From Desulfosediminicola ganghwensis (lineage in GTDB: Bacteria > Desulfobacterota > Desulfobulbia > Desulfobulbales > Desulfocapsaceae), in NCBI RefSeq assembly GCF_005116675.2, contig NZ_CP050699.1, positions 5,341,001 through 5,405,000 of the forward strand: a DNA stretch of 64,000 nucleotides, given 5' to 3'. The notes beneath the pieces were generated by a model. It searched no databases. It saw only the letters and a list, made by a program, of their open reading frames with translations, and was not told the DNA's origin. Numbering within the stretch: position 1 is the stretch's first letter; every line of letters begins with the position of its first letter. The position numbers and the translations under genes were made by a program. This document shows, piece by piece, positions 1 through 64,000 of this stretch.

Positions 1-283
1 GCTGCCCATCTGCATCCATGGTGCAGATCGCGTCGTAGCCGTGCTCTGCCGCATAGGCTATCGCCGCCATGATTGCCGCACCTTTCCCTCTGTTTTCATC
101 AAACCTGAGGCTGTGACATTGCAGGTGAGCGACATTTTTCAGGCCGCCATCTTCACTGCCATCATCGACGACAAGAACCGGGTAGCCTGTGATCAGGGCC
201 TTTTCAACCACGGCACCAATAGTCGCTCCATGATTGTACAGCGGGATAACCAGAAGCATTTGCAGATCATTTTCATATTTCAT
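1..283 (-). CDS. Family 2 glycosyltransferase, C-terminus cut by window edge
   Basis: Reading the minus strand from an ATG at 283 gives 94 codons that run off the window. The N-terminus has the GT-A nucleotide-sugar fold signatures: VIPLYNHGATIGAVVE, then LVVDDGSEDG, then ENRGKGAAI, and TMDADGQ, which contains the DxD-like metal/nucleotide site. A GGAGG ribosome site precedes the start. It lies 22 bases downstream of the B12/radical SAM gene and is almost certainly in the same operon. The family transfers activated sugars, often to lipid or polyprenyl acceptors. In this context I infer a head-group or lipid glycosylation role. The acceptor cannot be read from the sequence, and the length and any membrane anchor are unknown because the gene is truncated. 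Confidence 0.85.
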   Translation of the reverse strand, partial: MKYENDLQMLLVIPLYNHGATIGAVVEKALITGYPVLVVDDGSEDGGLKNVAHLQCHSLRFDENRGKGAAIMAAIAYAAEHGYDAICTMDADGQ

Positions 284-305
284 AGATCAATCGCCTCCAG
301 CTGCA

Positions 306-1655
306 CTATATCAGCAGCTCCCATAACGGCCCGACTTTACCTATTTTATGTAACATCGCGATGCGATCATAGAACTGATGGCATGGATAAATCCGATCCA
401 TTCTAGTTGCGAATGAAGCCATGATTTTCGTCTCTATTTCCTGCCGTGTCACTTCCGGTGAGTAATAGAATACGGGCTTCAGCAGGGACTGATCCGCCGC
501 TACCACCCCTTCGGCAATGGCCCGGTCACAAATCGCGGTACCCGGCAATATGCGAATACCGATGAAGGCAAAAACCACTGACTTATCCAGCTGTTCTATG
601 TGCTTCAACCCCTCGTCTACAGTGGCACGTGTCTCGCCCGGGCCTCCGAACATGATGAAGTGCGCGCAGGGGATCTCTTCGGCAATCACATTCTCATGGA
701 CTTTCAGAACATCACCGTAGCTGAACCCCTTGCCGAAGCCGGCCAGGGTTGTATCGGTTGCGCCATCGGTTCCCAGCTCAACTGCCGCAAGCCCCGCTCT
801 TTTCAAAAGTCGTAAATCTTCACGGGAGATATTCTCAGGCCGGAAAAAAGCACACCAGGGAATTGAAATCTCACGGCGTATCAGAGTTTCGGCTATCTCA
901 AGATACTTCCCTGCAGGGTCATTAAAGACACTGTCCGCAAAAAAGAGATACTTGGCACCATGATCTCTATTGAGCCTGACCATCTCCTCGACGACTTCTT
1001 CCGGGTCACGATACCGGATCTTCCGCCCCTCGATGGTAGGGTATGAACAATAGCTGCAGCTATAGGGACAACCACGCTTCGACTGCAAATTGAGCATGCC
1101 GCCATGATTGGTGTAATACTGAGCGGTGGCGATTCCAGGCTCGGCCCTGGTGGCAAAGCTCTCCAGGCGTGGGGCCTTCAGGATCTTCTCCTGGGGAGAG
1201 CGCCCGGCAGCAATCTCCGTAGCCAGCCAGACCATCACCTCTTCACCCTCGCCAACCACCCCGTAATCTGCTTCTAAAAGATCCATCAGTCGCTCCGGCA
1301 TGATGGAAAAGGCTGGTCCACCAAGAACGATCCTGGTGTTCAGGGTCTGCCGTATCAGGCCAACCAACTCAACCACGCCATCCAGATACTCATCGGGAGA
1401 AGCACTATCCACTGTATCCAGATTGCGAATCGAGACTCCGACCAGATCGAACTGCTGCTCCTGCAACAGTTCAACAAAGCCGGCCATCCCACCGTCGCCA
1501 AGCAGGTCAAAATGGCGGGCCGAATGGCCATGTCTGTTTAAAGCCGCCACCACATAGGCCGCGCCAAGTGGAAAAACAGGGTACGGTGTCACCACCTGAT
1601 TGGAAGAGACAATGAGACACCGGGCCTGGGCTTTCGAACTTAGTTCTTCAGCCAT
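306..1655 (-). CDS. B12-binding radical SAM enzyme (lipid-cluster type), 449 aa
   Basis: The N-terminal part (about residues 10-150) is a cobalamin-binding Rossmann domain with LGGPAFSIMPERL and DYGVVGEGEE. It is followed by a radical SAM core whose [4Fe-4S] ligands are C196, C200 and C203 (KRGCPYSCSYCSYP), a CX3CX2C motif. The length is normal for class B radical SAM proteins. The start overlaps the end of the upstream radical SAM gene by 16 bases, which indicates translational coupling. Enzymes of this class use methylcobalamin and/or SAM for methylations, ring formations and other radical C-C chemistry on lipids and antibiotics. Here, between ketosynthase/ACP genes and a glycosyltransferase, it most likely modifies an acyl chain. 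The reaction itself is not predictable from sequence. Confidence 0.9.
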   Translation of the reverse strand: MAEELSSKAQARCLIVSSNQVVTPYPVFPLGAAYVVAALNRHGHSARHFDLLGDGGMAGFVELLQEQQFDLVGVSIRNLDTVDSASPDEYLDGVVELVGLIRQTLNTRIVLGGPAFSIMPERLMDLLEADYGVVGEGEEVMVWLATEIAAGRSPQEKILKAPRLESFATRAEPGIATAQYYTNHGGMLNLQSKRGCPYSCSYCSYPTIEGRKIRYRDPEEVVEEMVRLNRDHGAKYLFFADSVFNDPAGKYLEIAETLIRREISIPWCAFFRPENISREDLRLLKRAGLAAVELGTDGATDTTLAGFGKGFSYGDVLKVHENVIAEEIPCAHFIMFGGPGETRATVDEGLKHIEQLDKSVVFAFIGIRILPGTAICDRAIAEGVVAADQSLLKPVFYYSPEVTRQEIETKIMASFATRMDRIYPCHQFYDRIAMLHKIGKVGPLWELLI

Positions 1656-2899
1656 TTCCTATCTCCGGACAGCTTGGGTGACTGATAGGTTCCATCAGCC
1701 ATTTCCTTTCTCACAAGATCAGTGAAAAGTCGTGCCATCCTGAGGGATTGAGGAACATCGCGATAGAATTCCCGCCAAGCGTATGCATACATCTCCTGCA
1801 AGGTTTCCGGGCTCATATTCTTCGGCTGATAGACAACCTCGGCGGTGGTATAACGGCTCCAGTCCCGATGGAGAATACGCCCCTCTTTCTCATAGGTGGC
1901 GGTCACCGGTGTATGGGGAAACGGTGTGAGAATAGAAAATTCCGACATGTCCACATCGATCTCAATCAGAAAATCAACAAGACGCTTGATGTAATCGGCA
2001 TCCTGGTTATCGGTGCCAAGCAGAACAGCAGCTTCCACTCCGATACCGTGATCCTTGAGTCGTTTAACCCGTTCACGAATAACATCCGAAGTATCGAAAA
2101 CTGCCTGGTACACATACCAGCATCCTGCCTCAGCCGCTTTCGCTATGACATCTTCCTCATCCAGAATTGGGTGGGAAATCCACTTCTTTTTCAGTGGCTT
2201 CAGAGCCTCAAAAAGCTCCATGACCCACTTTTTATCCTGGGCCAGGGAGTTATCCACCAGAAACAGTCGATTGTTATCAATACCCTCAATCTCCGCTACC
2301 ACCTGCTCGATCGGCCGTGGCCTGAACTGCCTGCCGCCAAGATAGGCAGTAGCGCAGGGAAAACAGTTGAATCGACAGCCACGTGAGGCGTGGACCAGAT
2401 CGACCATACGCACGCCCCGATAGACATAGCGCTCTTGATTGAGAATGGAGCGGCGGGCGGGCCCGACACTTTCTATTGGTGGAAAATCATGGAAATAATC
2501 ATACTTTGGCGCCAGTCGCTCATTTTCCAGATCTTCTAGTACGCCGGCAAGTCTGCCGTCTTCGGCCTCGCCAAGAAAGATAGAATCGACGAAGGTCGCA
2601 ACCTCCTCGGCATGCAGCATGGTGGAAATTCCACCGGCAATCACCGGAACCCCCAACGACCTGAATTTATCTGCTATCTCACGACCTCGCGGCAATTGGC
2701 AGGTAAGCATCATCGAAAGCAGGACCACATCGGCAGAAGCGGAAAAGTCCAGCTCATCAACATTTTCATCAATAAAAGTAACACTATACTTTTCAGGAAT
2801 TGCTGCAGCGACACAAACCGGACCGTGTGGAGGCAGATGGAATTCAGTCTGCTCAGGTATTTTGTTCCACTTCGGATAAACAAGGATTATGGAGGGCAT
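1640..2899 (-). CDS. B12-binding radical SAM enzyme, 419 aa
   Basis: This is a second class B radical SAM protein of the operon. The N-terminal cobalamin-binding-like domain includes IDENVDEL, VPVIAGGIST and SIFLGEAEDG. The cluster ligands are C175, C179 and C182 in SRGCRFNCFPC. The start codon lies one base after the stop of the preceding ketosynthase-like gene, so the two are presumably coupled. It is only distantly similar to its neighbour at 306-1655, which suggests two different reactions rather than a recent duplication. The family is known for radical C-C bond chemistry on unactivated carbons. I infer action on the acyl product made by the KS/ACP genes upstream. Confidence 0.88.
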   Translation of the reverse strand: MPSIILVYPKWNKIPEQTEFHLPPHGPVCVAAAIPEKYSVTFIDENVDELDFSASADVVLLSMMLTCQLPRGREIADKFRSLGVPVIAGGISTMLHAEEVATFVDSIFLGEAEDGRLAGVLEDLENERLAPKYDYFHDFPPIESVGPARRSILNQERYVYRGVRMVDLVHASRGCRFNCFPCATAYLGGRQFRPRPIEQVVAEIEGIDNNRLFLVDNSLAQDKKWVMELFEALKPLKKKWISHPILDEEDVIAKAAEAGCWYVYQAVFDTSDVIRERVKRLKDHGIGVEAAVLLGTDNQDADYIKRLVDFLIEIDVDMSEFSILTPFPHTPVTATYEKEGRILHRDWSRYTTAEVVYQPKNMSPETLQEMYAYAWREFYRDVPQSLRMARLFTDLVRKEMADGTYQSPKLSGDRKWLKN

Positions 2900-2900
2900 T

Positions 2901-3443
2901 CTATTGTACCAGAGTTAGGGTTGCAAAAATCTCCTCTCGCTGATCGCCGTCATCGCATACGATCCGGTGATCAAATTCACAGGCAAGCATGAAATCGAGA
3001 TCATTCTGCATGGCAAGGAGCATCCGTGCCTCATCTGTGGCGCATACAAGGGGAGTTTCAATATCAAAAAGGGCATATACAGGGCCAGTTAGCCCAAACA
3101 TAACAGCAACTTCAGCTAAAGGAGTGTTCGGGAGGGTATAACCGAACAGGGCCGGACTGGCCAAACCCGGCCCGGCGCTCATGGTTTCGATAAATGCCTG
3201 GTCCGTATGCAGTGAACCCCATCGGGTTCCACCTATCAGACCGACATTTCTGCCAAGATCACAAAGACGCTGACCCGGCTCAAGCACATTGCTTCCAAAC
3301 AGTTGACGGGCGCATTCAACAATCAACAGCCGGCTAAGCGGTGTCATGCGGCCCCAACGGCTGGGCAACCCTCCCAAAAAGGTGTTTGCGGCAGCAAAGG
3401 CCTCATCGGCAATAAGCTCTATAGGTGATATTTCGTCAGACAT
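2901..3443 (-). CDS. Half-size ketosynthase-like protein (chain-length-factor-like)
   Basis: This 180-residue protein resembles the N-terminal half of a beta-ketoacyl synthase, in particular the stand-alone family found in aryl-polyene clusters (Pfam Ketoacyl-synt_2, PF13723, from memory). Supporting stretches are GLIGGTRWGSLHTDQAF, ASPALFGYTLPNTPLAEVA and FGLTGPVYAL, matching the family pattern of a GS.xTD motif, then a LF.YTLPN motif, then a H/FGLxGP motif. No active-site Cys in an ACxSS context is present, so it cannot condense alone. A structural or chain-length role next to the complete ketosynthase at 7022-8254 is the likely function (inference). Its ribosome site is weak and it is coupled to the gene downstream. 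Confidence 0.7.
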   Translation of the reverse strand: MSDEISPIELIADEAFAAANTFLGGLPSRWGRMTPLSRLLIVECARQLFGSNVLEPGQRLCDLGRNVGLIGGTRWGSLHTDQAFIETMSAGPGLASPALFGYTLPNTPLAEVAVMFGLTGPVYALFDIETPLVCATDEARMLLAMQNDLDFMLACEFDHRIVCDDGDQREEIFATLTLVQ

Positions 3444-3483
3444 AATTTCGGGTCACTTCAAGCCGGAACAAAGACGTCTATTA

Positions 3484-4521
3484 TCATTTTTTCAGCCAGC
3501 AAAGCGGGTCCTCGGCGAAATAATCCCCAGTCACCTGATACGCGTGGCCACGACAGCCATAGCAGTCATCACTCATCTCGCAACTGGCACAGGCACCCTT
3601 GATATGGCTGCGGATATTTCTCATATCCTGCATTACCCTGCTCTGCCTGATTATTTCAGCCAGACTCTGCTGACGTGTCGATCCTGCCGAGACACTTACT
3701 CCCGGACAAGGTTGTATTTCACCGGTGGTGGTAACCGTGCAGGAATATTCGTGGCGGGCACAATGTGATGCGACCAGAGGCGGATGCGGCGTCCAGCCAC
3801 ACTCGAACTCTTCCCTGTCTATGCGGGCCAGTTCCTCAAACATTGCCTTGACCTTTTCCGGCTCGACTTCCAGCTGTTCGCCTTCAGTCGCCCGGCCCTG
3901 ATTGGTCAGAGTCTCCACGTAGGGTGTGATTCCACGGCGTCTGGCCCAGCGCCACAGTTCTGGAAGTTCATCATAGTTCTGTTTGCAGATAATGGTCTCG
4001 ACTCCCAGGGAACTGTGCTCATCAGGGTAGCCGGCATATCTCAGCGCACTCATTGCCTTGACGATGGTGGTATAGGCCCCTTTCCTGCCGGCGAGGCTAT
4101 CCTGAACAGCCTCTTCCCGGCTGTTCATTTTGAGCACAACCCCAACCTGGCGCTGATAGAGCCAGGTTGCAAACTCCTCGGTGAGGTTGATCCCGTTCGT
4201 GAAGAGTTCCACCACCATATCCCCTGCCAGGATATAATCGATAACCTCCCGCAGGTGTGGATAGAGCATCGGCTCACCACCGCCAAGAACGATAATTTTC
4301 TTTGCCCCCAGCCCCTTCGCCTGATCGATAATATCGTAGATCTCAGCCAGGGAAAGTTCGTTGGTCAGGGGCTCACCAGACGAGGCATAGCAGTACACAC
4401 AACGGAGATTGCACACCCTGGACAACTCCAGTTCCACCGATAGCAGCCCGTTATTTTCCCGGCATTCAGCAATTTCTTCCGGGGTAAATTCCATCCCCAG
4501 TTGCTCACCTAAACATGTCAT
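3484..4521 (-). CDS. Radical SAM/SPASM enzyme, 345 aa
   Basis: The radical SAM cluster motif is C37, C41 and C44 (SRVCNLRCVYCYAS), followed by GGGEPML and a typical TIM-barrel core. The C-terminal part carries many cysteines (CARHEYSC, IQPCPG, GACASCEMSDDCYGC and a final C in DPLCW), as in SPASM domains that bind auxiliary [4Fe-4S] clusters. Such enzymes usually modify peptides or carry out dehydrogenations. In this lipid operon a peptide substrate is not obvious, and no small precursor-peptide gene is visible next to it. A good GAGGTGAGG ribosome site precedes the ATG. It lies between the ligase gene and the ketosynthase-like gene in the same transcription unit. Confidence 0.88.
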   Translation of the reverse strand: MTCLGEQLGMEFTPEEIAECRENNGLLSVELELSRVCNLRCVYCYASSGEPLTNELSLAEIYDIIDQAKGLGAKKIIVLGGGEPMLYPHLREVIDYILAGDMVVELFTNGINLTEEFATWLYQRQVGVVLKMNSREEAVQDSLAGRKGAYTTIVKAMSALRYAGYPDEHSSLGVETIICKQNYDELPELWRWARRRGITPYVETLTNQGRATEGEQLEVEPEKVKAMFEELARIDREEFECGWTPHPPLVASHCARHEYSCTVTTTGEIQPCPGVSVSAGSTRQQSLAEIIRQSRVMQDMRNIRSHIKGACASCEMSDDCYGCRGHAYQVTGDYFAEDPLCWLKK

Positions 4522-4588
4522 TGATACCTCACCTCTGGATCTGTATATCTATTTTCGAAACAGATTTTGCCCTTGAGCGGACCTGCAA

Positions 4589-5917
4589 TCATTCTTCGTT
4601 TCGAAAATCAAAATATTTCCTTGCCTTACGACTGCCATCTGCAAACATTGCCGCCTTCACCCCGGCAACACTGTCCACCCGGATAACAGGCTTCACCCGC
4701 AGTCTGGCCTGCAGTTGCTCGACCATGAACTGCACATCCAGGGAGCTGTCGTCACTGCCAACCACCACCGTGATATCATCGGAACCATCCGCAGACTGCC
4801 GGACTTCAACATATGCGCCGGAAATACGGAGATCATCCTGCAGCACATTGAAAATGGTCTCAGGATAAAGAGTGGTACCTTTATACTTCAGTCGCTGGGC
4901 CAGGCGACCTTCCACCGGCCCGAGTCGTTTGGTGTTCCAACCGCACGTGCAAGGGGTTGAATCAAGCCTCGCCACATCGCCTGTCCTCAGTCGCAGCAAA
5001 GGAAAGCCCTCAACTCCCAGAGGTGTCACAACTACTTCCCCCTGCTCGCCATCCGGCAATACCCGCCCTTGGTCATCAACAATTTCCACCAGCATCAGTT
5101 CCGGGTGGACATGGCCTCCTGCCTGGGCTGAACATTCACCAAAAGCGGTCTCAAACTCAGTCGCTCCATAGGATGAATATAGGTTTGCCCCCCAGAGTTT
5201 ATGGAGGTTTTGTCCCAACGGCGTCAATATATTACCCGGGCGTCGGGCCGGCTCACCAATGGTGACAATGGTCTCAATTGAACTTTGCGACACATCAATG
5301 CCGTGTTCATTGCCCCAGCAGGCAAGCTCATATAGAAAGGTCGGAACGCCAACCACTACCCGTGGCCTGAGGGTTTCAATGATCTGCCATTGCCGGGCAG
5401 GCTGGCCGGGACCGTTACGTATAGCTGCAGCTCCCAGCATGGTCACACCACTGTAATAGGCAAGACCGGCGATGAAACAACGGTCCAGAGTAACTGTGAG
5501 CAGCACACGGTCCCGGGCTCGAACCCCCACGCTGTGAAAAGCAACAGCCTCATTGAAAGCCAGCCGCTGCAGATCATTTGCTGTATAAGGGACCATCACC
5601 GCGTTACCAGTTGTGCCTGAAGTGAGCGCCACGTCGACGATACTCTTCTGATCACGAACACCGAACTTTTCCGGAAAACGGTCCAGGTCTTCCCGGGTGG
5701 TAAATGGCAGGTGAGTGAGATCGCTGATTGAGGACAACTCAGCTTCATCAAGACCAATAGCGTCAAATGCTTCCCGATAAAAGGCAGTCGTTCCCGCCCG
5801 ACGGATATGCTTTTTCAGGGATATGAGCTGTACCGCTTCAATCTCTTTCAAAGGCTTTTCCCTCAGGGCAAACGCTTCCTGCAGGCTGTACCTATTCTGC
5901 TCAACCATCTGATTCAT
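4589..5917 (-). CDS. PaaK-like adenylate-forming ligase, 442 aa
   Basis: This belongs to the ANL superfamily and is closest in form to phenylacetate-CoA ligases. The P-loop-like motif TSGTTG sits at residues 99-104, YGATE at 250-254 and the RTGD motif at 311-314, followed by a small C-terminal lid domain. The family activates a carboxylic acid as its acyl-adenylate and transfers it to CoA or a carrier protein. With an ACP, a ketosynthase and a chain-length-factor-like gene in the operon, it most likely loads a starter acid on CoA or ACP, as the ligase of aryl-polyene clusters does (inference). The substrate could be aromatic or aliphatic. The start lies 7 bases after the acyltransferase stop. 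Confidence 0.85.
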   Translation of the reverse strand: MNQMVEQNRYSLQEAFALREKPLKEIEAVQLISLKKHIRRAGTTAFYREAFDAIGLDEAELSSISDLTHLPFTTREDLDRFPEKFGVRDQKSIVDVALTSGTTGNAVMVPYTANDLQRLAFNEAVAFHSVGVRARDRVLLTVTLDRCFIAGLAYYSGVTMLGAAAIRNGPGQPARQWQIIETLRPRVVVGVPTFLYELACWGNEHGIDVSQSSIETIVTIGEPARRPGNILTPLGQNLHKLWGANLYSSYGATEFETAFGECSAQAGGHVHPELMLVEIVDDQGRVLPDGEQGEVVVTPLGVEGFPLLRLRTGDVARLDSTPCTCGWNTKRLGPVEGRLAQRLKYKGTTLYPETIFNVLQDDLRISGAYVEVRQSADGSDDITVVVGSDDSSLDVQFMVEQLQARLRVKPVIRVDSVAGVKAAMFADGSRKARKYFDFRNEE

Positions 5918-5923
5918 TTGACG

Positions 5924-6718
5924 TTACATAGTATTGGAAGTTTCAACAGGACCAGAAAGGGGACAACCAGGGAGATCTACATCTGCAAATTGACCGTTTT
6001 CTCTCAAAGTCTGCTCTATTATCTTGTGTACTTCACTGCGCAACTGTCTGACCGCCAGGGCATCATCGCCAATATCGACTGCCGGATAAACCGGGTCCAG
6101 CACAATCAGCGTAACCTCTCCACAGGCCATGAGCCGCTCGCCTGGTGAAAGAATTTTGCCAGCTCCCAGAATACACACCGGCACCAGCGGTCGTCCTGTC
6201 TCAATCGCCAGGGAAAATGCCCCGTTTTTAAAACGTCCCAGCTGATTGTTTCTTGAGCGGTGTCCTTCCGGCCAGATCGTCACGTAACTTCCTTCATCGA
6301 GCAAGGCCTTACACCTGCTGCGTACAGCATCCCACCCCTCTTCGGCATTTGCATAACCAGCAAGCCGCATAAAAAAGCCATACACCGGGATACGAAAAGG
6401 CCAGGAGGTGACAAAGCTGTTCTCAACAGGAATTGCACCAAACAGGTACGGGTCTATGGCAGAATTGTGGTTTGCTACAAAAATAGCGGATTCCGGCAAC
6501 TCACGTGTGCTGTAACGCACCCGGACCGGAGACATAAAAGGAACCAGGCACACCAGCACCCAACCATACCAGCGAATCGCCCGCCTGAGCGCTGAAGGTA
6601 ACGATCTGGAAAAAAGGAGTATCTGCGTTACCAGAATAGATGGCAACAGCAGGATTCCAACTGAGGTGAGCACCAGAAACACCAACCAGAAATAGACATT
6701 CCATATCAGTTTCTTCAT
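5924..6718 (-). CDS. PlsC-like 1-acylglycerol-phosphate acyltransferase
   Basis: The lysophospholipid acyltransferase signatures are present: the HX4D catalytic motif in ANHNSAIDPY (H84 and D89 from the ATG) and the substrate motif WPEGHRSR. The N-terminus is a hydrophobic membrane segment (residues about 5-35). Such enzymes transfer acyl groups from ACP or CoA onto glycerol phosphate lipids at the inner membrane, so this gene offers a route for placing the cluster's acyl product into a membrane lipid. An in-frame TTG at 6730 is an alternative start with GCGGGAA before it; I chose the ATG at 6718. The ACP gene lies directly upstream. Confidence 0.87.
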   Translation of the reverse strand: MKKLIWNVYFWLVFLVLTSVGILLLPSILVTQILLFSRSLPSALRRAIRWYGWVLVCLVPFMSPVRVRYSTRELPESAIFVANHNSAIDPYLFGAIPVENSFVTSWPFRIPVYGFFMRLAGYANAEEGWDAVRSRCKALLDEGSYVTIWPEGHRSRNNQLGRFKNGAFSLAIETGRPLVPVCILGAGKILSPGERLMACGEVTLIVLDPVYPAVDIGDDALAVRQLRSEVHKIIEQTLRENGQFADVDLPGCPLSGPVETSNTM

Positions 6719-6758
6719 GATCACGCCCAATTCATTCCCGCTACAAATGGCGTAACCA

Positions 6759-7022
6759 CTATGCAGCTTCAGCCTGTTCCACCTTTAACTGCAGGAGGAA
6801 CTGGTAGAGGTCGTCAATGGTGCGTATCGACCTGAGCGCTTCTTCATCTGTAAGCTTCATGCCAAACTCTTTCTCCAGCACCACCACCATATCAACGGCG
6901 TCCAGGCTATCAAGACCAAGATCTTCGTAAAGGGTCGCCTCCGGTATCATCTCGGCAGCATCCAACTCAAACTCTTCCGCCAAGACCTCGATCATACGCC
7001 GGCGAATATTTTCATCCTTCAT
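6759..7022 (-). CDS. Acyl carrier protein, 87 aa
   Basis: This is a small acidic protein with the phosphopantetheine attachment site EDLGLDSLDAVDM, where Ser39 should carry the prosthetic arm. The size and the acidic helix II are typical of type II ACPs. Its ATG overlaps the ketosynthase stop in a TAATG arrangement, so the two are translationally coupled. This indicates a dedicated carrier for the ketosynthase at 7022-8254 rather than the housekeeping ACP. Growing acyl chains tethered here would be the substrates for the flavoprotein and the radical SAM enzymes of the operon (inference). The C-terminal tail EQAEAA is slightly longer than in housekeeping ACPs. Confidence 0.93.
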   Translation of the reverse strand: MKDENIRRRMIEVLAEEFELDAAEMIPEATLYEDLGLDSLDAVDMVVVLEKEFGMKLTDEEALRSIRTIDDLYQFLLQLKVEQAEAA

Positions 7023-8254
7023 TACACGTCCATTTTTCTGATCGCCAGGGAGGTATTAACCCCTCCCAGAGCGAAATTATTCTTCAATATTGCAGTAATC
7101 TTTGCCTTCCGTTTCTCCATTTGCAGGTTGGCACCCAGACAACGGGGATCAACCTCCTGGAGATTTCTGGTGGGGATCACATCCTGCCGTTCAAGCATTG
7201 CCAAAACCCCAATCAATTCGAGCGCGCCAGCGGCGCCCAGGGTATGTCCAAGATGTCCCTTGAAGGAGCTGACCGGTGTTTCTCCATCAACCACCGCAGC
7301 AATGGCAGTAGCCTCCGCGATATCACCAAGCTCTGTGCCCGTGGCATGCGCATTGACATAATCAATGTCTTTTGCAGTGAGCCCACCCTCCTCCATAGCC
7401 CTGGACATGGCCCGCATCATCGAGTTCTTGTCCGGGTTCGCGATATGCCGGCTGTCATTGACATTACCGAAGCCCACGATCTCGCCATAGATTTTTGCCC
7501 CGCGCGCCTTCGCCGAGGTGTAACTCTCCAACACGAGAATGCCTGCGCCACCACCACACACGACGCCGTCACGGGCCTGGTCAAAAGGCCGGCAGGCGCC
7601 CTCCGGATTGTCGTTGTTCAGGGATGCAGCACGCAATAAATCAAAGACACCCGTGACCGATGAGTGTGCCTCCTCTGCACCACCACAAAGCATCACCTCC
7701 TGACGACCAGCCTGAATGAGCATATAGCCAAGGCCGATAGCCTGGGATGAAGAGGTGCAGGCGCTGACGGGAGCCCACTGCTCACCCGTGATCCCCAATG
7801 CCAGGCAGACATTGGCTGCACAACTGTGCCCCATCATGGTGAAAAACTCTCCGGACTTAATCTCGCTGAACACTCGATCCGGCAAATATTTACTGTAAAA
7901 GGCCTCATACATGGACGGGCTGCCGGTGGTGGAGCCAATGGCAACACCGGTTTCCCCGCCCTGAACGACATCTTCTGTCAGCCCCGCATCTCCAATCGCC
8001 TCTTTGGTGGCAAGCGCGGCATAAATTGCCATCTGCCCCATGGATCTGCGCACTGCCCGGGGCAGCAGCTTTTTACAGTCAAATTCCGGGACAGGAGCAG
8101 CAATCCGACTGTTCATGCCGGTAATCGAATCCCATTCCGGCATAGCCCGCACTGCGGAGTTACCAGCCCAGATATTTTCAATCAGTTTATCTACCCCAAG
8201 CCCAAAGGGCGAAACAGCCCCTCTGCCTGTGATAACTACTCTGTTCAGACTCAC
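7022..8254 (-). CDS. FabF-like beta-ketoacyl-ACP synthase, 410 aa
   Basis: This is a complete KAS II-type condensing enzyme with the Cys-His-His triad: C166 in SACTSSSQA, H303 in NAHATGTELGD and H337 in KGHLGHTLGAAG. It would condense malonyl-ACP with an acyl-ACP by decarboxylative Claisen reaction. I place the start at a GTG at 8254, which overlaps the upstream flavoprotein stop (GTGA), has GGGGGAAGG before it, and yields the normal FabF N-terminus (VVITGRGAVSPFGLG). A longer open frame upstream is only an antisense-like extension inside the flavoprotein gene. Neither a ketoreductase nor a dehydratase lies in the window, so these steps must be supplied from beyond the left edge or by housekeeping FAS. 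Confidence 0.93.
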   Translation of the reverse strand: MSLNRVVITGRGAVSPFGLGVDKLIENIWAGNSAVRAMPEWDSITGMNSRIAAPVPEFDCKKLLPRAVRRSMGQMAIYAALATKEAIGDAGLTEDVVQGGETGVAIGSTTGSPSMYEAFYSKYLPDRVFSEIKSGEFFTMMGHSCAANVCLALGITGEQWAPVSACTSSSQAIGLGYMLIQAGRQEVMLCGGAEEAHSSVTGVFDLLRAASLNNDNPEGACRPFDQARDGVVCGGGAGILVLESYTSAKARGAKIYGEIVGFGNVNDSRHIANPDKNSMMRAMSRAMEEGGLTAKDIDYVNAHATGTELGDIAEATAIAAVVDGETPVSSFKGHLGHTLGAAGALELIGVLAMLERQDVIPTRNLQEVDPRCLGANLQMEKRKAKITAILKNNFALGGVNTSLAIRKMDV

Positions 8255-9753
8255 CTTGTCACCTTCCCCCATAGATCTTCCAGCCCCAGTATCTCCCCGG
8301 CACCCACAAGCCCGGAAATCGATGCTCCCACCACTCCGGTCATCAATGTTGATTGACCACTCAGATAAAGACCAGGCACACGGGTACGCACATCCGGTGT
8401 AAACTGATCCAGGCAATGCATCGCGCCATAGGCGCAACCCTCAGGGGCTGCCAATTCATCCCTGAATGTCAGCGGCGACCCGGTGGCAAGCTGTTCCACC
8501 TTCCCGCAGACATGCCCCCAGCGTTTCTCGGCGGCACCAACCATTTCATCCGCAACCCTTGTCTTCATTTCCTGGTAAGCCCGTGGTCTCTCTCCTTGCG
8601 AACTAGCAGCAAATTGCTCGACATCCTGCCAATAACCCAGACGGAGCAGAATGGCGCCATGGGGATCTGCCTCTGACATATCTGCGCTGCCGGACCGGGA
8701 GCCCGCGCCGGCCATCATCATCGCTCTTTCACCGGTAGGTGTTGCGGAAAACTGTGGCAGCGGATCACCATTTTCGGGCAACAGGTAATAGTTGAGGGCA
8801 CCGGTTGTGTAATCGATCGCTTTTTCCGTTTTGCAAAATACCGCAAACATCGACAGGCTGTTGGTTAAGGCTTTTAAGCGCTTCCTGTATGCCGGTCTGA
8901 AAACATTTTCCGGCACCATATCGATAACCGCTGAAGGATGCCCTGTAAATATCAACTGGTTACACTGTATTCTTTCTCCATCGGCAAGGTTGACACCGGC
9001 AACTTTTCCCTGTGCCAGGTGAATAGAGACGACCTCCCTGCCGGAGAACATTTCCACCCCCTGCCTCTTCAAAGCCACCGCAAAGCCATCGACAATTGTC
9101 TGGCCTCCGCCGCCGATGGTATACGCACCGGAATAATAGCCATGCGCCACTAAGGAGTGAACTTCCAGCGAAGCCTGGCCAACCGGCACGCCATACAGAA
9201 AGGCAGGAGCAGTCAAAACGGTTTTCAACCGCTGGTCGTTGGTAATTGAATTGAGAAATTCGGCGAGAGATTCCGGGCGTGATTTGTATCCCCGCAAAAA
9301 AGGCGTGAGGGGAAGCTCCGGATTATAAAAAGGAATCCCCGAACACTTTTCTTGTACAGAGCTGAGATAGGTTGTTATTGCATCTTTTTCTGCAGGGAAG
9401 TGAGACTGTAGTTCTTCAGCCAGTCGCTGGTAGGAGAAGTAGCCACGTACAGGTTGTTTACTGTCGAAAAACTCATAACTGTCATGACCATCTTTTGGAG
9501 CAGGCACGACTTGCAGGGCGGGAAGCACCTCACAATAGCGCCAGAGCAAATCAAGGATTTCTCCCTCACCCAGGCAACCTGTGTAGTGAAAACCGACATC
9601 AAAACCTATTTTTTTTCGCCGGAACTGGCGAATTGCACCACCGAACTGCCTCTGTCGCTCAAGAACCAGGACATCTTTGCCATTCTTGGCCAACAAGGTG
9701 GCGGCTGTCAATCCCGCTATGCCGCTTCCGACAACAACAACATCACATTTCAC
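8251..9753 (-). CDS. Phytoene-desaturase-like FAD oxidoreductase, 500 aa
   Basis: The N-terminal dinucleotide fold GSGIAGLTAATLL (residues 9-21) with E32 after VLVLE binds FAD. GFDVGFHYTG and the C-terminal YLSGQSTLMTGVVGASISG match the CrtI/carotenoid isomerase-like amine-oxidase superfamily. The length (500) is typical. Members desaturate, isomerise or saturate polyene chains. In proposed ladderane clusters and in aryl-polyene clusters a flavoprotein of this kind accompanies the KS and ACP genes (family knowledge, from memory). It is the first gene of the operon, with the ribosome site GAGAAGG, and is coupled to the ketosynthase by a 4-base overlap. A polyene or cyclic acyl-ACP substrate is inference. 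Confidence 0.87.
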   Translation of the reverse strand: MKCDVVVVGSGIAGLTAATLLAKNGKDVLVLERQRQFGGAIRQFRRKKIGFDVGFHYTGCLGEGEILDLLWRYCEVLPALQVVPAPKDGHDSYEFFDSKQPVRGYFSYQRLAEELQSHFPAEKDAITTYLSSVQEKCSGIPFYNPELPLTPFLRGYKSRPESLAEFLNSITNDQRLKTVLTAPAFLYGVPVGQASLEVHSLVAHGYYSGAYTIGGGGQTIVDGFAVALKRQGVEMFSGREVVSIHLAQGKVAGVNLADGERIQCNQLIFTGHPSAVIDMVPENVFRPAYRKRLKALTNSLSMFAVFCKTEKAIDYTTGALNYYLLPENGDPLPQFSATPTGERAMMMAGAGSRSGSADMSEADPHGAILLRLGYWQDVEQFAASSQGERPRAYQEMKTRVADEMVGAAEKRWGHVCGKVEQLATGSPLTFRDELAAPEGCAYGAMHCLDQFTPDVRTRVPGLYLSGQSTLMTGVVGASISGLVGAGEILGLEDLWGKVTR

Positions 9754-9847
9754 CTTCTCACCCTACAACAAAACACAAAACCGCCCCCTCAACCCACAGA
9801 AAACATTAATATCTTCCAGTGCTTGCTATCACATGCTACAATATCTT

Positions 9848-9874
9848 CCTGTTATTGTTAACAACAATCACAGG
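9848..9874. promoter_or_regulatory. Palindrome upstream of the lipid operon
   Basis: A perfect 10-base palindrome TTGTTAACAA (9855-9864) is flanked by CCTG and CAGG at the outer ends, about 95-120 bases upstream of the first gene of the lipid operon. It may be an operator for a regulator encoded elsewhere. No clear -35/-10 pair could be fixed next to it, so the call is tentative. The rest of the 271 bases between 9753 and the PagL gene shows nothing else I can name. Confidence 0.3.
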
Positions 9875-10024
9875 TAAATGACCAATTCAATCTCAACGCG
9901 TTATATAGACCATTTCAACGGGATATGCATTATCGAAGAACAAGTATTTGATATGGCGCTCTTACGAGTTCCCGACCAAGGCAGGTAATTCGCTACATCC
10001 ACAAAAGATTTCAGGCCCTTAATT

Positions 10025-10597
10025 ATGCGCAAAATTATAATATTTTTTTTGGCAACTCTCGCGTCAATACTATCCGGCTCTGGTGTTAAACAGGTAAAAG
10101 CATTTAACCTTGCCTCCCCTGAACGAGTAGGAATAGCAATGACAGCCGGTGCAAGTTACCACCCTGCCCCGACATTTGAGTTCGTGCAGCTCAGCGGCCT
10201 TGCTCTCTATGATTACGAACAGATTTTTCCCCATCAGGCACCGGACCAACTCAAATTCAAGCTCGAAACGAACATCGGGGCAGCAGATTTTTCCGGTCTT
10301 CGCCTCATGGCTTCTCTGAACTTTTATGCAGTCTATTATTTAGAAAGATTTCAGACCAATAAGCTGCGACCATATATTGAAGGCGGTGCCGGAATCATCT
10401 ATAGTGATTTTCAGGTTGAAGACCAGGGGCTCAGGATAAATTTTAATCCCCAGGCCGGTATTGGCGTCGAGATCTCAGGCGATGACGGGCGAACATTCTT
10501 TGAAGCGCTGCACGCCACTCACATTTCAAATGGCGGACTGCACAGTGACAATGCAGGGATAAATGGCTTACTTTTCCAATTCGGTTATTTATTTTAA
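10025..10597 (+). CDS. pagL: PagL-type lipid A 3-O-deacylase
   Basis: A signal peptide (residues 1-26, ending KAFN) is followed by alternating beta-barrel strands and an aromatic C-terminus (FQFGYLF), as in outer-membrane barrels. The acyloxyacyl hydrolase signature HISNGG (H166, S168) followed by NAGIN matches PagL, whose His and Ser are catalytic. The position equivalent to the catalytic Glu of the Pseudomonas enzyme is Asn here (N180), a substitution I recall in many homologues. The enzyme removes the 3-O-linked acyl chain of lipid A, remodelling the outer membrane. It is transcribed away from the lipid operon. The ribosome site is weak (AGG about 10 bases upstream). Confidence 0.8.
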   Translation: MRKIIIFFLATLASILSGSGVKQVKAFNLASPERVGIAMTAGASYHPAPTFEFVQLSGLALYDYEQIFPHQAPDQLKFKLETNIGAADFSGLRLMASLNFYAVYYLERFQTNKLRPYIEGGAGIIYSDFQVEDQGLRINFNPQAGIGVEISGDDGRTFFEALHATHISNGGLHSDNAGINGLLFQFGYLF

Positions 10598-10690
10598 CTA
10601 TCCACATAATCTGGGTGGCAGTTTTCTACTTCAAAATTCCAACGAACGACGTACTTCATTCATCGGTAATCTTAAATGTATCAGGACAAA

Positions 10691-11455
10691 ATGAAAACGA
10701 TCACATCCATATTTTCTGCTCTTTTCATAACCTTTCTCTTTCTCGCTCCTCTTCATGCCCAAAACGACAGGAGTTCTGAAATAGCTCAGCAGATGGCATC
10801 ACTTGATTCCCCTGCTACCAATCAACGCATCAAGGCTGCAAAAATCATAGCCCGCTCGGGATTTGACAATGAAGCACTTTATCAGAAGATCGCCCGGATT
10901 CTTGAAGCCGGTTATACCCAGAAAGGTGGCAGTAAACACATCGATGAAATGGCATGGATGTGCAAAGCACTCGCGGCTTCAGGCGATATCCGCTACACAG
11001 ATCTGCTCACCGAAGTCGCCCGGAACAGCCCGAACAGAAAACTTCAGGGCTATGCCAAAAAGAGCGTTGCTCAGATTGGGAATTATGCCAAGCGCAAAGA
11101 AGTAATGGGATCGGATTATTCCTGGAACAAAAAGCTTACCGACGAAGAAAACCGCCTGGTCTCAATGCTTCGTTCAGGCGATCACAAGATCATGCGCGAT
11201 GCTGCAAAAATCATCTATCGCGGGCAGCTGCTCAGCTCCCCGGTCTACCAGGAAGTGGCACAGGCCATCAGCTCCATGCAATCCACTATCGGTAGTAGCC
11301 GGATACACTCCGACACTTTGGCCTGGCTCTGTAAAGCGCTGTCCACTTCCGGTGATGCCAAATACGCCAAGGTGCTTCAGGGTGTTATCGACAACTCTCA
11401 CAGTACCTCACTGACCAATCACGCGCAGAAGTCTCTTGCCAACCTGAGGCCCTAA
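10691..11455 (+). CDS. Secreted HEAT-like repeat protein, 254 aa, unknown function
   Basis: A signal peptide (hydrophobic stretch ending APLHAQ) precedes a helical protein built as an internal duplication. The first copy contains DEMAWMCKALAASGD and the second SDTLAWLCKALSTSGD, each followed by a similar helix ending YAKKSVAQ or HAQKSLAN. This resembles HEAT/armadillo-like scaffolds used for protein binding. The start at 10691 has AGGACAAA before it and begins directly with the signal peptide; an ATG at 10676 is less likely. It follows PagL by 93 bases and may be co-transcribed. I do not recognise a specific family and a periplasmic binding role is only a guess. Confidence 0.7.
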   Translation: MKTITSIFSALFITFLFLAPLHAQNDRSSEIAQQMASLDSPATNQRIKAAKIIARSGFDNEALYQKIARILEAGYTQKGGSKHIDEMAWMCKALAASGDIRYTDLLTEVARNSPNRKLQGYAKKSVAQIGNYAKRKEVMGSDYSWNKKLTDEENRLVSMLRSGDHKIMRDAAKIIYRGQLLSSPVYQEVAQAISSMQSTIGSSRIHSDTLAWLCKALSTSGDAKYAKVLQGVIDNSHSTSLTNHAQKSLANLRP

Positions 11456-11568
11456 ACATCAGCCAGCCATGCCGGAAAAAGAAAAATCGTAATTGCGTGC
11501 ATGGCTGGTGATCTGTCTATTTACGAGGGTTCCTGTAAGCAGCCGTCACGGCAGAGTTGCCTGAAATG

Positions 11569-13035
11569 CTATTTAGTTTCCGCAATACGTTTGTTCGTTC
11601 TGGCAAAACGCAGAAAAGACATCAGATTGCCAAGAAATCGCAGCCAGCTGTCCGGTGACTTCCATAACATGGTTACATACCCCCAAATGACCCGGGCACG
11701 CTGAAAATGTGACCGGTAGAAATCAATAAACAGCTCATCCAGCCTCTCGGCAGTCATCCCTTTCGGCACGAACCGGAACTGCATACAGTCCATCTCCCGC
11801 CAATCTTCATCGAAGGTACCCAACATTTCCCCGCCTTCCCCTTTTATCCCATCGTAGATGGGCGAGCCTGGAAATGGTGTGAATTTTGCCAGGTTGAAAT
11901 CATCGAGATTGAGGGAATGCACATATTCTTTACTTTTTTCGATGCTCTTTTCTGTCTCACCGGGCAACCCCATCATTAACAACCCCTTCACCCTGATACC
12001 GGCCGACTGGATCATGTGCACTTTCTCTTTCAACATCTCCAAGTCAGGATTCTGCCGATGCTTGGCAAGTAAATCCGGGTCACCGGTTTCAATACCGAGG
12101 CTGATCATCCAGCATCCAGCCCTTTTCATGAGTTGCAGCAACTCCGGATCAAGGTGCTCTGCTCTCGCCGCACAGTTGAAAGTGATACCGAGCGGCTGGG
12201 CGATAATCAACTCACAGAACTCGGCAACCCTTTTCCGGTTAAAGGTAAATTGGTCATCGTAGAAATTCAGATGTTTCAAACTGTAGGTCTCTTTCAGGTA
12301 CTTCATATGTCGATAGAGGTAATCGGCAGAATTATACCTGAATGTCCGTTTAAAAACCGAACGGTCACAATAACTGCAGGCATATGGGCAACCTCGACTG
12401 GACAGGCAGCTGCCATTCGGCACTTTGGGGTAATTGAATATAGGCAGGCTGTAGGCGTCGGGATAACCGGCAAGTTTATGGTATGCCGGAAACGGCAGCT
12501 TATCCAGATCCAGCAACTGCTTACGGCGCCCTGACCAGCACACCTCCCCTTGTACATCTTTATAAACGAGACCTTCTATGAGCTTTGGAGTTGCCGGTGA
12601 CTGTAACAATTCACTCAGAGTTTCTTCACCCTCACCAACAACCAGATAATCTATCACTGGATAGTCAAGCAGCACCCGCTCTTTGAGTGCTGAAACGTGA
12701 ACGCCTCCAAAAACGACTTTTACTTCCGGCAACACCTCTTTCGCCATTCTTGCCAGACGTTCTCCATCCAGAAAATTTGCAGTGGTGCATGAAAAACCGA
12801 TAAAAGCTGGTTTATGGACTCGAAGATAATCCTGTATCAACTGCTCGGATTGGGGATGGGCATAACAGTCGATAATATCATTATCAAAGCCTTGTTCTGT
12901 CAGGTAGGCTGAAATCGAGGCCAAACCCAGAGGCGGCATTATATTGGCAAGCCGTGACACATCTCCTGCGGCCTTGCTGCTGCTGTAACCAAGGGGATGA
13001 ACAAGAAGAATGACTTTATTTGTTGTTGTCTGCAT
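11569..13035 (-). CDS. B12-binding radical SAM enzyme, 488 aa
   Basis: The N-terminal cobalamin-binding domain (VILLVHPLGYSSSK, PPLGLASISAYL, VVFGGVHVSA, DYLVVGEGEETL) is followed by a radical SAM core with CX3CX2C in SSRGCPYACSYCDRS. The start at 13035 is chosen because the protein then begins at the usual distance from the B12 domain; the upstream extension to 13107 looks non-coding. The C-terminal part is basic and aromatic (RARVIWGYVTML), possibly membrane-associated. It is separated from the main lipid operon by the PagL and HEAT genes on the other strand, but is of the same enzyme class. The substrate is unknown; lipid or envelope modification is inferred from the surroundings. Confidence 0.87.
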   Translation of the reverse strand: MQTTTNKVILLVHPLGYSSSKAAGDVSRLANIMPPLGLASISAYLTEQGFDNDIIDCYAHPQSEQLIQDYLRVHKPAFIGFSCTTANFLDGERLARMAKEVLPEVKVVFGGVHVSALKERVLLDYPVIDYLVVGEGEETLSELLQSPATPKLIEGLVYKDVQGEVCWSGRRKQLLDLDKLPFPAYHKLAGYPDAYSLPIFNYPKVPNGSCLSSRGCPYACSYCDRSVFKRTFRYNSADYLYRHMKYLKETYSLKHLNFYDDQFTFNRKRVAEFCELIIAQPLGITFNCAARAEHLDPELLQLMKRAGCWMISLGIETGDPDLLAKHRQNPDLEMLKEKVHMIQSAGIRVKGLLMMGLPGETEKSIEKSKEYVHSLNLDDFNLAKFTPFPGSPIYDGIKGEGGEMLGTFDEDWREMDCMQFRFVPKGMTAERLDELFIDFYRSHFQRARVIWGYVTMLWKSPDSWLRFLGNLMSFLRFARTNKRIAETK

Positions 13036-13197
13036 GCTTACACCTGTGAAAGCTACTCTATATTGAAAACGACCTAACTGGTACCTGACCGGCAATGCGG
13101 TGTACATTTCAAAAGATTGAGAGTGTACCCCCGTAAATCCGATTTGTCGATGAGGAGCATAGGATAAACATCAGAATCCTCCGAAGAATATCGCTTG

Positions 13198-13406
13198 AAA
13201 ATATCTACTTACCTCTAATCATTAGCTTGAAAATGTGAGTAAATAGACGAGATGTGTGAGGTGTGACCGACTCTCAAGTGATCACTCACTGAAATCATTA
13301 TGTAATCTGCTTAGAGATAAGGGCTTTTCAGCTTTAAGTTGTTACTCTTATCACCTTGCCCCTCACGCCTCACTGCTTGAAGCTGAGCTTTAGTGGTAAG
13401 CAGATA
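13198..13406 (+). repeat. Structured intergenic element, copy 1 (209 nt)
   Basis: This stretch is clearly related to 47859-48066, with nearly the same length, two conserved flanks (about 80 percent identical by eye) and a variable middle. The ends pair: ATCTACTTACC (13203-13213) with GGTAAGCAGAT (13395-13405), with one mismatch. Inside lies an 11-bp hairpin of TCAGCTTTAAG (13328-13338) with CTTGAAGCTGA (13376-13386). The blocks AGCTTGAAAA and ATAGAC are invariant between copies. No coding frame is conserved. Strand is undetermined; + is used for reference. It may be a structured RNA or a mobile repeat. It ends 5 bases before the terminator of the cytochrome gene. Confidence 0.65.
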
Positions 13407-13410
13407 AAAA

Positions 13411-13444
13411 AATAAGGGCCGCAGTTTACACTGCAGCCCCTATT
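13411..13444 (-). terminator. Terminator of the decaheme cytochrome gene
   Basis: The stem AATAAGGGCCGCAGT (13411-13425) pairs with ACTGCAGCCCCTATT (13430-13444) around a TTAC loop, with two mismatches. Read on the minus strand it is followed by a T-rich tract (TTATTTTTTTATC), which fits intrinsic termination downstream of the cytochrome gene. Confidence 0.8.
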
Positions 13445-13477
13445 CAACTGTTCAACTTCGTTATCGATACCAGAATA

Positions 13478-15472
13478 TTACTGACTACACTCCGGATGTG
13501 CGAAAGGATTGGTATCCACAAAATCGGTGGCGTTCGAATCACAGGGGCTGATACCGCCACGTTCTTCCTGTCTGCTGAAACTGTGGCAGAACAGACAATC
13601 CATCCCTACTCCTTTGTCGACATGGTTGTGCATTCCTGGATGATCCGACTTGAGATTTTTCTCGCGGTGACACTGTGAACAGATCTGAGCCTTTGGTCCT
13701 TTCAGCGCATAACCGAGATTATCAAGTTCACTGAAAGTGGCCAGATCGAGATCACCATGGCACTTGGCACAATCTACATTGGCCGCAGGAGCGATACCGT
13801 GATTGAGCAGCTGGTAGGTATCGGTGGTTACCCACTCGACCGGCTCAGTCGACGGGTATCCCATGTTCACCAGACCGGACTGCACCGCCTGATCAACATC
13901 ACCACTGCCTGCCAGATATTCATAAGTATCCAAAGCGACCAGTTTGCTGTCGCTGCTGACCATTGGCTGAACTCCGGTTTTATACTTAAAAGGGTAGAGT
14001 TTGCCGTCATTGATATCGCCAATTGGGCGAGAGGTCGGGTATGCCCCGGTCTCCGGGTCAATTACCGCTACATCCCCAAGCAGATAGTTGTCACTCAACC
14101 TATTCCAGAATTTATATACCGGCGACAAGTCTTCCCCGATAGTCAACTCCGGATGTCCGGGACCATTGGTGCCATCCGCCGGGGTACCGTCATGGCTGTA
14201 ACGCCAGTCTCTGTTGAGTTCAGTGGCCACTTTCGCATAATGATCAATATGACAGGACTGGCAGGCAACTTTGCTCACGTGCCGATCTGCATCGGTACGG
14301 TTGGCACCTGCCGCGGCATGTCCGCCATCTACATCAAAGCCGGCATGGCAGGTAACGCACTTCACCTCGCTGCCACGGGCCAGGTCATCTGTCGGACGCA
14401 GGTCCGAACCGCGACCAATAGTTTTATGGTTCTGGAATACATGACACGACTGACATTTCAGGTCTGAAGCCATGACATTCATATGAACATCAAAGTTTGG
14501 ATCGCTGTTATTGTCGGTACCTTCCAACAGGGTAGCTCCATGCAGATCGGTGCCGGACATGGAAAGATCGCCGCGCTTGACCGCATTGCCACCGCCTGCA
14601 AAGGCATGACACTTCAGGCAGTTTTTCCTGGTGGGCGCATTAATATTTTGGGTGTAACCATCAAGAACCTGAAGCTCTTCAGCAGTCGGATTCTCCACTC
14701 CAGCCAGACTCGGGGCCATGGAGCCGTCGGCAAGACGAGTTCTTGCCATGGCATAATCCTCATTGTGGCACGCCAGACAGTCGATGTTGGTCTTATCCGC
14801 CTGGGGGTCATCCGGTCTCTTTCCGCGCCCTACGTGGCATTTACCGCAGACCGGCCAGTCTCCGAGAATATTGATACAGTAGCTATTCACAGAATTGGTC
14901 AGCTTGCCCTGCAAGGTGCCATTCTGATTAGCCATCTCCGTGGTATCTCCAACCCACCAGTAATGGGTTGAATCTGCCATTTCGTTGAACTGCTGATCAT
15001 GACAACTCAGACAGTCCAGCGGGTAATTCTGCCAGGTGTTAGAAGCATGCGGGTTTGTGCCACACGCAGGATCAGCCGTGTCGGTCAGGCCATCACAGTT
15101 GTCATCCACCCCATTATCACAAACTTCGCTCGCGCCCGGATTGATGCTTGCAAGGGTATCGTTACAATCTTCCTGGGTATAGCTACAGCTCGGATCAGCA
15201 GGAAAACCATAGCCGTCTCCATCAGCATCAGAACAGACCCCGGCTGTACAAGTGGGATCAGCTCTGTCGATGAGACCATCGCAATTATTGTCTAACCCAT
15301 CGGTGCAAATTTCCGCAGCACCAGGATAAATCAGAGCATTATTGTCATTGCAATCACTCCTTTCAGTAACCCCGTCACCATCGTTATCCACCGGTTTTGC
15401 CGCCATTACTGCTGCTCCTGACAAGGCTGTCATCACGAGCACTAGCGCAGAACACAAAATGAACTTTCGCAT
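13478..15472 (-). CDS. Decaheme cytochrome c with MopE-type metal-binding repeats, 664 aa
   Basis: A signal peptide (cleavage near AVMAA-K, residue 25) directs export. Residues about 40-75 and 102-137 are two copies of the MopE-like putative metal-binding motif (DCND, PGA.E.C, NCDGL.D.ADP.C). From residue 154 there are ten CXXCH heme sites: CLSCH, CGKCH, CLACH, CLKCH, CQSCH, CVTCH, CQSCH, CAKCH, CSQCH and CLFCH. Many further His residues can act as distal ligands. Such proteins carry electrons in the periplasm or at the cell surface; the particular reductase activity cannot be assigned. It is a single-gene unit with its own terminator at 13411-13444. Confidence 0.88.
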   Translation of the reverse strand: MRKFILCSALVLVMTALSGAAVMAAKPVDNDGDGVTERSDCNDNNALIYPGAAEICTDGLDNNCDGLIDRADPTCTAGVCSDADGDGYGFPADPSCSYTQEDCNDTLASINPGASEVCDNGVDDNCDGLTDTADPACGTNPHASNTWQNYPLDCLSCHDQQFNEMADSTHYWWVGDTTEMANQNGTLQGKLTNSVNSYCINILGDWPVCGKCHVGRGKRPDDPQADKTNIDCLACHNEDYAMARTRLADGSMAPSLAGVENPTAEELQVLDGYTQNINAPTRKNCLKCHAFAGGGNAVKRGDLSMSGTDLHGATLLEGTDNNSDPNFDVHMNVMASDLKCQSCHVFQNHKTIGRGSDLRPTDDLARGSEVKCVTCHAGFDVDGGHAAAGANRTDADRHVSKVACQSCHIDHYAKVATELNRDWRYSHDGTPADGTNGPGHPELTIGEDLSPVYKFWNRLSDNYLLGDVAVIDPETGAYPTSRPIGDINDGKLYPFKYKTGVQPMVSSDSKLVALDTYEYLAGSGDVDQAVQSGLVNMGYPSTEPVEWVTTDTYQLLNHGIAPAANVDCAKCHGDLDLATFSELDNLGYALKGPKAQICSQCHREKNLKSDHPGMHNHVDKGVGMDCLFCHSFSRQEERGGISPCDSNATDFVDTNPFAHPECSQ

Positions 15473-15793
15473 GCTTCCACTCCTCCTTCGTATCGGTTGT
15501 AATGTAGAAAGGCACTCAGAAATCCCTCCAATTTCCGAATTACCTAATTTTACTAAATTACATAATTCTTATCCGCACACTAGCCGTCTTCCTTCCCAGA
15601 TGCAATATAAAATAACAGGTACAATTGTAGGGACTTCGGCTGATATCTTAGCTATTGCGCGCAAATCCTTTACAGACGGGTGTGGTACTGAAATTGCCGC
15701 TATGTGAAAGAAGAAAAAAAGTTCAAGTAATGATTATCAACAAAAGAAAGAAGCCAGGCAGAAACAGAAGGGATAAGCAGCAAACCAGAGTCT
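15473..15793. other. Intergenic region, nothing identified
   Basis: This AT-rich stretch lies between the cytochrome start and the flavodoxin terminator and must hold the cytochrome promoter. I see no clear promoter pair, repeat or small gene. Confidence 0.5.
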
Positions 15794-15834
15794 GGTAAAA
15801 AGAGAATGCCCCCGGCACTGCTACCGGGGGCATT
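15794..15834 (-). terminator. Intrinsic terminator of flavodoxin gene
   Basis: A perfect 11-bp stem AATGCCCCCGG (15805-15815) and CCGGGGGCATT (15824-15834) is followed on the minus strand by CTCTTTTTACC (15804 down to 15794). It sits 25 bases after the flavodoxin stop. Confidence 0.9.
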
Positions 15835-15859
15835 GGGGGAACATGAATTGAAAATGGTA

Positions 15860-16306
15860 TTAAACCGCTGAGGCTACCTCCTCGGCCCACTCTTCTATCT
15901 CTGAGTGAACATCTTCCGGATCTCCGTCAATGCGAAGAGGCTCATTCACCACCTTTGCCTCAAGTTTTTCCATGAGTGACTCGAGTTCATCCACCGCACC
16001 GCAGAAATACTCATAGCTGGAGTCGCCACAGCCAAAGAGTGCCACCTTCTTAGTCGACAGCTCTGCCGACTTCATCTCTTCAAAAAACGGCTCAAAATCC
16101 TCCTGAAATTCGATCTCTTCCATTCCCCAGGTCGAAGCCCCGAGTACAGTAAGATCGTAGCCATTGCCAAGTTCAGCCACCTTGGTGTCGAAAACATTTT
16201 TAACAGTTACCTCGACACCTTTCTCGCCGAGAACTTCACTTATTTTACCTGCCACCATCTCTGTATTTCCGGTCGTTGAACCATAAACCACTAAAGCGCG
16301 TGCCAT
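15860..16306 (-). CDS. Flavodoxin, 148 aa
   Basis: This is a short-chain flavodoxin. The FMN phosphate loop is GSTTGNTE (residues about 9-16), with the isoalloxazine-contacting loops in LGASTWGMEE and FGCGDSSYEYFCGA. Length and acidity are typical, and it is nearly identical in layout to Desulfovibrio flavodoxin (family knowledge). It is a soluble one-electron carrier that can replace ferredoxin. Possible partners in the window include radical SAM enzymes and the anaerobic ribonucleotide reductase activase, which need reduced flavodoxin or ferredoxin (inference). A strong AGGAG ribosome site and a strong terminator suggest a monocistronic, well-expressed gene. Confidence 0.95.
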   Translation of the reverse strand: MARALVVYGSTTGNTEMVAGKISEVLGEKGVEVTVKNVFDTKVAELGNGYDLTVLGASTWGMEEIEFQEDFEPFFEEMKSAELSTKKVALFGCGDSSYEYFCGAVDELESLMEKLEAKVVNEPLRIDGDPEDVHSEIEEWAEEVASAV

Positions 16307-16403
16307 TTTTCTACTCCTAAAGGGTAATATTATGGAATGTAATTGCTGATGCGGGCAAGTCTGCTCTCAGAGGCGCACAACCAGTGCCGGCTTCAGCACA
16401 AAG

Positions 16404-16769
16404 TCATTGCAACCTTTTTTTGCAGCTGCAATTGGCACAATTCCCACCGCAGCGATGCCTGTTTTTTCTCGCTTTAGGTACTATTACTCGTCCTTCATCA
16501 TGGCAGATATCCTTTCCCGTCTCTCCCATCAGGTAAATACTTTTTCTCGGTAATCCCAATGTGCCAACCATTTCATTGAACATCTCCCTGGAGTCAGGCG
16601 AAACCTGTGTTATCAACTTGGTGTGAATGAAAATATTGCCTTTTCCACGATATGAGTTGCTCATCATAGCGGCCATTATCTCAGCAGTTTTTGCACAAAA
16701 TTGACCGTGCGGCCTGACATGGAGATTTCCATTACGTTCTTCTAACCTGACATTTCTATTAGTGATCAT
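16404..16769 (-). CDS. Small protein with Cys-rich tail, unknown function
   Basis: The protein has 121 residues. The body (NIFIHTKLITQVSPDSREMF, then GLPRKSIYLMGETGKDI) has the alternating strand/helix look of a small alpha/beta domain, weakly STAS-like. The C-terminus is basic with five cysteines (HRCGGNCANCSCKK), suggesting a metal or iron-sulfur site. A good AGGACTAATAGC spacing to the ATG supports the start. It is 36 bases downstream of the DUF2325 gene on the same strand and is probably co-transcribed. I do not recognise a named family; a metal or redox sensing partner for the DUF2325 protein is a guess. Confidence 0.75.
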   Translation of the reverse strand: MITNRNVRLEERNGNLHVRPHGQFCAKTAEIMAAMMSNSYRGKGNIFIHTKLITQVSPDSREMFNEMVGTLGLPRKSIYLMGETGKDICHDEGRVIVPKARKNRHRCGGNCANCSCKKRLQ

Positions 16770-16805
16770 GCTATTAGTCCTGTTCGTATTTATAAATCTT
16801 AAAAG

Positions 16806-18092
16806 TCATACTTGAATCATCCCCAACCCTCTTGCGAGTGAAGAGAGCCCCGAACTCCTCATAATGACGAATTTTTTCTGGTATTTTTTACACTCTTTCT
16901 TTACCCGGCTACAGGCATCGTGACTTATACAATCGACCGGGCATAAAACAGCGTCCGCGCCATTGAGCATCTTCGGCAGAAGCTGACGTGAATTTTCCCG
17001 ACCACCGTCATGATGGAGGAAATTACCACCCCTGTTTTCCACCATTTCCCGGTAGTGGCAGATCATATTGTGGCGACCACCAACATAGAGTATCGTTTTC
17101 CCGCACAGATCCGGCCCTATACATTGGCCTGCAGAAAAGTCACCACAATCGTCACATGGAGATACTGCCGTACCATCACTTCTCAGCATTGCTTCAATGG
17201 CAGCGAGTTCCGCTTTCAGGCTGTGATTCTCAAGCGTGAGTTCCTTGAGATTCTTCAGCTGGTCACCTGCCTCTTTCTCGCTTTTGTCAGCCTGCTGTTC
17301 AAGGCCCTTACATTCACCTAAGATCTGAGCGTTTTCAGCTTTCAGATCATCATTTTGTGATTTCAGGAGCTCCAACTCATTGCGCAGTTTTGTTAATGCT
17401 TGCGGAACATTTTGACTGATCTCTTTCTGCAGGAGACTGTTCACAGCAGCCAGATCGCTCATTTCCCGCTTCAACGCTTCCATTTCACTCCGCTCAAGCT
17501 GCAATTGAACGGCGATCTCTTCTCTGAGCTTGCTCTCATCTGCAAAAACTCGCTGCTTCAAAGCTGCCTGTTCTTTCATTTTGAGCAATTTTGAACGCAG
17601 GTCCTGCACCTTTCTGTTACGTTGGAGCTGGGAGGAAAATGTCTCGAAACTGATCATATGAGAGTCACCATAGACCCGATCAAGTAAGCGGGAACTACAG
17701 ACGCCACTGGTCATAATCGCCCAATATGCTCCGGCAACCCTGCCTGCCCGCTGATCTTCTTCCCATTGGGCCCTTATTGCCTCATCATCACTGCAACTGC
17801 TGTAGCGCCGGACCGCCTGGCTGTATTTATGGTCCAGCATTTTATGAAGTACCCTGGATTGAGTTGAACGCAGAGACGCTATCCCGGTAAGATGTTGGTG
17901 AATCTCAAAATCATTTGCTTTGCTGCTTATCCCATACGATTTTCTCTGGGAAAAGGATCGCAGATCGTTGCGGCTTAAACAGATTCCAATCAGCGAACAG
18001 TGATACCGCTGCTCCAGCTGCCACAACTTTTTCCGGACACTCCGCCCGTTGCAACTTTTAGACTCTTCCACCAACTCAATGTCACCCTTCAT
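16806..18092 (-). CDS. DUF2325 protein with long coiled coil, 428 aa
   Basis: The C-terminal hundred residues match DUF2325: ILYVGGRHNMICHYREMVE, FLHHDGGRE, NGADAVLCPVDCISHDA and a final KFVIMRSSGLSSLARGL. The middle (about residues 170-310) is a continuous heptad-like coiled coil rich in Glu, Lys and Leu. The N-terminal part is helical and basic. A linker with cysteines (CDDCGDFSAGQCIGPDLCG) precedes the DUF2325 domain. The start is placed at the ATG at 18092 rather than the adjacent GTG at 18095, given AAGGTG upstream. The DUF2325 function is not established; the domain is often found in anaerobes. The adjacent small Cys-tailed protein may be its partner. Confidence 0.82.
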   Translation of the reverse strand: MKGDIELVEESKSCNGRSVRKKLWQLEQRYHCSLIGICLSRNDLRSFSQRKSYGISSKANDFEIHQHLTGIASLRSTQSRVLHKMLDHKYSQAVRRYSSCSDDEAIRAQWEEDQRAGRVAGAYWAIMTSGVCSSRLLDRVYGDSHMISFETFSSQLQRNRKVQDLRSKLLKMKEQAALKQRVFADESKLREEIAVQLQLERSEMEALKREMSDLAAVNSLLQKEISQNVPQALTKLRNELELLKSQNDDLKAENAQILGECKGLEQQADKSEKEAGDQLKNLKELTLENHSLKAELAAIEAMLRSDGTAVSPCDDCGDFSAGQCIGPDLCGKTILYVGGRHNMICHYREMVENRGGNFLHHDGGRENSRQLLPKMLNGADAVLCPVDCISHDACSRVKKECKKYQKKFVIMRSSGLSSLARGLGMIQV

Positions 18093-18571
18093 CACCGCAC
18101 CTTGTTAGCTACTCCTAACTCTTGCTCCAAAAAAAATGACAGCTCAACCTGCTGCCACCATAAACAATTTCCAATCATGCAGATGATGAACGAAAGATGT
18201 TTCGATCAGATCCGACTGATCAGGCAATCTACTCAATTCAGAATCCAAGGTCAAAGATTTTATTAGGCACCCTTAACTTTCCCTGGCCTACAAAAGAAAT
18301 ATTCCTGGTCTAATATTTTTTTAAAAACGGTAATTCGACAATATAGAGAGAATTCCAGAAAGTTTATCCGAAAAACTAAAATTCCATTAACCCGCTGTTA
18401 ACCCCCCATGCTGTATGGTCCCCAGACTTAATCAACAAAATGAGAAATTCTCTCATTATTTCAAGCTAGAAAAGGACAGGAGCAGAACGAGCTGGGATTC
18501 TCAATCTTAAGCATCTCCGGAATCACGTTAAGGATTCACCCAGGATACAATTTACTATCATGGAGCTTTTA
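18093..18571. promoter_or_regulatory. Intergenic region with inverted repeat before the efflux operon
   Basis: Within this 479-base gap lies a perfect inverted repeat AATGAGA-AATTC-TCTCATT at 18439-18457, about 115 bases upstream of the membrane-fusion-protein start. It is a candidate operator, possibly for the response regulator encoded after the pump. A nearby AGAGAGAATTCC (18344-18355) resembles half of it. The ribosome site GGAG (18562-18565) sits 6 bases before the ATG at 18572 and decides that start over the ATG at 18560. No small gene is visible. Confidence 0.4.
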
Positions 18572-19729
18572 ATGAAACGTCAGTACCTCAAGCCTACTTC
18601 CATCGGAGTGGCCATGCTGCTCTTACTTCCCCTGCTGCTCAGTGGATGCAAAGAAAGCGAGCAAACCAAAGCCAGTGCACCAGCAATGCCGCCACCTGCA
18701 ATCGACATCGCCACGATAACAACTCAGCCCTACACCTCGACCGTTGAACTTCCCGGTAGAATCTCTCCAGTGCGTGTCGCAGATGTTCGTGCCCGCGTTG
18801 CCGGCATCGTCTTGAGCCGTAACTTCGAAGAAGGTGCAGACGTTGACAGAGGACAGATCCTGTTCCAGATAGACCCGGCACCTTTCGAAGCCGCCCTGGC
18901 CCAGGCAAAAGCTAGCCTGGCACAGGCGGACGCAAGTTTTTTCCAGGCACAGGCCGAGTATAATCGCTCTGAGCCGTTAAATAAAATCGGCGCCATCAGT
19001 CCACAGGAATTTGATGCAGCAACCGCAAATCTGAAAGCGGCCGAAGCTGCCAAAAAATCTGCCCTGGCCCAGATTAAGACCGCCGAGCTCAACCTTGGCT
19101 ACGCCACCGTAGTGGCCCCCATCTCCGGCCGCATCGGACGTGCACTTGTCACTGAGGGTGCCCTTGTCGGGCAGGGTGAAGCTACAGCTATGGCAAAGAT
19201 TCAGCAACTTGATCCCATCTATGCCGACTTCTCCCAACCGCTCTCCGACTATCTGCGTATGAAGTCTACCCGCACCGATAATGACGCACCTGTTTCCATT
19301 AATCTGGATGAAATTGACTATACCCAGGAAGGCCGTTTCCTATTCTCCGATGTAAATGTAGACCGCACCACCAGTCAGGTGAGCCTGAGAGGCGAATTTG
19401 CCAACCCTCAGGGCCTGCTGCTGCCGAACATGTTCGTTCAGGTCACTGTGGAGCTTGAGTCATTTCCCGAGGCGGTTTTCATCCCTCAAAGAGCTGTAAC
19501 CCTAACCAGTACAGGAAATGCCACAGTATTTGTTGTTGATGCCCAGGCCGTTACGACTGTGAGAGAGGTGGTTACCGGCAAAATGCAAGGCAGTGAGTGG
19601 CAGATTATCGAAGGCCTCAGCGCCGGCGACCAGGTAATTGTTAACGGTGCAGACAAAATCCGCCCCGGTATGCAGCTGGACATCTCCGCTATAACCGATC
19701 AGAACACCAGTCAAATCGCCAAAAAGTAA
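18572..19729 (+). CDS. RND efflux periplasmic adaptor (membrane fusion protein) lipoprotein
   Basis: A 385-residue AcrA/MexA-type adaptor. A lipoprotein signal with lipobox LLSGC anchors it in the inner membrane. The biotinyl-lipoyl half-motifs (GRISPVRVADVRARVAGIV and YATVVAPISGRIGRA) flank a helical hairpin rich in Ala, Lys and Gln (EAALAQAKASLAQADASF). A beta-barrel and membrane-proximal domain follow (VFIPQRAVTLTSTG, IVNGADKIRPGMQL). It bridges the inner-membrane pump to the outer-membrane channel. The pump gene starts 12 bases after its stop. This is the first gene of a three-gene efflux operon, followed by a terminator and a two-component pair. Confidence 0.95.
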   Translation: MKRQYLKPTSIGVAMLLLLPLLLSGCKESEQTKASAPAMPPPAIDIATITTQPYTSTVELPGRISPVRVADVRARVAGIVLSRNFEEGADVDRGQILFQIDPAPFEAALAQAKASLAQADASFFQAQAEYNRSEPLNKIGAISPQEFDAATANLKAAEAAKKSALAQIKTAELNLGYATVVAPISGRIGRALVTEGALVGQGEATAMAKIQQLDPIYADFSQPLSDYLRMKSTRTDNDAPVSINLDEIDYTQEGRFLFSDVNVDRTTSQVSLRGEFANPQGLLLPNMFVQVTVELESFPEAVFIPQRAVTLTSTGNATVFVVDAQAVTTVREVVTGKMQGSEWQIIEGLSAGDQVIVNGADKIRPGMQLDISAITDQNTSQIAKK

Positions 19730-19741
19730 GCAGGAGAAACG

Positions 19742-22700
19742 ATGTCTAGGTTTTTTATCGAAAGACCCAAATTTGCATGGGTCGTCGCTATCTTTATCGC
19801 AATGGCAGGCCTCTTGGCTATTCCCAACCTGCCCGTTGAGCGATATCCACAGGTAGCCCCCCCGCAGATCAGCGTTGGTGTTTTTTATCCCGGAGCTTCG
19901 GCTGAAACCCTGAATGATTCAGTTATCGGCCTTATCGAGGAAGAAATAAACGGTGCCGACGGACTGCTCTATTTTGAATCTACCAGTAACTCCAATGGCT
20001 CAGGTGAAATCACCATTACCTTCGGGCCTGGTACTGACGCAGACATGGCTCAGGTTGATATCCAGAACCGTATCCGCCGGGCTGAGCCCCGGTTGCCCGA
20101 AGTGGTCCGAAATCAGGGAATCAATGTAGACAAGGCCAGTGCCGGCTTTCTCATGGTTTATGCCCTGAATTACCATGAAGGTGCTCAAGATACCAATGTT
20201 CAGCGACTCGCCGATTACGCTGCCCGAAATATCAACAACGATATCAGGCGAATTCCCGGTGTCGGTCGCGTGCAGTTTTTTACCAGCGAAAGTGCCATGC
20301 GTGTCTGGCTTGACCCGCAGAAACTGATAAGCTACAACCTTTCAGTGACTGATATCAGCCAGGCCATTGCTTCACAGAACATTCAGGTTCCCGCAGGTAG
20401 TTTCGGTGACAGACCAAGCCCCACCAGCCAGGAGCTGACTGCCACCCTCATGGTCGACGGTACCATGATCACCCCGGAAGAATTTGGCAATATTGTACTG
20501 ATCTCCAAAGATGACGGTTCCGCTGTTCATCTTCGAGATGTCTCCCGAATTGAAATCGGACCGGAATCCTATAATATATCTTCCCGGGTGAATAGTATCG
20601 GCGGCGCGGTTGCCGCCGTCCAGCTTGCTCCGGGGGCCAACGCCATCGCCACCGCCGACGCCATCAAGGAAAGGCTGGAAGAGCTTTCCAAAAACTTCCC
20701 GGATGATATCCAGTATTCGATTCCTTACGATACTTCCAAGTTCGTCAAGGTCGCCATTGAAAAAGTAATATACACCCTGCTGGAAGCCGTGCTGCTGGTA
20801 TTCCTGGTGATGTTTCTTTTTCTGCAAAACTTTCGCTACACGATTATTCCCACCATCGTTGTACCGATCTGCCTGCTTGGTACCTTCGCCCTGATGGAAG
20901 TGCTCGGCTTCTCAATCAACATGATGACCATGTTCGGCATGGTTCTGGCCATCGGTATTCTGGTAGATGATGCCATTGTTGTGGTCGAGAACGTTGAACG
21001 CATTATGGCTGAAGAGGGACTCTCGCCCCGAGAGGCCACCATTCAGGCCATGAAACAGATTTCCGGCGCCATTGTAGGTATCACCCTGGTACTTGCCGCC
21101 GTGTTCTTCCCGCTGGCATTTATGGACGGTTCGGTTGGTGTTATTTACCAGCAGTTCTCCATATCGCTGGCGATCTCCATTATTTTCTCCGGTTTTCTTG
21201 CTCTGTCCCTCACTCCCGCGCTCTGTGCCACCATGCTTAAACCGATTTCCGGCAATCATGGTGAGGAGAAGGGAGGCTTTTTCGGGATGTTCAACCGCTC
21301 CTTCAACAGGTTGACCAATGGTTATGTCGGGCTGACCAACGGCCTGGTCCGTAGAACCGGCCGGGTCATGATTATCTATGCAGTAATCCTCGGTGCCCTC
21401 GGCTATACCTATCTCCGAATGCCGGAATCATTCGTTCCGGATGAGGATCAGGGGCTGGCATTGGTCAATGTCCAGCTCCCCGCCGGTGCGACCTACAACC
21501 GGACCCTCGAGGTGATGGAAAATGTCGAGAAATTTTTCCTCTCCCAACCGGAAGTATTGAATGTTGTTTCGATTAACGGCTTCAGTTTCTCCGGACAGGG
21601 CCAGAATGCAGGTCTGGCCTTTGTTGAATTGAAGGATTGGTCTGAAAGAAGCAAGGAACAATCGGTCGCAAACCTTATTGCTAAAGCCAATGGTTATTTC
21701 TTTACCACCAATAAGGACGGTATGGTCTTCTCTGTGAATCCACCGGCCGTAGATGGTCTTGGTGCCATGGGCGGTTTTTCACTTCGCGTACTGGATTACA
21801 ACGGCACCGACCGGGCCGAGTTCAGATCTACGCTGAATACCCTGCTGCAGGAAGCAAACAGTTCATCCATTGTGCGTCAGAGCCGAATCGAAGGATTGCC
21901 GGACGCACCTCAGCTTCGCCTCGATATCGACCGTCAAAAAGCAGAAGTGCTTGGAGTTGATTTCAGTGCAATTCGTACCGTTTTATCTACCTCCTACGGC
22001 TCTGCGACGATCAACGAATTTGTTCGTGACGGCCGTGTTCAGCGTGTTGTGGTTCAGGCTGGCGGAGAGCACAGACTTACCCCGGAAAGCCTCGACCAGC
22101 TCTATGTGCAGAACAGGATGGGAGAGGACGTGCCTCTGAAATCATTTGTCAGTACCTCCTGGGAAACCGGCCCGGTCCAGTTTAACCGTTACAACGGCTT
22201 TGACGCGTTCAAGGTAGCTGGTGACGCCCAGGTCGGCAGCAGCTCCGGTCAGGCAATGATCGAGATGGAACGTATCGTCGATCTGCTGCCAACCTGGGTT
22301 GGTTCGGAGTGGACAGGTCTCTCCTATCAGGAAAAACTCGCCGGTGACCAGGCATTGTACCTCTTTGCCCTGGCACTGCTGATCGTTTTCCTGCTGCTTG
22401 TCGCCCTGTATGAGAGCTGGGCCATCCCGTTTTCGGTAATGCTCATCGTTCCAATCGGCGCGATTGGTGCTGTTCTGGCAACAATGGTTCTGCAAATGGA
22501 GAACGATGTCTACTTCAAGGTAGGTCTTATCACCATTATCGGTCTCTCTGCCAAGAACGCAATTTTGATCGTTGAATTTGCAAAAGACCTCTACGCCCAG
22601 GGGCAAGGCTTACTTGAGGCGACAGTTACAGCCTCAAAGCTCCGCTTTCGCCCCATCATCATGACCTCCATGGCATTCACCCTGGGTGTTGTGCCCCTGG

Positions 22701-22924
22701 CGACCTCTACCGGAGCCGGTTCAGCTAGCCAGAGAGCGATCGGAACAGGTGTAATCGGCGGGATGACCAGTGCAACAATATTTGGCGTGCTCTTTATTCC
22801 GGTACTGTTTGTATTTGTCTTGAAGGTATTCGGCATAGATCGCAAAAAGCAGGAGGCAATCGCCAACACAGAATCATCTCAGGCAACTCTGCCTGAGGCG
22901 GAAACTGCAAAAGGAGCGGAATAA
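19742..22924 (+). CDS. RND multidrug efflux pump, AcrB-like, 1060 aa
   Basis: A full-length HAE1-family proton-driven pump with twelve membrane segments, starting FFIERPKFAWVVAIFIA as the family does. The proton-relay residues are present: the adjacent aspartates D409-D410 in GILVDDAIVVVEN and the lysine in GLSAKNAILIVEFAK. The large periplasmic porter domains include YPQVAPPQISV and GSSSGQAM. It exports hydrophobic or amphiphilic compounds through the adaptor and the outer-membrane factor encoded on either side. The AGGAGAAACG ribosome site is strong. Substrate range is not predictable; solvents, bile-like detergents, dyes or antibiotics are usual for the family. Confidence 0.97.
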   Translation: MSRFFIERPKFAWVVAIFIAMAGLLAIPNLPVERYPQVAPPQISVGVFYPGASAETLNDSVIGLIEEEINGADGLLYFESTSNSNGSGEITITFGPGTDADMAQVDIQNRIRRAEPRLPEVVRNQGINVDKASAGFLMVYALNYHEGAQDTNVQRLADYAARNINNDIRRIPGVGRVQFFTSESAMRVWLDPQKLISYNLSVTDISQAIASQNIQVPAGSFGDRPSPTSQELTATLMVDGTMITPEEFGNIVLISKDDGSAVHLRDVSRIEIGPESYNISSRVNSIGGAVAAVQLAPGANAIATADAIKERLEELSKNFPDDIQYSIPYDTSKFVKVAIEKVIYTLLEAVLLVFLVMFLFLQNFRYTIIPTIVVPICLLGTFALMEVLGFSINMMTMFGMVLAIGILVDDAIVVVENVERIMAEEGLSPREATIQAMKQISGAIVGITLVLAAVFFPLAFMDGSVGVIYQQFSISLAISIIFSGFLALSLTPALCATMLKPISGNHGEEKGGFFGMFNRSFNRLTNGYVGLTNGLVRRTGRVMIIYAVILGALGYTYLRMPESFVPDEDQGLALVNVQLPAGATYNRTLEVMENVEKFFLSQPEVLNVVSINGFSFSGQGQNAGLAFVELKDWSERSKEQSVANLIAKANGYFFTTNKDGMVFSVNPPAVDGLGAMGGFSLRVLDYNGTDRAEFRSTLNTLLQEANSSSIVRQSRIEGLPDAPQLRLDIDRQKAEVLGVDFSAIRTVLSTSYGSATINEFVRDGRVQRVVVQAGGEHRLTPESLDQLYVQNRMGEDVPLKSFVSTSWETGPVQFNRYNGFDAFKVAGDAQVGSSSGQAMIEMERIVDLLPTWVGSEWTGLSYQEKLAGDQALYLFALALLIVFLLLVALYESWAIPFSVMLIVPIGAIGAVLATMVLQMENDVYFKVGLITIIGLSAKNAILIVEFAKDLYAQGQGLLEATVTASKLRFRPIIMTSMAFTLGVVPLATSTGAGSASQRAIGTGVIGGMTSATIFGVLFIPVLFVFVLKVFGIDRKKQEAIANTESSQATLPEAETAKGAE

Positions 22925-22925
22925 C

Positions 22926-24383
22926 ATGAAACGAACTCTCTTTAACACCTCTGCTCTCGCAATCTCCGGACTCATGATGGCGGTGCTGGTTGCAGGCTGT
23001 TCCATGAAACCAGCCTATGAGCGCCCCGATTCCACTGCTCCTGCCGCCTGGCCTGAGCAGACAGCGGCCTCGCAGAACCCCGGCGTAGGGGTTTCCATCT
23101 CTGTACTGGACTGGCAGGATTTCGTGCTTGACATGGAGTTACGCCAGCTGGTTGATAATGCCCTGGAACATAACCATGATCTGCGTGAAGCTGTGCTGAA
23201 CATCGAAGCAGCCAGGGCGCAATATCGAATCCAGCGCTCAGACCGGCTCCCCGGAATAGATGGCCAGGCAGGCTCCACCAGCCAGAGAATACCGGCAAGC
23301 CTCAACGGCACAGGCGACTCCAGCAACGTTACCACCTACCAGGTCGGCCTTGGTGTGACTGCCTATGAGCTTGATCTTTTCGGCCGGGTACGTGACCTCT
23401 CGGAGGCTGCTCTCGAAAGCTACTTTGCAACGGAAGAAGCGGCCCGCGCCACCAAGATAAGTCTTATTGCCGGGGTGATCCAGGCCTACATCAGCCGTGC
23501 CGGTGCCCAGGAGCGTCACGACCTGACCAAGCAGACTTTCGAGACCCGCCAGGTCTCCCTGGATATTATTTCCAAACAGCGCAAAGTCGGCTCAACTTCA
23601 GACCTCGATTACTTAGAGGCCAAGGGCCTGGCTGAACAGGCCCAGGCCGACCTTGAAGTTGCAGCCCGCGAACTTGCCCAGACTGACAATGGTCTGGCCC
23701 TCCTGACAGGGGTGCCGGTTGAACAACTCCCGAAACCCAAGGGAACCGATAACCGGATAATCCAGGAGCAACTTGCACCGGGTCTGCCCTCCGAGTTGTT
23801 GACCAGACGGCCCGATATCCTGGCGGCTGAACACCGGCTTATTGCCAGTAACGCCAACATCGGTGCGGCACGGGCTGCATTTTACCCGCGAATCACCCTC
23901 ACCGGCTCATTCGGCACCGCCAGCGGCGACCTGGCTGATCTCTTTTCTTCAGGTTCCACAGCCTGGCAGTTCATGCCGCAGTTGAACCTGCCGATTTTCA
24001 ACTACGGCAGCAACAAGGCCAACCTGAACCTGAACAAGGTGCGTAACGAGATTTCCATCGTTCAGTACGAAAAGGCTATTGAGTCCGCATTCCGTGAAGT
24101 AGCAGACGCCCTTGTCGACCGTGAGACCTTTGCCCGTGAGGAAAATGCCCGCAAGGCTCTGGCTGAATCCTCGAGCCACTCGCTGCAATTGTCCGAGGCC
24201 AGGTATCGTCATGGTGTCGACAGCCATCTCAGGTATCTGGACGCCCAGCGCCGGGATTTCACCAACCAGCTTGGCCTGATCCAGACCAGGACTCAAAGAC
24301 AGATCGCCTTGGTCAACCTGTTCAGGGCGCTGGGTGGAGGGTGGGATCCCAGCCACACCGAACCAGTAGCGTCCGTCGACTGA
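22926..24383 (+). CDS. Outer-membrane efflux lipoprotein, NodT/OprM family, 485 aa
   Basis: The lipobox VLVAGCSM marks a lipoprotein. Two outer-membrane efflux repeats with long coiled-coil helices follow; typical elements are YELDLFGRVRDL, LEAKGLAEQAQADLE, LLTRRPDILAAEHRLIASNANIGAARAAFYP and RYRHGVDSHLRYLDAQR. It forms the trimeric channel that completes the tripartite pump. The gene starts one base after the pump stop with GGAGCGGA as ribosome site. A strong intrinsic terminator at 24440-24484 follows. Confidence 0.96.
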   Translation: MKRTLFNTSALAISGLMMAVLVAGCSMKPAYERPDSTAPAAWPEQTAASQNPGVGVSISVLDWQDFVLDMELRQLVDNALEHNHDLREAVLNIEAARAQYRIQRSDRLPGIDGQAGSTSQRIPASLNGTGDSSNVTTYQVGLGVTAYELDLFGRVRDLSEAALESYFATEEAARATKISLIAGVIQAYISRAGAQERHDLTKQTFETRQVSLDIISKQRKVGSTSDLDYLEAKGLAEQAQADLEVAARELAQTDNGLALLTGVPVEQLPKPKGTDNRIIQEQLAPGLPSELLTRRPDILAAEHRLIASNANIGAARAAFYPRITLTGSFGTASGDLADLFSSGSTAWQFMPQLNLPIFNYGSNKANLNLNKVRNEISIVQYEKAIESAFREVADALVDRETFAREENARKALAESSSHSLQLSEARYRHGVDSHLRYLDAQRRDFTNQLGLIQTRTQRQIALVNLFRALGGGWDPSHTEPVASVD

Positions 24384-24439
24384 GCACGGGTCAGCTGCTC
24401 TGATTGCACAGCAATTCAGGGTCAGCCATAGCACTCCAG

Positions 24440-24484
24440 GGCAGCACCAGGGTTGAAGCACTTATCACCTGGTGCTGCCTTTTT
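24440..24484 (+). terminator. Intrinsic terminator of the efflux operon
   Basis: A perfect 12-bp stem GGCAGCACCAGG (24440-24451) and CCTGGTGCTGCC (24468-24479) is followed by five T residues. The two-component genes downstream therefore have their own promoter or depend on read-through. Confidence 0.92.
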
Positions 24485-24683
24485 ACGTAACCTGAAACCA
24501 CCGCTGCAGAAGATAACGCCATGACTTCAATCAAACATTCCCACCTGCAGCGTTTTTACGATACACTATAACAAATGTCAGGCGGCAGATGAGGCGATTC
24601 TCTGTTCCGACCTGTTCAGTATCAGGTGACCAATGCTCCAGCAACCAGTGCCACAGGAGCCCCGGTTCCTTCAGGAGAAAACG

Positions 24684-25364
24684 ATGTCAATTTCCATCCT
24701 GCTCGTGGAAGACGATATAGACCTTGCCGAGACAGTAGTCCAGTATCTTGAATATGAAGAGATCTCCGCCGATCACGCTTTCAACGGCGAGGCCGGCCTG
24801 AACCTTGCCCGTCAAAGCGACTATGATGTAATAGTACTCGATGTCATGCTCCCGAGGCTGGACGGTCTTTCTGTCTGCTCACGCTTGCGGGAAGACGGAG
24901 TTGATGTACCGGTACTGATGCTCACGGCCAGGGGCACGCTGGACGACAAACTCGCCGGATTTGAAGCGGGCACCGACGACTATCTTGCCAAACCGTTCGA
25001 GCTGGCCGAACTTTCGGCGAGGATAAAAGTGCTCGCTAAACGCAGAAGCGGAGAAACCAAAAAACTCGTAGTGGGCAAGCTCACCATGGATCTCAATCGC
25101 CGGGAAGCATATCGGGGTGAAAAACTCCTGAAACTGACCCCTACCTGCTGGGAACTCCTTGAAGTGCTCATGCGCCGCTCTCCTGCCGTGGTCAGCCGCT
25201 CCAGCCTGGAAGAGGCACTCTGGGGAAATGACAGACCTGAAAGCAACAGCCTCAAGGTCCACATGCACAAGCTCAGGCAACAGGTGGATGGAGCTTCCGA
25301 TTTCCCTATGATTCAGACCGTTCCAGGTCACGGTTTTGTCTTGAGGAACAATGAAAGTTCATAG
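24684..25364 (+). CDS. OmpR-family response regulator, 226 aa
   Basis: The receiver domain is residues 1-115, with acidic pocket D10-D11, phospho-acceptor D53 in VIVLDVMLPRLDG, and K in DDYLAKPFEL. The C-terminal winged helix (MDLNRREAYRGEKLLKLTPTC through HKLRQQVDG and VPGHGFVLR) binds DNA. The start at 24684 is preceded by AGGAGAAAACG and begins exactly with the receiver; an upstream in-frame start at 24633 is less likely. It overlaps the histidine kinase gene by 14 bases. Placement after the efflux operon suggests it regulates that pump, perhaps through the inverted repeat at 18439-18457 (inference). Confidence 0.95.
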   Translation: MSISILLVEDDIDLAETVVQYLEYEEISADHAFNGEAGLNLARQSDYDVIVLDVMLPRLDGLSVCSRLREDGVDVPVLMLTARGTLDDKLAGFEAGTDDYLAKPFELAELSARIKVLAKRRSGETKKLVVGKLTMDLNRREAYRGEKLLKLTPTCWELLEVLMRRSPAVVSRSSLEEALWGNDRPESNSLKVHMHKLRQQVDGASDFPMIQTVPGHGFVLRNNESS

Positions 25365-26697
25365 TATGCGCCGCCATATGATCCTGTATCTCTTCGGTGT
25401 TAGTGCACTTATGGCGATCATTTACGGCATCCTCATGAATGCCTATCTCATTAACGGTCTTGAGGCTGCCGCCACTTTTGAAATGAAGCTTGAAGCAGCA
25501 CGTTACGCAAAAAACTACCAACAAAATGACAAGCCTCCTTCACCCTTGAGCCCGCATATCGCGTTTTACAGAGGTCGTGACGAACTTCCTGCAAAACTTC
25601 GCCAACTCTTTCCAGAGGGAGCCAATAAACATCAGAGTTTATACATAGCTAGAGATACCCCTGTATCGACCACCAACGAGAAAGGCGATTTTTACATTTT
25701 CATGCCCTACGACCTCCATGACGGGCAACAACTTCTCCTCGTTAAGCATTTTAAAAAAGAATATTGGCAAATAGTTGATCCACCGAACATCGATTTCCTC
25801 CGCTTTATGGCTATTCCACTTGGGATTGCTTTTGTACTCATTGTCCTTTTGGCAGTGCGGGCAATGCTAAACAAGCTCTACAAACCGATCAACAAACTCA
25901 CCACCTGGGCCGGCGATTTAGATCCCGAAGGGCTGTCTCGCCCTCTGCCCAATTTCGGTTATCAGGAGGTCAATGGACTTGGCGCACTCCTCCACAGCTC
26001 CATGAAAGGGTTGGCAGACTCCCTGGCCAGGGAGCGGCATTTTGTGCGACACGCCAGCCATGAATTGCGCACACCACTTGCTGTCATTCAGTCCAATATC
26101 GAGCTGCTGAGCCGGATGCACCCTGAACTACCAAAACCTGAGCGTATTCCTTTTGATCGCATCCGTCGGGCTACTTCCAACATGAATAAAACCACCGAGA
26201 CTCTGCTCTGGCTCTGTCTTGATGACAACAGGATACCTGAACCTGAGGCAGTGGCACTCGATGTGATGGCCCGGGATCTGGTCTCTGAAAACAGATACCT
26301 GCTCGATGGCAAACAGGTTGGTGTCGAACTCGTCCTTGAACCTACCCAAGTGAGCACCATAGCCTACGGAGCACGTATCGCCATGGGTAACCTGATCCGG
26401 AACAGCTTTCAATATACAGCTGAAGGTACTGTCACAATATCTGTGAAGAATAGATCAATTACTGTTACCAACATCAACCGTAGCTCACATCATATCGACA
26501 ATATCGGCAGTGACTACGGATACGGACTCGGGCTTATTCTCGTCGAACAGATCACTCAGAAAACAGGATGGCAATATAGCAACGAGGAAATCCCCGGAGG
26601 TCGTAACGCAACAATAGTATTCCGCTGCGCCAGCAATAGTGGTGATCATGATCACGATGATCTGATAATCCCTGGTTTCCGCAATACCATCGGGTAG
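25351..26697 (+). CDS. Sensor histidine kinase, 448 aa
   Basis: A membrane segment at about residues 10-32 is followed by a periplasmic sensor of about 115 residues, a second segment (residues about 152-172), a HAMP-like linker and the H-box RHASHELRTPLAV with H237. The ATPase domain is recognisable but divergent: N-box GNLIRNSFQYT and G-box GYGLGLILVEQ. It overlaps the response regulator gene by 14 bases, so the two form a cognate pair. It senses an unknown envelope signal, plausibly membrane stress or a pump substrate. Confidence 0.93.
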   Translation: MKVHSMRRHMILYLFGVSALMAIIYGILMNAYLINGLEAAATFEMKLEAARYAKNYQQNDKPPSPLSPHIAFYRGRDELPAKLRQLFPEGANKHQSLYIARDTPVSTTNEKGDFYIFMPYDLHDGQQLLLVKHFKKEYWQIVDPPNIDFLRFMAIPLGIAFVLIVLLAVRAMLNKLYKPINKLTTWAGDLDPEGLSRPLPNFGYQEVNGLGALLHSSMKGLADSLARERHFVRHASHELRTPLAVIQSNIELLSRMHPELPKPERIPFDRIRRATSNMNKTTETLLWLCLDDNRIPEPEAVALDVMARDLVSENRYLLDGKQVGVELVLEPTQVSTIAYGARIAMGNLIRNSFQYTAEGTVTISVKNRSITVTNINRSSHHIDNIGSDYGYGLGLILVEQITQKTGWQYSNEEIPGGRNATIVFRCASNSGDHDHDDLIIPGFRNTIG

Positions 26698-27202
26698 CAA
26701 CTGCATGACTCGAATCCATCCGGATTATGGCTCATGCACGGGCCTGAAAATTTCGTACTCACCTGTTCTAACGCTTCAGGCCACTGCAATTGTGGCAGAC
26801 CAATCAAAAACTTCTTTTTGTGGGTATCCACCCATTTCCTGCCAAAGGGTTGCAGGATCGGATAGCGGGTTCAATGTACAGGATTAACCAGCATTTCTCA
26901 CAACCATTTTTCAGCGGTAAGCAGCAGCTATCACATGGTTACATGAAGCTTTCAAACTGTTACCGCTCCTCAACTGAACAGAACGTAAAGTTAACTCCGG
27001 TTACCCGGCAAATGTAAAAATTAAAAACATACTGGTAGAATCATAGGAGATACTTATCTTGGTGAATGTGAGAGTTTTTCCACTTGTTCCTACACATTCA
27101 GCCCCAGGATCTCAAGTATCTCGCTAAAGCTCAATCGTTGTTCATTCGTTTTACTTCATCATCACGAGCCTAACCTATTGATATCTTAACAGAGGGAATT
27201 TT
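26698..27202. other. Intergenic region before the PTS genes
   Basis: Of 505 bases, the only structure I see is an inverted repeat GGCCTGAA (26741-26748) with TTCAGGCC (26775-26782), without a T-tract. It may be a weak terminator of the kinase gene. The PTS promoter should lie here, but no convincing -35/-10 or operator was found. Short open frames in this stretch have no coding character. Confidence 0.4.
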
Positions 27203-29728
27203 ATGGAGAAGATTACCATCAAGGCTCCACTATCAGGTGTCATCTACCCTATCGAACAGGTTCCTGACCCTGTTTTCTCGCAGAAAATGGTTGGTGACGG
27301 AATCGCCATCGATCCGATCAACTCTGTTCTCACCGCCCCTTTCGACGGCAAGGTGACCCAGTTGCACAGTGCCCTGCATGCCATCACAGTCACCCATGCC
27401 TCCGGCCTGGAGGTGATGATGCACATTGGTCTGGACACTGTGTCGCTCAAGGCTGAAGGTTTCAGTCCGTTCGTTACAGAAGGTCAGTCGGTCAGACAGA
27501 ATGATAAACTGATTGAATTCGATACCGACTTTATCGCCACCAATGCCAAGAGCCTCATGACTCAGGTTATCCTGACCAACGGCGAGGTTGTTGAAAGCAT
27601 TGAAAAATCGTCAGGTAGCGCGAAAGCGGGCGAGACAGACCTGCTGCTCGTCACCATGAGAGTAGCTGCAGCAGAAGCGGAGGAAATAGGCAAAGAAGTC
27701 ATCTCGGAAGCAGTTATTATACCAAATATCACCGGCCTTCACGCCAGACCCGCAGCCGTTCTGGCCGGGCTTGCCAAGAAATTCTCTGCAAAGATAGAAC
27801 TCATCAAAGATGACGTTTCCGGCAATGCCAAGAGTGTCGTTGGTCTCATGAAGCTCAATATCTCATTTCAGGATAAGGTTCAGCTCCGTGCCGTGGGAAC
27901 AGACGCAGCCGAAGCCGTGGCTGAGATATTGCCACAGCTTGAAAGCGGGCTTGGCGATGAAGGTACTGTGCCGCTTGCCGCGCCAGCATCTATCGAAGTT
28001 CCACCAGACCGCGCTGCACCGGCACCACCCCGGAGTGGAGACCCCAATTTACTGCTCGGCGTTTGTGCATCCCCTGGTATTGCCGTCGGTACAGCGGTGC
28101 AGGTAAAGAAAGAGAAATTCGATTTTGCAGAAGAGGCGGGTGACCCGTACACCGAAAACGTTCGCCTCGCCAAAGCCACGGAAAATGCCAAAAATTACCT
28201 TGAAGCTTTGCAGATGAATCTGCATATGCAATCCAACCCGGCCAAAGCAGCGATATTTGCAGCCCATCGTGAGATTCTTGATGATCCGGATCTTTTAGAT
28301 ATCGCTAAAAGTCTCATAGCCAAAGGAAAAAGCGCTGAATATGGCTGGCAACGCGCATTCTCCTCTTATGCTAAACAACTCGAGAACCTCAAAAACGAGG
28401 TACTCAGAGAACGCGCCAACGACTTGCGCGATGTCGGTCACAGGGTACTCAGAATTCTAACCGGTAAGGAATCTGAAGAACTCACTTTACCGGAACAGGC
28501 TATTATCGTAGCCGAAGAACTTACGCCTTCTTTTACCGTGACCATGGATACTTCCAAAGTCATGGGATTCTGTACCACCACAGGGGGCGCCACCTCCCAC
28601 GTGGCAATTCTAGCCAGAGCCCTGGATATCCCCGCACTTGTCGGCATCGAGGCCAGTGCTTTGGATATCAAAAACGGGACCACTCTGATTCTTGACGGCA
28701 CCAGGGGCTCCCTCAGGATCGACCCGTCAGATGAACTTATTAAGGAAACCATTGAGCAGAAAAACCTGCTCAAGAAACAACGAGAGAAAGACCTGGCTGC
28801 CGCCATGGAACCAGCCACAACGCTGGATGGTAAAAACATTGAGGTTGTCGCTAATATCGGCGGGGTTGACGAAGCCAAACAATCTGTTAAATCCGGTGGC
28901 GAGGGTGTCGGTCTGCTACGTTCAGAGTTCCTCTTTATAGACAGGATGACCGCCCCGACCGAGGATGAGCAGTATGAAGTGTACAGGGCCGTGCTTGATG
29001 CTCTTGAGGGGAGACCGCTCATAGTTCGTACCCTGGATGTTGGTGGCGACAAACCACTCCCATACCTGCCCATGCCCACCGAAGAGAATCCGTTCCTCGG
29101 TCAGCGCGGCATTCGAATCGGCCTTGAGCGCCCTGAACTGTTCAGGGTGCAGGCCAGGGCAATCCTGAGGGCCGGTTCTCACGGTAAGATCCGCATCATG
29201 TTTCCCATGGTTTCAACCATTCAGGAAATTCGCGACGCCAAGACAATGCTCGAAGAAGAGCGCACCAAACTTGGGGTGGACCCCGTTGAAGTGGGAATCA
29301 TGGTTGAGGTGCCTTCAACAGCAATCATTGCCCGGCAATTCGCCAGGGAAGTCGATTTCTTCTCGGTCGGCACCAACGATCTCACCCAGTATAGCCTGGC
29401 CATGGATCGGGGGCATCCAAAACTCGCTGCCAAGATCAGCGCCTTAAACCCAGCGGTACTCAAACTGATTAAGCTCGCCACGGAAGGTGCGCACCTTGAA
29501 GGAAAGTGGATCGGTGTCTGTGGCGGCCTCGCCTCAGACCCGGATGCTGTGCCCATACTGGTAGGCCTGGGCGTTGATGAGTTGTCTGTTTCAGTTCCGG
29601 TATTGCCGTCGATAAAGGCCGAAGTTCGCAAGTGGTCGGAAATGGACTGCAAAAACCTGGCTGAGAGTGCTCTGGAATGTATTTCCGGCGCCGATGTCCG
29701 TGAACTGATTGCTCAAGCGAGGAAGTAA
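27203..29728 (+). CDS. PTS fusion protein EIIA-HPr-EI, 841 aa
   Basis: Three phosphotransfer modules are fused. EIIA of the glucose class spans residues 1-150, with active-site His H74 (VMMHIGLDTV) and H59 nearby. HPr spans about 168-252, with H180 in GLHARPA and the regulatory Ser region NAKSVVGLM. Enzyme I spans about 283-841, with H466 in GGATSHVAILA, the PEP-binding segments GGDKPLPYL and GTNDLTQYSLAMDR, and the catalytic Cys in GVCGGLASDP. It takes phosphate from PEP and passes it to the IIB domains of the membrane protein encoded next. This one polypeptide supplies all soluble PTS components; its gene stops just before the EIICB gene. Confidence 0.96.
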   Translation: MEKITIKAPLSGVIYPIEQVPDPVFSQKMVGDGIAIDPINSVLTAPFDGKVTQLHSALHAITVTHASGLEVMMHIGLDTVSLKAEGFSPFVTEGQSVRQNDKLIEFDTDFIATNAKSLMTQVILTNGEVVESIEKSSGSAKAGETDLLLVTMRVAAAEAEEIGKEVISEAVIIPNITGLHARPAAVLAGLAKKFSAKIELIKDDVSGNAKSVVGLMKLNISFQDKVQLRAVGTDAAEAVAEILPQLESGLGDEGTVPLAAPASIEVPPDRAAPAPPRSGDPNLLLGVCASPGIAVGTAVQVKKEKFDFAEEAGDPYTENVRLAKATENAKNYLEALQMNLHMQSNPAKAAIFAAHREILDDPDLLDIAKSLIAKGKSAEYGWQRAFSSYAKQLENLKNEVLRERANDLRDVGHRVLRILTGKESEELTLPEQAIIVAEELTPSFTVTMDTSKVMGFCTTTGGATSHVAILARALDIPALVGIEASALDIKNGTTLILDGTRGSLRIDPSDELIKETIEQKNLLKKQREKDLAAAMEPATTLDGKNIEVVANIGGVDEAKQSVKSGGEGVGLLRSEFLFIDRMTAPTEDEQYEVYRAVLDALEGRPLIVRTLDVGGDKPLPYLPMPTEENPFLGQRGIRIGLERPELFRVQARAILRAGSHGKIRIMFPMVSTIQEIRDAKTMLEEERTKLGVDPVEVGIMVEVPSTAIIARQFAREVDFFSVGTNDLTQYSLAMDRGHPKLAAKISALNPAVLKLIKLATEGAHLEGKWIGVCGGLASDPDAVPILVGLGVDELSVSVPVLPSIKAEVRKWSEMDCKNLAESALECISGADVRELIAQARK

Positions 29729-29729
29729 C

Positions 29730-31514
29730 ATGATACAAGACCTCTGGAAAAACTCATTTTCCTTTCTGCAGAAAATCGGAAAGGCTCTTATGCTGCCGGT
29801 AGCAATCCTGCCGGCAGCCGGTATCCTGCTCGGTGTCGGTAGCGCCGGGTTCTCCTGGATTCCCGATATCATCAACAACGTTATGGCCTCAGCAGGCGGG
29901 GCTGTCTTCGGCAATCTGGCACTGCTGTTTGCGGTGGGTGTAGCGCTTGGGCTCACCCAGAACGACGGTGTTTCCGCCCTCTCCGCTACAGTCGGTTATG
30001 CGGTTATGGTGGCAACGCTGGGGGTTATGGCCGCTATTCTTGACTTGGAGACCTCCACCGTCATGGGGATGGAATCCGTCGAAACCGGTGTCTTTGGAGG
30101 TATCGTTGCAGGTGGTCTTGCCGCCTATTTCTTCAACAAATATTACCGGATAAAACTACCAACATACCTCGGTTTCTTTGCCGGAAAGCGATTCGTACCG
30201 ATTGTCACCGCGTTTGGCGCAATCATCCTGGGTATCGCCTTGAGTTTTATCTGGCCTCCCATCCAGGGTGGCATTGACGCATTTTCCCATTGGGCCTCAA
30301 CCGGTAATACCGCCCTGGCCGTGACAATTTACGGATTTGTTGAAAGAATGCTGGTCCCATTTGGCCTCCATCACATCTGGAACGTGCCGTTCTTCTTTGA
30401 ACTCGGCACCTACACCACAGACAGCGGTGAAGTGGTTCGAGGCGTACTGAACCGCTTTTTTGCCGGCGACCGTGAAGCTGCTATTCTGGGTGGTGGTTTT
30501 GTCTTCAAGATGTTTGGTCTTCCCGCAGCGGCCCTGGCCATTTATCATACGGCCAAACCTGAAAATAAGGTGAAGACCGGCGGTATAATGCTATCAGCCG
30601 CGCTCACCACCTTCCTGACCGGTATCACCGAACCACTCGAATTTTCATTTCTCTTTCTTGCCCCACTGCTCTATCTCTTTCATGCACTTCTTTGTGCTGC
30701 CGCATTTTTCATTACCTACATGCTCGATGTTCGAATGGGTTACTCTTTCTCCCATGGGTTAATCGATTATCTGCTTTTTTATGCCATTGACATTAAACCA
30801 TGGATGCTGCTCATAATCGGTCCCGCCTTTGCTTCTGTCTATTACGTAGTTTTCCGGTTCGCCATTTCCATGTTCGACCTGAAAACTCCAGGTCGCGAAG
30901 ATGAAACCGATGAAGGTGCGGCAAAAGATACCGCAGCCGATGCCATGTCTAAACAACTTGTACTCGCCTTTGGTGGCAGGAGTAACATCGAAAGTCTGGA
31001 CGCCTGTATCACCCGCCTGCGTGTTGAAGTAAAAAACATGGATCTGGCCAGCCCTGATAAACTCAAAGCGCTCGGCGCTGCCGGGGTAGTTACCGTGGGC
31101 AATAACCTGCAAGCGATTTTCGGCCCGCAGTCTGAAAATCTGATGACCGATATGAGAATCTTTATGGATAGTGCTGGAGATGAAGCTGAGCTGACAGAGC
31201 AGGATAAGCCCTCTGCCGTCGCCTACAAAGAAGAGGAGATCAAACCAAAACTCCGCGACCACGAAGCACCGCAAAAGGTGGCTAACTGGCTGGTCGCACT
31301 TGGTGGTGCGTCTAACATCGCCTCAGTGGAGCACTGCGCCCAGACCCGGCTGAGGGTCACCATGAAGAACCGTGGCCTGGTTGATGAAACCGCCTTACGT
31401 CAGAGCGGCATTGACCATTTTATCAATATCGACGACTCAACCATGCACCTGCTGGTAGGATTGAATGCCGATCAATATTCGGCAGAGATGCGTGGACAGG
31501 TTGCCGGCGGGTAG
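29730..31514 (+). CDS. PTS EIICB transporter, glucose/GlcNAc class, with two IIB domains
   Basis: Residues 1-390 are the glucose-family IIC channel, starting FLQKIGKALMLPVAILPAAG and containing FGLPAAALAIYH and GITEPLEFSF. Two IIB domains follow. The first has its phospho-Cys in DACITRLRV and the second in EHCAQTRLRV. It imports and phosphorylates a hexose, probably glucose or N-acetylglucosamine; the sequence does not decide between them. The start at 29730 is preceded by GAGGAAGTAAC. It lies one base after the EI fusion gene, giving a self-contained two-gene PTS. The duplicated IIB is unusual; the second copy may be catalytic or regulatory. Confidence 0.92.
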   Translation: MIQDLWKNSFSFLQKIGKALMLPVAILPAAGILLGVGSAGFSWIPDIINNVMASAGGAVFGNLALLFAVGVALGLTQNDGVSALSATVGYAVMVATLGVMAAILDLETSTVMGMESVETGVFGGIVAGGLAAYFFNKYYRIKLPTYLGFFAGKRFVPIVTAFGAIILGIALSFIWPPIQGGIDAFSHWASTGNTALAVTIYGFVERMLVPFGLHHIWNVPFFFELGTYTTDSGEVVRGVLNRFFAGDREAAILGGGFVFKMFGLPAAALAIYHTAKPENKVKTGGIMLSAALTTFLTGITEPLEFSFLFLAPLLYLFHALLCAAAFFITYMLDVRMGYSFSHGLIDYLLFYAIDIKPWMLLIIGPAFASVYYVVFRFAISMFDLKTPGREDETDEGAAKDTAADAMSKQLVLAFGGRSNIESLDACITRLRVEVKNMDLASPDKLKALGAAGVVTVGNNLQAIFGPQSENLMTDMRIFMDSAGDEAELTEQDKPSAVAYKEEEIKPKLRDHEAPQKVANWLVALGGASNIASVEHCAQTRLRVTMKNRGLVDETALRQSGIDHFINIDDSTMHLLVGLNADQYSAEMRGQVAGG

Positions 31515-32042
31515 CTGGAAAAAAACAACTCTAGAAAACTCCAACCCCTTTACTGCCTCGCAGAAAGGGGTTACCTCGCTCCTGTTCCAAGGCGCTGCTG
31601 GGTATTGCTCTCCCTATCAGTCGAAGCAGGCCGGCCAGCATTACCGACTCAACAATGAACTATTGTTAGTGATCCGGAACTACTTACGTCCCACACCTCA
31701 CACCTACCCGCCCCCACAACCTCAATCAGCCGCGACGTTTTCCCTCCAACCAGTAAATACCGTCGCCCCGACTAGGTATTTACACCTGTTTGCAAGCAGT
31801 TAATTGTCTGAAAATATTGAAATCGGCTCAAGGCACTGATATATCAACCACAAGCCCCAAGACCCTAACACGCCGAACAATCCATATTCGCAAATTTCGT
31901 ACGAAATAGCAATTACTTACACTTCATTAACCGTGTTTTTTTATGTATCCCTGCTACTATCAGTCGATGCAGTCTACAACTGCTTCATTTCAGAATCTTT
32001 TGGGGAAAAGAATTACACAGGAAAACAGGAGAAATTGAGATC
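31515..32042. other. Intergenic region with two hairpins
   Basis: AACCCCTTT (31543-31551) pairs perfectly with AAAGGGGTT (31564-31572), and GTAAATACC (31753-31761) pairs with GGTATTTAC (31775-31783). Neither has a T-tract. The first is probably the end signal of the PTS operon; the role of the second is unclear. No gene is visible in the 528 bases. Confidence 0.45.
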
Positions 32043-33473
32043 ATGAAGGCAAGGCTAGAACAGGAAAAAAGACGCAAGATACTATCTTCAATCATCTTCA
32101 ACGTGGTTTTTACCGTCGGTGCAATACATTCAATCGGCACAGTAGGTTTCGCTGCTCCAATTACCTATGAAGGGGATTTGGGGACTAGTGAAGATTTTTT
32201 TGGCCAGGTCGTTGCAGGCAACAATTACTCGAATCCAACAGGATGGAGTTATTATGCTTTTGGAGCAAAAGCAGGCACCGTCATTACAATTAATGGACAC
32301 AGGCAGGAAAATGCCCTGGATCCAGTTGCCGGTGTTTTCAGCGGAATTTTTACAGATACCGCAGAATTGCCAGGCAGCTCGATAGGTTCCGGCATAACTT
32401 CGGCGGACGACAACATGGCAGAATTGCCTGGTTTTTCAGGCCCCTGGGCGGATCCGAGCATTTCTTTCGTCGTCCCGGACGACGGATTATATACCTATGC
32501 AATTTCCAGCTTTGTGAGCGGCGATCCTGGTATTGATGGTGTATACGATTACATGATTGTGGCTTACCATGTTGATAACTCAGTAGAATCCATGATAATG
32601 GCAAGGGCAGCCGCAGTCTCTACCGATGCTTTGTTGCACAATCAGGGCAAAGAAGAAAATGTTCTGATATCACAATATATCCACAATCAATACGATTTTA
32701 GTCAGGGTTTTCTTCAGGATTCCGGCCACAGGGGGATTACTCTCTGGGCAGTGCCGGTATACCGGAATCTGGATTTGGGGGAAGGGAAAACATTTCTGGG
32801 CGATGCCGACGGCACACGAAACGGCTTGTACGTGGGTATGGATATACTCCGTAGGAAAGATGTGCTTTGTGGAATCGCCTTCAAAGCACATCTTGAGGAG
32901 ATTCAATTCGACCTGTTCGAGACGGAAGTCCAGACATCAAGTGTAGGAGCTGCTCTCTATGGGGCCTATACCTTACCCTACGGTGTTATATTTCATGGTT
33001 CCGCAAGTTACGGATATATCCAGAATGATTTACAATACCAATTATGGGATCAAAAACCCGAGGATGAATACAATTCCCAACGATGGCTTGCCGCTGCCGG
33101 ACTAAGCAAAATGTTTCAGGTAGAGAGTTATCGATTCCTTATCGGCGGTAACTATATCTTTGGTTATGAATCTTCTGAAAAATTCAGTACAACAGACGGG
33201 ATACAGGTCAAAACGGATTCCGCTCAAGTGGATATCCTGGATCTGAACCTCGATGTGACCAAACAGGTCTTAGCTAATCTTGATGTCTATGGTTCACTCC
33301 ACTTCCAAACAGACCTGAACAGGTCTTTAGCTGACAAGGATTCCGGTGTCGATTTTTATCTGGGATTTATCACGGAACTCGATCCAGGTATCAGCTTTGA
33401 CTTACGGACCGTGATTGGAACCGGCGATATTGATGAGTATGGAATTCAGGGAACCCTGTCAATCCAACTCTAA
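32043..33473 (+). CDS. Exported protein with PPC-like domain and beta-barrel C-terminus
   Basis: The 476-residue protein has a long signal peptide (to about FAAPITYEG). Residues about 45-180 resemble a bacterial pre-peptidase C-terminal (PPC-like) beta-sandwich (GWSYYAFGAKAGTVITINGH, VPDDGLYTYAIS). From about residue 230 to the end, amphipathic strands alternate with aromatic residues and the chain ends GTLSIQL, as in autotransporter-type beta-barrels. I infer an outer-membrane barrel that displays or anchors a small domain. No protease or adhesin motif is seen. A ribosome site GGAGAAATTGAG lies upstream and a long hairpin lies downstream. Confidence 0.6.
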   Translation: MKARLEQEKRRKILSSIIFNVVFTVGAIHSIGTVGFAAPITYEGDLGTSEDFFGQVVAGNNYSNPTGWSYYAFGAKAGTVITINGHRQENALDPVAGVFSGIFTDTAELPGSSIGSGITSADDNMAELPGFSGPWADPSISFVVPDDGLYTYAISSFVSGDPGIDGVYDYMIVAYHVDNSVESMIMARAAAVSTDALLHNQGKEENVLISQYIHNQYDFSQGFLQDSGHRGITLWAVPVYRNLDLGEGKTFLGDADGTRNGLYVGMDILRRKDVLCGIAFKAHLEEIQFDLFETEVQTSSVGAALYGAYTLPYGVIFHGSASYGYIQNDLQYQLWDQKPEDEYNSQRWLAAAGLSKMFQVESYRFLIGGNYIFGYESSEKFSTTDGIQVKTDSAQVDILDLNLDVTKQVLANLDVYGSLHFQTDLNRSLADKDSGVDFYLGFITELDPGISFDLRTVIGTGDIDEYGIQGTLSIQL

Positions 33474-33487
33474 AGGTATGTATTGCG

Positions 33488-33528
33488 CATGACTTGCCGC
33501 CAGCCATACAATCTGGTGGCAAGTCATG
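33488..33528. terminator. Long hairpin between convergent genes
   Basis: CATGACTTGCCGCCAG (33488-33503) pairs with CTGGTGGCAAGTCATG (33513-33528) with a single G-T wobble. It separates two convergent genes and probably ends both transcripts, although no T-tract follows on either strand. Confidence 0.55.
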
Positions 33529-33542
33529 TAAAGATTAGCTTT

Positions 33543-35747
33543 TCAAATTATGTGCTCATTCTCCCGAACACCAGCGACATCCCCGATCGCCTCCCGCAAT
33601 CTGGTTGAGAGCTGTGACACTGAGAATGGCTTCTGGATAAAACCTTTACACCCTTTATCCAGGATTTCCTGTGCCTGGCCTTCGATACTGTAACCGCTAC
33701 AGAGTAGAATTCTTGCCTCGGGGTCTATTCGCTTCAGTCGATCAAACAGTTCTCCGCCACTCATATTGGGCATGATCATGTCCATTATCACTGCCTGTAT
33801 GTCGTTTTTATTCTGACTGTAGAGAGCAATGGCATCGAGACCGGACTGAGCGGTAAGCACTGTGTAACCAATAGACTCCAGAATCTTTTTTCCCACCTCT
33901 ATAATTACCGGCTCATCATCCACCAGCAGCACAGTGCCCGAACCGTAGATCACTTCCTCAACAGGTTCCGTTTTATAAATCACCTTCCTGGTAGTTACCG
34001 GAAGTAGCACGGTAAAGGTTGTTCCACAATCTTTTTCGCTGACAACCGATATTGTGCCCGAGTGATTGCGGATAATACCATAGACCATGGCCAACCCCAG
34101 GCCCGTCCCGCACCCAACCGGCTTGGTTGTGAAAAACGGATCAAAAATCTTCGCCATGGTCGCCTGATCCATTCCATGCCCGGTATCTGAGACTTTCATG
34201 CATACATATGGTCCAGGCGACAATTCGTATAATTGTGCCATGCCCGAATCCAACTCCACGTTACTGGTACTTACCTCAATGAAGCCACCATCCGGCATCG
34301 CCTGGGCTGCGTTGACAAGAAGGTTAATCAACACCTGCTCCATCTGATTGGCAGCCGCCTCAATAGAATTCAGGTCAGCACTCAACAGACTGTTTACAGA
34401 CACTTCTTTTCGAGTTCGACCAAACATGGAGATACACTTTTCTACGAGTGCGTTCAGATCGATTGGTAAGACCTCATATTTTCCACCCTGGGCAAAACCA
34501 AGCAACCTGCCGGTTAAATCGGCGGCACTGCTCAAGCATTCCTCAATAGAAGTCAGCTGAGCATGATCAGGATGGTCTTCAGGCAGTTGCGCCAGCATGA
34601 GCGAAGTTCTGCCCTGAATCCCCATCAACAGGTTGTTGAAATCATGAGCCACTCCACCGGCAAGGGTTCCCAGGGACTCAAGCCGCTGCGACTGTTGAAG
34701 TTGTTCCTCCAACTCGCGGCGAGCAGTCTCTTCCTGCTTGCGATGGGTTACATCTCTGGCGATCCCTCTGAACCCAAGAAGCTGCCCCTTATCGTCTCTA
34801 ATCGCTGTAAGAACTGTCTCTGCAAATTTGGTTTCACCGTTCTCTTTATTTATCTCAAGCTCTCTGGCTTCGCCGGGCTGCTTCGATTCAAGTACCTCCT
34901 GAAATATCTCCCGTATCTCCCGCCTTGCTTCCTCATCCTGGTAGTCAGCACTTCTCATAGCCAGCAATTCAGTCTCGCTGTAACCAAGCATCTCGCTCAT
35001 CGCCCGATTCACCAGAGTCAAATGGCCTTCACAATCAATCTCAAAGTAGCCTTCTTCTATACTTTCTATGATGTTTCGATATCGTCTTTCACTTGCGATA
35101 AGGGCTTGCTCATTCCTCTTGCGTTCGATGGCCAGAGCAACCTGGTCTGATACAGAAGTCAAAATCTCTAAATCGATCGGCCCAAACTGATGCGGATTCT
35201 CATAACACTGCGTTGCCATCACACCGATCACTTCTCCCTCTATCTTCAATGGCACACCAAGCCATACTTTCGGTGCGGTACCAATAATCCTATTCGCAGT
35301 CGCCCGTTTCCTCAGCGTTTCTTCGCCATGAAAAACAGGTTTGCCGGATGTTATTACCTCGCCAGTGAGAGATTTGTCTGTACGGAAAGGATCATAGGAC
35401 TTCAGTACAGGATCATTTGTATCTACAAAATAGGGGAAAAGGATTTTACTGACATCTTTGTGGTATATGGCGATAAAGAAATTGCTCAGGTTCATTACTT
35501 CGCCAAGTATGCGATGGATGGAAATGTAAAGGTCGGAGAGATTTTTCGTGGTGTTGACTGCGCTTGAAATACGAAACAAGGTGTTATTAATAAGCTCTGC
35601 ACGCTCACGTTCTGCCACCTGCTGCTTCAATCGCTTGTTGGCCTCGACCAATTCAGCACTGTCATCACGCATCTGCTCTCGCAATTTTTTTAGAGCATTT
35701 TTCGATATTTCCTTGAGCATCAGCCCCCGATCACTAGCTTCAACCAT
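33543..35747 (-). CDS. Hybrid sensor histidine kinase (GAF-PAS-HisKA-HATPase-REC), 734 aa
   Basis: A short N-terminal coiled coil is followed by a GAF domain (about 55-210), a PAS domain with PAC (about 218-340), a HisKA dimer domain with H368 in GGVAHDFNNLL, a Bergerat ATPase (DTGHGMDQATMAKIFDPFF, GTGLGLAMVYGI) and a C-terminal receiver with D655 in VIMDMIMPNMSGGE. No membrane segment is visible, so it senses an intracellular ligand or redox state. No response regulator with an output domain lies beside it, so its partner is elsewhere. It is apparently monocistronic. Confidence 0.94.
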   Translation of the reverse strand: MVEASDRGLMLKEISKNALKKLREQMRDDSAELVEANKRLKQQVAERERAELINNTLFRISSAVNTTKNLSDLYISIHRILGEVMNLSNFFIAIYHKDVSKILFPYFVDTNDPVLKSYDPFRTDKSLTGEVITSGKPVFHGEETLRKRATANRIIGTAPKVWLGVPLKIEGEVIGVMATQCYENPHQFGPIDLEILTSVSDQVALAIERKRNEQALIASERRYRNIIESIEEGYFEIDCEGHLTLVNRAMSEMLGYSETELLAMRSADYQDEEARREIREIFQEVLESKQPGEARELEINKENGETKFAETVLTAIRDDKGQLLGFRGIARDVTHRKQEETARRELEEQLQQSQRLESLGTLAGGVAHDFNNLLMGIQGRTSLMLAQLPEDHPDHAQLTSIEECLSSAADLTGRLLGFAQGGKYEVLPIDLNALVEKCISMFGRTRKEVSVNSLLSADLNSIEAAANQMEQVLINLLVNAAQAMPDGGFIEVSTSNVELDSGMAQLYELSPGPYVCMKVSDTGHGMDQATMAKIFDPFFTTKPVGCGTGLGLAMVYGIIRNHSGTISVVSEKDCGTTFTVLLPVTTRKVIYKTEPVEEVIYGSGTVLLVDDEPVIIEVGKKILESIGYTVLTAQSGLDAIALYSQNKNDIQAVIMDMIMPNMSGGELFDRLKRIDPEARILLCSGYSIEGQAQEILDKGCKGFIQKPFSVSQLSTRLREAIGDVAGVRENEHII

Positions 35748-36001
35748 TTCCTGTAATTATTAATTTGTGAGGAAGGATACACTCCCTCTGCTTGCTCCTT
35801 CAGAGCGTCGTTACTTGCCAACCCTCCCCCGAACAGTCAACCCGCATTAGGTTCTCGATATGTTATCTTACATTTACAAATATAACTCTCATTTTCAAGA
35901 AGATAGACAATAAATTATATCCCTGCCACATACTAGGTGCACCTCCTTGGCCAGGCTTTACCCCTGGGGTTTCCCGGCCAGATTCGCCAATTCAGCCGGG
36001 A

Positions 36002-36511
36002 CTATTTCAGAATCTGTTTTGGTCTGCGTATGTAATAGCGATAGTAGCCAACGATATTTGAACTGATAAATATTATTTCCATCACTACAGCCCCCGGAGA
36101 GCCCGCCAGGATATTATGGGCAAGCCAGAAGCAGGTTCCCACAAACATAATCTCTCTCAATCGTTTATCGTTTTTACTAAATGAGGCTACAGTTCCAAAC
36201 AATGCGCCAATAGTGCCCAAAACCGAAAGATGGCCCTCATATGTAAAGAAAAATACCAGCATGGTTATTGACAGGTATATCCACATTAAAACTCTGGCTG
36301 TCGAAAATATTGTTGTGAAAAAGCGGGTTGAGTTCAGCAGGGACAGGCAGGCTGCTGTCCAGTGCCCCAGGCACATGAAGTGAATTGAGATAAGCAGGCA
36401 GGATACCGCCAGGCAGGCGACGATATGAGTTCTATTCTTGAATTGAAACGAAAGCAGGTCTGTACAGATGGCAATACTGATAAGAATCTGGGAAGCTATA
36501 AAAAGGGACAT
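36002..36511 (-). CDS. YgjV-family inner membrane protein, 169 aa
   Basis: The protein is almost entirely hydrophobic, with about five to six membrane segments. FQFKNRTHIVACLAVSC, HFMCLGHWTAACLSLLNSTR, and the C-terminal AGSPGAVVMEIIFISSNIVGYYRYY match the YgjV/Imp family seen in many Gram-negatives. Function is unknown in the family. The ribosome site is poor. It stands alone between two divergent or convergent neighbours. Confidence 0.75.
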   Translation of the reverse strand: MSLFIASQILISIAICTDLLSFQFKNRTHIVACLAVSCLLISIHFMCLGHWTAACLSLLNSTRFFTTIFSTARVLMWIYLSITMLVFFFTYEGHLSVLGTIGALFGTVASFSKNDKRLREIMFVGTCFWLAHNILAGSPGAVVMEIIFISSNIVGYYRYYIRRPKQILK

Positions 36512-36680
36512 GAAGGGGGACTCTCTGAATATGCTGAAAACAAAAATGAAATCTAGAAAGAATCATCAGATATGATAGGAAAAATACTATACAGGTGCAA
36601 TCCGCTTTCGTCTAGAATCATTTCAACGTGCATCAGTTGACATCCCGCATCCATTTTTCATTTCACCGGAGGAGACAATT

Positions 36681-37133
36681 ATGCGGTTTCCTGGATTTTT
36701 TATCACCATTCTCTCAGCCCTGCTTCTCATCGCACCATTTGCCATAGCCGAAGACAGCAGAACTGCCGAAGTGCTCTTTGACGAGGGTGCCAACAGCACC
36801 ACCATTACCGACCAGATTGCAGGTTATCAGAACGTACATTACACAGTTCGGGCCCGCTCAGGTCAGCAGATAACTGTTGATTTGCAGGCAGAAAATGAGC
36901 ATATCGCCTATTTCAACATTTATCCCCCCGGCAAGGCCCCCGGTAGTGCAGATGCAATGTATATTGGCTCTATCTACGGTTCACAGTTTAAAGGGGAATT
37001 GCCAGAAGACGGGGTTTATCTCATCCAGGTCTATCAGATGAGAAGTGCTGCACGAAGAAACGCTATGGCCAAATATAAGCTCACGATAACAATCAAAAAT
37101 CACCATACAAAAGAGATATCTTCTGATAATTGA
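36681..37133 (+). CDS. Secreted PliG-like lysozyme inhibitor, 150 aa
   Basis: A signal peptide (residues 1-23, APFAIAED) is followed by one small beta-rich domain. The order of motifs, IAGYQNVHYTVRARSGQQITV, a Phe-containing strand, GELPEDGVYLIQVYQMRSAARRN and YKLTITI, follows E. coli PliG, the periplasmic inhibitor of g-type lysozyme, including the SG/DG-Y-L-R-V-Q-R-AR pattern. I infer that it protects peptidoglycan from g-type lysozymes. A more general PPC-like domain is the alternative. The ribosome site GGAGGAGACAATT is excellent. No operon partner is apparent. Confidence 0.6.
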   Translation: MRFPGFFITILSALLLIAPFAIAEDSRTAEVLFDEGANSTTITDQIAGYQNVHYTVRARSGQQITVDLQAENEHIAYFNIYPPGKAPGSADAMYIGSIYGSQFKGELPEDGVYLIQVYQMRSAARRNAMAKYKLTITIKNHHTKEISSDN

Positions 37134-37629
37134 ACCATGGATTTATCAGCCGCTATAATGAGCAAACATCACAGGTAATCATCATATGCTCTCATCGTAG
37201 ATGGCCATAATTAAATCCAATGCGGCATAGCCTTAGCCGGGCCTGCAGTTTTGTCCTGAATCGGCCGAATCATGATACCCACTGATATTCCCGGCTCAGG
37301 AGCCTGTTAGTTAAACATACTCGACAAGTAGCCACCCTTTTCAGCAATTGTTTCAATTGCTCCGGCTGGCTCATTCACCGTCGCAGCCAGGATCGCTCCA
37401 ACCTCCGCACTCTTCAACAGGGTGCATTACTCCGAATATCAATTCCCTCATTAGGTCGCCTTTAAAACTCGACTTGGACTGATTTTTTTTGCCCCCTAAA
37501 TAAAACAATCACAATTCCATTTAGACTGATCTCATGTTACAACGCAATTATGAGTTCAGCTCAAAACTGAAGACACGACGAACGACCATCTCTATAATTC
37601 ATTCTTCATTTTTATCAGAGGGATAACAG
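37134..37629. other. Intergenic region, possible gene remnant
   Basis: The 496 bases hold a small hairpin AGCAATTG-TTT-CAATTGCT (37343-37361). On the minus strand 37307-37420 is an open stretch ending KGGYLSSMFN that looks coding in composition but has no start, and the frame upstream is broken. It may be the end of a decayed gene. I cannot name it. Confidence 0.3.
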
Positions 37630-38418
37630 ATGCTTACTAATTATTTTAATCGATTACTGCTCCTTAGTTTAACATTGTGCATGCTCGTGCTTACAGGATG
37701 CCTCGATCGCTCTCTTACCTTCCAGATCCGCTTCACAGAGTTGAACGGCCTACAACAGGGAAACCGTGTCCTGTTTCAGAACAACCACATCGGCGAGGTG
37801 GTCAAGGTCAACTACACTGATACAGGAGATTACCTGGTCACCGTTACAATTTCACCCGACTTTACCAATGCCACCACCAAGGACTCCACATTTCATATCG
37901 GTATCGACTCAGACGCACCGCCCGCCAGAGCAGTATTTGTTGAACAGGCCAAACCAGGAGGAGATCTCCTTAAAAAAGGTGCCATAGTCTCAGGTACCCA
38001 AAAAGCCGGTTACTTTGATGACCTGATTAAAGATCTGACTGAAAAGGCAGAAACTGCTGAAACAGAATTCAGAAAATCACTCAAGGATTGGGAAGAATCA
38101 TTGAGCACTCAATCCCAGGAGCTCAACCAAAGCTTAAATAAAACACTTGAAGAACTCTCCAGACAGTTTGGTTCAATCAAGGACGAAGTACAAAATGTGC
38201 CCAACCGCGAAGAAGTGAAAGAGCTTGAAAAGAACATCCAGGAGTTCGTAGAGGATTTCAATAACGCTCAAAAAGATGTTCAGGATAAACTGAAAAACGA
38301 GGTCATCCCCCAGCTGAAAATGGAACTCGAAAAATTGCGGGAGCAATTGAAAAGAGAAGGAAGGGAGGAAGAGCTTGAAAAAATAGACGAGGAGATGAAT
38401 GAGGGCATTGCAATTTAG
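37630..38418 (+). CDS. MCE/MlaD-domain lipoprotein with coiled-coil tail, 262 aa
   Basis: The lipobox VLTGC marks a lipoprotein. Residues about 30-120 match an MCE domain (LTFQIRFTELNGLQQGNRVLF, IGEVVKV, and the hydrophobic turn before LLKKGAIVSGT). The C-terminal half is a highly charged coiled coil (KDWEESLSTQSQELNQSLNK, then ELEKLREQLKREGREEELEK). MCE proteins form rings that bind and move lipids between membranes; lipoprotein versions exist in toluene-tolerance type systems. No ABC transporter genes lie beside it, so its partners must be elsewhere. Start at 37630 has AGAGGG upstream. Confidence 0.8.
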   Translation: MLTNYFNRLLLLSLTLCMLVLTGCLDRSLTFQIRFTELNGLQQGNRVLFQNNHIGEVVKVNYTDTGDYLVTVTISPDFTNATTKDSTFHIGIDSDAPPARAVFVEQAKPGGDLLKKGAIVSGTQKAGYFDDLIKDLTEKAETAETEFRKSLKDWEESLSTQSQELNQSLNKTLEELSRQFGSIKDEVQNVPNREEVKELEKNIQEFVEDFNNAQKDVQDKLKNEVIPQLKMELEKLREQLKREGREEELEKIDEEMNEGIAI

Positions 38419-38439
38419 CCTGAACACTACCGTGAGACT

Positions 38440-38473
38440 TTGATCTGACAAGAGCCCGCTCTTGTCAGATCAA
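38440..38473. terminator. Perfect 15-bp hairpin between MCE gene and pilY1
   Basis: TTGATCTGACAAGAG (38440-38454) and CTCTTGTCAGATCAA (38459-38473) pair perfectly around CCCG. It lies 22 bases after the MCE lipoprotein stop and 25 before the pilY1 stop and likely ends both transcripts. A T-tract is missing on both sides. Confidence 0.6.
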
Positions 38474-38497
38474 GCCGAACCTACTCCAGCTCAGAGC

Positions 38498-41400
38498 TTA
38501 TTCGATATATTCTTTCCAGTCTCCAAGCCCACTTTCATAACCGCTTACCGGCAGATTATCCTGCTGGATTTCTTTAATCTCTCCGGTACTGGTCTGGACG
38601 AAAGCACGCGGTCCGTCACCGTCGCCTTTACCTATACCGACATGCAGGTTGGGAGTAGTTACCACACCACGGCCAAGGCTGATCTTGTTGACCACATTGC
38701 CATTGCTATCTACACCTTCATCCCCGAAGACATTCTGATACCAGGAAGTTCCTGTTCGGTAGTAGATCTCGAACAAATCTGAACTCCCCTCAGCCTGACA
38801 GATGCCACTGCTTGGTTTGTGGGTTGAAAAGCTTACCAAACCTCCCATCAATGTTGCCTGGCCGATATTCCTTTCTCCGTTGTTATATGGCCAGATGTTT
38901 CTATACCATCCGTCTGTACAGTTATTTTTATAATTTCTATCTGTATAGTCAGTTCCCGAACACGTTGGCAGTGGGGTACAGATATTCGATACGCAATAAC
39001 CGGTTCCACCTATATACCTGTCCAACTTATCCAGATACGCATTATCATCAATCAAACTGTAAAATGGTGTTCCAGTATCGTTTTCCAGACAATCAAGATT
39101 ATTTATCGGCCCACCGGCCGGGACATCGCTGTTATCACGACAAGTCAACACAGACGTATCCATCTGGTCGCTTAGGTGTACCAGAATTTCATCCACCTGG
39201 AAAAGTCCTTTATTGCCATTACCATAGGTTGGATCCCCATCCAACCGAACTTCATCCCAGGTAAGTTTTCGCCTGTTTACACCACTGTTCGGGTCAGCCT
39301 CTATTACCATCGGCTCTTTAATGCCATAATAACTCTGCTGTTCTTTATCTGTTTTATCCAATGCATCAATGTAGCGCCCGGTACCAAAATAAACCCAGTA
39401 GTTATAACCATCAGTACCAACACTTGCTTCAGCTGTAATCGGTTGCAAGAGATGACCGGGTACTTGTGACCGAATATTTCCGCCACCAATATTATAATTT
39501 GAATCACTTCCCATATTCAGGAGGATATTCACATCCCAATCGTCAGGGGTCGAATAAGTTTCTCCACCGGTTTTACCAACCATATGACCACTACCGTTCA
39601 TGACAAGGCGATACATATGCCCACCACCACTCCAGTACGTTGAGCCATCAGAGTAGGCGCTGAATCCCCAGCGCCCTGCTGAATCTCTCTCCCCTTCCAC
39701 GCTGCTGAAATAAACGACATCCGACATTATGTCTCCACTCACGTTGCCGAAATCGTAATCAACTACAGTTATGCCGGTGACAAACGATCGCACCTGTGCC
39801 CCGCTTGGCTGATAGGTTCCCGCCGGTTCAATGGACGTAGGCTGGCCACTTGGTATACGTAAAGGCCGTTTACCAGGCGCAGCGCTGGTATCCACCAGCC
39901 AGTCAAGAGGGAGAATACTGATTTTTGTGCCGGTCATACTTTCGCCCTGCTGGGCGTAATCCTCATCAAGGGGATCAGAGGGGCCATTGGGGCCACTACC
40001 AAGTATGAGATACCATTCATTCACATTAGCGCTCTGATCTTTCATTACAGCCATTCCGGGAACGACTGTTGAGTAGCCGAGATCAACTACACTTGGGTCA
40101 GTAGTCGTAGTCAATTCACCAAGCAAGACAGGCGGTGCCTCAGGATTGGTAATGTCTAAAATAAAGTAGGATGAGGCAAATCGCTTGCCGTCTATATAAA
40201 CAGGGGATCCGCCAAATCGCATGCCGCCAACAAGGATTGTGCCCCAACCTTCTGGATGAATACACCCTTCATCAGCATAGCCATTGGTACCGCAAGCAGG
40301 CTCCTCTTCAAAAATCTGCACATCAAAAGCCCGTGGCCTCTGATCGACGAAATATTTATGCTTGTACTCAGGGTTTGTGAGGCACGAAAGATGCGGCAAC
40401 AAATTGTACGGCACATACGACCACAATTCTGTTCCCAGCCGTGGCCCGTTGTCGTGATATCTTGAGCCGTTTACATTCGTACTGGTATCGTAACCAAGAT
40501 AGAATTTTCGCTCGTCCGATTTATAGAATCCCGCATTTACCGCATGCAGCATGCCATCGTTAGCGCCGAAATATACCACATGACGGCGATTCGCCCATCG
40601 GGTCACGAACTTGGCGTATGAAACATCGTCGTAAATGAGGTGGAATCCTTCAAGGGGAGAAGTCACCGTAACCGGAGTTGAGTGAATGATATCCCCCAAT
40701 CGCCAGGTAATACCATAGCTATTCTCAGGATTATCAGGGTCAATCAGCAGAGAATCCCTGTTACGTGTGATGTAATCAATAATGCCGTCATTATCAAAAT
40801 CCTTACCTGCAAAATCTTCACCTCGCAACCAACGGATCATCCAATCCAGCTCATTACTACTTGCAACTCCGAATTCATCGGTCCAATTAGTCCAGTCAGG
40901 CGCATCCGTCACACCGCTATCTTCAAAATCGACAACCTCACCTGACTCAACCAGACCATCACCATCATCCTGCCAGGTAAAAATATAACGATGTCTGTCT
41001 GCGGCTGAGATAAAGGTACTCGTATCCCTGTTTTCCCGGGTGTTCAATACATCGATTGAGCCTATTGCCGGGTAATCAGATAACCACTGATTGGCAGACC
41101 ATAAAAAATGCACCTCTTCCAGGTCACCTGCATCGTTACAGTAGCCGATATTAGGATCATTGATCGAGCTGTTCCAACAAACCCTCGATTTCTGTTCCCC
41201 TACCGATTCGTCATAGAAAATAATGACCCGCTTGTCCCCTAAATCGAGAACACCATTTTTGTTGAGATCCTCACCATCATCGAGTACTCGGTTATTGTTC
41301 AGATCCTCTGACGGCCTGAGTGTACGGTCATCATTTGTATCCTCATACATATAGCCGTTATCATCGAGAAACAAACCATGCACATCACCCGCCCATTCTA

Positions 41401-44400
41401 CGGAAGTCTCTCCGCGAACCAACTCGGGCCAGAACATCGCCTGATAGATAGCACCCTCACCACCTCGAGCCGTCGAGATTACCGACGCCGCAGAACCTGC
41501 AGATGCCCTCTGACGAAGCTCGTTGAAAACTGCCAACAGACTTTCCTCAAGCATGGCTGGATTCTCACCTTGCAGCACATCATCTGTGCCACCATTTTCA
41601 GCTGCATCTGAAATAAGAACTGTCGGATTACATTCATCTGTACTGCCTGTATCCCTTGGAGTTCCGGCCGTAACGATATAGGTGGTAATGGAGTTTTTCT
41701 CCATATCGGTAAACGGGTAATCTGCTTCCGGCAAGGTTTCATTACCAGCCGGGTAGAGTGAAAATTCCGCCCCCTGGTTCAGACCATAGTAGGTCAGGTC
41801 ATCAAGATAGGTTGAAGATTTCAGGCCATTGTTACTACATTGGCCTGAGACGGCAGCGTCTTCTGCACCTTCACTTCCATCAACTATATCAATGGAATTC
41901 TGGCCATGCTCTCCGCGAACAAATCTGGCAACATCATCATTGACATCTGCGGTGGATGCGCCTTCGGTGATGATAAGTACAAAATTCTCCTGGCACGGGC
42001 TGATTACGGGATCGATGAGAAACTCCCAGTCTACTCCCGAATCGTAGAGAGGGCCGCTCTTTCCTAAACTTGAAGCTTCTCCTTTCAAATGGCTCGTTCC
42101 GCCACCCATTGTGATATAGAATTTACCGTTATCCTGCACAATATCATTTGAGTCATACGCAGTACCATTGGTCCAGTACCCCTCATAACCAGTGACCTGC
42201 GTCCAGACTATTCCACTGTCAGTACCGGGATTACTGTCTTCGGCAATACCACCGCTTGAGGTGGTATACAGACTTGAGCTGTATAAAATATATGCCCCGG
42301 CCGGATAATAGTCTCCAACCCTCAAGCCGGCATTGACATCACTATCGGTGAAGAAATCGCCATTATTCAATCGAATCTGGGTATTCTGGGTGTAATAGCC
42401 GATGCCGTTATACATTGCCTCTGCCAGAGGTGTCCATGAGGTGGCCTGAACACTGTTGATAGCGGACGCCAGGTCATCCACATGGCGCGCATCAACGGAA
42501 CTCTGATACAGGCCATCGTTATTATCATCATAGGTCAGTCTGCTTCCCAGTTTTATCGGCGAAATTACTCCGGAACCATCTTTATTCCCCTGGGGGCAAT
42601 ACTCTTCAATGGAGTTATCAGGATCAGGGTTCAAACACTCTGTGGCGGCTCCATTGTGATGAAATGCCATTGCACCAACACGAAGATCCTGAGCTGTACG
42701 CTGAATAATACCTTCAGGCTGTGCGGAAACCTTTATGAGCCCCTTCATGGTGAGTAGTGGATTTTCCACTCCCATCTGGCCATAAATGCCCGCGTCAACC
42801 AATGCACCGACAATTCCCCAGGTTTCTGAACTGCCACTGGAATATGACAGCAAATCGGTTGGGTCGATAACCTGCGGCATCTGCATATCGCCACAGTAGT
42901 CTCTTTCAGCCTGCTCGATACAGTCCTTGGCCTCCTGAGATCCCCAGCCAGCACTAACCTCTCCCCAACAGGTTCCATTGATATCATCATAACACTCGTT
43001 TTGCGTCCAGCCGCTGGCATTCGAATCGCACAAAGTTGTGTTATCAGAGAGTACACTTACAGCTTCAAATTTTCCCCCGCCTCCACAACCTGGATTGTTT
43101 TTTGAGGTATCTACCGATGTATCGTTATCACACTCATATTGCAGACCATTACTACACAGGTTGCCAACACTATTGAAGTTCTGATAACATTCACCTTCAT
43201 CCCAATTACTTTTCGATGCCCATGATCCATCGTCGCAATCACATGTTTTTTGTTCACATACACCGCCACCGGAACTGATCGGCCAGTCCTCCCAGCAACG
43301 ACCGACATAGCCCGTGCCTGTCCAATTAGGTGCAGCAGGATCAGGTGGGTTTACACTATCCCACTGGCCATAACAGATATATTCAGGGTCCCAGGGGGTA
43401 ATTTTCCATGGATCTTTATCCGGGTAACCAGTATTGCCCTGTTGATAGACCGCCTCGCAATGTGTTGCCAAGTTACCCGCGTGGGGAGGTTCTTCACCTT
43501 TATTGATCTTCCAACAGTCATGTATGGACGAGTGGTAGATGTTGGCAGACTCAGACACATCCTGAGTACCATACATACAGCCTTCCATTGAGTTTTTAAG
43601 AACCGGCAGCTGAGGGCTTGAATTCTGCAACTCTTCGAGATACCTTGCACAATCGGCATAGTTAATACCACCGGCACTCATGCCTACGATCTCGATGCGG
43701 GTGGTAAAATCATTCTCTCCTAATTTATCAACATCATCGGCGCCACCACGAATCTTAAAGACCAATTGCTGGGAAACTCCTCCAGTAGTCGGTGTCACCG
43801 TTATCTCCTTGGTAAAACCCCGCCCTGAACAACCACGATGCTCGGAGACCAGTCGGTCATCATCGGTTGTTGCCTCGGCACCTGTTGAGAGTTTTCCGCC
43901 TGTGAGAATTTTCTTCTGGATATCAATCTTAGAAGCAGATGCCCAGTTAAGAAGTTTTCCGCTCGCTCCAAAACAGGTTACTGCTGTCGGTGCTTTAGTA
44001 TCATCATAGGTAATCTGCAGGTCTTTCCGTGTCTTACTCGTTCCGTCATCATTCCAGGCGCTCTCGGCTTTATAGGATGCACTGGGACATGCATCGACAC
44101 CGCTATCTGAGGCATCACCAACTTCCTCAAAATAGCCTTCGATTTTATCCCAAAGGAGATTGCCTGAAGCATCGGTATCTTCATAGAGCGAATTTGAACC
44201 ATTGGTTGAGGAAGCAGCAGCACCATTACTCAAAAATAGCATCCCATCGTAGCTGACCAGGGAATTTTGCGCCCAGTTTTGGCTGTTCGACCACTCTTCA
44301 ACAGAAGTCAGGTCTACTTCCGTCCAGATAAGCCCCGTATCATTTTCAAGAGACGTGCCGGCTGAAGTACAGGCAGTAGCCGGAGCAACCGGGCTACAGG

Positions 44401-44830
44401 TTGCCTGGTAGAGAACACCCTTGCTGGTCACATATGTATCTGAGGCATAGATTGTACCGGTCTGCCAGGGAATTACCTCACTCCATTTATACAAAGTATC
44501 TTCTTCAAAATACCCGGCATACGATTTTGCAGTATCGAGACTGCCATCATCTTCAAGCAGATATGACTTATCAAGACAACTCGTTTCATAGGAGATGGTA
44601 TCTCCTTTATAATCAGTCCCCGTGTAGGTCTGATTATCAACATAGGCCATATCCAGCATGGAACCGGAATTATCTATAAGGATCAGTAAATTCGCATCAG
44701 ACCCCGATGCAAGAAACGGTGGTTCCCCCGTGCCCTCACCACAAACCGCCGCAAAAACAGGCGACGTAAAACTGCACAGTATCAACCCGAAGAGACCAAT
44801 AATCAGAACTTTCATTTCTTGCCGTTTCAT
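38498..44830 (-). CDS. pilY1: PilY1-like type IV pilus tip adhesin, 2110 aa
   Basis: A signal peptide is followed by a von Willebrand A domain with MIDAS motif DNSGS (LLILIDNSGSMLD). The C-terminal third is the PilC/PilY1 beta-propeller (VYFGANDGMLHAVNAGFY, LGSGPNGPSDPLDEDYAQQG, VYFGTGRYI). In between are many Cys residues and an Asp/Asn-rich calcium-type run (EDLNNNRVLDDGEDLNKNGV). Four repeats of an aromatic-rich CBM5/12-like pattern occur, two near the N-terminus (about 44140-44500) and two near 42030-42330. It is nearly twice the usual length. It caps pili, helps extension and mediates adhesion. The ATG at 44830 is chosen over a TTG at 44857. Last gene of the minor pilin operon. Confidence 0.93.
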   Translation of the reverse strand: MKRQEMKVLIIGLFGLILCSFTSPVFAAVCGEGTGEPPFLASGSDANLLILIDNSGSMLDMAYVDNQTYTGTDYKGDTISYETSCLDKSYLLEDDGSLDTAKSYAGYFEEDTLYKWSEVIPWQTGTIYASDTYVTSKGVLYQATCSPVAPATACTSAGTSLENDTGLIWTEVDLTSVEEWSNSQNWAQNSLVSYDGMLFLSNGAAASSTNGSNSLYEDTDASGNLLWDKIEGYFEEVGDASDSGVDACPSASYKAESAWNDDGTSKTRKDLQITYDDTKAPTAVTCFGASGKLLNWASASKIDIQKKILTGGKLSTGAEATTDDDRLVSEHRGCSGRGFTKEITVTPTTGGVSQQLVFKIRGGADDVDKLGENDFTTRIEIVGMSAGGINYADCARYLEELQNSSPQLPVLKNSMEGCMYGTQDVSESANIYHSSIHDCWKINKGEEPPHAGNLATHCEAVYQQGNTGYPDKDPWKITPWDPEYICYGQWDSVNPPDPAAPNWTGTGYVGRCWEDWPISSGGGVCEQKTCDCDDGSWASKSNWDEGECYQNFNSVGNLCSNGLQYECDNDTSVDTSKNNPGCGGGGKFEAVSVLSDNTTLCDSNASGWTQNECYDDINGTCWGEVSAGWGSQEAKDCIEQAERDYCGDMQMPQVIDPTDLLSYSSGSSETWGIVGALVDAGIYGQMGVENPLLTMKGLIKVSAQPEGIIQRTAQDLRVGAMAFHHNGAATECLNPDPDNSIEEYCPQGNKDGSGVISPIKLGSRLTYDDNNDGLYQSSVDARHVDDLASAINSVQATSWTPLAEAMYNGIGYYTQNTQIRLNNGDFFTDSDVNAGLRVGDYYPAGAYILYSSSLYTTSSGGIAEDSNPGTDSGIVWTQVTGYEGYWTNGTAYDSNDIVQDNGKFYITMGGGTSHLKGEASSLGKSGPLYDSGVDWEFLIDPVISPCQENFVLIITEGASTADVNDDVARFVRGEHGQNSIDIVDGSEGAEDAAVSGQCSNNGLKSSTYLDDLTYYGLNQGAEFSLYPAGNETLPEADYPFTDMEKNSITTYIVTAGTPRDTGSTDECNPTVLISDAAENGGTDDVLQGENPAMLEESLLAVFNELRQRASAGSAASVISTARGGEGAIYQAMFWPELVRGETSVEWAGDVHGLFLDDNGYMYEDTNDDRTLRPSEDLNNNRVLDDGEDLNKNGVLDLGDKRVIIFYDESVGEQKSRVCWNSSINDPNIGYCNDAGDLEEVHFLWSANQWLSDYPAIGSIDVLNTRENRDTSTFISAADRHRYIFTWQDDGDGLVESGEVVDFEDSGVTDAPDWTNWTDEFGVASSNELDWMIRWLRGEDFAGKDFDNDGIIDYITRNRDSLLIDPDNPENSYGITWRLGDIIHSTPVTVTSPLEGFHLIYDDVSYAKFVTRWANRRHVVYFGANDGMLHAVNAGFYKSDERKFYLGYDTSTNVNGSRYHDNGPRLGTELWSYVPYNLLPHLSCLTNPEYKHKYFVDQRPRAFDVQIFEEEPACGTNGYADEGCIHPEGWGTILVGGMRFGGSPVYIDGKRFASSYFILDITNPEAPPVLLGELTTTTDPSVVDLGYSTVVPGMAVMKDQSANVNEWYLILGSGPNGPSDPLDEDYAQQGESMTGTKISILPLDWLVDTSAAPGKRPLRIPSGQPTSIEPAGTYQPSGAQVRSFVTGITVVDYDFGNVSGDIMSDVVYFSSVEGERDSAGRWGFSAYSDGSTYWSGGGHMYRLVMNGSGHMVGKTGGETYSTPDDWDVNILLNMGSDSNYNIGGGNIRSQVPGHLLQPITAEASVGTDGYNYWVYFGTGRYIDALDKTDKEQQSYYGIKEPMVIEADPNSGVNRRKLTWDEVRLDGDPTYGNGNKGLFQVDEILVHLSDQMDTSVLTCRDNSDVPAGGPINNLDCLENDTGTPFYSLIDDNAYLDKLDRYIGGTGYCVSNICTPLPTCSGTDYTDRNYKNNCTDGWYRNIWPYNNGERNIGQATLMGGLVSFSTHKPSSGICQAEGSSDLFEIYYRTGTSWYQNVFGDEGVDSNGNVVNKISLGRGVVTTPNLHVGIGKGDGDGPRAFVQTSTGEIKEIQQDNLPVSGYESGLGDWKEYIE

Positions 44831-44907
44831 TTCCTCAACTCTCTTATGACTCCACAATTTGCCGTAAAATGGTCACACAGTCTTGACAATCAAAAGAACT
44901 TTTATAG

Positions 44908-45576
44908 CTAGTACTGACATGCGCTTGGATCTTCAGTACCCACCAGATGACGCCAGCCCATAGCTATAGTTGTCTGGCTCTCGGTCTGGCCAGCAAACTG
45001 GGAGTAGACATCGATCACTTTCGCCACTCCACCCTGGCCGGCCGACTTACCTTTGCCTTCATATCCGGCTGTCATTTGCAAGGCACCACCAATCTGCACC
45101 ATTGTTTTTGCCTCAAAGTAGAGATAACCGGTTTCTTCATCATCAGTTCCACTCGTCTTGAGGTTGCTTTTGGGATAGGCTGCATCGGCCTTATCCGGAT
45201 CACCGATTTTACTAGCCAGGGCTGCTGCACTAGTGGACCGAGCGTTGTTATAGAGCACATAGTCTCCATCCCGGCTATAGACCCGAATATCTGTGCCACC
45301 AAGATCAGCCCATTTATTGGTCGCATCAGTTTCTTTGAATCCCGCCACACAGCTGAACGATTGTTCTATAATTTCCGTTCCCAACGCGGCTCCGGCTTCG
45401 GCCTCAAAGTATGTCTTTTTATTCACCTTATCGTTGCTGGCAATCTGTAATTCAATAGAGGTGTTGGTTGTAGTGGCGATTCCCAGGATTGTAAGAACCA
45501 ACATGATCAACAGCGCAGCAACGAGTACAAACCCTTCGGGATTACCAATCGATATCGTCTTATTTTTCATAGCCAT
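44908..45576 (-). CDS. pilX: Minor pilin assembly protein PilX, 222 aa
   Basis: The N-terminal PilX pattern is GFVLVAALLIMLVLTILGIATTTNTSIELQIASND, with an E-less but typical PilX hydrophobic helix and AASND/YFEAEAGA downstream. The rest is a globular beta domain. Such minor pilins prime pilus assembly with PilV, PilW and PilY1. It lies 6 bases after pilV and 77 bases before pilY1. Confidence 0.9.
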   Translation of the reverse strand: MAMKNKTISIGNPEGFVLVAALLIMLVLTILGIATTTNTSIELQIASNDKVNKKTYFEAEAGAALGTEIIEQSFSCVAGFKETDATNKWADLGGTDIRVYSRDGDYVLYNNARSTSAAALASKIGDPDKADAAYPKSNLKTSGTDDEETGYLYFEAKTMVQIGGALQMTAGYEGKGKSAGQGGVAKVIDVYSQFAGQTESQTTIAMGWRHLVGTEDPSACQY

Positions 45577-45582
45577 CGGAGA

Positions 45583-46035
45583 TTATAGATATTTAGCTTT
45601 GAGATAATTCATCGTTACCGTCCTGGTCCCACCATTCACCGCACGCACAACCAACACGCGAATGGTTTTTGTATTCGGCAGTGCCACGTTCTCTGCTACA
45701 TTCCAGTAAATTGTGAAATACCCGTCGGGGGAAACTCTCTTACCATCGGCTGTAGTGTCGGTAAAACTATTAAGACCTGCCGTAGAATCTGCGTTTATGG
45801 CGGTATTGGTGATGCTGTTGTCATCCACCAGATCGGGATCGTCATACTCCAGGGAGAAGAGTTGCTCAATCTGGTCAGATCCCCAATCCGAGGCCACGGT
45901 TATTCTTTCTGCCTTTGCATTGCCCTTGATGCCGGCAACCTGCATTGACACCAAAGATAAAATTCCCACACCAAAAACAACAATGGCAATAAGGACTTCA
46001 ATAAGGGTAAAACCACTTGTATCTCTTAATCTCAT
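45583..46035 (-). CDS. pilV: Minor pilin PilV, 150 aa
   Basis: It has a type III prepilin signal with cleavage before the Phe of GFTLIEVLIAIVVFGVGIL, with Glu at +5, and the PilV pattern LVSMQVAGIKGNAKAERI. The C-terminal domain is short. It joins the priming complex of minor pilins. The start lies 4 bases after the pilW stop. Confidence 0.92.
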   Translation of the reverse strand: MRLRDTSGFTLIEVLIAIVVFGVGILSLVSMQVAGIKGNAKAERITVASDWGSDQIEQLFSLEYDDPDLVDDNSITNTAINADSTAGLNSFTDTTADGKRVSPDGYFTIYWNVAENVALPNTKTIRVLVVRAVNGGTRTVTMNYLKAKYL

Positions 46036-46039
46036 AGTT

Positions 46040-46774
46040 CTATAACCTCAGGTTTCTGCAATCGACGGTCATAATCTTGAATCGCCTTCGGTAATTATCA
46101 TTAAATTGCCACTTATCTCCGGACAATGTTCCTTTGTTATAGGCGGCAAGATTGGATGCAGGGTTATAGATGAATGAATTTTTAAAGGAGGAATCCGGTT
46201 CTTCCGCTCTGGCAATGATTGAGACAACAACAGTTTTTACCAGATCCTCGTCTGATGTTTCCTTTTCATCCTCATCAAGGTACATGAACTCTATCTTCTC
46301 GATGCGCTCTGCTACGATTACCGGCCCACTGCCACTTTTAACTTCCCAGTGACCGCTTCCCTTATCTTCGGTATCAATCGTGCCATTAGCAGCAGTACGA
46401 CGTAGAGCTAAAACACCATTGTCTTCTTTGAGGTCGTACGCGATATGTTCGTCTGTGTCTGAAACGTCACCATCCTCATTTCGATCGATGGTGAAATAGA
46501 TAAGGTCAGGTTTAATCTGGACGATCTTACCAGTGCCTTCTCCTATGGTGCTCAGCTCAGCACCGTTATAGCCAGCCATTCGTATATCACGGGCCAGCAG
46601 TTTCATTGCCGCACGGATATTTTGCTGCATCTCAGTGACATCGAGCTGGGCTTCGTATACATCCTGCTGTTTGGCGTAAATTTGAAAAACGGCCATCATA
46701 ACCATTAAGCCGACAGCCATCGCGATAAGGAGTTCTACAAGGGTGAAACCTCTTTCTCTTGATCTTCTGTTCAT
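46040..46774 (-). CDS. pilW: Minor pilin PilW, 244 aa
   Basis: The prepilin signal ERGFTLVELLIAMAVGLMVMMAVFQIY is followed by the PilW hallmark QNIRAAMKLLARDIRMAGY. I place the start at the ATG at 46774; a TTG at 46789 is the alternative. It is processed by prepilin peptidase PilD, encoded elsewhere, and works with FimT, PilV and PilX. It is third in charge of a five-gene operon in the order fimT, pilW, pilV, pilX, pilY1. Confidence 0.92.
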   Translation of the reverse strand: MNRRSRERGFTLVELLIAMAVGLMVMMAVFQIYAKQQDVYEAQLDVTEMQQNIRAAMKLLARDIRMAGYNGAELSTIGEGTGKIVQIKPDLIYFTIDRNEDGDVSDTDEHIAYDLKEDNGVLALRRTAANGTIDTEDKGSGHWEVKSGSGPVIVAERIEKIEFMYLDEDEKETSDEDLVKTVVVSIIARAEEPDSSFKNSFIYNPASNLAAYNKGTLSGDKWQFNDNYRRRFKIMTVDCRNLRL

Positions 46775-46798
46775 CTTTTGCACCCGCAATACCCCACC

Positions 46799-47299
46799 CT
46801 AATTAATTTGGATTGAGCCTGCAGAACTCTGACTCAACTCTCGTGTTCTGCTTATTTTCGTATGGCCAAGCTCGATTTTGCCAATTGCTCCTCCAGACAG
46901 GCCCATTGGGTCAAATCCACTCTCATTTGTCTCATCCTTATTGGCAAAAGAAGAATTCAGAATACAAATACCATCAGCCATACTTCCGCCAGCAACAATG
47001 TTGCCCGCAGAATCCTCAAATGAGTAACTTGAACTACCTGTACAGGAAGGATCTACATTAAAAGTGAAGTAAACCGTTCTATTTGTCTTTACGGCATACA
47101 CCCTGGCTTTTTGAAAAGATGCATATATCTCCTGGGTGGTTGCCTTTAAACGATAATTGGGAACCCATTTACCTAAAGCAGAAAAAGAAATTCCGCAGAG
47201 AATTGTGATAACAGATACCACAACTAAAATTTCTATAAGAGTAAAGCCGCAACAGCTCTTTATTTGGGCCTCACCATAATATTTCTTCACAGAATACAC
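46799..47299 (-). CDS. fimT: FimT/GspH-type pseudopilin, 166 aa
   Basis: The prepilin signal CCGFTLIEILVVVSVITILCGI and the GspH/FimT continuation RLKATTQEIYASFQKARVYAVKTNR are clear. The C-terminal Cys pair could form a disulfide. The start is a GTG at 47299 with GGGGGAAAC immediately upstream. It is the first gene of the minor pilin operon, so the operon promoter should lie in the long AT-rich region beyond 47300. Confidence 0.88.
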   Translation of the reverse strand: MYSVKKYYGEAQIKSCCGFTLIEILVVVSVITILCGISFSALGKWVPNYRLKATTQEIYASFQKARVYAVKTNRTVYFTFNVDPSCTGSSSYSFEDSAGNIVAGGSMADGICILNSSFANKDETNESGFDPMGLSGGAIGKIELGHTKISRTRELSQSSAGSIQIN

Positions 47300-47858
47300 G
47301 TTTCCCCCACTGATTATCCATGCGGTTTCGAGATTATCAGAAGAGCAATCTCCTGAACATCAAACACAACACAAATCGAGCCCAACACATCACTATCATT
47401 ATACATTTCTACAGACAACTAACAGACTAAACCAGTTCAATCAAGAACTAAAGTGAATATTATATACAATTATTTAATTACTTAGAGCTATCGACACGAA
47501 ACAAAAAAATAAAGATCTGAGGTTTGAAGGAGAAAAGAAAACACATGGTACACTTGAAGCGAAACACACAATTCCACATCACATCATAAGAAGGGCCAAT
47601 TTTCTATTTATTTCATATCCATTATTGAACCCAATCGACCTAGCACAAACATTAAGCACTGGAGGTATTTGAGGAATTTATGAAAGCCCTATAAATGAAG
47701 ACATTTATTTTTTATGGTGGTAATTATGTCAATAGAATCCCCTATGTCACAAACCTCTACCAGATAAAGAACAATAACAACTCCGTGGAGCATTCACTTT
47801 TTTTTAAAAAAAATTTATGGTCGGAATTATGTTCTTAAAAGTTGCCATTAGTATTATT
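47300..47858. other. AT-rich non-coding region upstream of pilus operon
   Basis: About 560 bases of low GC content without a plausible gene on either strand. It must hold the promoter of the pilus operon on the minus strand, but I could not assign it. Confidence 0.4.
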
Positions 47859-48066
47859 AAAATATCTGATTATCCCTAATCTTCAGCTTGAAAAGGTTAG
47901 GAGATAGACATGTAATGATGAACGTGACTGATTGGTACGTGACCAATCCCCGGAATAGCTCCGCAATCGGCTTGTAGAGTAGTGCTTTTAGCTTTAAGTT
48001 TGTACTCCTACCACCTTTCTCCGCACCCCTCACTCCGTGAAGCTGATCCTCAGTGGTAATCAGAAT
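47859..48066 (+). repeat. Structured intergenic element, copy 2 (208 nt)
   Basis: This is the partner of 13198-13406. The terminal helix is TCTGATTA (47865-47872) plus CC (47874-47875) with GGTAATCAGA (48055-48064), leaving one bulged T. Compared with copy 1, a C-G pair is replaced by A-T and an A-C mismatch becomes G-C, so pairing is kept while sequence changes. The inner hairpin TTAGCTTTAAG (47988-47998) with CGTGAAGCTGA (48036-48046) is retained with wobble pairs. The variable middle has its own hairpin GATTGGT-ACGTG-ACCAATC. No coding frame is shared. The strand of any transcript is not known. Confidence 0.65.
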
Positions 48067-48088
48067 TATTCATCCAACAACCTGACTA

Positions 48089-48178
48089 AGGTCTATAACC
48101 AGATCACAAGCAACCGCAAAGGAACGCCAGGCGGCACTGAGTACCGCTTGGCACTCGTTGGTTTCACAGTCTAGACCT
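48089..48178. repeat. Nested imperfect inverted repeat
   Basis: AGGTCTA (48089-48095) pairs with TAGACCT (48172-48178). Inside, GCCAGGCGG (48126-48134) pairs with CCGCTTGGC (48144-48152), and AACC and AACG on the left match CGTT and GGTT on the right. CCTGACTA and TCACAAGCA also recur as direct repeats near both ends. It may fold as a small RNA or be the trace of a mobile element. It directly follows structured element copy 2. Confidence 0.45.
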
Positions 48179-48357
48179 GACTATAGAGTCACAAGCAGAG
48201 CGCCTTTCGCGAAGTACCCCCCTAAAGAAAACAACAGTTTTCCTGCGACAACACACTGCTTTTACTAACTTTTTCTTAGTAGATTACAATACATAATCAG
48301 ATTGTGTCCACGCGCCAGGCAGTGGTCGATCTCTTCTCGTCTCTAATGGAGAAATCC

Positions 48358-48517
48358 ATGAAAAAATTTATCTATCTCATTAGCACAACCCCAGTATTTG
48401 CCGCAGGCGGCAAAAATCATGGAGATGTAGGATAGGGAACGTGTCGATCAGGGGGACACCGGCAGTGAAACCGGAGAAGCTGCCGGAGACAATGCCCAGG
48501 ATAACCAAAGCCCTTAA
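48358..48517 (+). pseudogene. Possible frameshifted small secreted protein
   Basis: An ATG at 48358, preceded by AATGGAGAAATCC, opens MKKFIYLISTTPVFAAGGKN and stops after 25 codons. One frame over, from 48437, the reading continues as an acidic tail ERVDQGDTGSETGEAAGDNA and ends at TAA 48515-48517. Together this looks like a short exported acidic protein broken by a one-base shift and with a shortened signal peptide. A sequencing error is possible. The evidence is compositional only. Confidence 0.3.
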
Positions 48518-48764
48518 TCTTCAGTTGCCCGAGACCAACCGCCGCCCCATTACAAACCGATTCTGAGATTACTCACCAGATGTGATGGGGCTCAAAAAAA
48601 CACCTGATTTTTTTTCCTCACACTTTCCTTCCTACTTCAACCGAACTTCGCATAGAAACGATTTCGTTAGCAGAAATGCGAACAACTTCATGATGGAACA
48701 CACTATCTAGTGGTTGACTTTGCCCCCTCGCACAATATAAAGTAGGCGCCTCATTGTATTGGTT

Positions 48765-49036
48765 CACTTCAGGTGAAGTGTGGCAACAGGGAATCTGGTG
48801 AGAAGCCAGAACTGTCCCGCAGCGGTTATCAGAAACGAAAACCATTCAAATGCACTGGAACTGTCAGGATCTTCATCCGGAATTTTTTCGTATGTAAACC
48901 AGATAGTCCGGGAAGCTATGGTGATTAGGCAACAGTGGTTCTTACCAGGCACGACCTGCGCGAGAATCCCACTTACGCCGTTGTTGATACCAGCACTACG
49001 GCAAAATGTCTGAAAGTCCGAAGACCTGCCAATACC
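48765..49036 (+). promoter_or_regulatory. Cobalamin riboswitch upstream of nrdD
   Basis: Core elements of the B12 riboswitch are seen in order: the hairpin CACTTC-AGGT-GAAGTG (48765-48780), GGGAATCTGGTGAGAAGCCA, ACTGTCCCGCAGCGGT, and near the end the B12 box-like AGTCCGAAGACCTGCC (ending 49030). The middle, peripheral part is long. The aptamer ends about 35 bases before the nrdD ATG, so ligand binding could block the GAGGAGAGGAG ribosome site or stop transcription. High adenosylcobalamin would then lower synthesis of the B12-independent ribonucleotide reductase, which implies that a B12-dependent class II enzyme is encoded elsewhere (inference from known NrdJ/NrdD arrangements). Confidence 0.88.
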
Positions 49037-49070
49037 TCACAGTCATTGACCACCTTCGAGGAGAGGAGTT

Positions 49071-51188
49071 ATGTCAGCACATCCAGCAGAGATCCGACCG
49101 CTTGGCCTATATAAGATCAGAAAACGGAACGGTGAAGTTGTTTCGTTTGAATCACACAAAATCACAATGGCCATAGCCAAAGCAGGTCTTGCAACCGGCG
49201 AGTTCGGTAAAGACGAAGCCAAACGACTCAGCATTAAGGTATTGTCACTGGCACACCAGATTGTTGAGGGCATACCTGAAGTTGAAGAGATCCAGGATCT
49301 GGTTGAAGAGGCTCTGCTCGCCTCACCCCACAGAAAATCAGCCAAGGCCTACATCCTCTATCGCGATCAGCAGAATCGCCGCCGCGAGATGATCGAAGAA
49401 GCCGATGTGCAGCTCATCGACAACTACCTCGACCGACTTGACTGGCAGGTGAATGAAAACTCCAACATGGCGTATTCACTTCAGGGGTTGAACAACTATA
49501 TCGCCAACGAAACCAGCAAGACCTACTGGCTGCACCGCATCTATCCCCCTGAGGTACGGCAGGCTCACGAGAGTGGCGACCTGCATATCCACGACCTCGG
49601 TCTGCTCTCTGTCTACTGTGTTGGCTGGGATCTCCAGGATTTGCTCAAAAAAGGCTTCCGTGGCGTACCAGGCAAAGCTGCCTCTGCTCCGGCTAAGCAT
49701 TTCAGGAGTGCGATGGGCCAGGTTGTCAACTTCTTCTACACCCTTCAGGGTGAGGCCGCCGGTGCCCAGGCTTTTTCAAGCTTCGACACTTTGCTTGCCC
49801 CTTTCGTCCGCTACGATAAGCTGAGCTATAAAGAGGTAAAACAGGCAATTCAGGAGTTTATTTTTAACCTGAATGTACCGACACGTGTCGGCTTCCAGAC
49901 ACCTTTTACCAACCTCACCATGGATCTTCAGCCGCCATCCACCTTACGCGACCTGCCGGTTGTGATTGGCGGGGTTGAGCAGGAAACCTGCTACGGCGAC
50001 TATCAGGCTGAAATGAACATGATCAACGAGGCCTTTTTAGAAGTTATGTCTGAAGGTGATGCCAATGCCCGTGTTTTCACTTTTCCCATCCCAACCTACA
50101 ATATTAGTCCGGACTTCAACTGGGAGGACCAGAGCCTTGATAAGCTCTGGTCGGTGACGGCCAAATACGGCATCCCCTATTTTGCCAACTTCGTCAACTC
50201 TGACCTCTCCGTGGAAGACGCCCGCTCCATGTGTTGCCGTCTGAGGCTTGACACCCGTGAGCTGGAAAAACGAGGGGGCGGTCTGTTCGGCGCCAACCCG
50301 CTCACCGGCTCCATCGGTGTTGTCACCATCAACCTGGTTGCACTCGGTTACCAGAGCAAGGATAAGACCGAGTTTTTTGAACGGTTAAATGCTCAGCTGG
50401 CAATTGCCAGAGCAAGCCTCGAACTGAAACGCAAGGTGCTCGAAAACTACACCACCAAGGGGCTTTACCCATACACCAAATACTATCTGCGCAAAGTATA
50501 TGAGCGCTTTGGTCGCTACTGGGAAAACCATTTCTCCACCATCGGCGTGATCGGCGCCAACGAGGCCTGTCTCAGCGTGATAGGAGATGGTATTGCCAGT
50601 GCTGAAGGCAAACAGTTTGCCGAGGAAATTCTTGATTATATCCGTGAGAAGCTTTCCACCTTTCAGGAAGAGACAGGCAACCACTACAACCTTGAAGCCA
50701 CCCCGGCTGAAGGTACCGGTTTCCGTCTGGCCCAGATAGATCAGAAGCGCTTTCCGGAGTTGACCACCGCCCTCAGAACAAGCGATGGCAAAACCCCGAT
50801 CTACACCAACTCTACCCAGTTGCCGATTAACTACAGTGACGACATCCATGAGATCTTAGACCTGCAGGACAGCCTGCAGACCAGGTATACCGGCGGCACA
50901 GTCCAGCATATCTTCCTGGGCGAGGCTGCACCGGATCCTGAGGCAGTGAAGAACTTCGTACGTTCAACCTGCAACAACTACCAGATCCCGTATTTTACCC
51001 TGAGTCCGTCATTCTCTATCTGCTCTGATCATGGCTATGTAAATGGAGAAGTTACCTCCTGCCCAACTTGTAATGCCGACACCGAAATTTACTCACGTGT
51101 TGTCGGTTATCTCCGCCCGGTACAGCAGTGGAATGAAGGAAAGCAGTCCGAATTTGCCCAACGTTCCCACTTCACAGTGGTGAAATAG
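49071..51188 (+). CDS. nrdD: Anaerobic (class III) ribonucleoside-triphosphate reductase, 705 aa
   Basis: An N-terminal ATP-cone (about residues 10-105; RKRNGEVVSFESHKITMAI) is followed by the ten-stranded barrel and a C-terminal zinc site (CSDHGYVNGEV, CPTC) and the glycyl radical motif RVVGYLRP with G679. It reduces ribonucleotides to deoxyribonucleotides without oxygen, using a glycyl radical made by the activase encoded next. The ribosome site is GAGGAGAGGAGTT. It sits under a cobalamin riboswitch. The length and motif order are normal. Confidence 0.97.
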   Translation: MSAHPAEIRPLGLYKIRKRNGEVVSFESHKITMAIAKAGLATGEFGKDEAKRLSIKVLSLAHQIVEGIPEVEEIQDLVEEALLASPHRKSAKAYILYRDQQNRRREMIEEADVQLIDNYLDRLDWQVNENSNMAYSLQGLNNYIANETSKTYWLHRIYPPEVRQAHESGDLHIHDLGLLSVYCVGWDLQDLLKKGFRGVPGKAASAPAKHFRSAMGQVVNFFYTLQGEAAGAQAFSSFDTLLAPFVRYDKLSYKEVKQAIQEFIFNLNVPTRVGFQTPFTNLTMDLQPPSTLRDLPVVIGGVEQETCYGDYQAEMNMINEAFLEVMSEGDANARVFTFPIPTYNISPDFNWEDQSLDKLWSVTAKYGIPYFANFVNSDLSVEDARSMCCRLRLDTRELEKRGGGLFGANPLTGSIGVVTINLVALGYQSKDKTEFFERLNAQLAIARASLELKRKVLENYTTKGLYPYTKYYLRKVYERFGRYWENHFSTIGVIGANEACLSVIGDGIASAEGKQFAEEILDYIREKLSTFQEETGNHYNLEATPAEGTGFRLAQIDQKRFPELTTALRTSDGKTPIYTNSTQLPINYSDDIHEILDLQDSLQTRYTGGTVQHIFLGEAAPDPEAVKNFVRSTCNNYQIPYFTLSPSFSICSDHGYVNGEVTSCPTCNADTEIYSRVVGYLRPVQQWNEGKQSEFAQRSHFTVVK

Positions 51189-51784
51189 TGCGGTTAGGAG
51201 GTTTACAGAAGTTCAGCCTCTCCGATTTTCCGGGAACTCCGGCTGCCATTATCTTTACTCAAGGGTGCAACTTTCGTTGCCCCTTTTGTCATAATGGCAG
51301 CCTGTTGCCGACTGCTGGAGAGCATGAACTCGACGTTGAGGAAGTGCTCTCCTGGCTGAAGACTCGTTCTGGCAAATTGGAAGGAGTAGTGGTGACCGGT
51401 GGCGAGCCGACGATTCATGCTGACTTACCCGACTTTTTGGCCACGATCAGGGGGATGGGCTACAAGATCAAGCTGGACAGCAATGGCAGCAACCCGAAAA
51501 TGTTGAAGCAGGTCATTCAAGCAGAGCTGGTCGATTATATCGCCATGGACATCAAGGCTGACTGGGGAAATTATGAGAGGCTGTGCGGTACGCCCGTAGA
51601 TCTTGAAAAGATTAACAGAAGTATTGAAATACTTGCAAACTCCGGCACCCCGCACCTCTTTCGCACCACCGAGGTTAAAGAACTCATGTCCACCCATGAA
51701 ATAGCAAATATCGAGCGGATGCTGCCAGCCAGCTCAAACTATAGTATTCAAACGTTCAAGCCGGAAACCGCCTGGAACATGTAA
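51188..51784 (+). CDS. nrdG: Anaerobic ribonucleotide reductase activase, 198 aa
   Basis: A small radical SAM protein with CX3CX2C in TQGCNFRCPFCHNG (C27, C31, C34) and VVTGGEPT. It generates the glycyl radical on NrdD by reductive cleavage of SAM. The GTG start overlaps the nrdD TAG by one base, so translation is coupled and both share the riboswitch. The electron donor is probably flavodoxin; one is encoded at 15860-16306. Confidence 0.95.
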   Translation: MRLGGLQKFSLSDFPGTPAAIIFTQGCNFRCPFCHNGSLLPTAGEHELDVEEVLSWLKTRSGKLEGVVVTGGEPTIHADLPDFLATIRGMGYKIKLDSNGSNPKMLKQVIQAELVDYIAMDIKADWGNYERLCGTPVDLEKINRSIEILANSGTPHLFRTTEVKELMSTHEIANIERMLPASSNYSIQTFKPETAWNM

Positions 51785-52143
51785 CAACACTTCCACCCCG
51801 CCCGCAATTTTTCACTCCTTCAGTCATGACTCTTCGCCGGTTAGGCGAAGAACCCTTTCAAGAACCATCAACACGTTATCTATTACTTTCTGCCTAAAAG
51901 AAATATTTGCCCTTTGCAGCCCCCTTTTCGGTCAGATCAGGCCAGTGGCCCAGGACAATAATAAATTCATTTCCATATAGATAGCCGACGACATCTGACA
52001 ATCCCGGCTATCCATTCTTGCTAAGGGCCAAACCAGCTGCATTGCTTCCTGCCAGTTGCCTGATCTGTTTCTATTGCCACCTGTTATGGATATCAATTAA
52101 TGTTGGGGCAAACAGTACATTCATACTCTTTGGAGGAGTGAAA
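51785..52143. other. Intergenic region with hairpin after nrdG
   Basis: TCTTCGCC (51831-51838) pairs with GGCGAAGA (51844-51851) around GGTTA, a plausible end signal for nrdDG though without a clear T-tract. The rest holds the ribosome site TTGGAGGAGTG that fixes the start of the next gene at 52144. Confidence 0.5.
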
Positions 52144-53154
52144 ATGAATACAATCCGGTTCGGCATCCTCTCCACCGCCAAAATTGCTCGCCAGAAAGTC
52201 ATTCCTGCCATGCAGCGGTCTGCCCATTGTGAGGTTACGGCTATCTGCTCGCGTAATCTTGACAATGCAAGGCAGTACTCTAAGCAGTTAGGCATAGCCA
52301 AGGCCTATGGCAGTTATGAAGAACTATTGGCTGACCCTGAAATTAATGCCGTTTATATCCCTCTGCCCAATCATCTGCATGTCGAGTGGTCGATAAAAGC
52401 CCTCGAGGCAGGTAAGCATGTTCTCTGTGAGAAACCGATTGGCCTGAATAGTGGCGAAGCACAAAAGCTTATCGATGCTGCATCCTGCTTTCCAGACTTG
52501 AAAATCATGGAAGCCTTTATGTATCGCCACCACCCGCAGTGGATCGAGGCTAAACAGCTGGTTGAGAGTGGAGCAATCGGTGAGCTGATTACCATCCAGT
52601 CGTTTTTTTCCTACTTCAATAATGATCCTGGAAATATCCGGAATATTTCAGATATAGGTGGTGGCGGCATGATGGATATCGGCTGTTACAACATCTCACT
52701 CTCCCGATTCCTTTTTGATGCTGAGCCGGATCGTGTCACAGGCTTTATCGACCGCGATCCTGATTTCGGCACTGACCGGTTATTTTCGGGCATGATGGAT
52801 TTTGGCGGTAAAGTCTCCTCGTTCACCTGCTCAACCCAGCTTTCACCGTATCAACGGGTGAACATTCTCGGTACTTCCGGTCGCATAGAAATCCTTATCC
52901 CATTTAATGCTCCACCGGACAGAGAGTGTGAGATTGTCCTCCAGAAGGAAATACCCGACCAGGCAAGTTCATTAAAGACATTCACCTTTCCAGCATGCGA
53001 TCAATACACAATACAGGCAGACCTGTTCTGTGAGGCTATTTCAGAGGACAGCCAGCTTCCGACCCCACTTTCTGATTCGCTGAATAACATGCTGGTATTG
53101 GAGGCACTTGTTCACGCTGCTGATGGGAAAAAATGGCTTGAGTTTAAGGCCTAA
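52144..53154 (+). CDS. Gfo/Idh/MocA-family NAD(P)-dependent oxidoreductase, 336 aa
   Basis: The Rossmann start is FGILSTAKIARQKVIPAMQ, and the family motif EKPIGLN is present with the following catalytic-domain strand (MEAFMYRHHPQW and GGGGMMDIGCYN). The length is usual. Members oxidise or reduce sugars, inositols and related compounds. No sugar operon is adjacent, so the substrate is unknown. The start at 52144 has GGAGGAGTG upstream; an in-frame ATG far upstream at 52018 lies in non-coding sequence. It ends with a good terminator. Confidence 0.92.
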   Translation: MNTIRFGILSTAKIARQKVIPAMQRSAHCEVTAICSRNLDNARQYSKQLGIAKAYGSYEELLADPEINAVYIPLPNHLHVEWSIKALEAGKHVLCEKPIGLNSGEAQKLIDAASCFPDLKIMEAFMYRHHPQWIEAKQLVESGAIGELITIQSFFSYFNNDPGNIRNISDIGGGGMMDIGCYNISLSRFLFDAEPDRVTGFIDRDPDFGTDRLFSGMMDFGGKVSSFTCSTQLSPYQRVNILGTSGRIEILIPFNAPPDRECEIVLQKEIPDQASSLKTFTFPACDQYTIQADLFCEAISEDSQLPTPLSDSLNNMLVLEALVHAADGKKWLEFKA

Positions 53155-53177
53155 CCTGCTCTCAAGATCGATTACCT

Positions 53178-53214
53178 CTATAATGGGCAGATTCCCCCCT
53201 GCCCGTTATAGTTT
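53178..53214. terminator. Intrinsic terminator after the Gfo/Idh gene
   Basis: CTATAATGGGCAG (53178-53190) pairs with CTGCCCGTTATAG (53199-53211), one T-G wobble, followed by TTT. It also lies just past the stop of the convergent FadL gene. Confidence 0.8.
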
Positions 53215-53248
53215 CGAGACCAGTATTGCGTGATAGCTGCATTTCTTA

Positions 53249-54508
53249 TCAGAATCGGTAATTCAGGCCAGCTGTAACCAGCACCGCACAGGCATTCGAA
53301 AATTCGCCAAAAACTATACCCTCAGGATCAGCAGTATTCGATCTGGTTTCTTTATGATCATAGAGAGCTGCTATGCCAATATCCATCTTGTCATTGACCG
53401 CGTATTGCATGCCGATTGTGTAGATATAGCCGGTTGAATCAGGTGTGCTGAATTCCAGATTTTCGGTAGGGATTGGATCGTCATCGTAGGCAAAGCCCGC
53501 CATGAGCGTATATTTTTCATTCAACTTGTAAGTAATGCCAATACGAAAGGTATCGGCATCATCCCAGTCTCTTGCGGCTGGCAGAGCAAAAGGATTTGAT
53601 TCCGGATCATTAAAGGGCGGTGCATAGTTGAATTCAAGCGCGTCATACTCTGACCAGAAGGTTCTATCCCAAACCAATTCTATGTTGAGCTTATCTGTGA
53701 CGTCATAGGCTACTGCAACAGCCAGAACGGCTGGTGCCGGGACTTCAACCTCACCGTATACTGTAAAAGGATTTCCCATTATATTTAGATAGCTGTTATC
53801 CTCGAATTCGAGATCCACATTCGAGCGATAGGTAACAGCCAGATCCAGCCGATCATTTGGTTTTGCCGCCAATGCTACATTCCAGCCCCATTCTATCGTA
53901 CCGTCCTCCATCGATCTGGAGAAAGGCCCTACCAACTCTACTACCCCATCGTCCTCTCGTTCAGGGACATACAATCCTGTGCTTTTTACCTTTGCTTCGG
54001 AATAAATCATCCTAAGTCCTGCCGCCACCGAGAACATATCTCCTATACCATAACTCACCGTCGGGTTTATATCGAAAACAGCCAGGGAGAATTCTTCAGC
54101 GAACGCCTTGGCATACCCCTCCTGCCATCGCTTCTTCAGGCCAAACGGTTCAGTAATTGAAAGGCCGAAGCGCGCCCCGCCATAGCTTGGTGAAACTATA
54201 AATCCTGTTGGCAGCAGGCAGTGTTCCTTTTCAGAATCACTGTCAAAAGCTGGTGTTCGATCGTCTTCATATTCAACACTCGAGAGATAGAGATATGTGA
54301 GATTTCCTTGAATATGCCACGTGTCCTCCATCCAGGTCATTTTTGCAGGGTTATAGTAGGCCGTATCAGCACGACTTGCCGAAGCGATGTTGGCACTTGC
54401 CTTGGCAGTGGCGTCTACCGATTGCTCAGGTATGCGATATCCTGAAGCCCAAGCTGTACCGCCGGAAATGATACCCAGAGAAGCAACAACACAGATAGTT
54501 TTCTTCAT
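53249..54508 (-). CDS. FadL-family outer-membrane transport protein, 419 aa
   Basis: A signal peptide (ending TAWASGYR) is followed by the FadL N-terminal hatch (IPEQSVDATAKASANIASAS, ADTAYYNPAKM) and barrel strands to a terminal Phe (LNYRF). Family members import long-chain fatty acids or hydrophobic aromatics through a lateral opening. Its place next to AOR, Fe-ADH, an SCP2-like protein and a TetR regulator fits uptake of a hydrophobic alcohol, aldehyde or acid (inference). The GGGAGAAAAGC ribosome site is good. Confidence 0.92.
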   Translation of the reverse strand: MKKTICVVASLGIISGGTAWASGYRIPEQSVDATAKASANIASASRADTAYYNPAKMTWMEDTWHIQGNLTYLYLSSVEYEDDRTPAFDSDSEKEHCLLPTGFIVSPSYGGARFGLSITEPFGLKKRWQEGYAKAFAEEFSLAVFDINPTVSYGIGDMFSVAAGLRMIYSEAKVKSTGLYVPEREDDGVVELVGPFSRSMEDGTIEWGWNVALAAKPNDRLDLAVTYRSNVDLEFEDNSYLNIMGNPFTVYGEVEVPAPAVLAVAVAYDVTDKLNIELVWDRTFWSEYDALEFNYAPPFNDPESNPFALPAARDWDDADTFRIGITYKLNEKYTLMAGFAYDDDPIPTENLEFSTPDSTGYIYTIGMQYAVNDKMDIGIAALYDHKETRSNTADPEGIVFGEFSNACAVLVTAGLNYRF

Positions 54509-54675
54509 GCTTTTCTCCCATTACGTTGAAGTATTTCGCAATTGATCCCGATACAATCAATTGCCCTCCTCTCTCTTCACTATTTAAAACGGGATACTGC
54601 ACAATATGCCTTTTACGTTAAAGTCAATTAGCGGACCCGTTTTGGTCATACGCCAACACTTCAACAACACCTCTT

Positions 54676-56562
54676 TCAAACTTCGTTTATCTTCAGTTTT
54701 TTCAGAATGTTCTTACCGGGGGCACCATTTTGATCATAGCCCCGTAAGCTGTAATAGCGTGGAACAAGATCGTCTATGGGTACAGTCTTCTTCTCTGCAT
54801 CACAGGGCAATGGTTCTTTCGTCAACCGCAAGGGCAGGATATCTTCTGATCCAGTTCTCCCTTCACGAATATTCATATATCGTTCAAGGACATGGATACG
54901 ATCCCCTGCCTGTAAAAATTCGCGGTTCGACATTCGTATCCCGGTGGCTCCATTCCACAGTTGGGTGTAAGTGCTGAAGTCGATCAGAGCTATGGCAAGC
55001 TTCGGGATATTCTGCATCAGCAATCCCAAGATCAGATCTGGGGTATATTTAGACAGCAGCGGTTCCAGGGTGTAGGAGTACATGGTAAATTGACAGGTTT
55101 GCAGGGCATTGATACAACAGGTCAGGCGCTCGAAGAAAATTACGAACTCAGGTTTCGCCCGGATGGTGTCAGGCTTCAGCAATCCAAAGTAATTCTCCAG
55201 CGCCACCAGATATGCCGAAAGATGACATGGACCCCTGTTGGCCACTGCATAGGCAAGGCCTTGCCCGAAACTTCCTCTAGGGTCGTAGGCTGCCATCTCA
55301 AGGCCCTTGACCTGCATGGCAAAATCCTGCCCACCATATTTTTCAGACAAAGCCCGACAACCAAGACCTAGCTCTTTGCCAAACCCTCTGCCATAGGCTA
55401 TATCGGCTATTACTTCGGCAACCTTCTCCTGCTCGCCAAATCTCAGATCCATATCGATCAGACCTTTTTCAGCAGCCTCCATAGCCCAGCCCAGAGTCCC
55501 GCCGGTACTGATGGTATCAAGCCCCAACTCACCACAAAGCTCGTTGAATTCGGCAATGGCCTGTCGATCAAAGATATCCAGGTTAGAGCCGAGCATGGCT
55601 GTAGTCTCATATTCCGGCACTGCTAAGGTTTTCCCACCATAATTGCCTTTATGACCACAGAGGATCTTGCATGGCTTGCAGGTCTCGAACCGGGTGGTGT
55701 GAACGTCCTTTACCATTTCGCCGGATATTTGATACGCTCTGTCATCTCTGCCATCGGAAAAATTTTTCACCGGCAGAATCCCGGCCCTGTTGTTCGGATT
55801 CACATTGGAATTCGTACCGTAATTCCTGAGCCGCACAGCACTCATCTCATTGCGTGCTATATAGCTACTGCCTCGCTTTGCCGCCCGCTTGTACTCCTTT
55901 TTACTGACTGGGGCAATTCGATAGGCTCCGCCGCACGCAACCAGCGCCTTGAGCTTCTTGGCCCCCATCACCGCACCAAGCCCGCCTCTCCCGAGGAATC
56001 TCTTGCCGGAACGAACATTGGCATAACGCACCAGATTTTCTCCGGCCGGGCCGATCAATAACGAACTCTGTTTCTCATCATCCAGTACATCCTGAGTTTC
56101 CACTGTGGATTTTCCCCAGAGATGATCCGCAGCATGAATGCTCGCACCGTGCTCATCAATCAGGATATAGACTGGTTTTTCCGAACTTCCTGAAACAAGG
56201 ATACCGCCCCAACCGGCTGTGCGAAGCGCCAGACCAAAGGGTCCGCCGCAGGAAGATGTTGAGATGATACCCGTCAAGGGAGATTTGGCCAGGGCATGAA
56301 ACCTGCCTGTGCAGGGGCCACCCATACCAAGCAGCACTCCTGGCATGATCGCGAGAATATTGTCCGGCCCCAGAGGGGCCCTGCCAGGTTTGAGACGGTC
56401 AAAGAGGAGTTTCAGACCTAGCCCTTTTGCTCCCAGATAGAGGCGTCTTTCCTTATCCTTTACCTGGTAGATCGATACCTTGCCCGTAGACAAGTCAACT
56501 TCAAGGATTCTATTGCCGGGCCCTGTGAATTCCTGTGTCATTGCGGTCCAATCCCTGCTCAT
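54676..56562 (-). CDS. Aldehyde:ferredoxin oxidoreductase, tungsten/molybdenum type, 628 aa
   Basis: The N-terminal AOR domain begins RILEVDLSTGKVSIY and includes GAKGLG, GPCTGRFHALAKSPLTG and GRGGLGAVMGAKKLKAL. The [4Fe-4S] ligands are C295, C298 and C302 (ETCKPCKILCGHKG), and cofactor-binding stretches include TGGTLGWAMEAAE. It oxidises aldehydes to acids with ferredoxin using a tungsten or molybdenum pyranopterin. The start at 56562 has no clear ribosome site; an ATG at 56541 is possible. It follows the alcohol dehydrogenase by 16 bases, so alcohol to aldehyde to acid is a plausible pair of steps (inference). Confidence 0.95.
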   Translation of the reverse strand: MSRDWTAMTQEFTGPGNRILEVDLSTGKVSIYQVKDKERRLYLGAKGLGLKLLFDRLKPGRAPLGPDNILAIMPGVLLGMGGPCTGRFHALAKSPLTGIISTSSCGGPFGLALRTAGWGGILVSGSSEKPVYILIDEHGASIHAADHLWGKSTVETQDVLDDEKQSSLLIGPAGENLVRYANVRSGKRFLGRGGLGAVMGAKKLKALVACGGAYRIAPVSKKEYKRAAKRGSSYIARNEMSAVRLRNYGTNSNVNPNNRAGILPVKNFSDGRDDRAYQISGEMVKDVHTTRFETCKPCKILCGHKGNYGGKTLAVPEYETTAMLGSNLDIFDRQAIAEFNELCGELGLDTISTGGTLGWAMEAAEKGLIDMDLRFGEQEKVAEVIADIAYGRGFGKELGLGCRALSEKYGGQDFAMQVKGLEMAAYDPRGSFGQGLAYAVANRGPCHLSAYLVALENYFGLLKPDTIRAKPEFVIFFERLTCCINALQTCQFTMYSYTLEPLLSKYTPDLILGLLMQNIPKLAIALIDFSTYTQLWNGATGIRMSNREFLQAGDRIHVLERYMNIREGRTGSEDILPLRLTKEPLPCDAEKKTVPIDDLVPRYYSLRGYDQNGAPGKNILKKLKINEV

Positions 56563-56578
56563 GTTAACAATTCAGTTC

Positions 56579-57760
56579 TCAATACGCCTTTTTCAGAATA
56601 TTAAGCGCATCCTCATACTCAAGCTCTCTTGTGTTGAAGGTTACCGAGCCGTCTGAGATTGCCGCTCTGGCAATCTCCCCGAGCTGATGTTCTGCCACAC
56701 CTGCGTCTCGCAGATTCATAGGAAGCTGACAACACTTATAGAGTGATCTCTGTAGATCTCTAATGACAGAGATTGTCTTAAACGCACGCTCATCCGAGTG
56801 GGTTCCTGCGTAAAGTTCAGGACCAGCCAGAGGGAGCAGAAGCTCGGCAATCAAATCCTCGTTCACACTCAAATTGTATTCAAGGCCGAGGGGAAGAAAA
56901 ATTGACATTGCCTGCCCATGGGGAATATGCGCAACGCCACCCGCAGCATGGCCGAGAGCATGCACCACGCCCACCATTGAGTTAGAAAACGAAATACCAG
57001 CCATGGTGGCAGCATTGGCCATAGCCATACGTGATTCGCGCCCAGTTCCATCCTGAACAACAGAGAGAAGATGTTCACCGACAAGCTTTATCGCAGCAAC
57101 AGCATACGCATCGCTTAAAGGGTTTTTCTGCAAGCCGGTATATGCCTCCATGGCGTGGGCCAACGCATCCATACCGGTGGCGGCTGTTATTTTGGGTGGC
57201 ATAGTCAGGGTCATCCGCGGGTCAAGAATCGCCACATTCGGCAAGAGACGCCTCGACGCAAATGCCATTTTAACATTCCGTTCCGGGTCCGAGATAACGG
57301 CGACCTGGGTAACTTCTGAACCAGTGCCGGAGGTGGTCGGAATAACCAGCAGCGGTTTCATCGGCTTTTCAAGAATATCCACACCCATAAATTTCATCAG
57401 GTCATCAGAACCTTCCGAAACCAGAATATTGACCCCCTTGGCAGTATCGATCGGTGAACCACCTCCGATTGCTATGATCGAATCACAGCAATTCTCTGCA
57501 AAAATTACCGCTATTTCATTCACCACCAGGCTGGATGAATCGGCTGGAACCGTGTCATATATCGCCCCGATGGTCACCTCGGAACTGTAAAATGCCTTGA
57601 TCAGCTTCTTGACCAAACCGGCTCCTGCCACACCCTGATCCGTGATCACCAGTGGCCTTTGGACCCCAAAATTCTTTAATTCGGAAGGTATGTTCTCGAG
57701 CGCTCTCTGCCCCGAAACAATTTTAACAGGATTACTGAATTCGTAATACGACGGTATCAT
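56579..57760 (-). CDS. Iron-containing alcohol dehydrogenase, 393 aa
   Basis: The Fe-ADH family signatures are present: GGGSPIDTAKG for nucleotide binding, TTSGTGSEVTQVAV, GMDALAHAMEAYTG and VVHALGHAAGGVAHIPHGQAMSIF with the metal-binding His residues. It interconverts alcohols and aldehydes with NAD(P)H. It lies 16 bases upstream of the AOR gene and its ATG has a strong GGAGTCGCAC spacing. The exact alcohol substrate is not predictable. Confidence 0.95.
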   Translation of the reverse strand: MIPSYYEFSNPVKIVSGQRALENIPSELKNFGVQRPLVITDQGVAGAGLVKKLIKAFYSSEVTIGAIYDTVPADSSSLVVNEIAVIFAENCCDSIIAIGGGSPIDTAKGVNILVSEGSDDLMKFMGVDILEKPMKPLLVIPTTSGTGSEVTQVAVISDPERNVKMAFASRRLLPNVAILDPRMTLTMPPKITAATGMDALAHAMEAYTGLQKNPLSDAYAVAAIKLVGEHLLSVVQDGTGRESRMAMANAATMAGISFSNSMVGVVHALGHAAGGVAHIPHGQAMSIFLPLGLEYNLSVNEDLIAELLLPLAGPELYAGTHSDERAFKTISVIRDLQRSLYKCCQLPMNLRDAGVAEHQLGEIARAAISDGSVTFNTRELEYEDALNILKKAY

Positions 57761-57842
57761 GTGCGACTCCTTTGATTATGGACGACTCAACACATATTCC
57801 CCGATAACAATTTGATACTACACAATACTTATATTGAAGTGG

Positions 57843-58382
57843 TTATCGCCCAAATGGGATGCCAACCATGTAGAGATACAACCTGCGTCTGTATAAAGAG
57901 TGAATCGGCTCCGGTAGTCGCTTAACCAGCCTCCTGGCAATAACTCCAGGATAGAGATAGGCAAGAGTAACATTCAGACAACGGGTCAAGGCTACGGCTT
58001 TTGCCAGATCGCCGACAACACTCAACCTGCTTTCGGAAAAGGCTCTGGCCGCCCCCATCTGGGGGGTGAGCACCAAAAAGGCAGATTCGAGATTGTTAAA
58101 GCGTATGGTAAGATCTGCCCGGGAACGGAGACGGCCTGTATATTTGAGCCTGCCGTTCGCTTTCTCCAGTACCATTGTGGGGGAGATCCGGCCTGTTTCC
58201 CTCTCCGGCAATACCACCATTTTTATTGTGAAACCTTCCGGCAACTGAGCTACTTCGTTTTCGAGGCGGTGATCAAACTTTGCAGCACTCTGCAATGCCC
58301 GACCAAGAACAGACAAAACGATCTGGCAGATATATTCTTTCAGCCATTTCCTTTTGGGCGGGACAGCTTTGCAGAATTTCAC
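57843..58382 (-). CDS. SCP2-like small protein, 179 aa
   Basis: The central part (residues about 70-140: RADLTIRFNNLESAFLVLTP, MGAARAFSESRLSVVGDLAKA) resembles the SCP2 sterol-carrier fold that binds hydrophobic ligands. The C-terminal basic stretch (RRLVKRLPEPIHSLYRRR) is unusual and may contact membrane or a partner. The GTG start is preceded by GGGGG. It sits between the TetR regulator and the alcohol dehydrogenase on the same strand and is probably co-transcribed. Lipid or aldehyde binding is inference. Confidence 0.65.
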   Translation of the reverse strand: MKFCKAVPPKRKWLKEYICQIVLSVLGRALQSAAKFDHRLENEVAQLPEGFTIKMVVLPERETGRISPTMVLEKANGRLKYTGRLRSRADLTIRFNNLESAFLVLTPQMGAARAFSESRLSVVGDLAKAVALTRCLNVTLAYLYPGVIARRLVKRLPEPIHSLYRRRLYLYMVGIPFGR

Positions 58383-58479
58383 ATTATACCCCCTTCTTTT
58401 ATGTCCAATCCATAGACTGCATTACATGATCATCTGAAAGCACAGCATATTTTCAGCTGAAATACCCCTTCCGTACTGG

Positions 58480-59049
58480 TTAGAATCTGCTTAAATACTC
58501 ACCTATCTCTTTGGTGGGGATATCTCTTGCACCAAGCAGGCTCTGGAGAATGAAACCGTCTATCACCGCAATGATGGTGTCTGCCAGATAGGGATGATTG
58601 ACACTTTCCGGGTCGAGTTGCGCCATATTCGCGACCAGCAACTGTCGCCATTCACTGTATTTGCCCCTGAAGCGTTCCCTGAGTGCCTCATTGCCTGTTA
58701 ATGCCTCATGCATCAGGTAGTTATGCAGACGCCCACGGGTTTCGGCCTGAATCAGTGCCTCTAGCACCAGACCAATAGCCTCTGCCAACGACTTATCCTG
58801 CATGGTATTTGCCACCAGATCGAGTAGCTCTTCGGTCAACCCGGCCATCTGGCGTTCCGTAATTGCAAATATCAGGTCGTTTTTGGAGCTGAAGTAGTAA
58901 TACAGCGTTCCTTTACTTATTCCTGTTGCCTTGGCCACGTCAGACAGACTGGTATTGTGGACCCCTTTTTCTACAAAAAGCCCCTCGGCAACATCCTGGA
59001 TCCGCTCTTTATTATTTGGCTTTTCAGCACATTTTTTCTGCACGCTCAC
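58480..59049 (-). CDS. TetR-family transcriptional regulator, 189 aa
   Basis: The N-terminal helix-turn-helix is clear: RIQDVAEGLFVEKGVHNTSL, TGISKGTLYYYFSSKNDLIFA. A C-terminal ligand-binding helical bundle follows. The GTG start has GGAGG 6 bases upstream. An inverted repeat GTCGGCC-GGCT-GGCCGAC lies at 59077-59094, between the start and a strong promoter, so autorepression is likely. It heads the operon with the SCP2-like, Fe-ADH and AOR genes and diverges from the CurA-like gene; it could control both sides. The ligand is probably a hydrophobic acid or aldehyde (inference). Confidence 0.93.
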   Translation of the reverse strand: MSVQKKCAEKPNNKERIQDVAEGLFVEKGVHNTSLSDVAKATGISKGTLYYYFSSKNDLIFAITERQMAGLTEELLDLVANTMQDKSLAEAIGLVLEALIQAETRGRLHNYLMHEALTGNEALRERFRGKYSEWRQLLVANMAQLDPESVNHPYLADTIIAVIDGFILQSLLGARDIPTKEIGEYLSRF

Positions 59050-59076
59050 CCGACGCCTCCGTCCTGCTGGTTGTCA

Positions 59077-59094
59077 GTCGGCCGGCTGGCCGAC
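59077..59094. promoter_or_regulatory. Operator of the TetR regulator
   Basis: A perfect inverted repeat, 7-bp arms GTCGGCC and GGCCGAC with spacer GGCT, extended by TTGTC and GACAA. It lies just downstream of the -10 element at 59101-59106, a position that would block transcription of tetR. Confidence 0.65.
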
Positions 59095-59100
59095 AATTTA

Positions 59101-59129
59101 CGTTTAACTGCATCGTATTGTTTTGTCAA
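59101..59129 (-). promoter_or_regulatory. Sigma-70-type promoter of the TetR operon
   Basis: On the minus strand TTGACA (59129 to 59124) is followed after 17 bases by TAAACG (59106 to 59101). The operator palindrome lies directly downstream. The rest of the 59130-59417 region, before the CurA-like gene, holds nothing I can name. Confidence 0.65.
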
Positions 59130-59417
59130 CATTATTCATTGACCACTGCGACGTTCATCGGTGCATGCAGACAGTGCAGGTACTGGATCAACTTTGCTAA
59201 TCTCCCCCCTGGAATCCTGCCAAACCTGAGAAGCCCCCCTCACTTTTGCCGACTCAGCACAAAAGCCGAAATCGCAGACACTGCCCTTGTCAAACTCCCG
59301 GCAGTGACTAATAAGGTACTTAATAATAAAGCAAATCAGCTAACCAGAACTTCACATACGGTTGCTCCTTTATGCCGATCTAAAAAATCACGATAATTTC
59401 ACCTCGGACGGATCAAT

Positions 59418-60455
59418 ATGAAAAGTTTAGAGCACAAAAACTGCAGGATAGTTCTCGCTTCAAGACCTAAGGGTGCCCCGACCAAAGACAACTTCAGAAT
59501 GGAAGAAGTCACCTTGCCGCAACTGACTGCGAATCAGGTTCTTCTGCGGACCGTCTTCTTATCGCTGGATCCATATATGCGCGGTCGGATGAGTGATGCC
59601 CCCTCCTATGCGGCCCCGGTGAAAATTGGTGAAGCTATGGTAGGTGCCACTGTCTGCCGTATTGAAGAATCCTTGAACCCGAAATTCCAGGAAGGCGATT
59701 GGGTACTGACCTATGGTGGTTGGCAGTCCCATATAATTTCAGACGGTTCAGATCTCACCCGATTGGGCAGTAACCCTGAAAAACCTTCCTATGCTCTCGG
59801 CATTATGGGTATGCCAGGGTTCACTGCATATATGGGCCTGCTCGATATAGGCAAACCTCAAGATGGTGAGACACTGGTTGTCGCTGCTGCAACAGGCCCC
59901 GTGGGTGCAACCGTCGGCCAACTAGGTAAACTCAAGGGGTGCCGGGTAGTGGGGGTGGCAGGTAGCCCTGAAAAATGTAGATATGCAATCGACACGCTCG
60001 GCTTTGATGCCTGCCTGAATCACAAAAATGCTGATTTCGACGAACAGTTAAAAACTGCCTGCCCCGGCGGTATAGATATTTACTATGAAAATGTCGGTGG
60101 CAAGGTCTTCGACGCTGTTATGCCACTTTTAAACGTTGGAGCGCGAATCCCCGTTTGCGGCTTGATTTCCCGTTACAACGCAACCAGTCTTCCCGATGGC
60201 CCGGATCGATTGTCGCAATTAATGGCCACCATCCTGATCAAGCGCCTTACAGTAAAAGGGTTCATCATCTTCGACGACTACGGCCATCGTTATGATGAAT
60301 TTGTTCGGGAAATGAGCCAAATTCTTAAAAGTGGCAAGATGTATTACCGGGAGCAAATTGTCGAGGGACTCGACAAAGCACCTGAAGCGTTCATCGGCCT
60401 GCTGGAAGGCACAAATTTCGGCAAGCTCATCATTCAGGTTTCCTCGGAAGATTAA
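59418..60455 (+). CDS. CurA-like NADPH-dependent medium-chain reductase, 345 aa
   Basis: The zinc-independent MDR subfamily signatures are present: LSLDPYMRGRMSDAPSYA, GFTAYMGLLDIG, the NADPH fold TGPVGATVGQLGKLKGCRVVG and the YYENVGGKVFDAVMPLL stretch. It is closest to curcumin/prostaglandin reductase (YncB/CurA) enzymes that reduce alpha,beta-unsaturated carbonyls with NADPH. Divergent placement from the TetR operon suggests shared regulation and a role in handling reactive aldehydes (inference). Confidence 0.93.
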   Translation: MKSLEHKNCRIVLASRPKGAPTKDNFRMEEVTLPQLTANQVLLRTVFLSLDPYMRGRMSDAPSYAAPVKIGEAMVGATVCRIEESLNPKFQEGDWVLTYGGWQSHIISDGSDLTRLGSNPEKPSYALGIMGMPGFTAYMGLLDIGKPQDGETLVVAAATGPVGATVGQLGKLKGCRVVGVAGSPEKCRYAIDTLGFDACLNHKNADFDEQLKTACPGGIDIYYENVGGKVFDAVMPLLNVGARIPVCGLISRYNATSLPDGPDRLSQLMATILIKRLTVKGFIIFDDYGHRYDEFVREMSQILKSGKMYYREQIVEGLDKAPEAFIGLLEGTNFGKLIIQVSSED

Positions 60456-60503
60456 TAGTTCAGGGCAACTCCCACAAAACCAGAATATCACCAGGAGTAA
60501 TTT

Positions 60504-61184
60504 ATGAATATTTTAATGGTACTCACCTCCCACAATCAACTTGGCGACACCGGGCACAAAACCGGCTTCTGGCTAGAGGAGTTTGCATCTCCATATTACC
60601 TCTTCAAGGACCGGAATTTCACCGTCACCCTTGCCTCGCCGAAAGGTGGCCAGCCTCCTGTTGATCCTATGAGTGAACAACCCGACCATCAGACTGCTGC
60701 AACCCTACGCTTTAGTAACGACGACGAGGCTAAAGAACAGCTCGCCAACACCCTTCGTCTCGATAGTGTTGAACCTGAAAATTTCGATGCGATCTTTTAC
60801 CCCGGGGGTCATGGTCCGCTTTGGGACCTGGCCGAGGACAAGCATTCAATTTCACTTATTGAGCAATTTGCCCGTCAGGAAAAACCTGCCGGTTTTGTCT
60901 GTCATGGGCCTGCTGTTCTGAGACATGTAAAAGGAATTGATGGCAGACCGCTGGTTAGTGGCAAGCGAGTGACTGGATTTTCAAACAGTGAGGAAGCCGC
61001 TGTGCAATTAACAGGGGTCGTCCCTTTTTCAGTGGAAGATATGTTGACGGCAAACGGTGGTCTTTACATCAAAGCAGATGACTGGACGAACCACGTTCAG
61101 GTAGATGGCAGGTTAATAACAGGCCAAAATCCTGCATCTTCTGAAAGCACAGCATTACATCTTGTGAAGGTACTGAAAAAGTAA
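60504..61184 (+). CDS. DJ-1/PfpI-family (Hsp31-like) protein, 226 aa
   Basis: The class signatures are E25 in GFWLEEF, GGHGPLWDLA, and the nucleophile elbow C133-H134 in GFVCHGPAVL. Members act as glyoxalase III, deglycase or chaperone-like stress proteins. It begins 48 bases after the CurA-like gene with a CCAGGAG ribosome site and is probably co-transcribed, consistent with a carbonyl-stress pair. Glyoxalase activity is plausible but unproven. Confidence 0.92.
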   Translation: MNILMVLTSHNQLGDTGHKTGFWLEEFASPYYLFKDRNFTVTLASPKGGQPPVDPMSEQPDHQTAATLRFSNDDEAKEQLANTLRLDSVEPENFDAIFYPGGHGPLWDLAEDKHSISLIEQFARQEKPAGFVCHGPAVLRHVKGIDGRPLVSGKRVTGFSNSEEAAVQLTGVVPFSVEDMLTANGGLYIKADDWTNHVQVDGRLITGQNPASSESTALHLVKVLKK

Positions 61185-61196
61185 GAGCGGCAGTAG

Positions 61197-61272
<76 letters not shown>

Positions 61273-61319
61273 CTCCAAAACGAGTACAGTATGCCAAGAG
61301 CTCTCTGCATACTGAAAAA

Positions 61320-61404
61320 TGGTGGAGGGGGGAGGATTCGAACCTCCGAAGGCTGAGCCGACAGATTTACAGTCTGTTCCCTTTGGCCACTCGGGAACCC
61401 CTCC
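61320..61404 (-). tRNA. tRNA-Tyr (anticodon GTA)
   Basis: Acceptor GGAGGGG/CCCCTCC, anticodon loop CTGTAAA with GTA, a long class II variable arm, and T-arm GGTTCGAATCC. The 3' CCA is encoded. It lies 47 bases upstream of tRNA-Thr on the same strand and is probably co-transcribed. Confidence 0.97.
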
Positions 61405-61820
61405 ATATTTTGGGCGCCTCATTGAAAAGGCAGAGTCCTATTTACACTCTCTGCTGCTCTCTGCAAAGATCTTTTTTACTTTTTTTTGAAAAATTTAAAG
61501 AGAGTCAGTGAGTCAATATCGACTATCCACCATAAGTCGGCAACATAGCACCTCCCCTGATCCCGGTTTGAGAAGGCATCCAATCCAGGGAGCAAATCAA
61601 ACAGGATTTTCCCGCCTGTACCGGTATCGATTTTTCATCCAGCAGACAGACTCCCAGCCACGATAGTCATTCTGCAACCTGACTTAACCGGGCAAACGGT
61701 ATCCCCTGTTTCTGATCAATCCGAAAGCTTCATTCCCCCAGCGCCCTTGTCTCGCAATGATATAGGGTTTCAGTCAATTTTCATCTAACCTTTTCCTCTT
61801 TTCACAGATATGATCATAGG
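61405..61820. other. Intergenic region upstream of tRNA-Tyr, nothing identified
   Basis: The 416 bases contain the presumed tRNA promoter on the minus strand and that of the transporter on the plus strand. I see no gene or notable repeat. Confidence 0.4.
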
Positions 61821-63020
61821 ATGAACAATGAACGAAGAAATACCAATGTCAAAGGATTTTGGTGGAAGCGTTTCTTTTACTCGGTCACAGGAGCAACCAA
61901 TGACTACGAGTTGGGCCCCAACTGGTTTGCCTCCGTGATGGGTACAGGAATCATAGCCAACGCAGCCGCTTCGTTGCCTCTACTTTCTGAAAAACTTCAA
62001 GTATTTGCTCTCATTGTCTGGTGCATCGCGTTTACCATGCTGGCTGGCCTTATGCTTGCAACCTTCGTCCTCCTGCTCCAGGGACTCAGTGTCTGGAGAA
62101 AGCATTTCAGAGATCCGATGATGGCGCAATTTTACGGGGCACCTCCCATGGCCATTCTCACCATTGCAGGTGGCACCATCCTGCTGGGTGATACCATCCT
62201 CGGCCAGGAATTTGCTCTTAGAGTCAGCTGGGCTCTCTGGTTTCTCGGCACCATCAGCGGCCTTGGCTCTGCTGTGATTATTCCCTATCGCTTGTTTACT
62301 AAATTCAGGGTGCGACAGGACTCTGCCTTTGGAGGTTGGCTGATGCCAGTTGTCCCTCCAATGGTATCCTCGGCAATTGGGGCGATGCTTGTTCCCCACA
62401 CCCCTGCGGGCACTATCAGAGAGACGATGTTTTACCTCTGTTTTTCCATGTTCGGGTTGAGCATGGTGACTGCCGCGATCATCATATCAATGATCTGGAG
62501 CCGACTGGCGCACCATGGTACATCCGGCACCTCCCGGGTACCAACTCTATGGATTGTTTTAGGCCCATTGGGCCAGTCCATGACCGCGGCAGGTATACTC
62601 GGTACTGTCGCCGATGGCGCGATCCCGACCCATATTGCTCAGGGGTTTGAGTTGTTCGCTGTGCTCTATAGTGTACCAATTTTCGGATTTGTGATCCTCT
62701 GGACATGCATGGCAACGCTGCTGACCTTTCGTGCCCGTCGCCGGCAGATGAGATTTGCCCTTACCTACTGGGCATTCACCTTTCCTGTGGGTACGTGTGT
62801 CACCGGTATTGCGCAATTAGCCCACCACACCGATCTTCCCCTGTTTGAATGGGTGAGTATTTTCTTCTATCTCTGCTTATTAACCGCCTGGGCTGTGGCC
62901 GCCTTTGGCACCACAAGAGGCATGATAACAGGACATCTGTTTCGACCACCAGCCTCAACATCCCCCATCATATCCACCAAAGACCCCGACTTCACCGGTG
63001 ACATTCTCGATGAGCCATAG
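61821..63020 (+). CDS. TDT-family (TehA/SLAC1-like) transporter, 399 aa
   Basis: About ten hydrophobic membrane segments begin with GPNWFASVMGTGIIANAAASL, the typical N-terminus of the tellurite-resistance/dicarboxylate transporter family. Further signatures are PPMAILTIAGGTILLG, GGWLMPVVPPMVSSAIGA and YWAFTFPVGTCVTGIAQLA. Members move C4-dicarboxylates, sulfite or act as anion channels. The substrate here is not clear; sulfite export is an interesting option in a sulfur-metabolising anaerobe (inference). It ends before a bidirectional terminator. Confidence 0.92.
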   Translation: MNNERRNTNVKGFWWKRFFYSVTGATNDYELGPNWFASVMGTGIIANAAASLPLLSEKLQVFALIVWCIAFTMLAGLMLATFVLLLQGLSVWRKHFRDPMMAQFYGAPPMAILTIAGGTILLGDTILGQEFALRVSWALWFLGTISGLGSAVIIPYRLFTKFRVRQDSAFGGWLMPVVPPMVSSAIGAMLVPHTPAGTIRETMFYLCFSMFGLSMVTAAIIISMIWSRLAHHGTSGTSRVPTLWIVLGPLGQSMTAAGILGTVADGAIPTHIAQGFELFAVLYSVPIFGFVILWTCMATLLTFRARRRQMRFALTYWAFTFPVGTCVTGIAQLAHHTDLPLFEWVSIFFYLCLLTAWAVAAFGTTRGMITGHLFRPPASTSPIISTKDPDFTGDILDEP

Positions 63021-63150
63021 TCGCTGTCAGCACAAGGCATATAAAATCAATGAGTAAAACTTCGATCAGTCATAACGTGATAGGGCCCCGACACGTAATT
63101 TTCGGATATAGTCGCCCTGCATTCCTTCCCTTCCGTTGACTACAAACAAA

Positions 63151-63184
63151 AAAAGCCCCATGGACCGAAGTCCATGGGGCTTTT
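63151..63184. terminator. Bidirectional intrinsic terminator
   Basis: AAAAGCCCCATGGA (63151-63164) pairs perfectly with TCCATGGGGCTTTT (63171-63184), with T-tracts on both strands. It serves the transporter and the convergent cold-shock gene. Confidence 0.93.
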
Positions 63185-63210
63185 ACAATCTACTCTAAAC
63201 GTAATCAGAA

Positions 63211-63411
63211 TTAGATCTGGGTAACGTTTGCAGCAGCAGGTCCTTTCTGACCCTGTACAACGTCGAAGGTTACGCGAGCGCCTTCTTCGAGGGTTTTGAA
63301 ACCGGTAGCATTGATTGCGGTGTGGTGTACGAACAGATCGTCGCCGCCATCCTGAGCAATAAAACCAAAACCTTTTGAATCGTTAAACCATTTTACTGTT
63401 CCTTCAGCCAT
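63211..63411 (-). CDS. Cold-shock-domain protein, 66 aa
   Basis: The complete CSD fold has both RNA-binding motifs [11 protein letters not shown] (RNP1) and DLFVHHTAI (RNP2), starting [14 protein letters not shown]. The ATG at 63411 has GGAGAAGTATC upstream; a longer frame to 63444 is excluded by this. It binds single-stranded RNA or DNA as a chaperone. It is monocistronic and ends at a strong terminator. Whether it is cold-induced cannot be told. Confidence 0.97.
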
Positions 63412-63688
63412 GATACTTCTCCATAATGAAGTTCTTTGTTCCAAACCAAGGCAGAATCCATCATACTGAAAAAACAGTATAGTAATAAATTTCGCATCCT
63501 AAGTACTGAAACAGAGTAAGAGATAACTTTCTTACCTCTATTTAATATGAATAAGACGAAATGCCCTATCCATCTCTACTGTGCCGTCTCCCGATCCAAT
63601 ATGAACCAATCGATCATGCACCCTACCGACACTCTGTCGGAAATTTTTCGAGGGTTTACAGCTAAAAACCATCCTCCCTCTTTATATC

Positions 63689-63765
<77 letters not shown>

Positions 63766-63859
63766 TCATAGATTGTAGATGTGTAGTGCCAACAAAGACA
63801 ACACAGTCACGAGCGACATAATAACCAAACCAAAACAAAAAGCAACAGGTTCTTTTAAA

Positions 63860-64000
63860 TTAATCGAGTCCCCTGATTTTTTTCCATACAGGGCCACTGT
63901 CAGTATCGATCACAGTTATCCCCTTAGCTGCCAGCTCTTCTCTTGCATCATCAGCAAGTTGCCAATCTTTTTTTAACCTGGCCTGCTCCCGGCGCTGGAT
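63860..64000 (-). CDS. cysS: Cysteinyl-tRNA synthetase, C-terminal end only
   Basis: The last 46 codons, cut by the window edge at the 5' side, read RREQARLKKDWQLADDAREE through GITVIDTDSGPVWKKI and stop at 63862-63860. The R.xAR..KDW..AD..R.EL...GI...DT..G..W pattern is characteristic of the CysRS C-terminal tail. It charges tRNA-Cys. tRNA-Arg lies just downstream. Confidence 0.85.
   Translation of the reverse strand: MQRREQARLKKDWQLADDAREELAAKGITVIDTDSGPVWKKIRGLD

Follow-up and report, generated by a model that had tools for sequence, protein, structure and literature searches.

Gene content and extent of the operon

The window, a stretch of 64,000 nt from Desulfosediminicola ganghwensis (GCF_005116675.2, NZ_CP050699.1:5,341,001-5,405,000, forward strand), carries in positions 1-9753 all ten genes that had been named in the original prediction, every one of them on the minus strand (Table 1). 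Their description as one coupled unit is borne out by gaps of -19 to 67 bp. These ten genes are the first half of a run of 23 genes (21.4 kb, largest gap 90 bp), which extends 11.6 kb to the left of base 1, to L001:8392, and includes 13 further whole genes there. The left part encodes a beta-ketoacyl-ACP synthase (KS), a half-size KS, a ketoreductase (KR), two dehydratases, a thioesterase, LolA and an MMPL exporter, so that the KR, dehydratases and exporter that were to be sought beyond base 1 are indeed present, and the run as a whole has the gene content of a complete aryl polyene (APE)-like set. The third cobalamin radical SAM enzyme, B12c, is encoded upstream of the coupled run and outside it, with two plus-strand genes between. 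A promoter scan of positions 9500-10300 yielded three matches on the minus strand where 1.1 would be expected from shuffled sequence, which is no evidence of a promoter.

Table 1. Genes of the run that lie in the window, and the B12c gene upstream of it.
Gene	Assignment	Position	Strand	Evidence
GT2	GT2-DUF2062 glycosyltransferase, only 5' end in window	1..283	-	whole gene L002:7105-8283; PF00535 + PF09835
B12b	cobalamin radical SAM enzyme, TIGR04072 rSAM_ladder_B12	306..1655	-	601.6 bits, cut-off 360
B12a	cobalamin radical SAM enzyme, conserved family named by no NCBIfam model	1640..2899	-	
KSs2	half-size KS without Cys-His-His, predicted ApeC-type chain-length-factor fold	2901..3443	-	PF00109 23.0 bits; structure model; Foldseek
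SPASM	radical SAM enzyme with SPASM domain, putative source of the aryl starter	3484..4521	-	PF04055 + PF13186; slot held by an aromatic amino acid lyase in other loci
PaaK	FlxY-like adenylate-forming ligase	4589..5917	-	NF053551 FlxY 423.3 bits, below cut-off 520
PlsC	PlsC-type acyltransferase	5924..6730	-	PF01553 71.6 bits
ACP2	acyl carrier protein (ACP), GLDSLD motif	6759..7022	-	PF00550 49.6 bits; motif
KSb	KS, Cys-His-His kept	7022..8269	-	PF00109/PF02801; motifs
FLAV	CrtI/CrtD-like FAD oxidoreductase (desaturase or isomerase type)	8251..9753	-	PF01593 62.6 bits; nearest NCBIfam CrtD 105 bits, cut-off 549.7
B12c	third cobalamin radical SAM enzyme	11569..13107	-	PF02310 92.8 + PF04055 89.5 bits; BchE/HpnJ-like below cut-offs

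Predicted chain building, attachment and export

The run encodes three full KSs and two half-size KSs (KSs1 and KSs2), both of the latter without the Cys-His-His residues according to a motif check. The predicted structure of KSs2 (pLDDT 95.6) has the one-thiolase-fold architecture of ApeC, the half-size chain-length factor of APE synthesis (excerpts of PMC8358021); a Foldseek search with this model returned matches that include 7f28_A/C, with moderate TM-scores (0.62) to the APE chain-length factor. KSs2 is thus modelled as having the fold of an ApeC-type half-size chain-length factor, and is predicted to partner with a full KS. The KR is of the FabG type, with FabG as its best model and FlxB, below cut-off, as its second-best. 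One dehydratase is ApeP-like (31.6 bits, above the cut-off of 27), and the other matches FabA (27.5 bits, above 23) and, below cut-off, an ApeI-like model (24.2 bits against 28.5). Two traits of aryl polyene clusters are therefore found here: a KR together with ApeP/ApeI-type dehydratases within the cluster and, by gene content and KSs2 fold, a KS with a half-size chain-length factor (ApeO-ApeC). No enoyl reductase was recognised in the 23-gene run.

The lipid attachment and export genes that were expected beside an aryl-polyene-like set with radical SAM enzymes were found in the run: LolA (75.3 bits) and the MMPL protein (33.2 bits) both score above cut-off, and an LpxL-like acyltransferase and a small lipoprotein-like protein are also encoded. 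The small gene in the position of ApeN/DUF3261 (L001:10461-11009) matches no Pfam or NCBIfam model, and bears the DUF3261 label by position only.

Exchange of a SPASM enzyme for an ammonia-lyase

The ligase, for which FlxY is the nearest model although the score is under the FlxY cut-off, also matches phenylacetate-CoA ligase 4r1l (1.2e-43). The gene slot that follows it could be read in 46 loci, and holds a SPASM enzyme in 38, an aromatic amino acid ammonia-lyase in five and neither in three (L107, for the next gene, L159 and L165); the two occur together in none of the 46. In another genome (G013), the ligase likewise has no SPASM gene after it and no lyase in the slot. According to the tree of the ligase, the switch between the two enzymes took place no fewer than two times. 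A SPASM orthologue is present in 6/6 SPASM-type genomes and 0/6 lyase-type genomes, and in G020 and G775, too, it is absent or at 109 bits. The slot lyase of the relatives belongs to a family that includes FlxA. Because SPASM and ammonia-lyase alternate in the same slot and are never together, the SPASM enzyme probably supplies the aryl starter, standing in for the lyase. It had been supposed to act on an ACP-bound chain; sharing its slot with the aromatic amino acid ammonia-lyase of other genomes, it is more likely a starter maker. The swap suggests which class of substrate one of the radical enzymes may use. A literature search, mostly at the level of titles and abstract openings, found no description of a SPASM-for-lyase swap and none that assigns this family to aryl polyene synthesis in anaerobes, and the slot swap is presented as a new observation.

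Cobalamin radical SAM enzymes and linkage across genomes

B12a scores below both relevant Pfam cut-offs (B12-binding, 28.9 against 32.1 bits; Radical_SAM, 27.4 against 29.5 bits) and retains CxxxCxxC. Its model search returned the general relatives AprD4, MgmA, TsrM, MiaB and CysS, with no single reaction favoured. Orthologues in distant phyla score 673-712 bits in 8/8 genomes, at about 60% identity between phyla. The solved structure nearest to B12b is that of TsrM (1.1e-43).

A B12a relative is encoded in 452 stretches of genome contigs, of which the 80 that were kept underlie the locus counts; their titles name Desulfobacterota, Nitrospirota, Phycisphaerales, Verrucomicrobia, Lentisphaeria, Acidobacteria, Elusimicrobia, Myxococcota and others. 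A KS-family gene is present in 76 of the 80, a half-size KS lies at most two genes upstream of B12a in 71/79, and B12b directly follows B12a in 67 of 74 testable loci. B12a stands without a recognised KS gene in L129, L133 and L137, and L130 is short. B12c homologues of at least 200 bits are found in 14/80. Chance grouping of these genes is excluded because their order is conserved over the 80 loci. The search across genomes that the original prediction had called for thus revealed linkage of radical SAM and KS/ACP genes across phyla, and because this linkage is conserved, the lack of it that would have told against the prediction does not apply.

The ladderane question

The HZS_alpha domain (PF18582), tried as a marker of anammox bacteria, matches 77/392 genomes, some with 12 matches, and was rejected as non-specific. 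The anammox-like set was therefore limited to the 25 genomes whose one or two matches fall in an open frame 715-844 aa long, leaving out the other matching genomes; the status of these 25 is inferred, and some may not be anammox, such as G271, in which no flavoprotein match exceeds 23 bits. By SPASM score, the SPASM-bearing cluster is present in five of the 25 and absent from 20, so it is not found throughout the presumed ladderane makers, and none of the 25 has a close B12a orthologue (best 233 bits). A smaller locus that pairs a flavoprotein with a B12 radical SAM enzyme occurs more widely: of the 11 anammox-like genomes that were searched for the flavoprotein, 10 had a match, and the locus was read in five.

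The operon might encode a ladderane or precursor pathway common with anammox bacteria, in which a KS-made polyene is closed by radical SAM enzymes. B12b does belong to TIGR04072, a Kuenenia-like genome has PaaK-SPASM-B12b-KR-ACP with MMPL, flavoprotein and GT2 genes in one cluster, and synteny of a Desulfotalea psychrophila cluster with the Kuenenia ladderane cluster has been reported (Rattray 2009; excerpts of PMC2649909). Ladderanes were not found in D. psychrophila according to the same excerpts, which agrees with the mention in the original prediction of a related cluster there without known ladderanes. The distribution of the cluster (5/25), the B12a scores (at best 233 bits in the 25 versus 673-712 in distant phyla) and the wider spread of the smaller locus make this explanation very unlikely, and it was rejected as the main reading; the link of the operon to ladderanes is weak. 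Of the proposed union of aryl-polyene-type and ladderane-type genes, the aryl-polyene-like set with radical SAM enzymes stands, whereas the radical SAM part is not supported as a mark of a ladderane-type pathway, the TIGR04072 membership of B12b notwithstanding. Judged by presence and absence, the smaller flavoprotein-B12 radical SAM locus is the better lead for work on ladderanes.

Proposed pathway and alternatives

The operon is probably an anaerobe's version of the aryl-polyene/flexirubin lipid pathway, and its product appears to be a pigment-like chain with a ring head for the outer membrane, made with oxygen-sensitive radical enzymes. Judging by the slot swap, SPASM would take over the role of the ammonia-lyase and produce an aromatic acid, the likeliest precursor being an aromatic amino acid; the FlxY-like ligase, by its family, would activate this acid and load it onto ACP. 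The full KSs with the half-size ApeC-type KSs1 and KSs2, the FabG-type KR and the two dehydratases could then build a conjugated polyene, which the CrtI-like flavoprotein may oxidise or isomerise, and of which the cobalamin radical SAM enzymes may tailor the head or chain, for example by C-methylation. The thioesterase, PlsC, LpxL-like acyltransferase and GT2 would attach the chain to a glycolipid, and the MMPL exporter, LolA and small lipoprotein-like protein, by analogy with APE, would deliver it to the outer membrane.

Several observations run against the aryl-polyene/flexirubin reading: the ligase and KR miss the flexirubin cut-offs and the second dehydratase the ApeI-like one, no Pfam family matches the small gene at the position of ApeN, the TM-scores to the APE chain-length factor are moderate, the slots of L107, L159, L165 and G013 hold neither SPASM nor lyase, and three loci lack a recognised KS. 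That ligase-bearing L159, L165 and G013 have neither enzyme in locus or slot would also fit an aryl polyene whose starter comes from central metabolism, with SPASM as a tailoring enzyme and the exchange with the lyase either coincidental or due to a different product. The E. coli APE starts from 4-hydroxybenzoate (excerpts of PMC8253772) and requires no separate starter gene besides ApeH. Such an arrangement is a real but rather improbable alternative, as SPASM and lyase share one slot, never occur together, have switched at least twice, and the SPASM orthologue is missing genome-wide in lyase types. A pathway to polyunsaturated fatty acids or hydrocarbons, put forward in 2009 to explain the cluster of D. 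psychrophila, a species in which C31:8 and C31:9 hydrocarbons were measured (excerpts of PMC2649909), has no evident role for an aryl-type ligase, for the slot lyases of relatives or for envelope attachment and export genes, and is slightly less probable even than the ladderane pathway.

A large, uncharacterised lipid pathway of anaerobes may be carried under another molecule's name. It is conceivable, though rather doubtful, that the SPASM enzyme, without being homologous to tyrosine/phenylalanine ammonia-lyase, replaces it in making the aryl starter of a polyene lipid, that B12a then alters this lipid by a not-yet-described chemistry, possibly C-C bond formation on a conjugated polyene, and that many non-anammox "ladderane" clusters constitute a separate, widespread class of outer-membrane lipids.

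Comparison with known systems

The APE clusters of E. coli CFT073, Xenorhabdus doucetiae and Acinetobacter baumannii, as given in excerpts of PMC8253772 and PMC8358021, have in common with this operon a KS with half-size chain-length factor, KR, dehydratases and ACPs, as well as a thioesterase, acyltransferases/glycosyltransferase, LolA and MMPL/RND export. Only this operon has the PaaK-type ligase, the CrtI-like flavoprotein, the SPASM and B12 radical SAM enzymes, and three full plus two half-size KSs; an aryl head methyltransferase of the E. coli type was not recognised among the 23 genes by Pfam. With flexirubin clusters it has in common a ligase nearest FlxY, a KR with FlxB as second-best model and, in relatives, a lyase of the FlxA-containing family, but it differs in having radical SAM enzymes and reaches no flexirubin cut-off (FlxY, 423.3 against 520; FlxB, 269.3 against 340; FlxA, 454.9 against 700 for the L068 lyase). 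The "ladderane" clusters of the Kuenenia kuste3335-3352 type and of D. psychrophila (Rattray 2009, in excerpt; the latter by that paper only) have in common with it PaaK-SPASM-B12b (TIGR04072), flavoprotein, KSs, KR, ACP, MMPL and GT2, whereas the Kuenenia-like genome diverges in sequence (SPASM 49%, B12b 35% and a B12a-like protein only 30% identical). On balance, the operon is judged to represent the APE/flexirubin kind in an anaerobic form, with one B12 enzyme, B12b, that bears a "ladder" family name.

Extent and gene content of the run

All ten genes that the original prediction had placed in one operon, running leftward on the minus strand from base 9753, are present, and the operon holds as observed but is larger than claimed: in the source genome (G000:C1:5341001-5405000, a single contig of 5.65 Mb) it continues left of base 1 to make 23 genes spanning 21,362 bp, the widest gap being 90 bp. 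Left of base 1 the run takes in the remainder of the GT2-DUF2062 gene, genes for an LpxL-like acyltransferase and ACP1, a 149 aa protein that no Pfam family matches, the ketosynthase KSa, a second half-size ketosynthase (KSs1), KR, an ApeP-like dehydratase, LolA and MMPL, a small lipoprotein-like gene that matches no family, a dehydratase of FabA type, a thioesterase of the 4HBT family and KSx, the third full ketosynthase.

The Cys-His-His motifs are kept in KSa, KSx and the ketosynthase KSb of the window, and a search of KSs1 (264 aa) and the half-size KSs2 (180 aa) for the three motifs found none. A KSs2 model built from 53 sequences (mean pLDDT 95.6) retrieved ketosynthase and chain-length-factor folds in Foldseek, with the short chains of 7f28 ranking second and sixth; because TM-scores (0.62 by query length) are moderate and FabF-type ketosynthases score similarly, the predicted structure shows a fold type for KSs2, not orthology.

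Features in and near the run
Feature	Location	Strand	Remark
B12b, cobalamin radical SAM enzyme	window 306-1655	-	TIGR04072
B12a, cobalamin radical SAM enzyme	window 1640-2899	-	best NCBIfam 51.7 bits
KSs2, half-size ketosynthase	window 2901-3443	-	180 aa
SPASM radical SAM enzyme	window 3484-4521	-	
PagL-like lipid A deacylase	window 10025-10597	+	57.2 bits
B12c, third cobalamin radical SAM enzyme	window 11569-13107	-	upstream of operon
CxxCH-rich protein	window 13478-15472	-	664 aa
Cobalamin riboswitch	window 48743-49047	+	79.6 bits (gathering 31.5)
PagL-like lipid A deacylase	L068:8758-9429		61.3 bits
BtrH_N-DUF4872 protein	L136:15530-16558		187 and 167 bits

Conservation of the run in relatives

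KSs2 matched at E 0.001 or better in 20 of 58 genomes, its own counted, and 15 of the 20 scored at least 61 bits. According to tblastn with the 23 proteins, the gene order is almost whole in G003, G001, G013, G020 and G040, of which G013 is without B12a and SPASM and G020 without SPASM; in G017 the final three genes (ApeI, TE and KSx) were not found and the KSb match is split in two. Four genomes (G044, G056, G043 and G037) have the core, with the module of flavoprotein, KSb, ACP2, PlsC, ligase and SPASM not within the 9-11 kb fetched upstream; the module lies elsewhere on the cluster contig, in opposite orientation, in G055, and in G050 and G042 the sequence ends too early to judge its presence. 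Where relatives keep the order, the most similar protein is B12a (79-87%), whereas in the more divergent G004 KR is more similar.

A B12a profile identified 499 pattern stretches in genome_contigs, 452 of them encoding a relative, and the best 80 of the 452 were analysed. Among these best 80, B12b is the next gene after B12a in 67 of the 74 loci where this could be tested, KSs2 is at most two genes upstream of B12a in 71 of 79, and 76 of 80 contain a ketosynthase-family gene. The proposed linkage of radical SAM with ketosynthase genes is thus borne out, being conserved across genomes. In three loci (L129, L133 and L137), whose B12a homologues are 60-63% identical, no gene within reach was recognised as a ketosynthase; these loci may represent a separate use of the enzyme.

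SPASM or an ammonia-lyase in the slot after the ligase

The slot directly after the PaaK (FlxY-like) ligase is occupied by SPASM in 32 of the 37 ligase-bearing loci among the 80, and by an aromatic amino acid ammonia-lyase in four (L068, L132, L116 and L142, with gaps of 81-166 bp); L107 has another gene there and a lyase elsewhere in the locus. The four lyases checked against Pfam (L068, L132, L107 and L137) scored 530-565 bits with PF00221, and those of L142 and L116 (cut off) are 73% and 78% identical to that of L068. Overall, SPASM occurs in 39 of the 80 loci, a lyase in six, and both in none. A second sample, of 395 genomes of the phylum, gave ligase matches of 1e-90 or better in 12, two of them already included; ten loci were fetched, of which L157 is on the same contig as L074, and the nine remaining comprise six with SPASM, one with a lyase (L158, 73% identical) and two with neither (L159 and L165). 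The slot totals are therefore 38 SPASM, five lyase and three other (n = 46); Fisher tests, which ignore kinship, gave 2.3e-6 and 3.0e-6.

Across whole genomes, SPASM has an orthologue (460-617 bits) in six of six SPASM-type genomes and in none of six lyase-type genomes (best 92 bits); G020, from which L068 comes, shows none at 1e-25, and the score in G775, which carries L158, is 109 bits. The ligase-bearing G013, G498 and G655, with neither enzyme after the ligase, also have no SPASM orthologue genome-wide, the finding that argues most strongly against a strict need. Five SPASM-type genomes (G000, G001, G003, G017 and G022) carry PF00221 genes away from the slot, and such genes are absent from eight. 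That of G000 has the motif NQEDHVSM and a neighbour that by eye resembles urocanase, whereas the slot lyases covering this region (L068, L132, L142 and L158) have NQDVVSM; this motif tells histidine enzymes apart from those acting on tyrosine or phenylalanine. Among solved structures, the L068 lyase matches a tyrosine aminomutase best, then histidine ammonia-lyases. In a ligase tree of 42 rows, with states labelled ahead of the tree, L068 falls within Desulfobulbales SPASM rows and L132, L142 and L158 elsewhere, requiring two state changes; the AU test rejects a tree that groups the lyase rows in one clade (p 3.4e-39).

Radical SAM enzymes

Gene content, linkage, the KSs2 fold and the exchange of enzymes in the slot come directly from the analysis; from these we infer every reaction of the run, as well as its substrate and product. 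SPASM meets no NCBIfam cut-off, the nearest families being AhbD, TIGR04053, NirJ2 and MftC; in AhbD, NirJ and MftC the chemistry takes place on propionate or tyrosine side chains, a lead that would fit SPASM making an aryl acid. For B12b the best solved match is the tryptophan C-methylase TsrM. B12a scores below every NCBIfam cut-off, and its model (pLDDT 90.2) is nearest AprD4, MgmA and TsrM. Parts of a 2026 preprint (PMC13142503) describe cobalamin radical SAM enzymes as mostly methylases, with a proposed ladderane synthase among the few others. Methylation is taken as the default reaction for B12b but not for B12a. B12c is BchE/HpnJ-like, below cut-offs; its homologue adjoins B12b inside the cluster in L116, L128, L131, L142 and others, and takes the place of B12b in L110 and L120. 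Several B12 radical SAM enzymes are encoded in the genome, and the window contains a cobalamin riboswitch.

Neighbouring genes

A BLAST-linked group including the PagL-like gene occurs in 11 of the best 80 of 452 B12a loci, a hint that the product ends up close to lipid A. Relatives of the BtrH_N-DUF4872 protein, a family known for transferring acyl groups from ACP, are encoded in L081, L091, L128, L131 and L142, and the family lies beside the cluster in six of the 80 loci. By eye, the 664 aa protein is likely a secreted multihaem cytochrome; it has many CxxCH motifs and, close to the N-terminus, repeats rich in aspartate and asparagine.

Comparison with ladderane, flexirubin and aryl polyene clusters

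Passages of Rattray 2009 (PMC2649909) describe the Kuenenia and D. psychrophila clusters as syntenic, and report C31 polyunsaturated hydrocarbons but no ladderanes from D. psychrophila; a passage of Javidpour 2016 (PMC4790861) calls its own expression efforts unsuccessful. The Kuenenia-like genome G153 has a large cluster (PaaK-SPASM-B12b-KR-ACP-MMPL-FLAV-GT2, FLAV being the CrtI/CrtD-like flavoprotein) and also, behind a 149 aa gene taken to be FabZ, a small locus (KS-KS-FLAV-B12 radical SAM). Among 25 anammox-like genomes, a status that we infer, the SPASM of the large cluster is found in five (456-479 bits), the remaining 20 reaching at most 161 bits; of the 11 searched for the flavoprotein, 10 have matches of at least 64 bits. 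Five examples of the small locus were read (L147, L150, L152, L153 and L156), including those of G187 and G313, which have contigs of nearly chromosome length and lack the large cluster. Being more widespread in anammox-like genomes, the compact locus is a better ladderane candidate than the large cluster. Clusters called 'ladderane' by antiSMASH are described in parts of two reports, from Desulfobacterota and other phyla (PMC9902471) and outside anammox bacteria (PMC11968836).

The nearest NCBIfam family of the ligase is flexirubin FlxY (423.3 bits, below the cut-off of 520), and KR matches FabG best (291.8, cut-off 273) and FlxB second (269.3, below the cut-off of 340). KSa matches the X. 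doucetiae ApeO-ApeC entry 6qsp at 2.6e-47, more weakly than several FabF entries. The run makes most sense as an anaerobic variant of the aryl polyene/flexirubin kind, in which radical SAM enzymes would act in starter supply and tailoring; the E. coli aryl polyene system, as outlined in part of PMC8253772, has the same kinds of parts, namely a thioesterase, a LolA-like protein, an RND transporter, acyltransferases and a glycosyltransferase.
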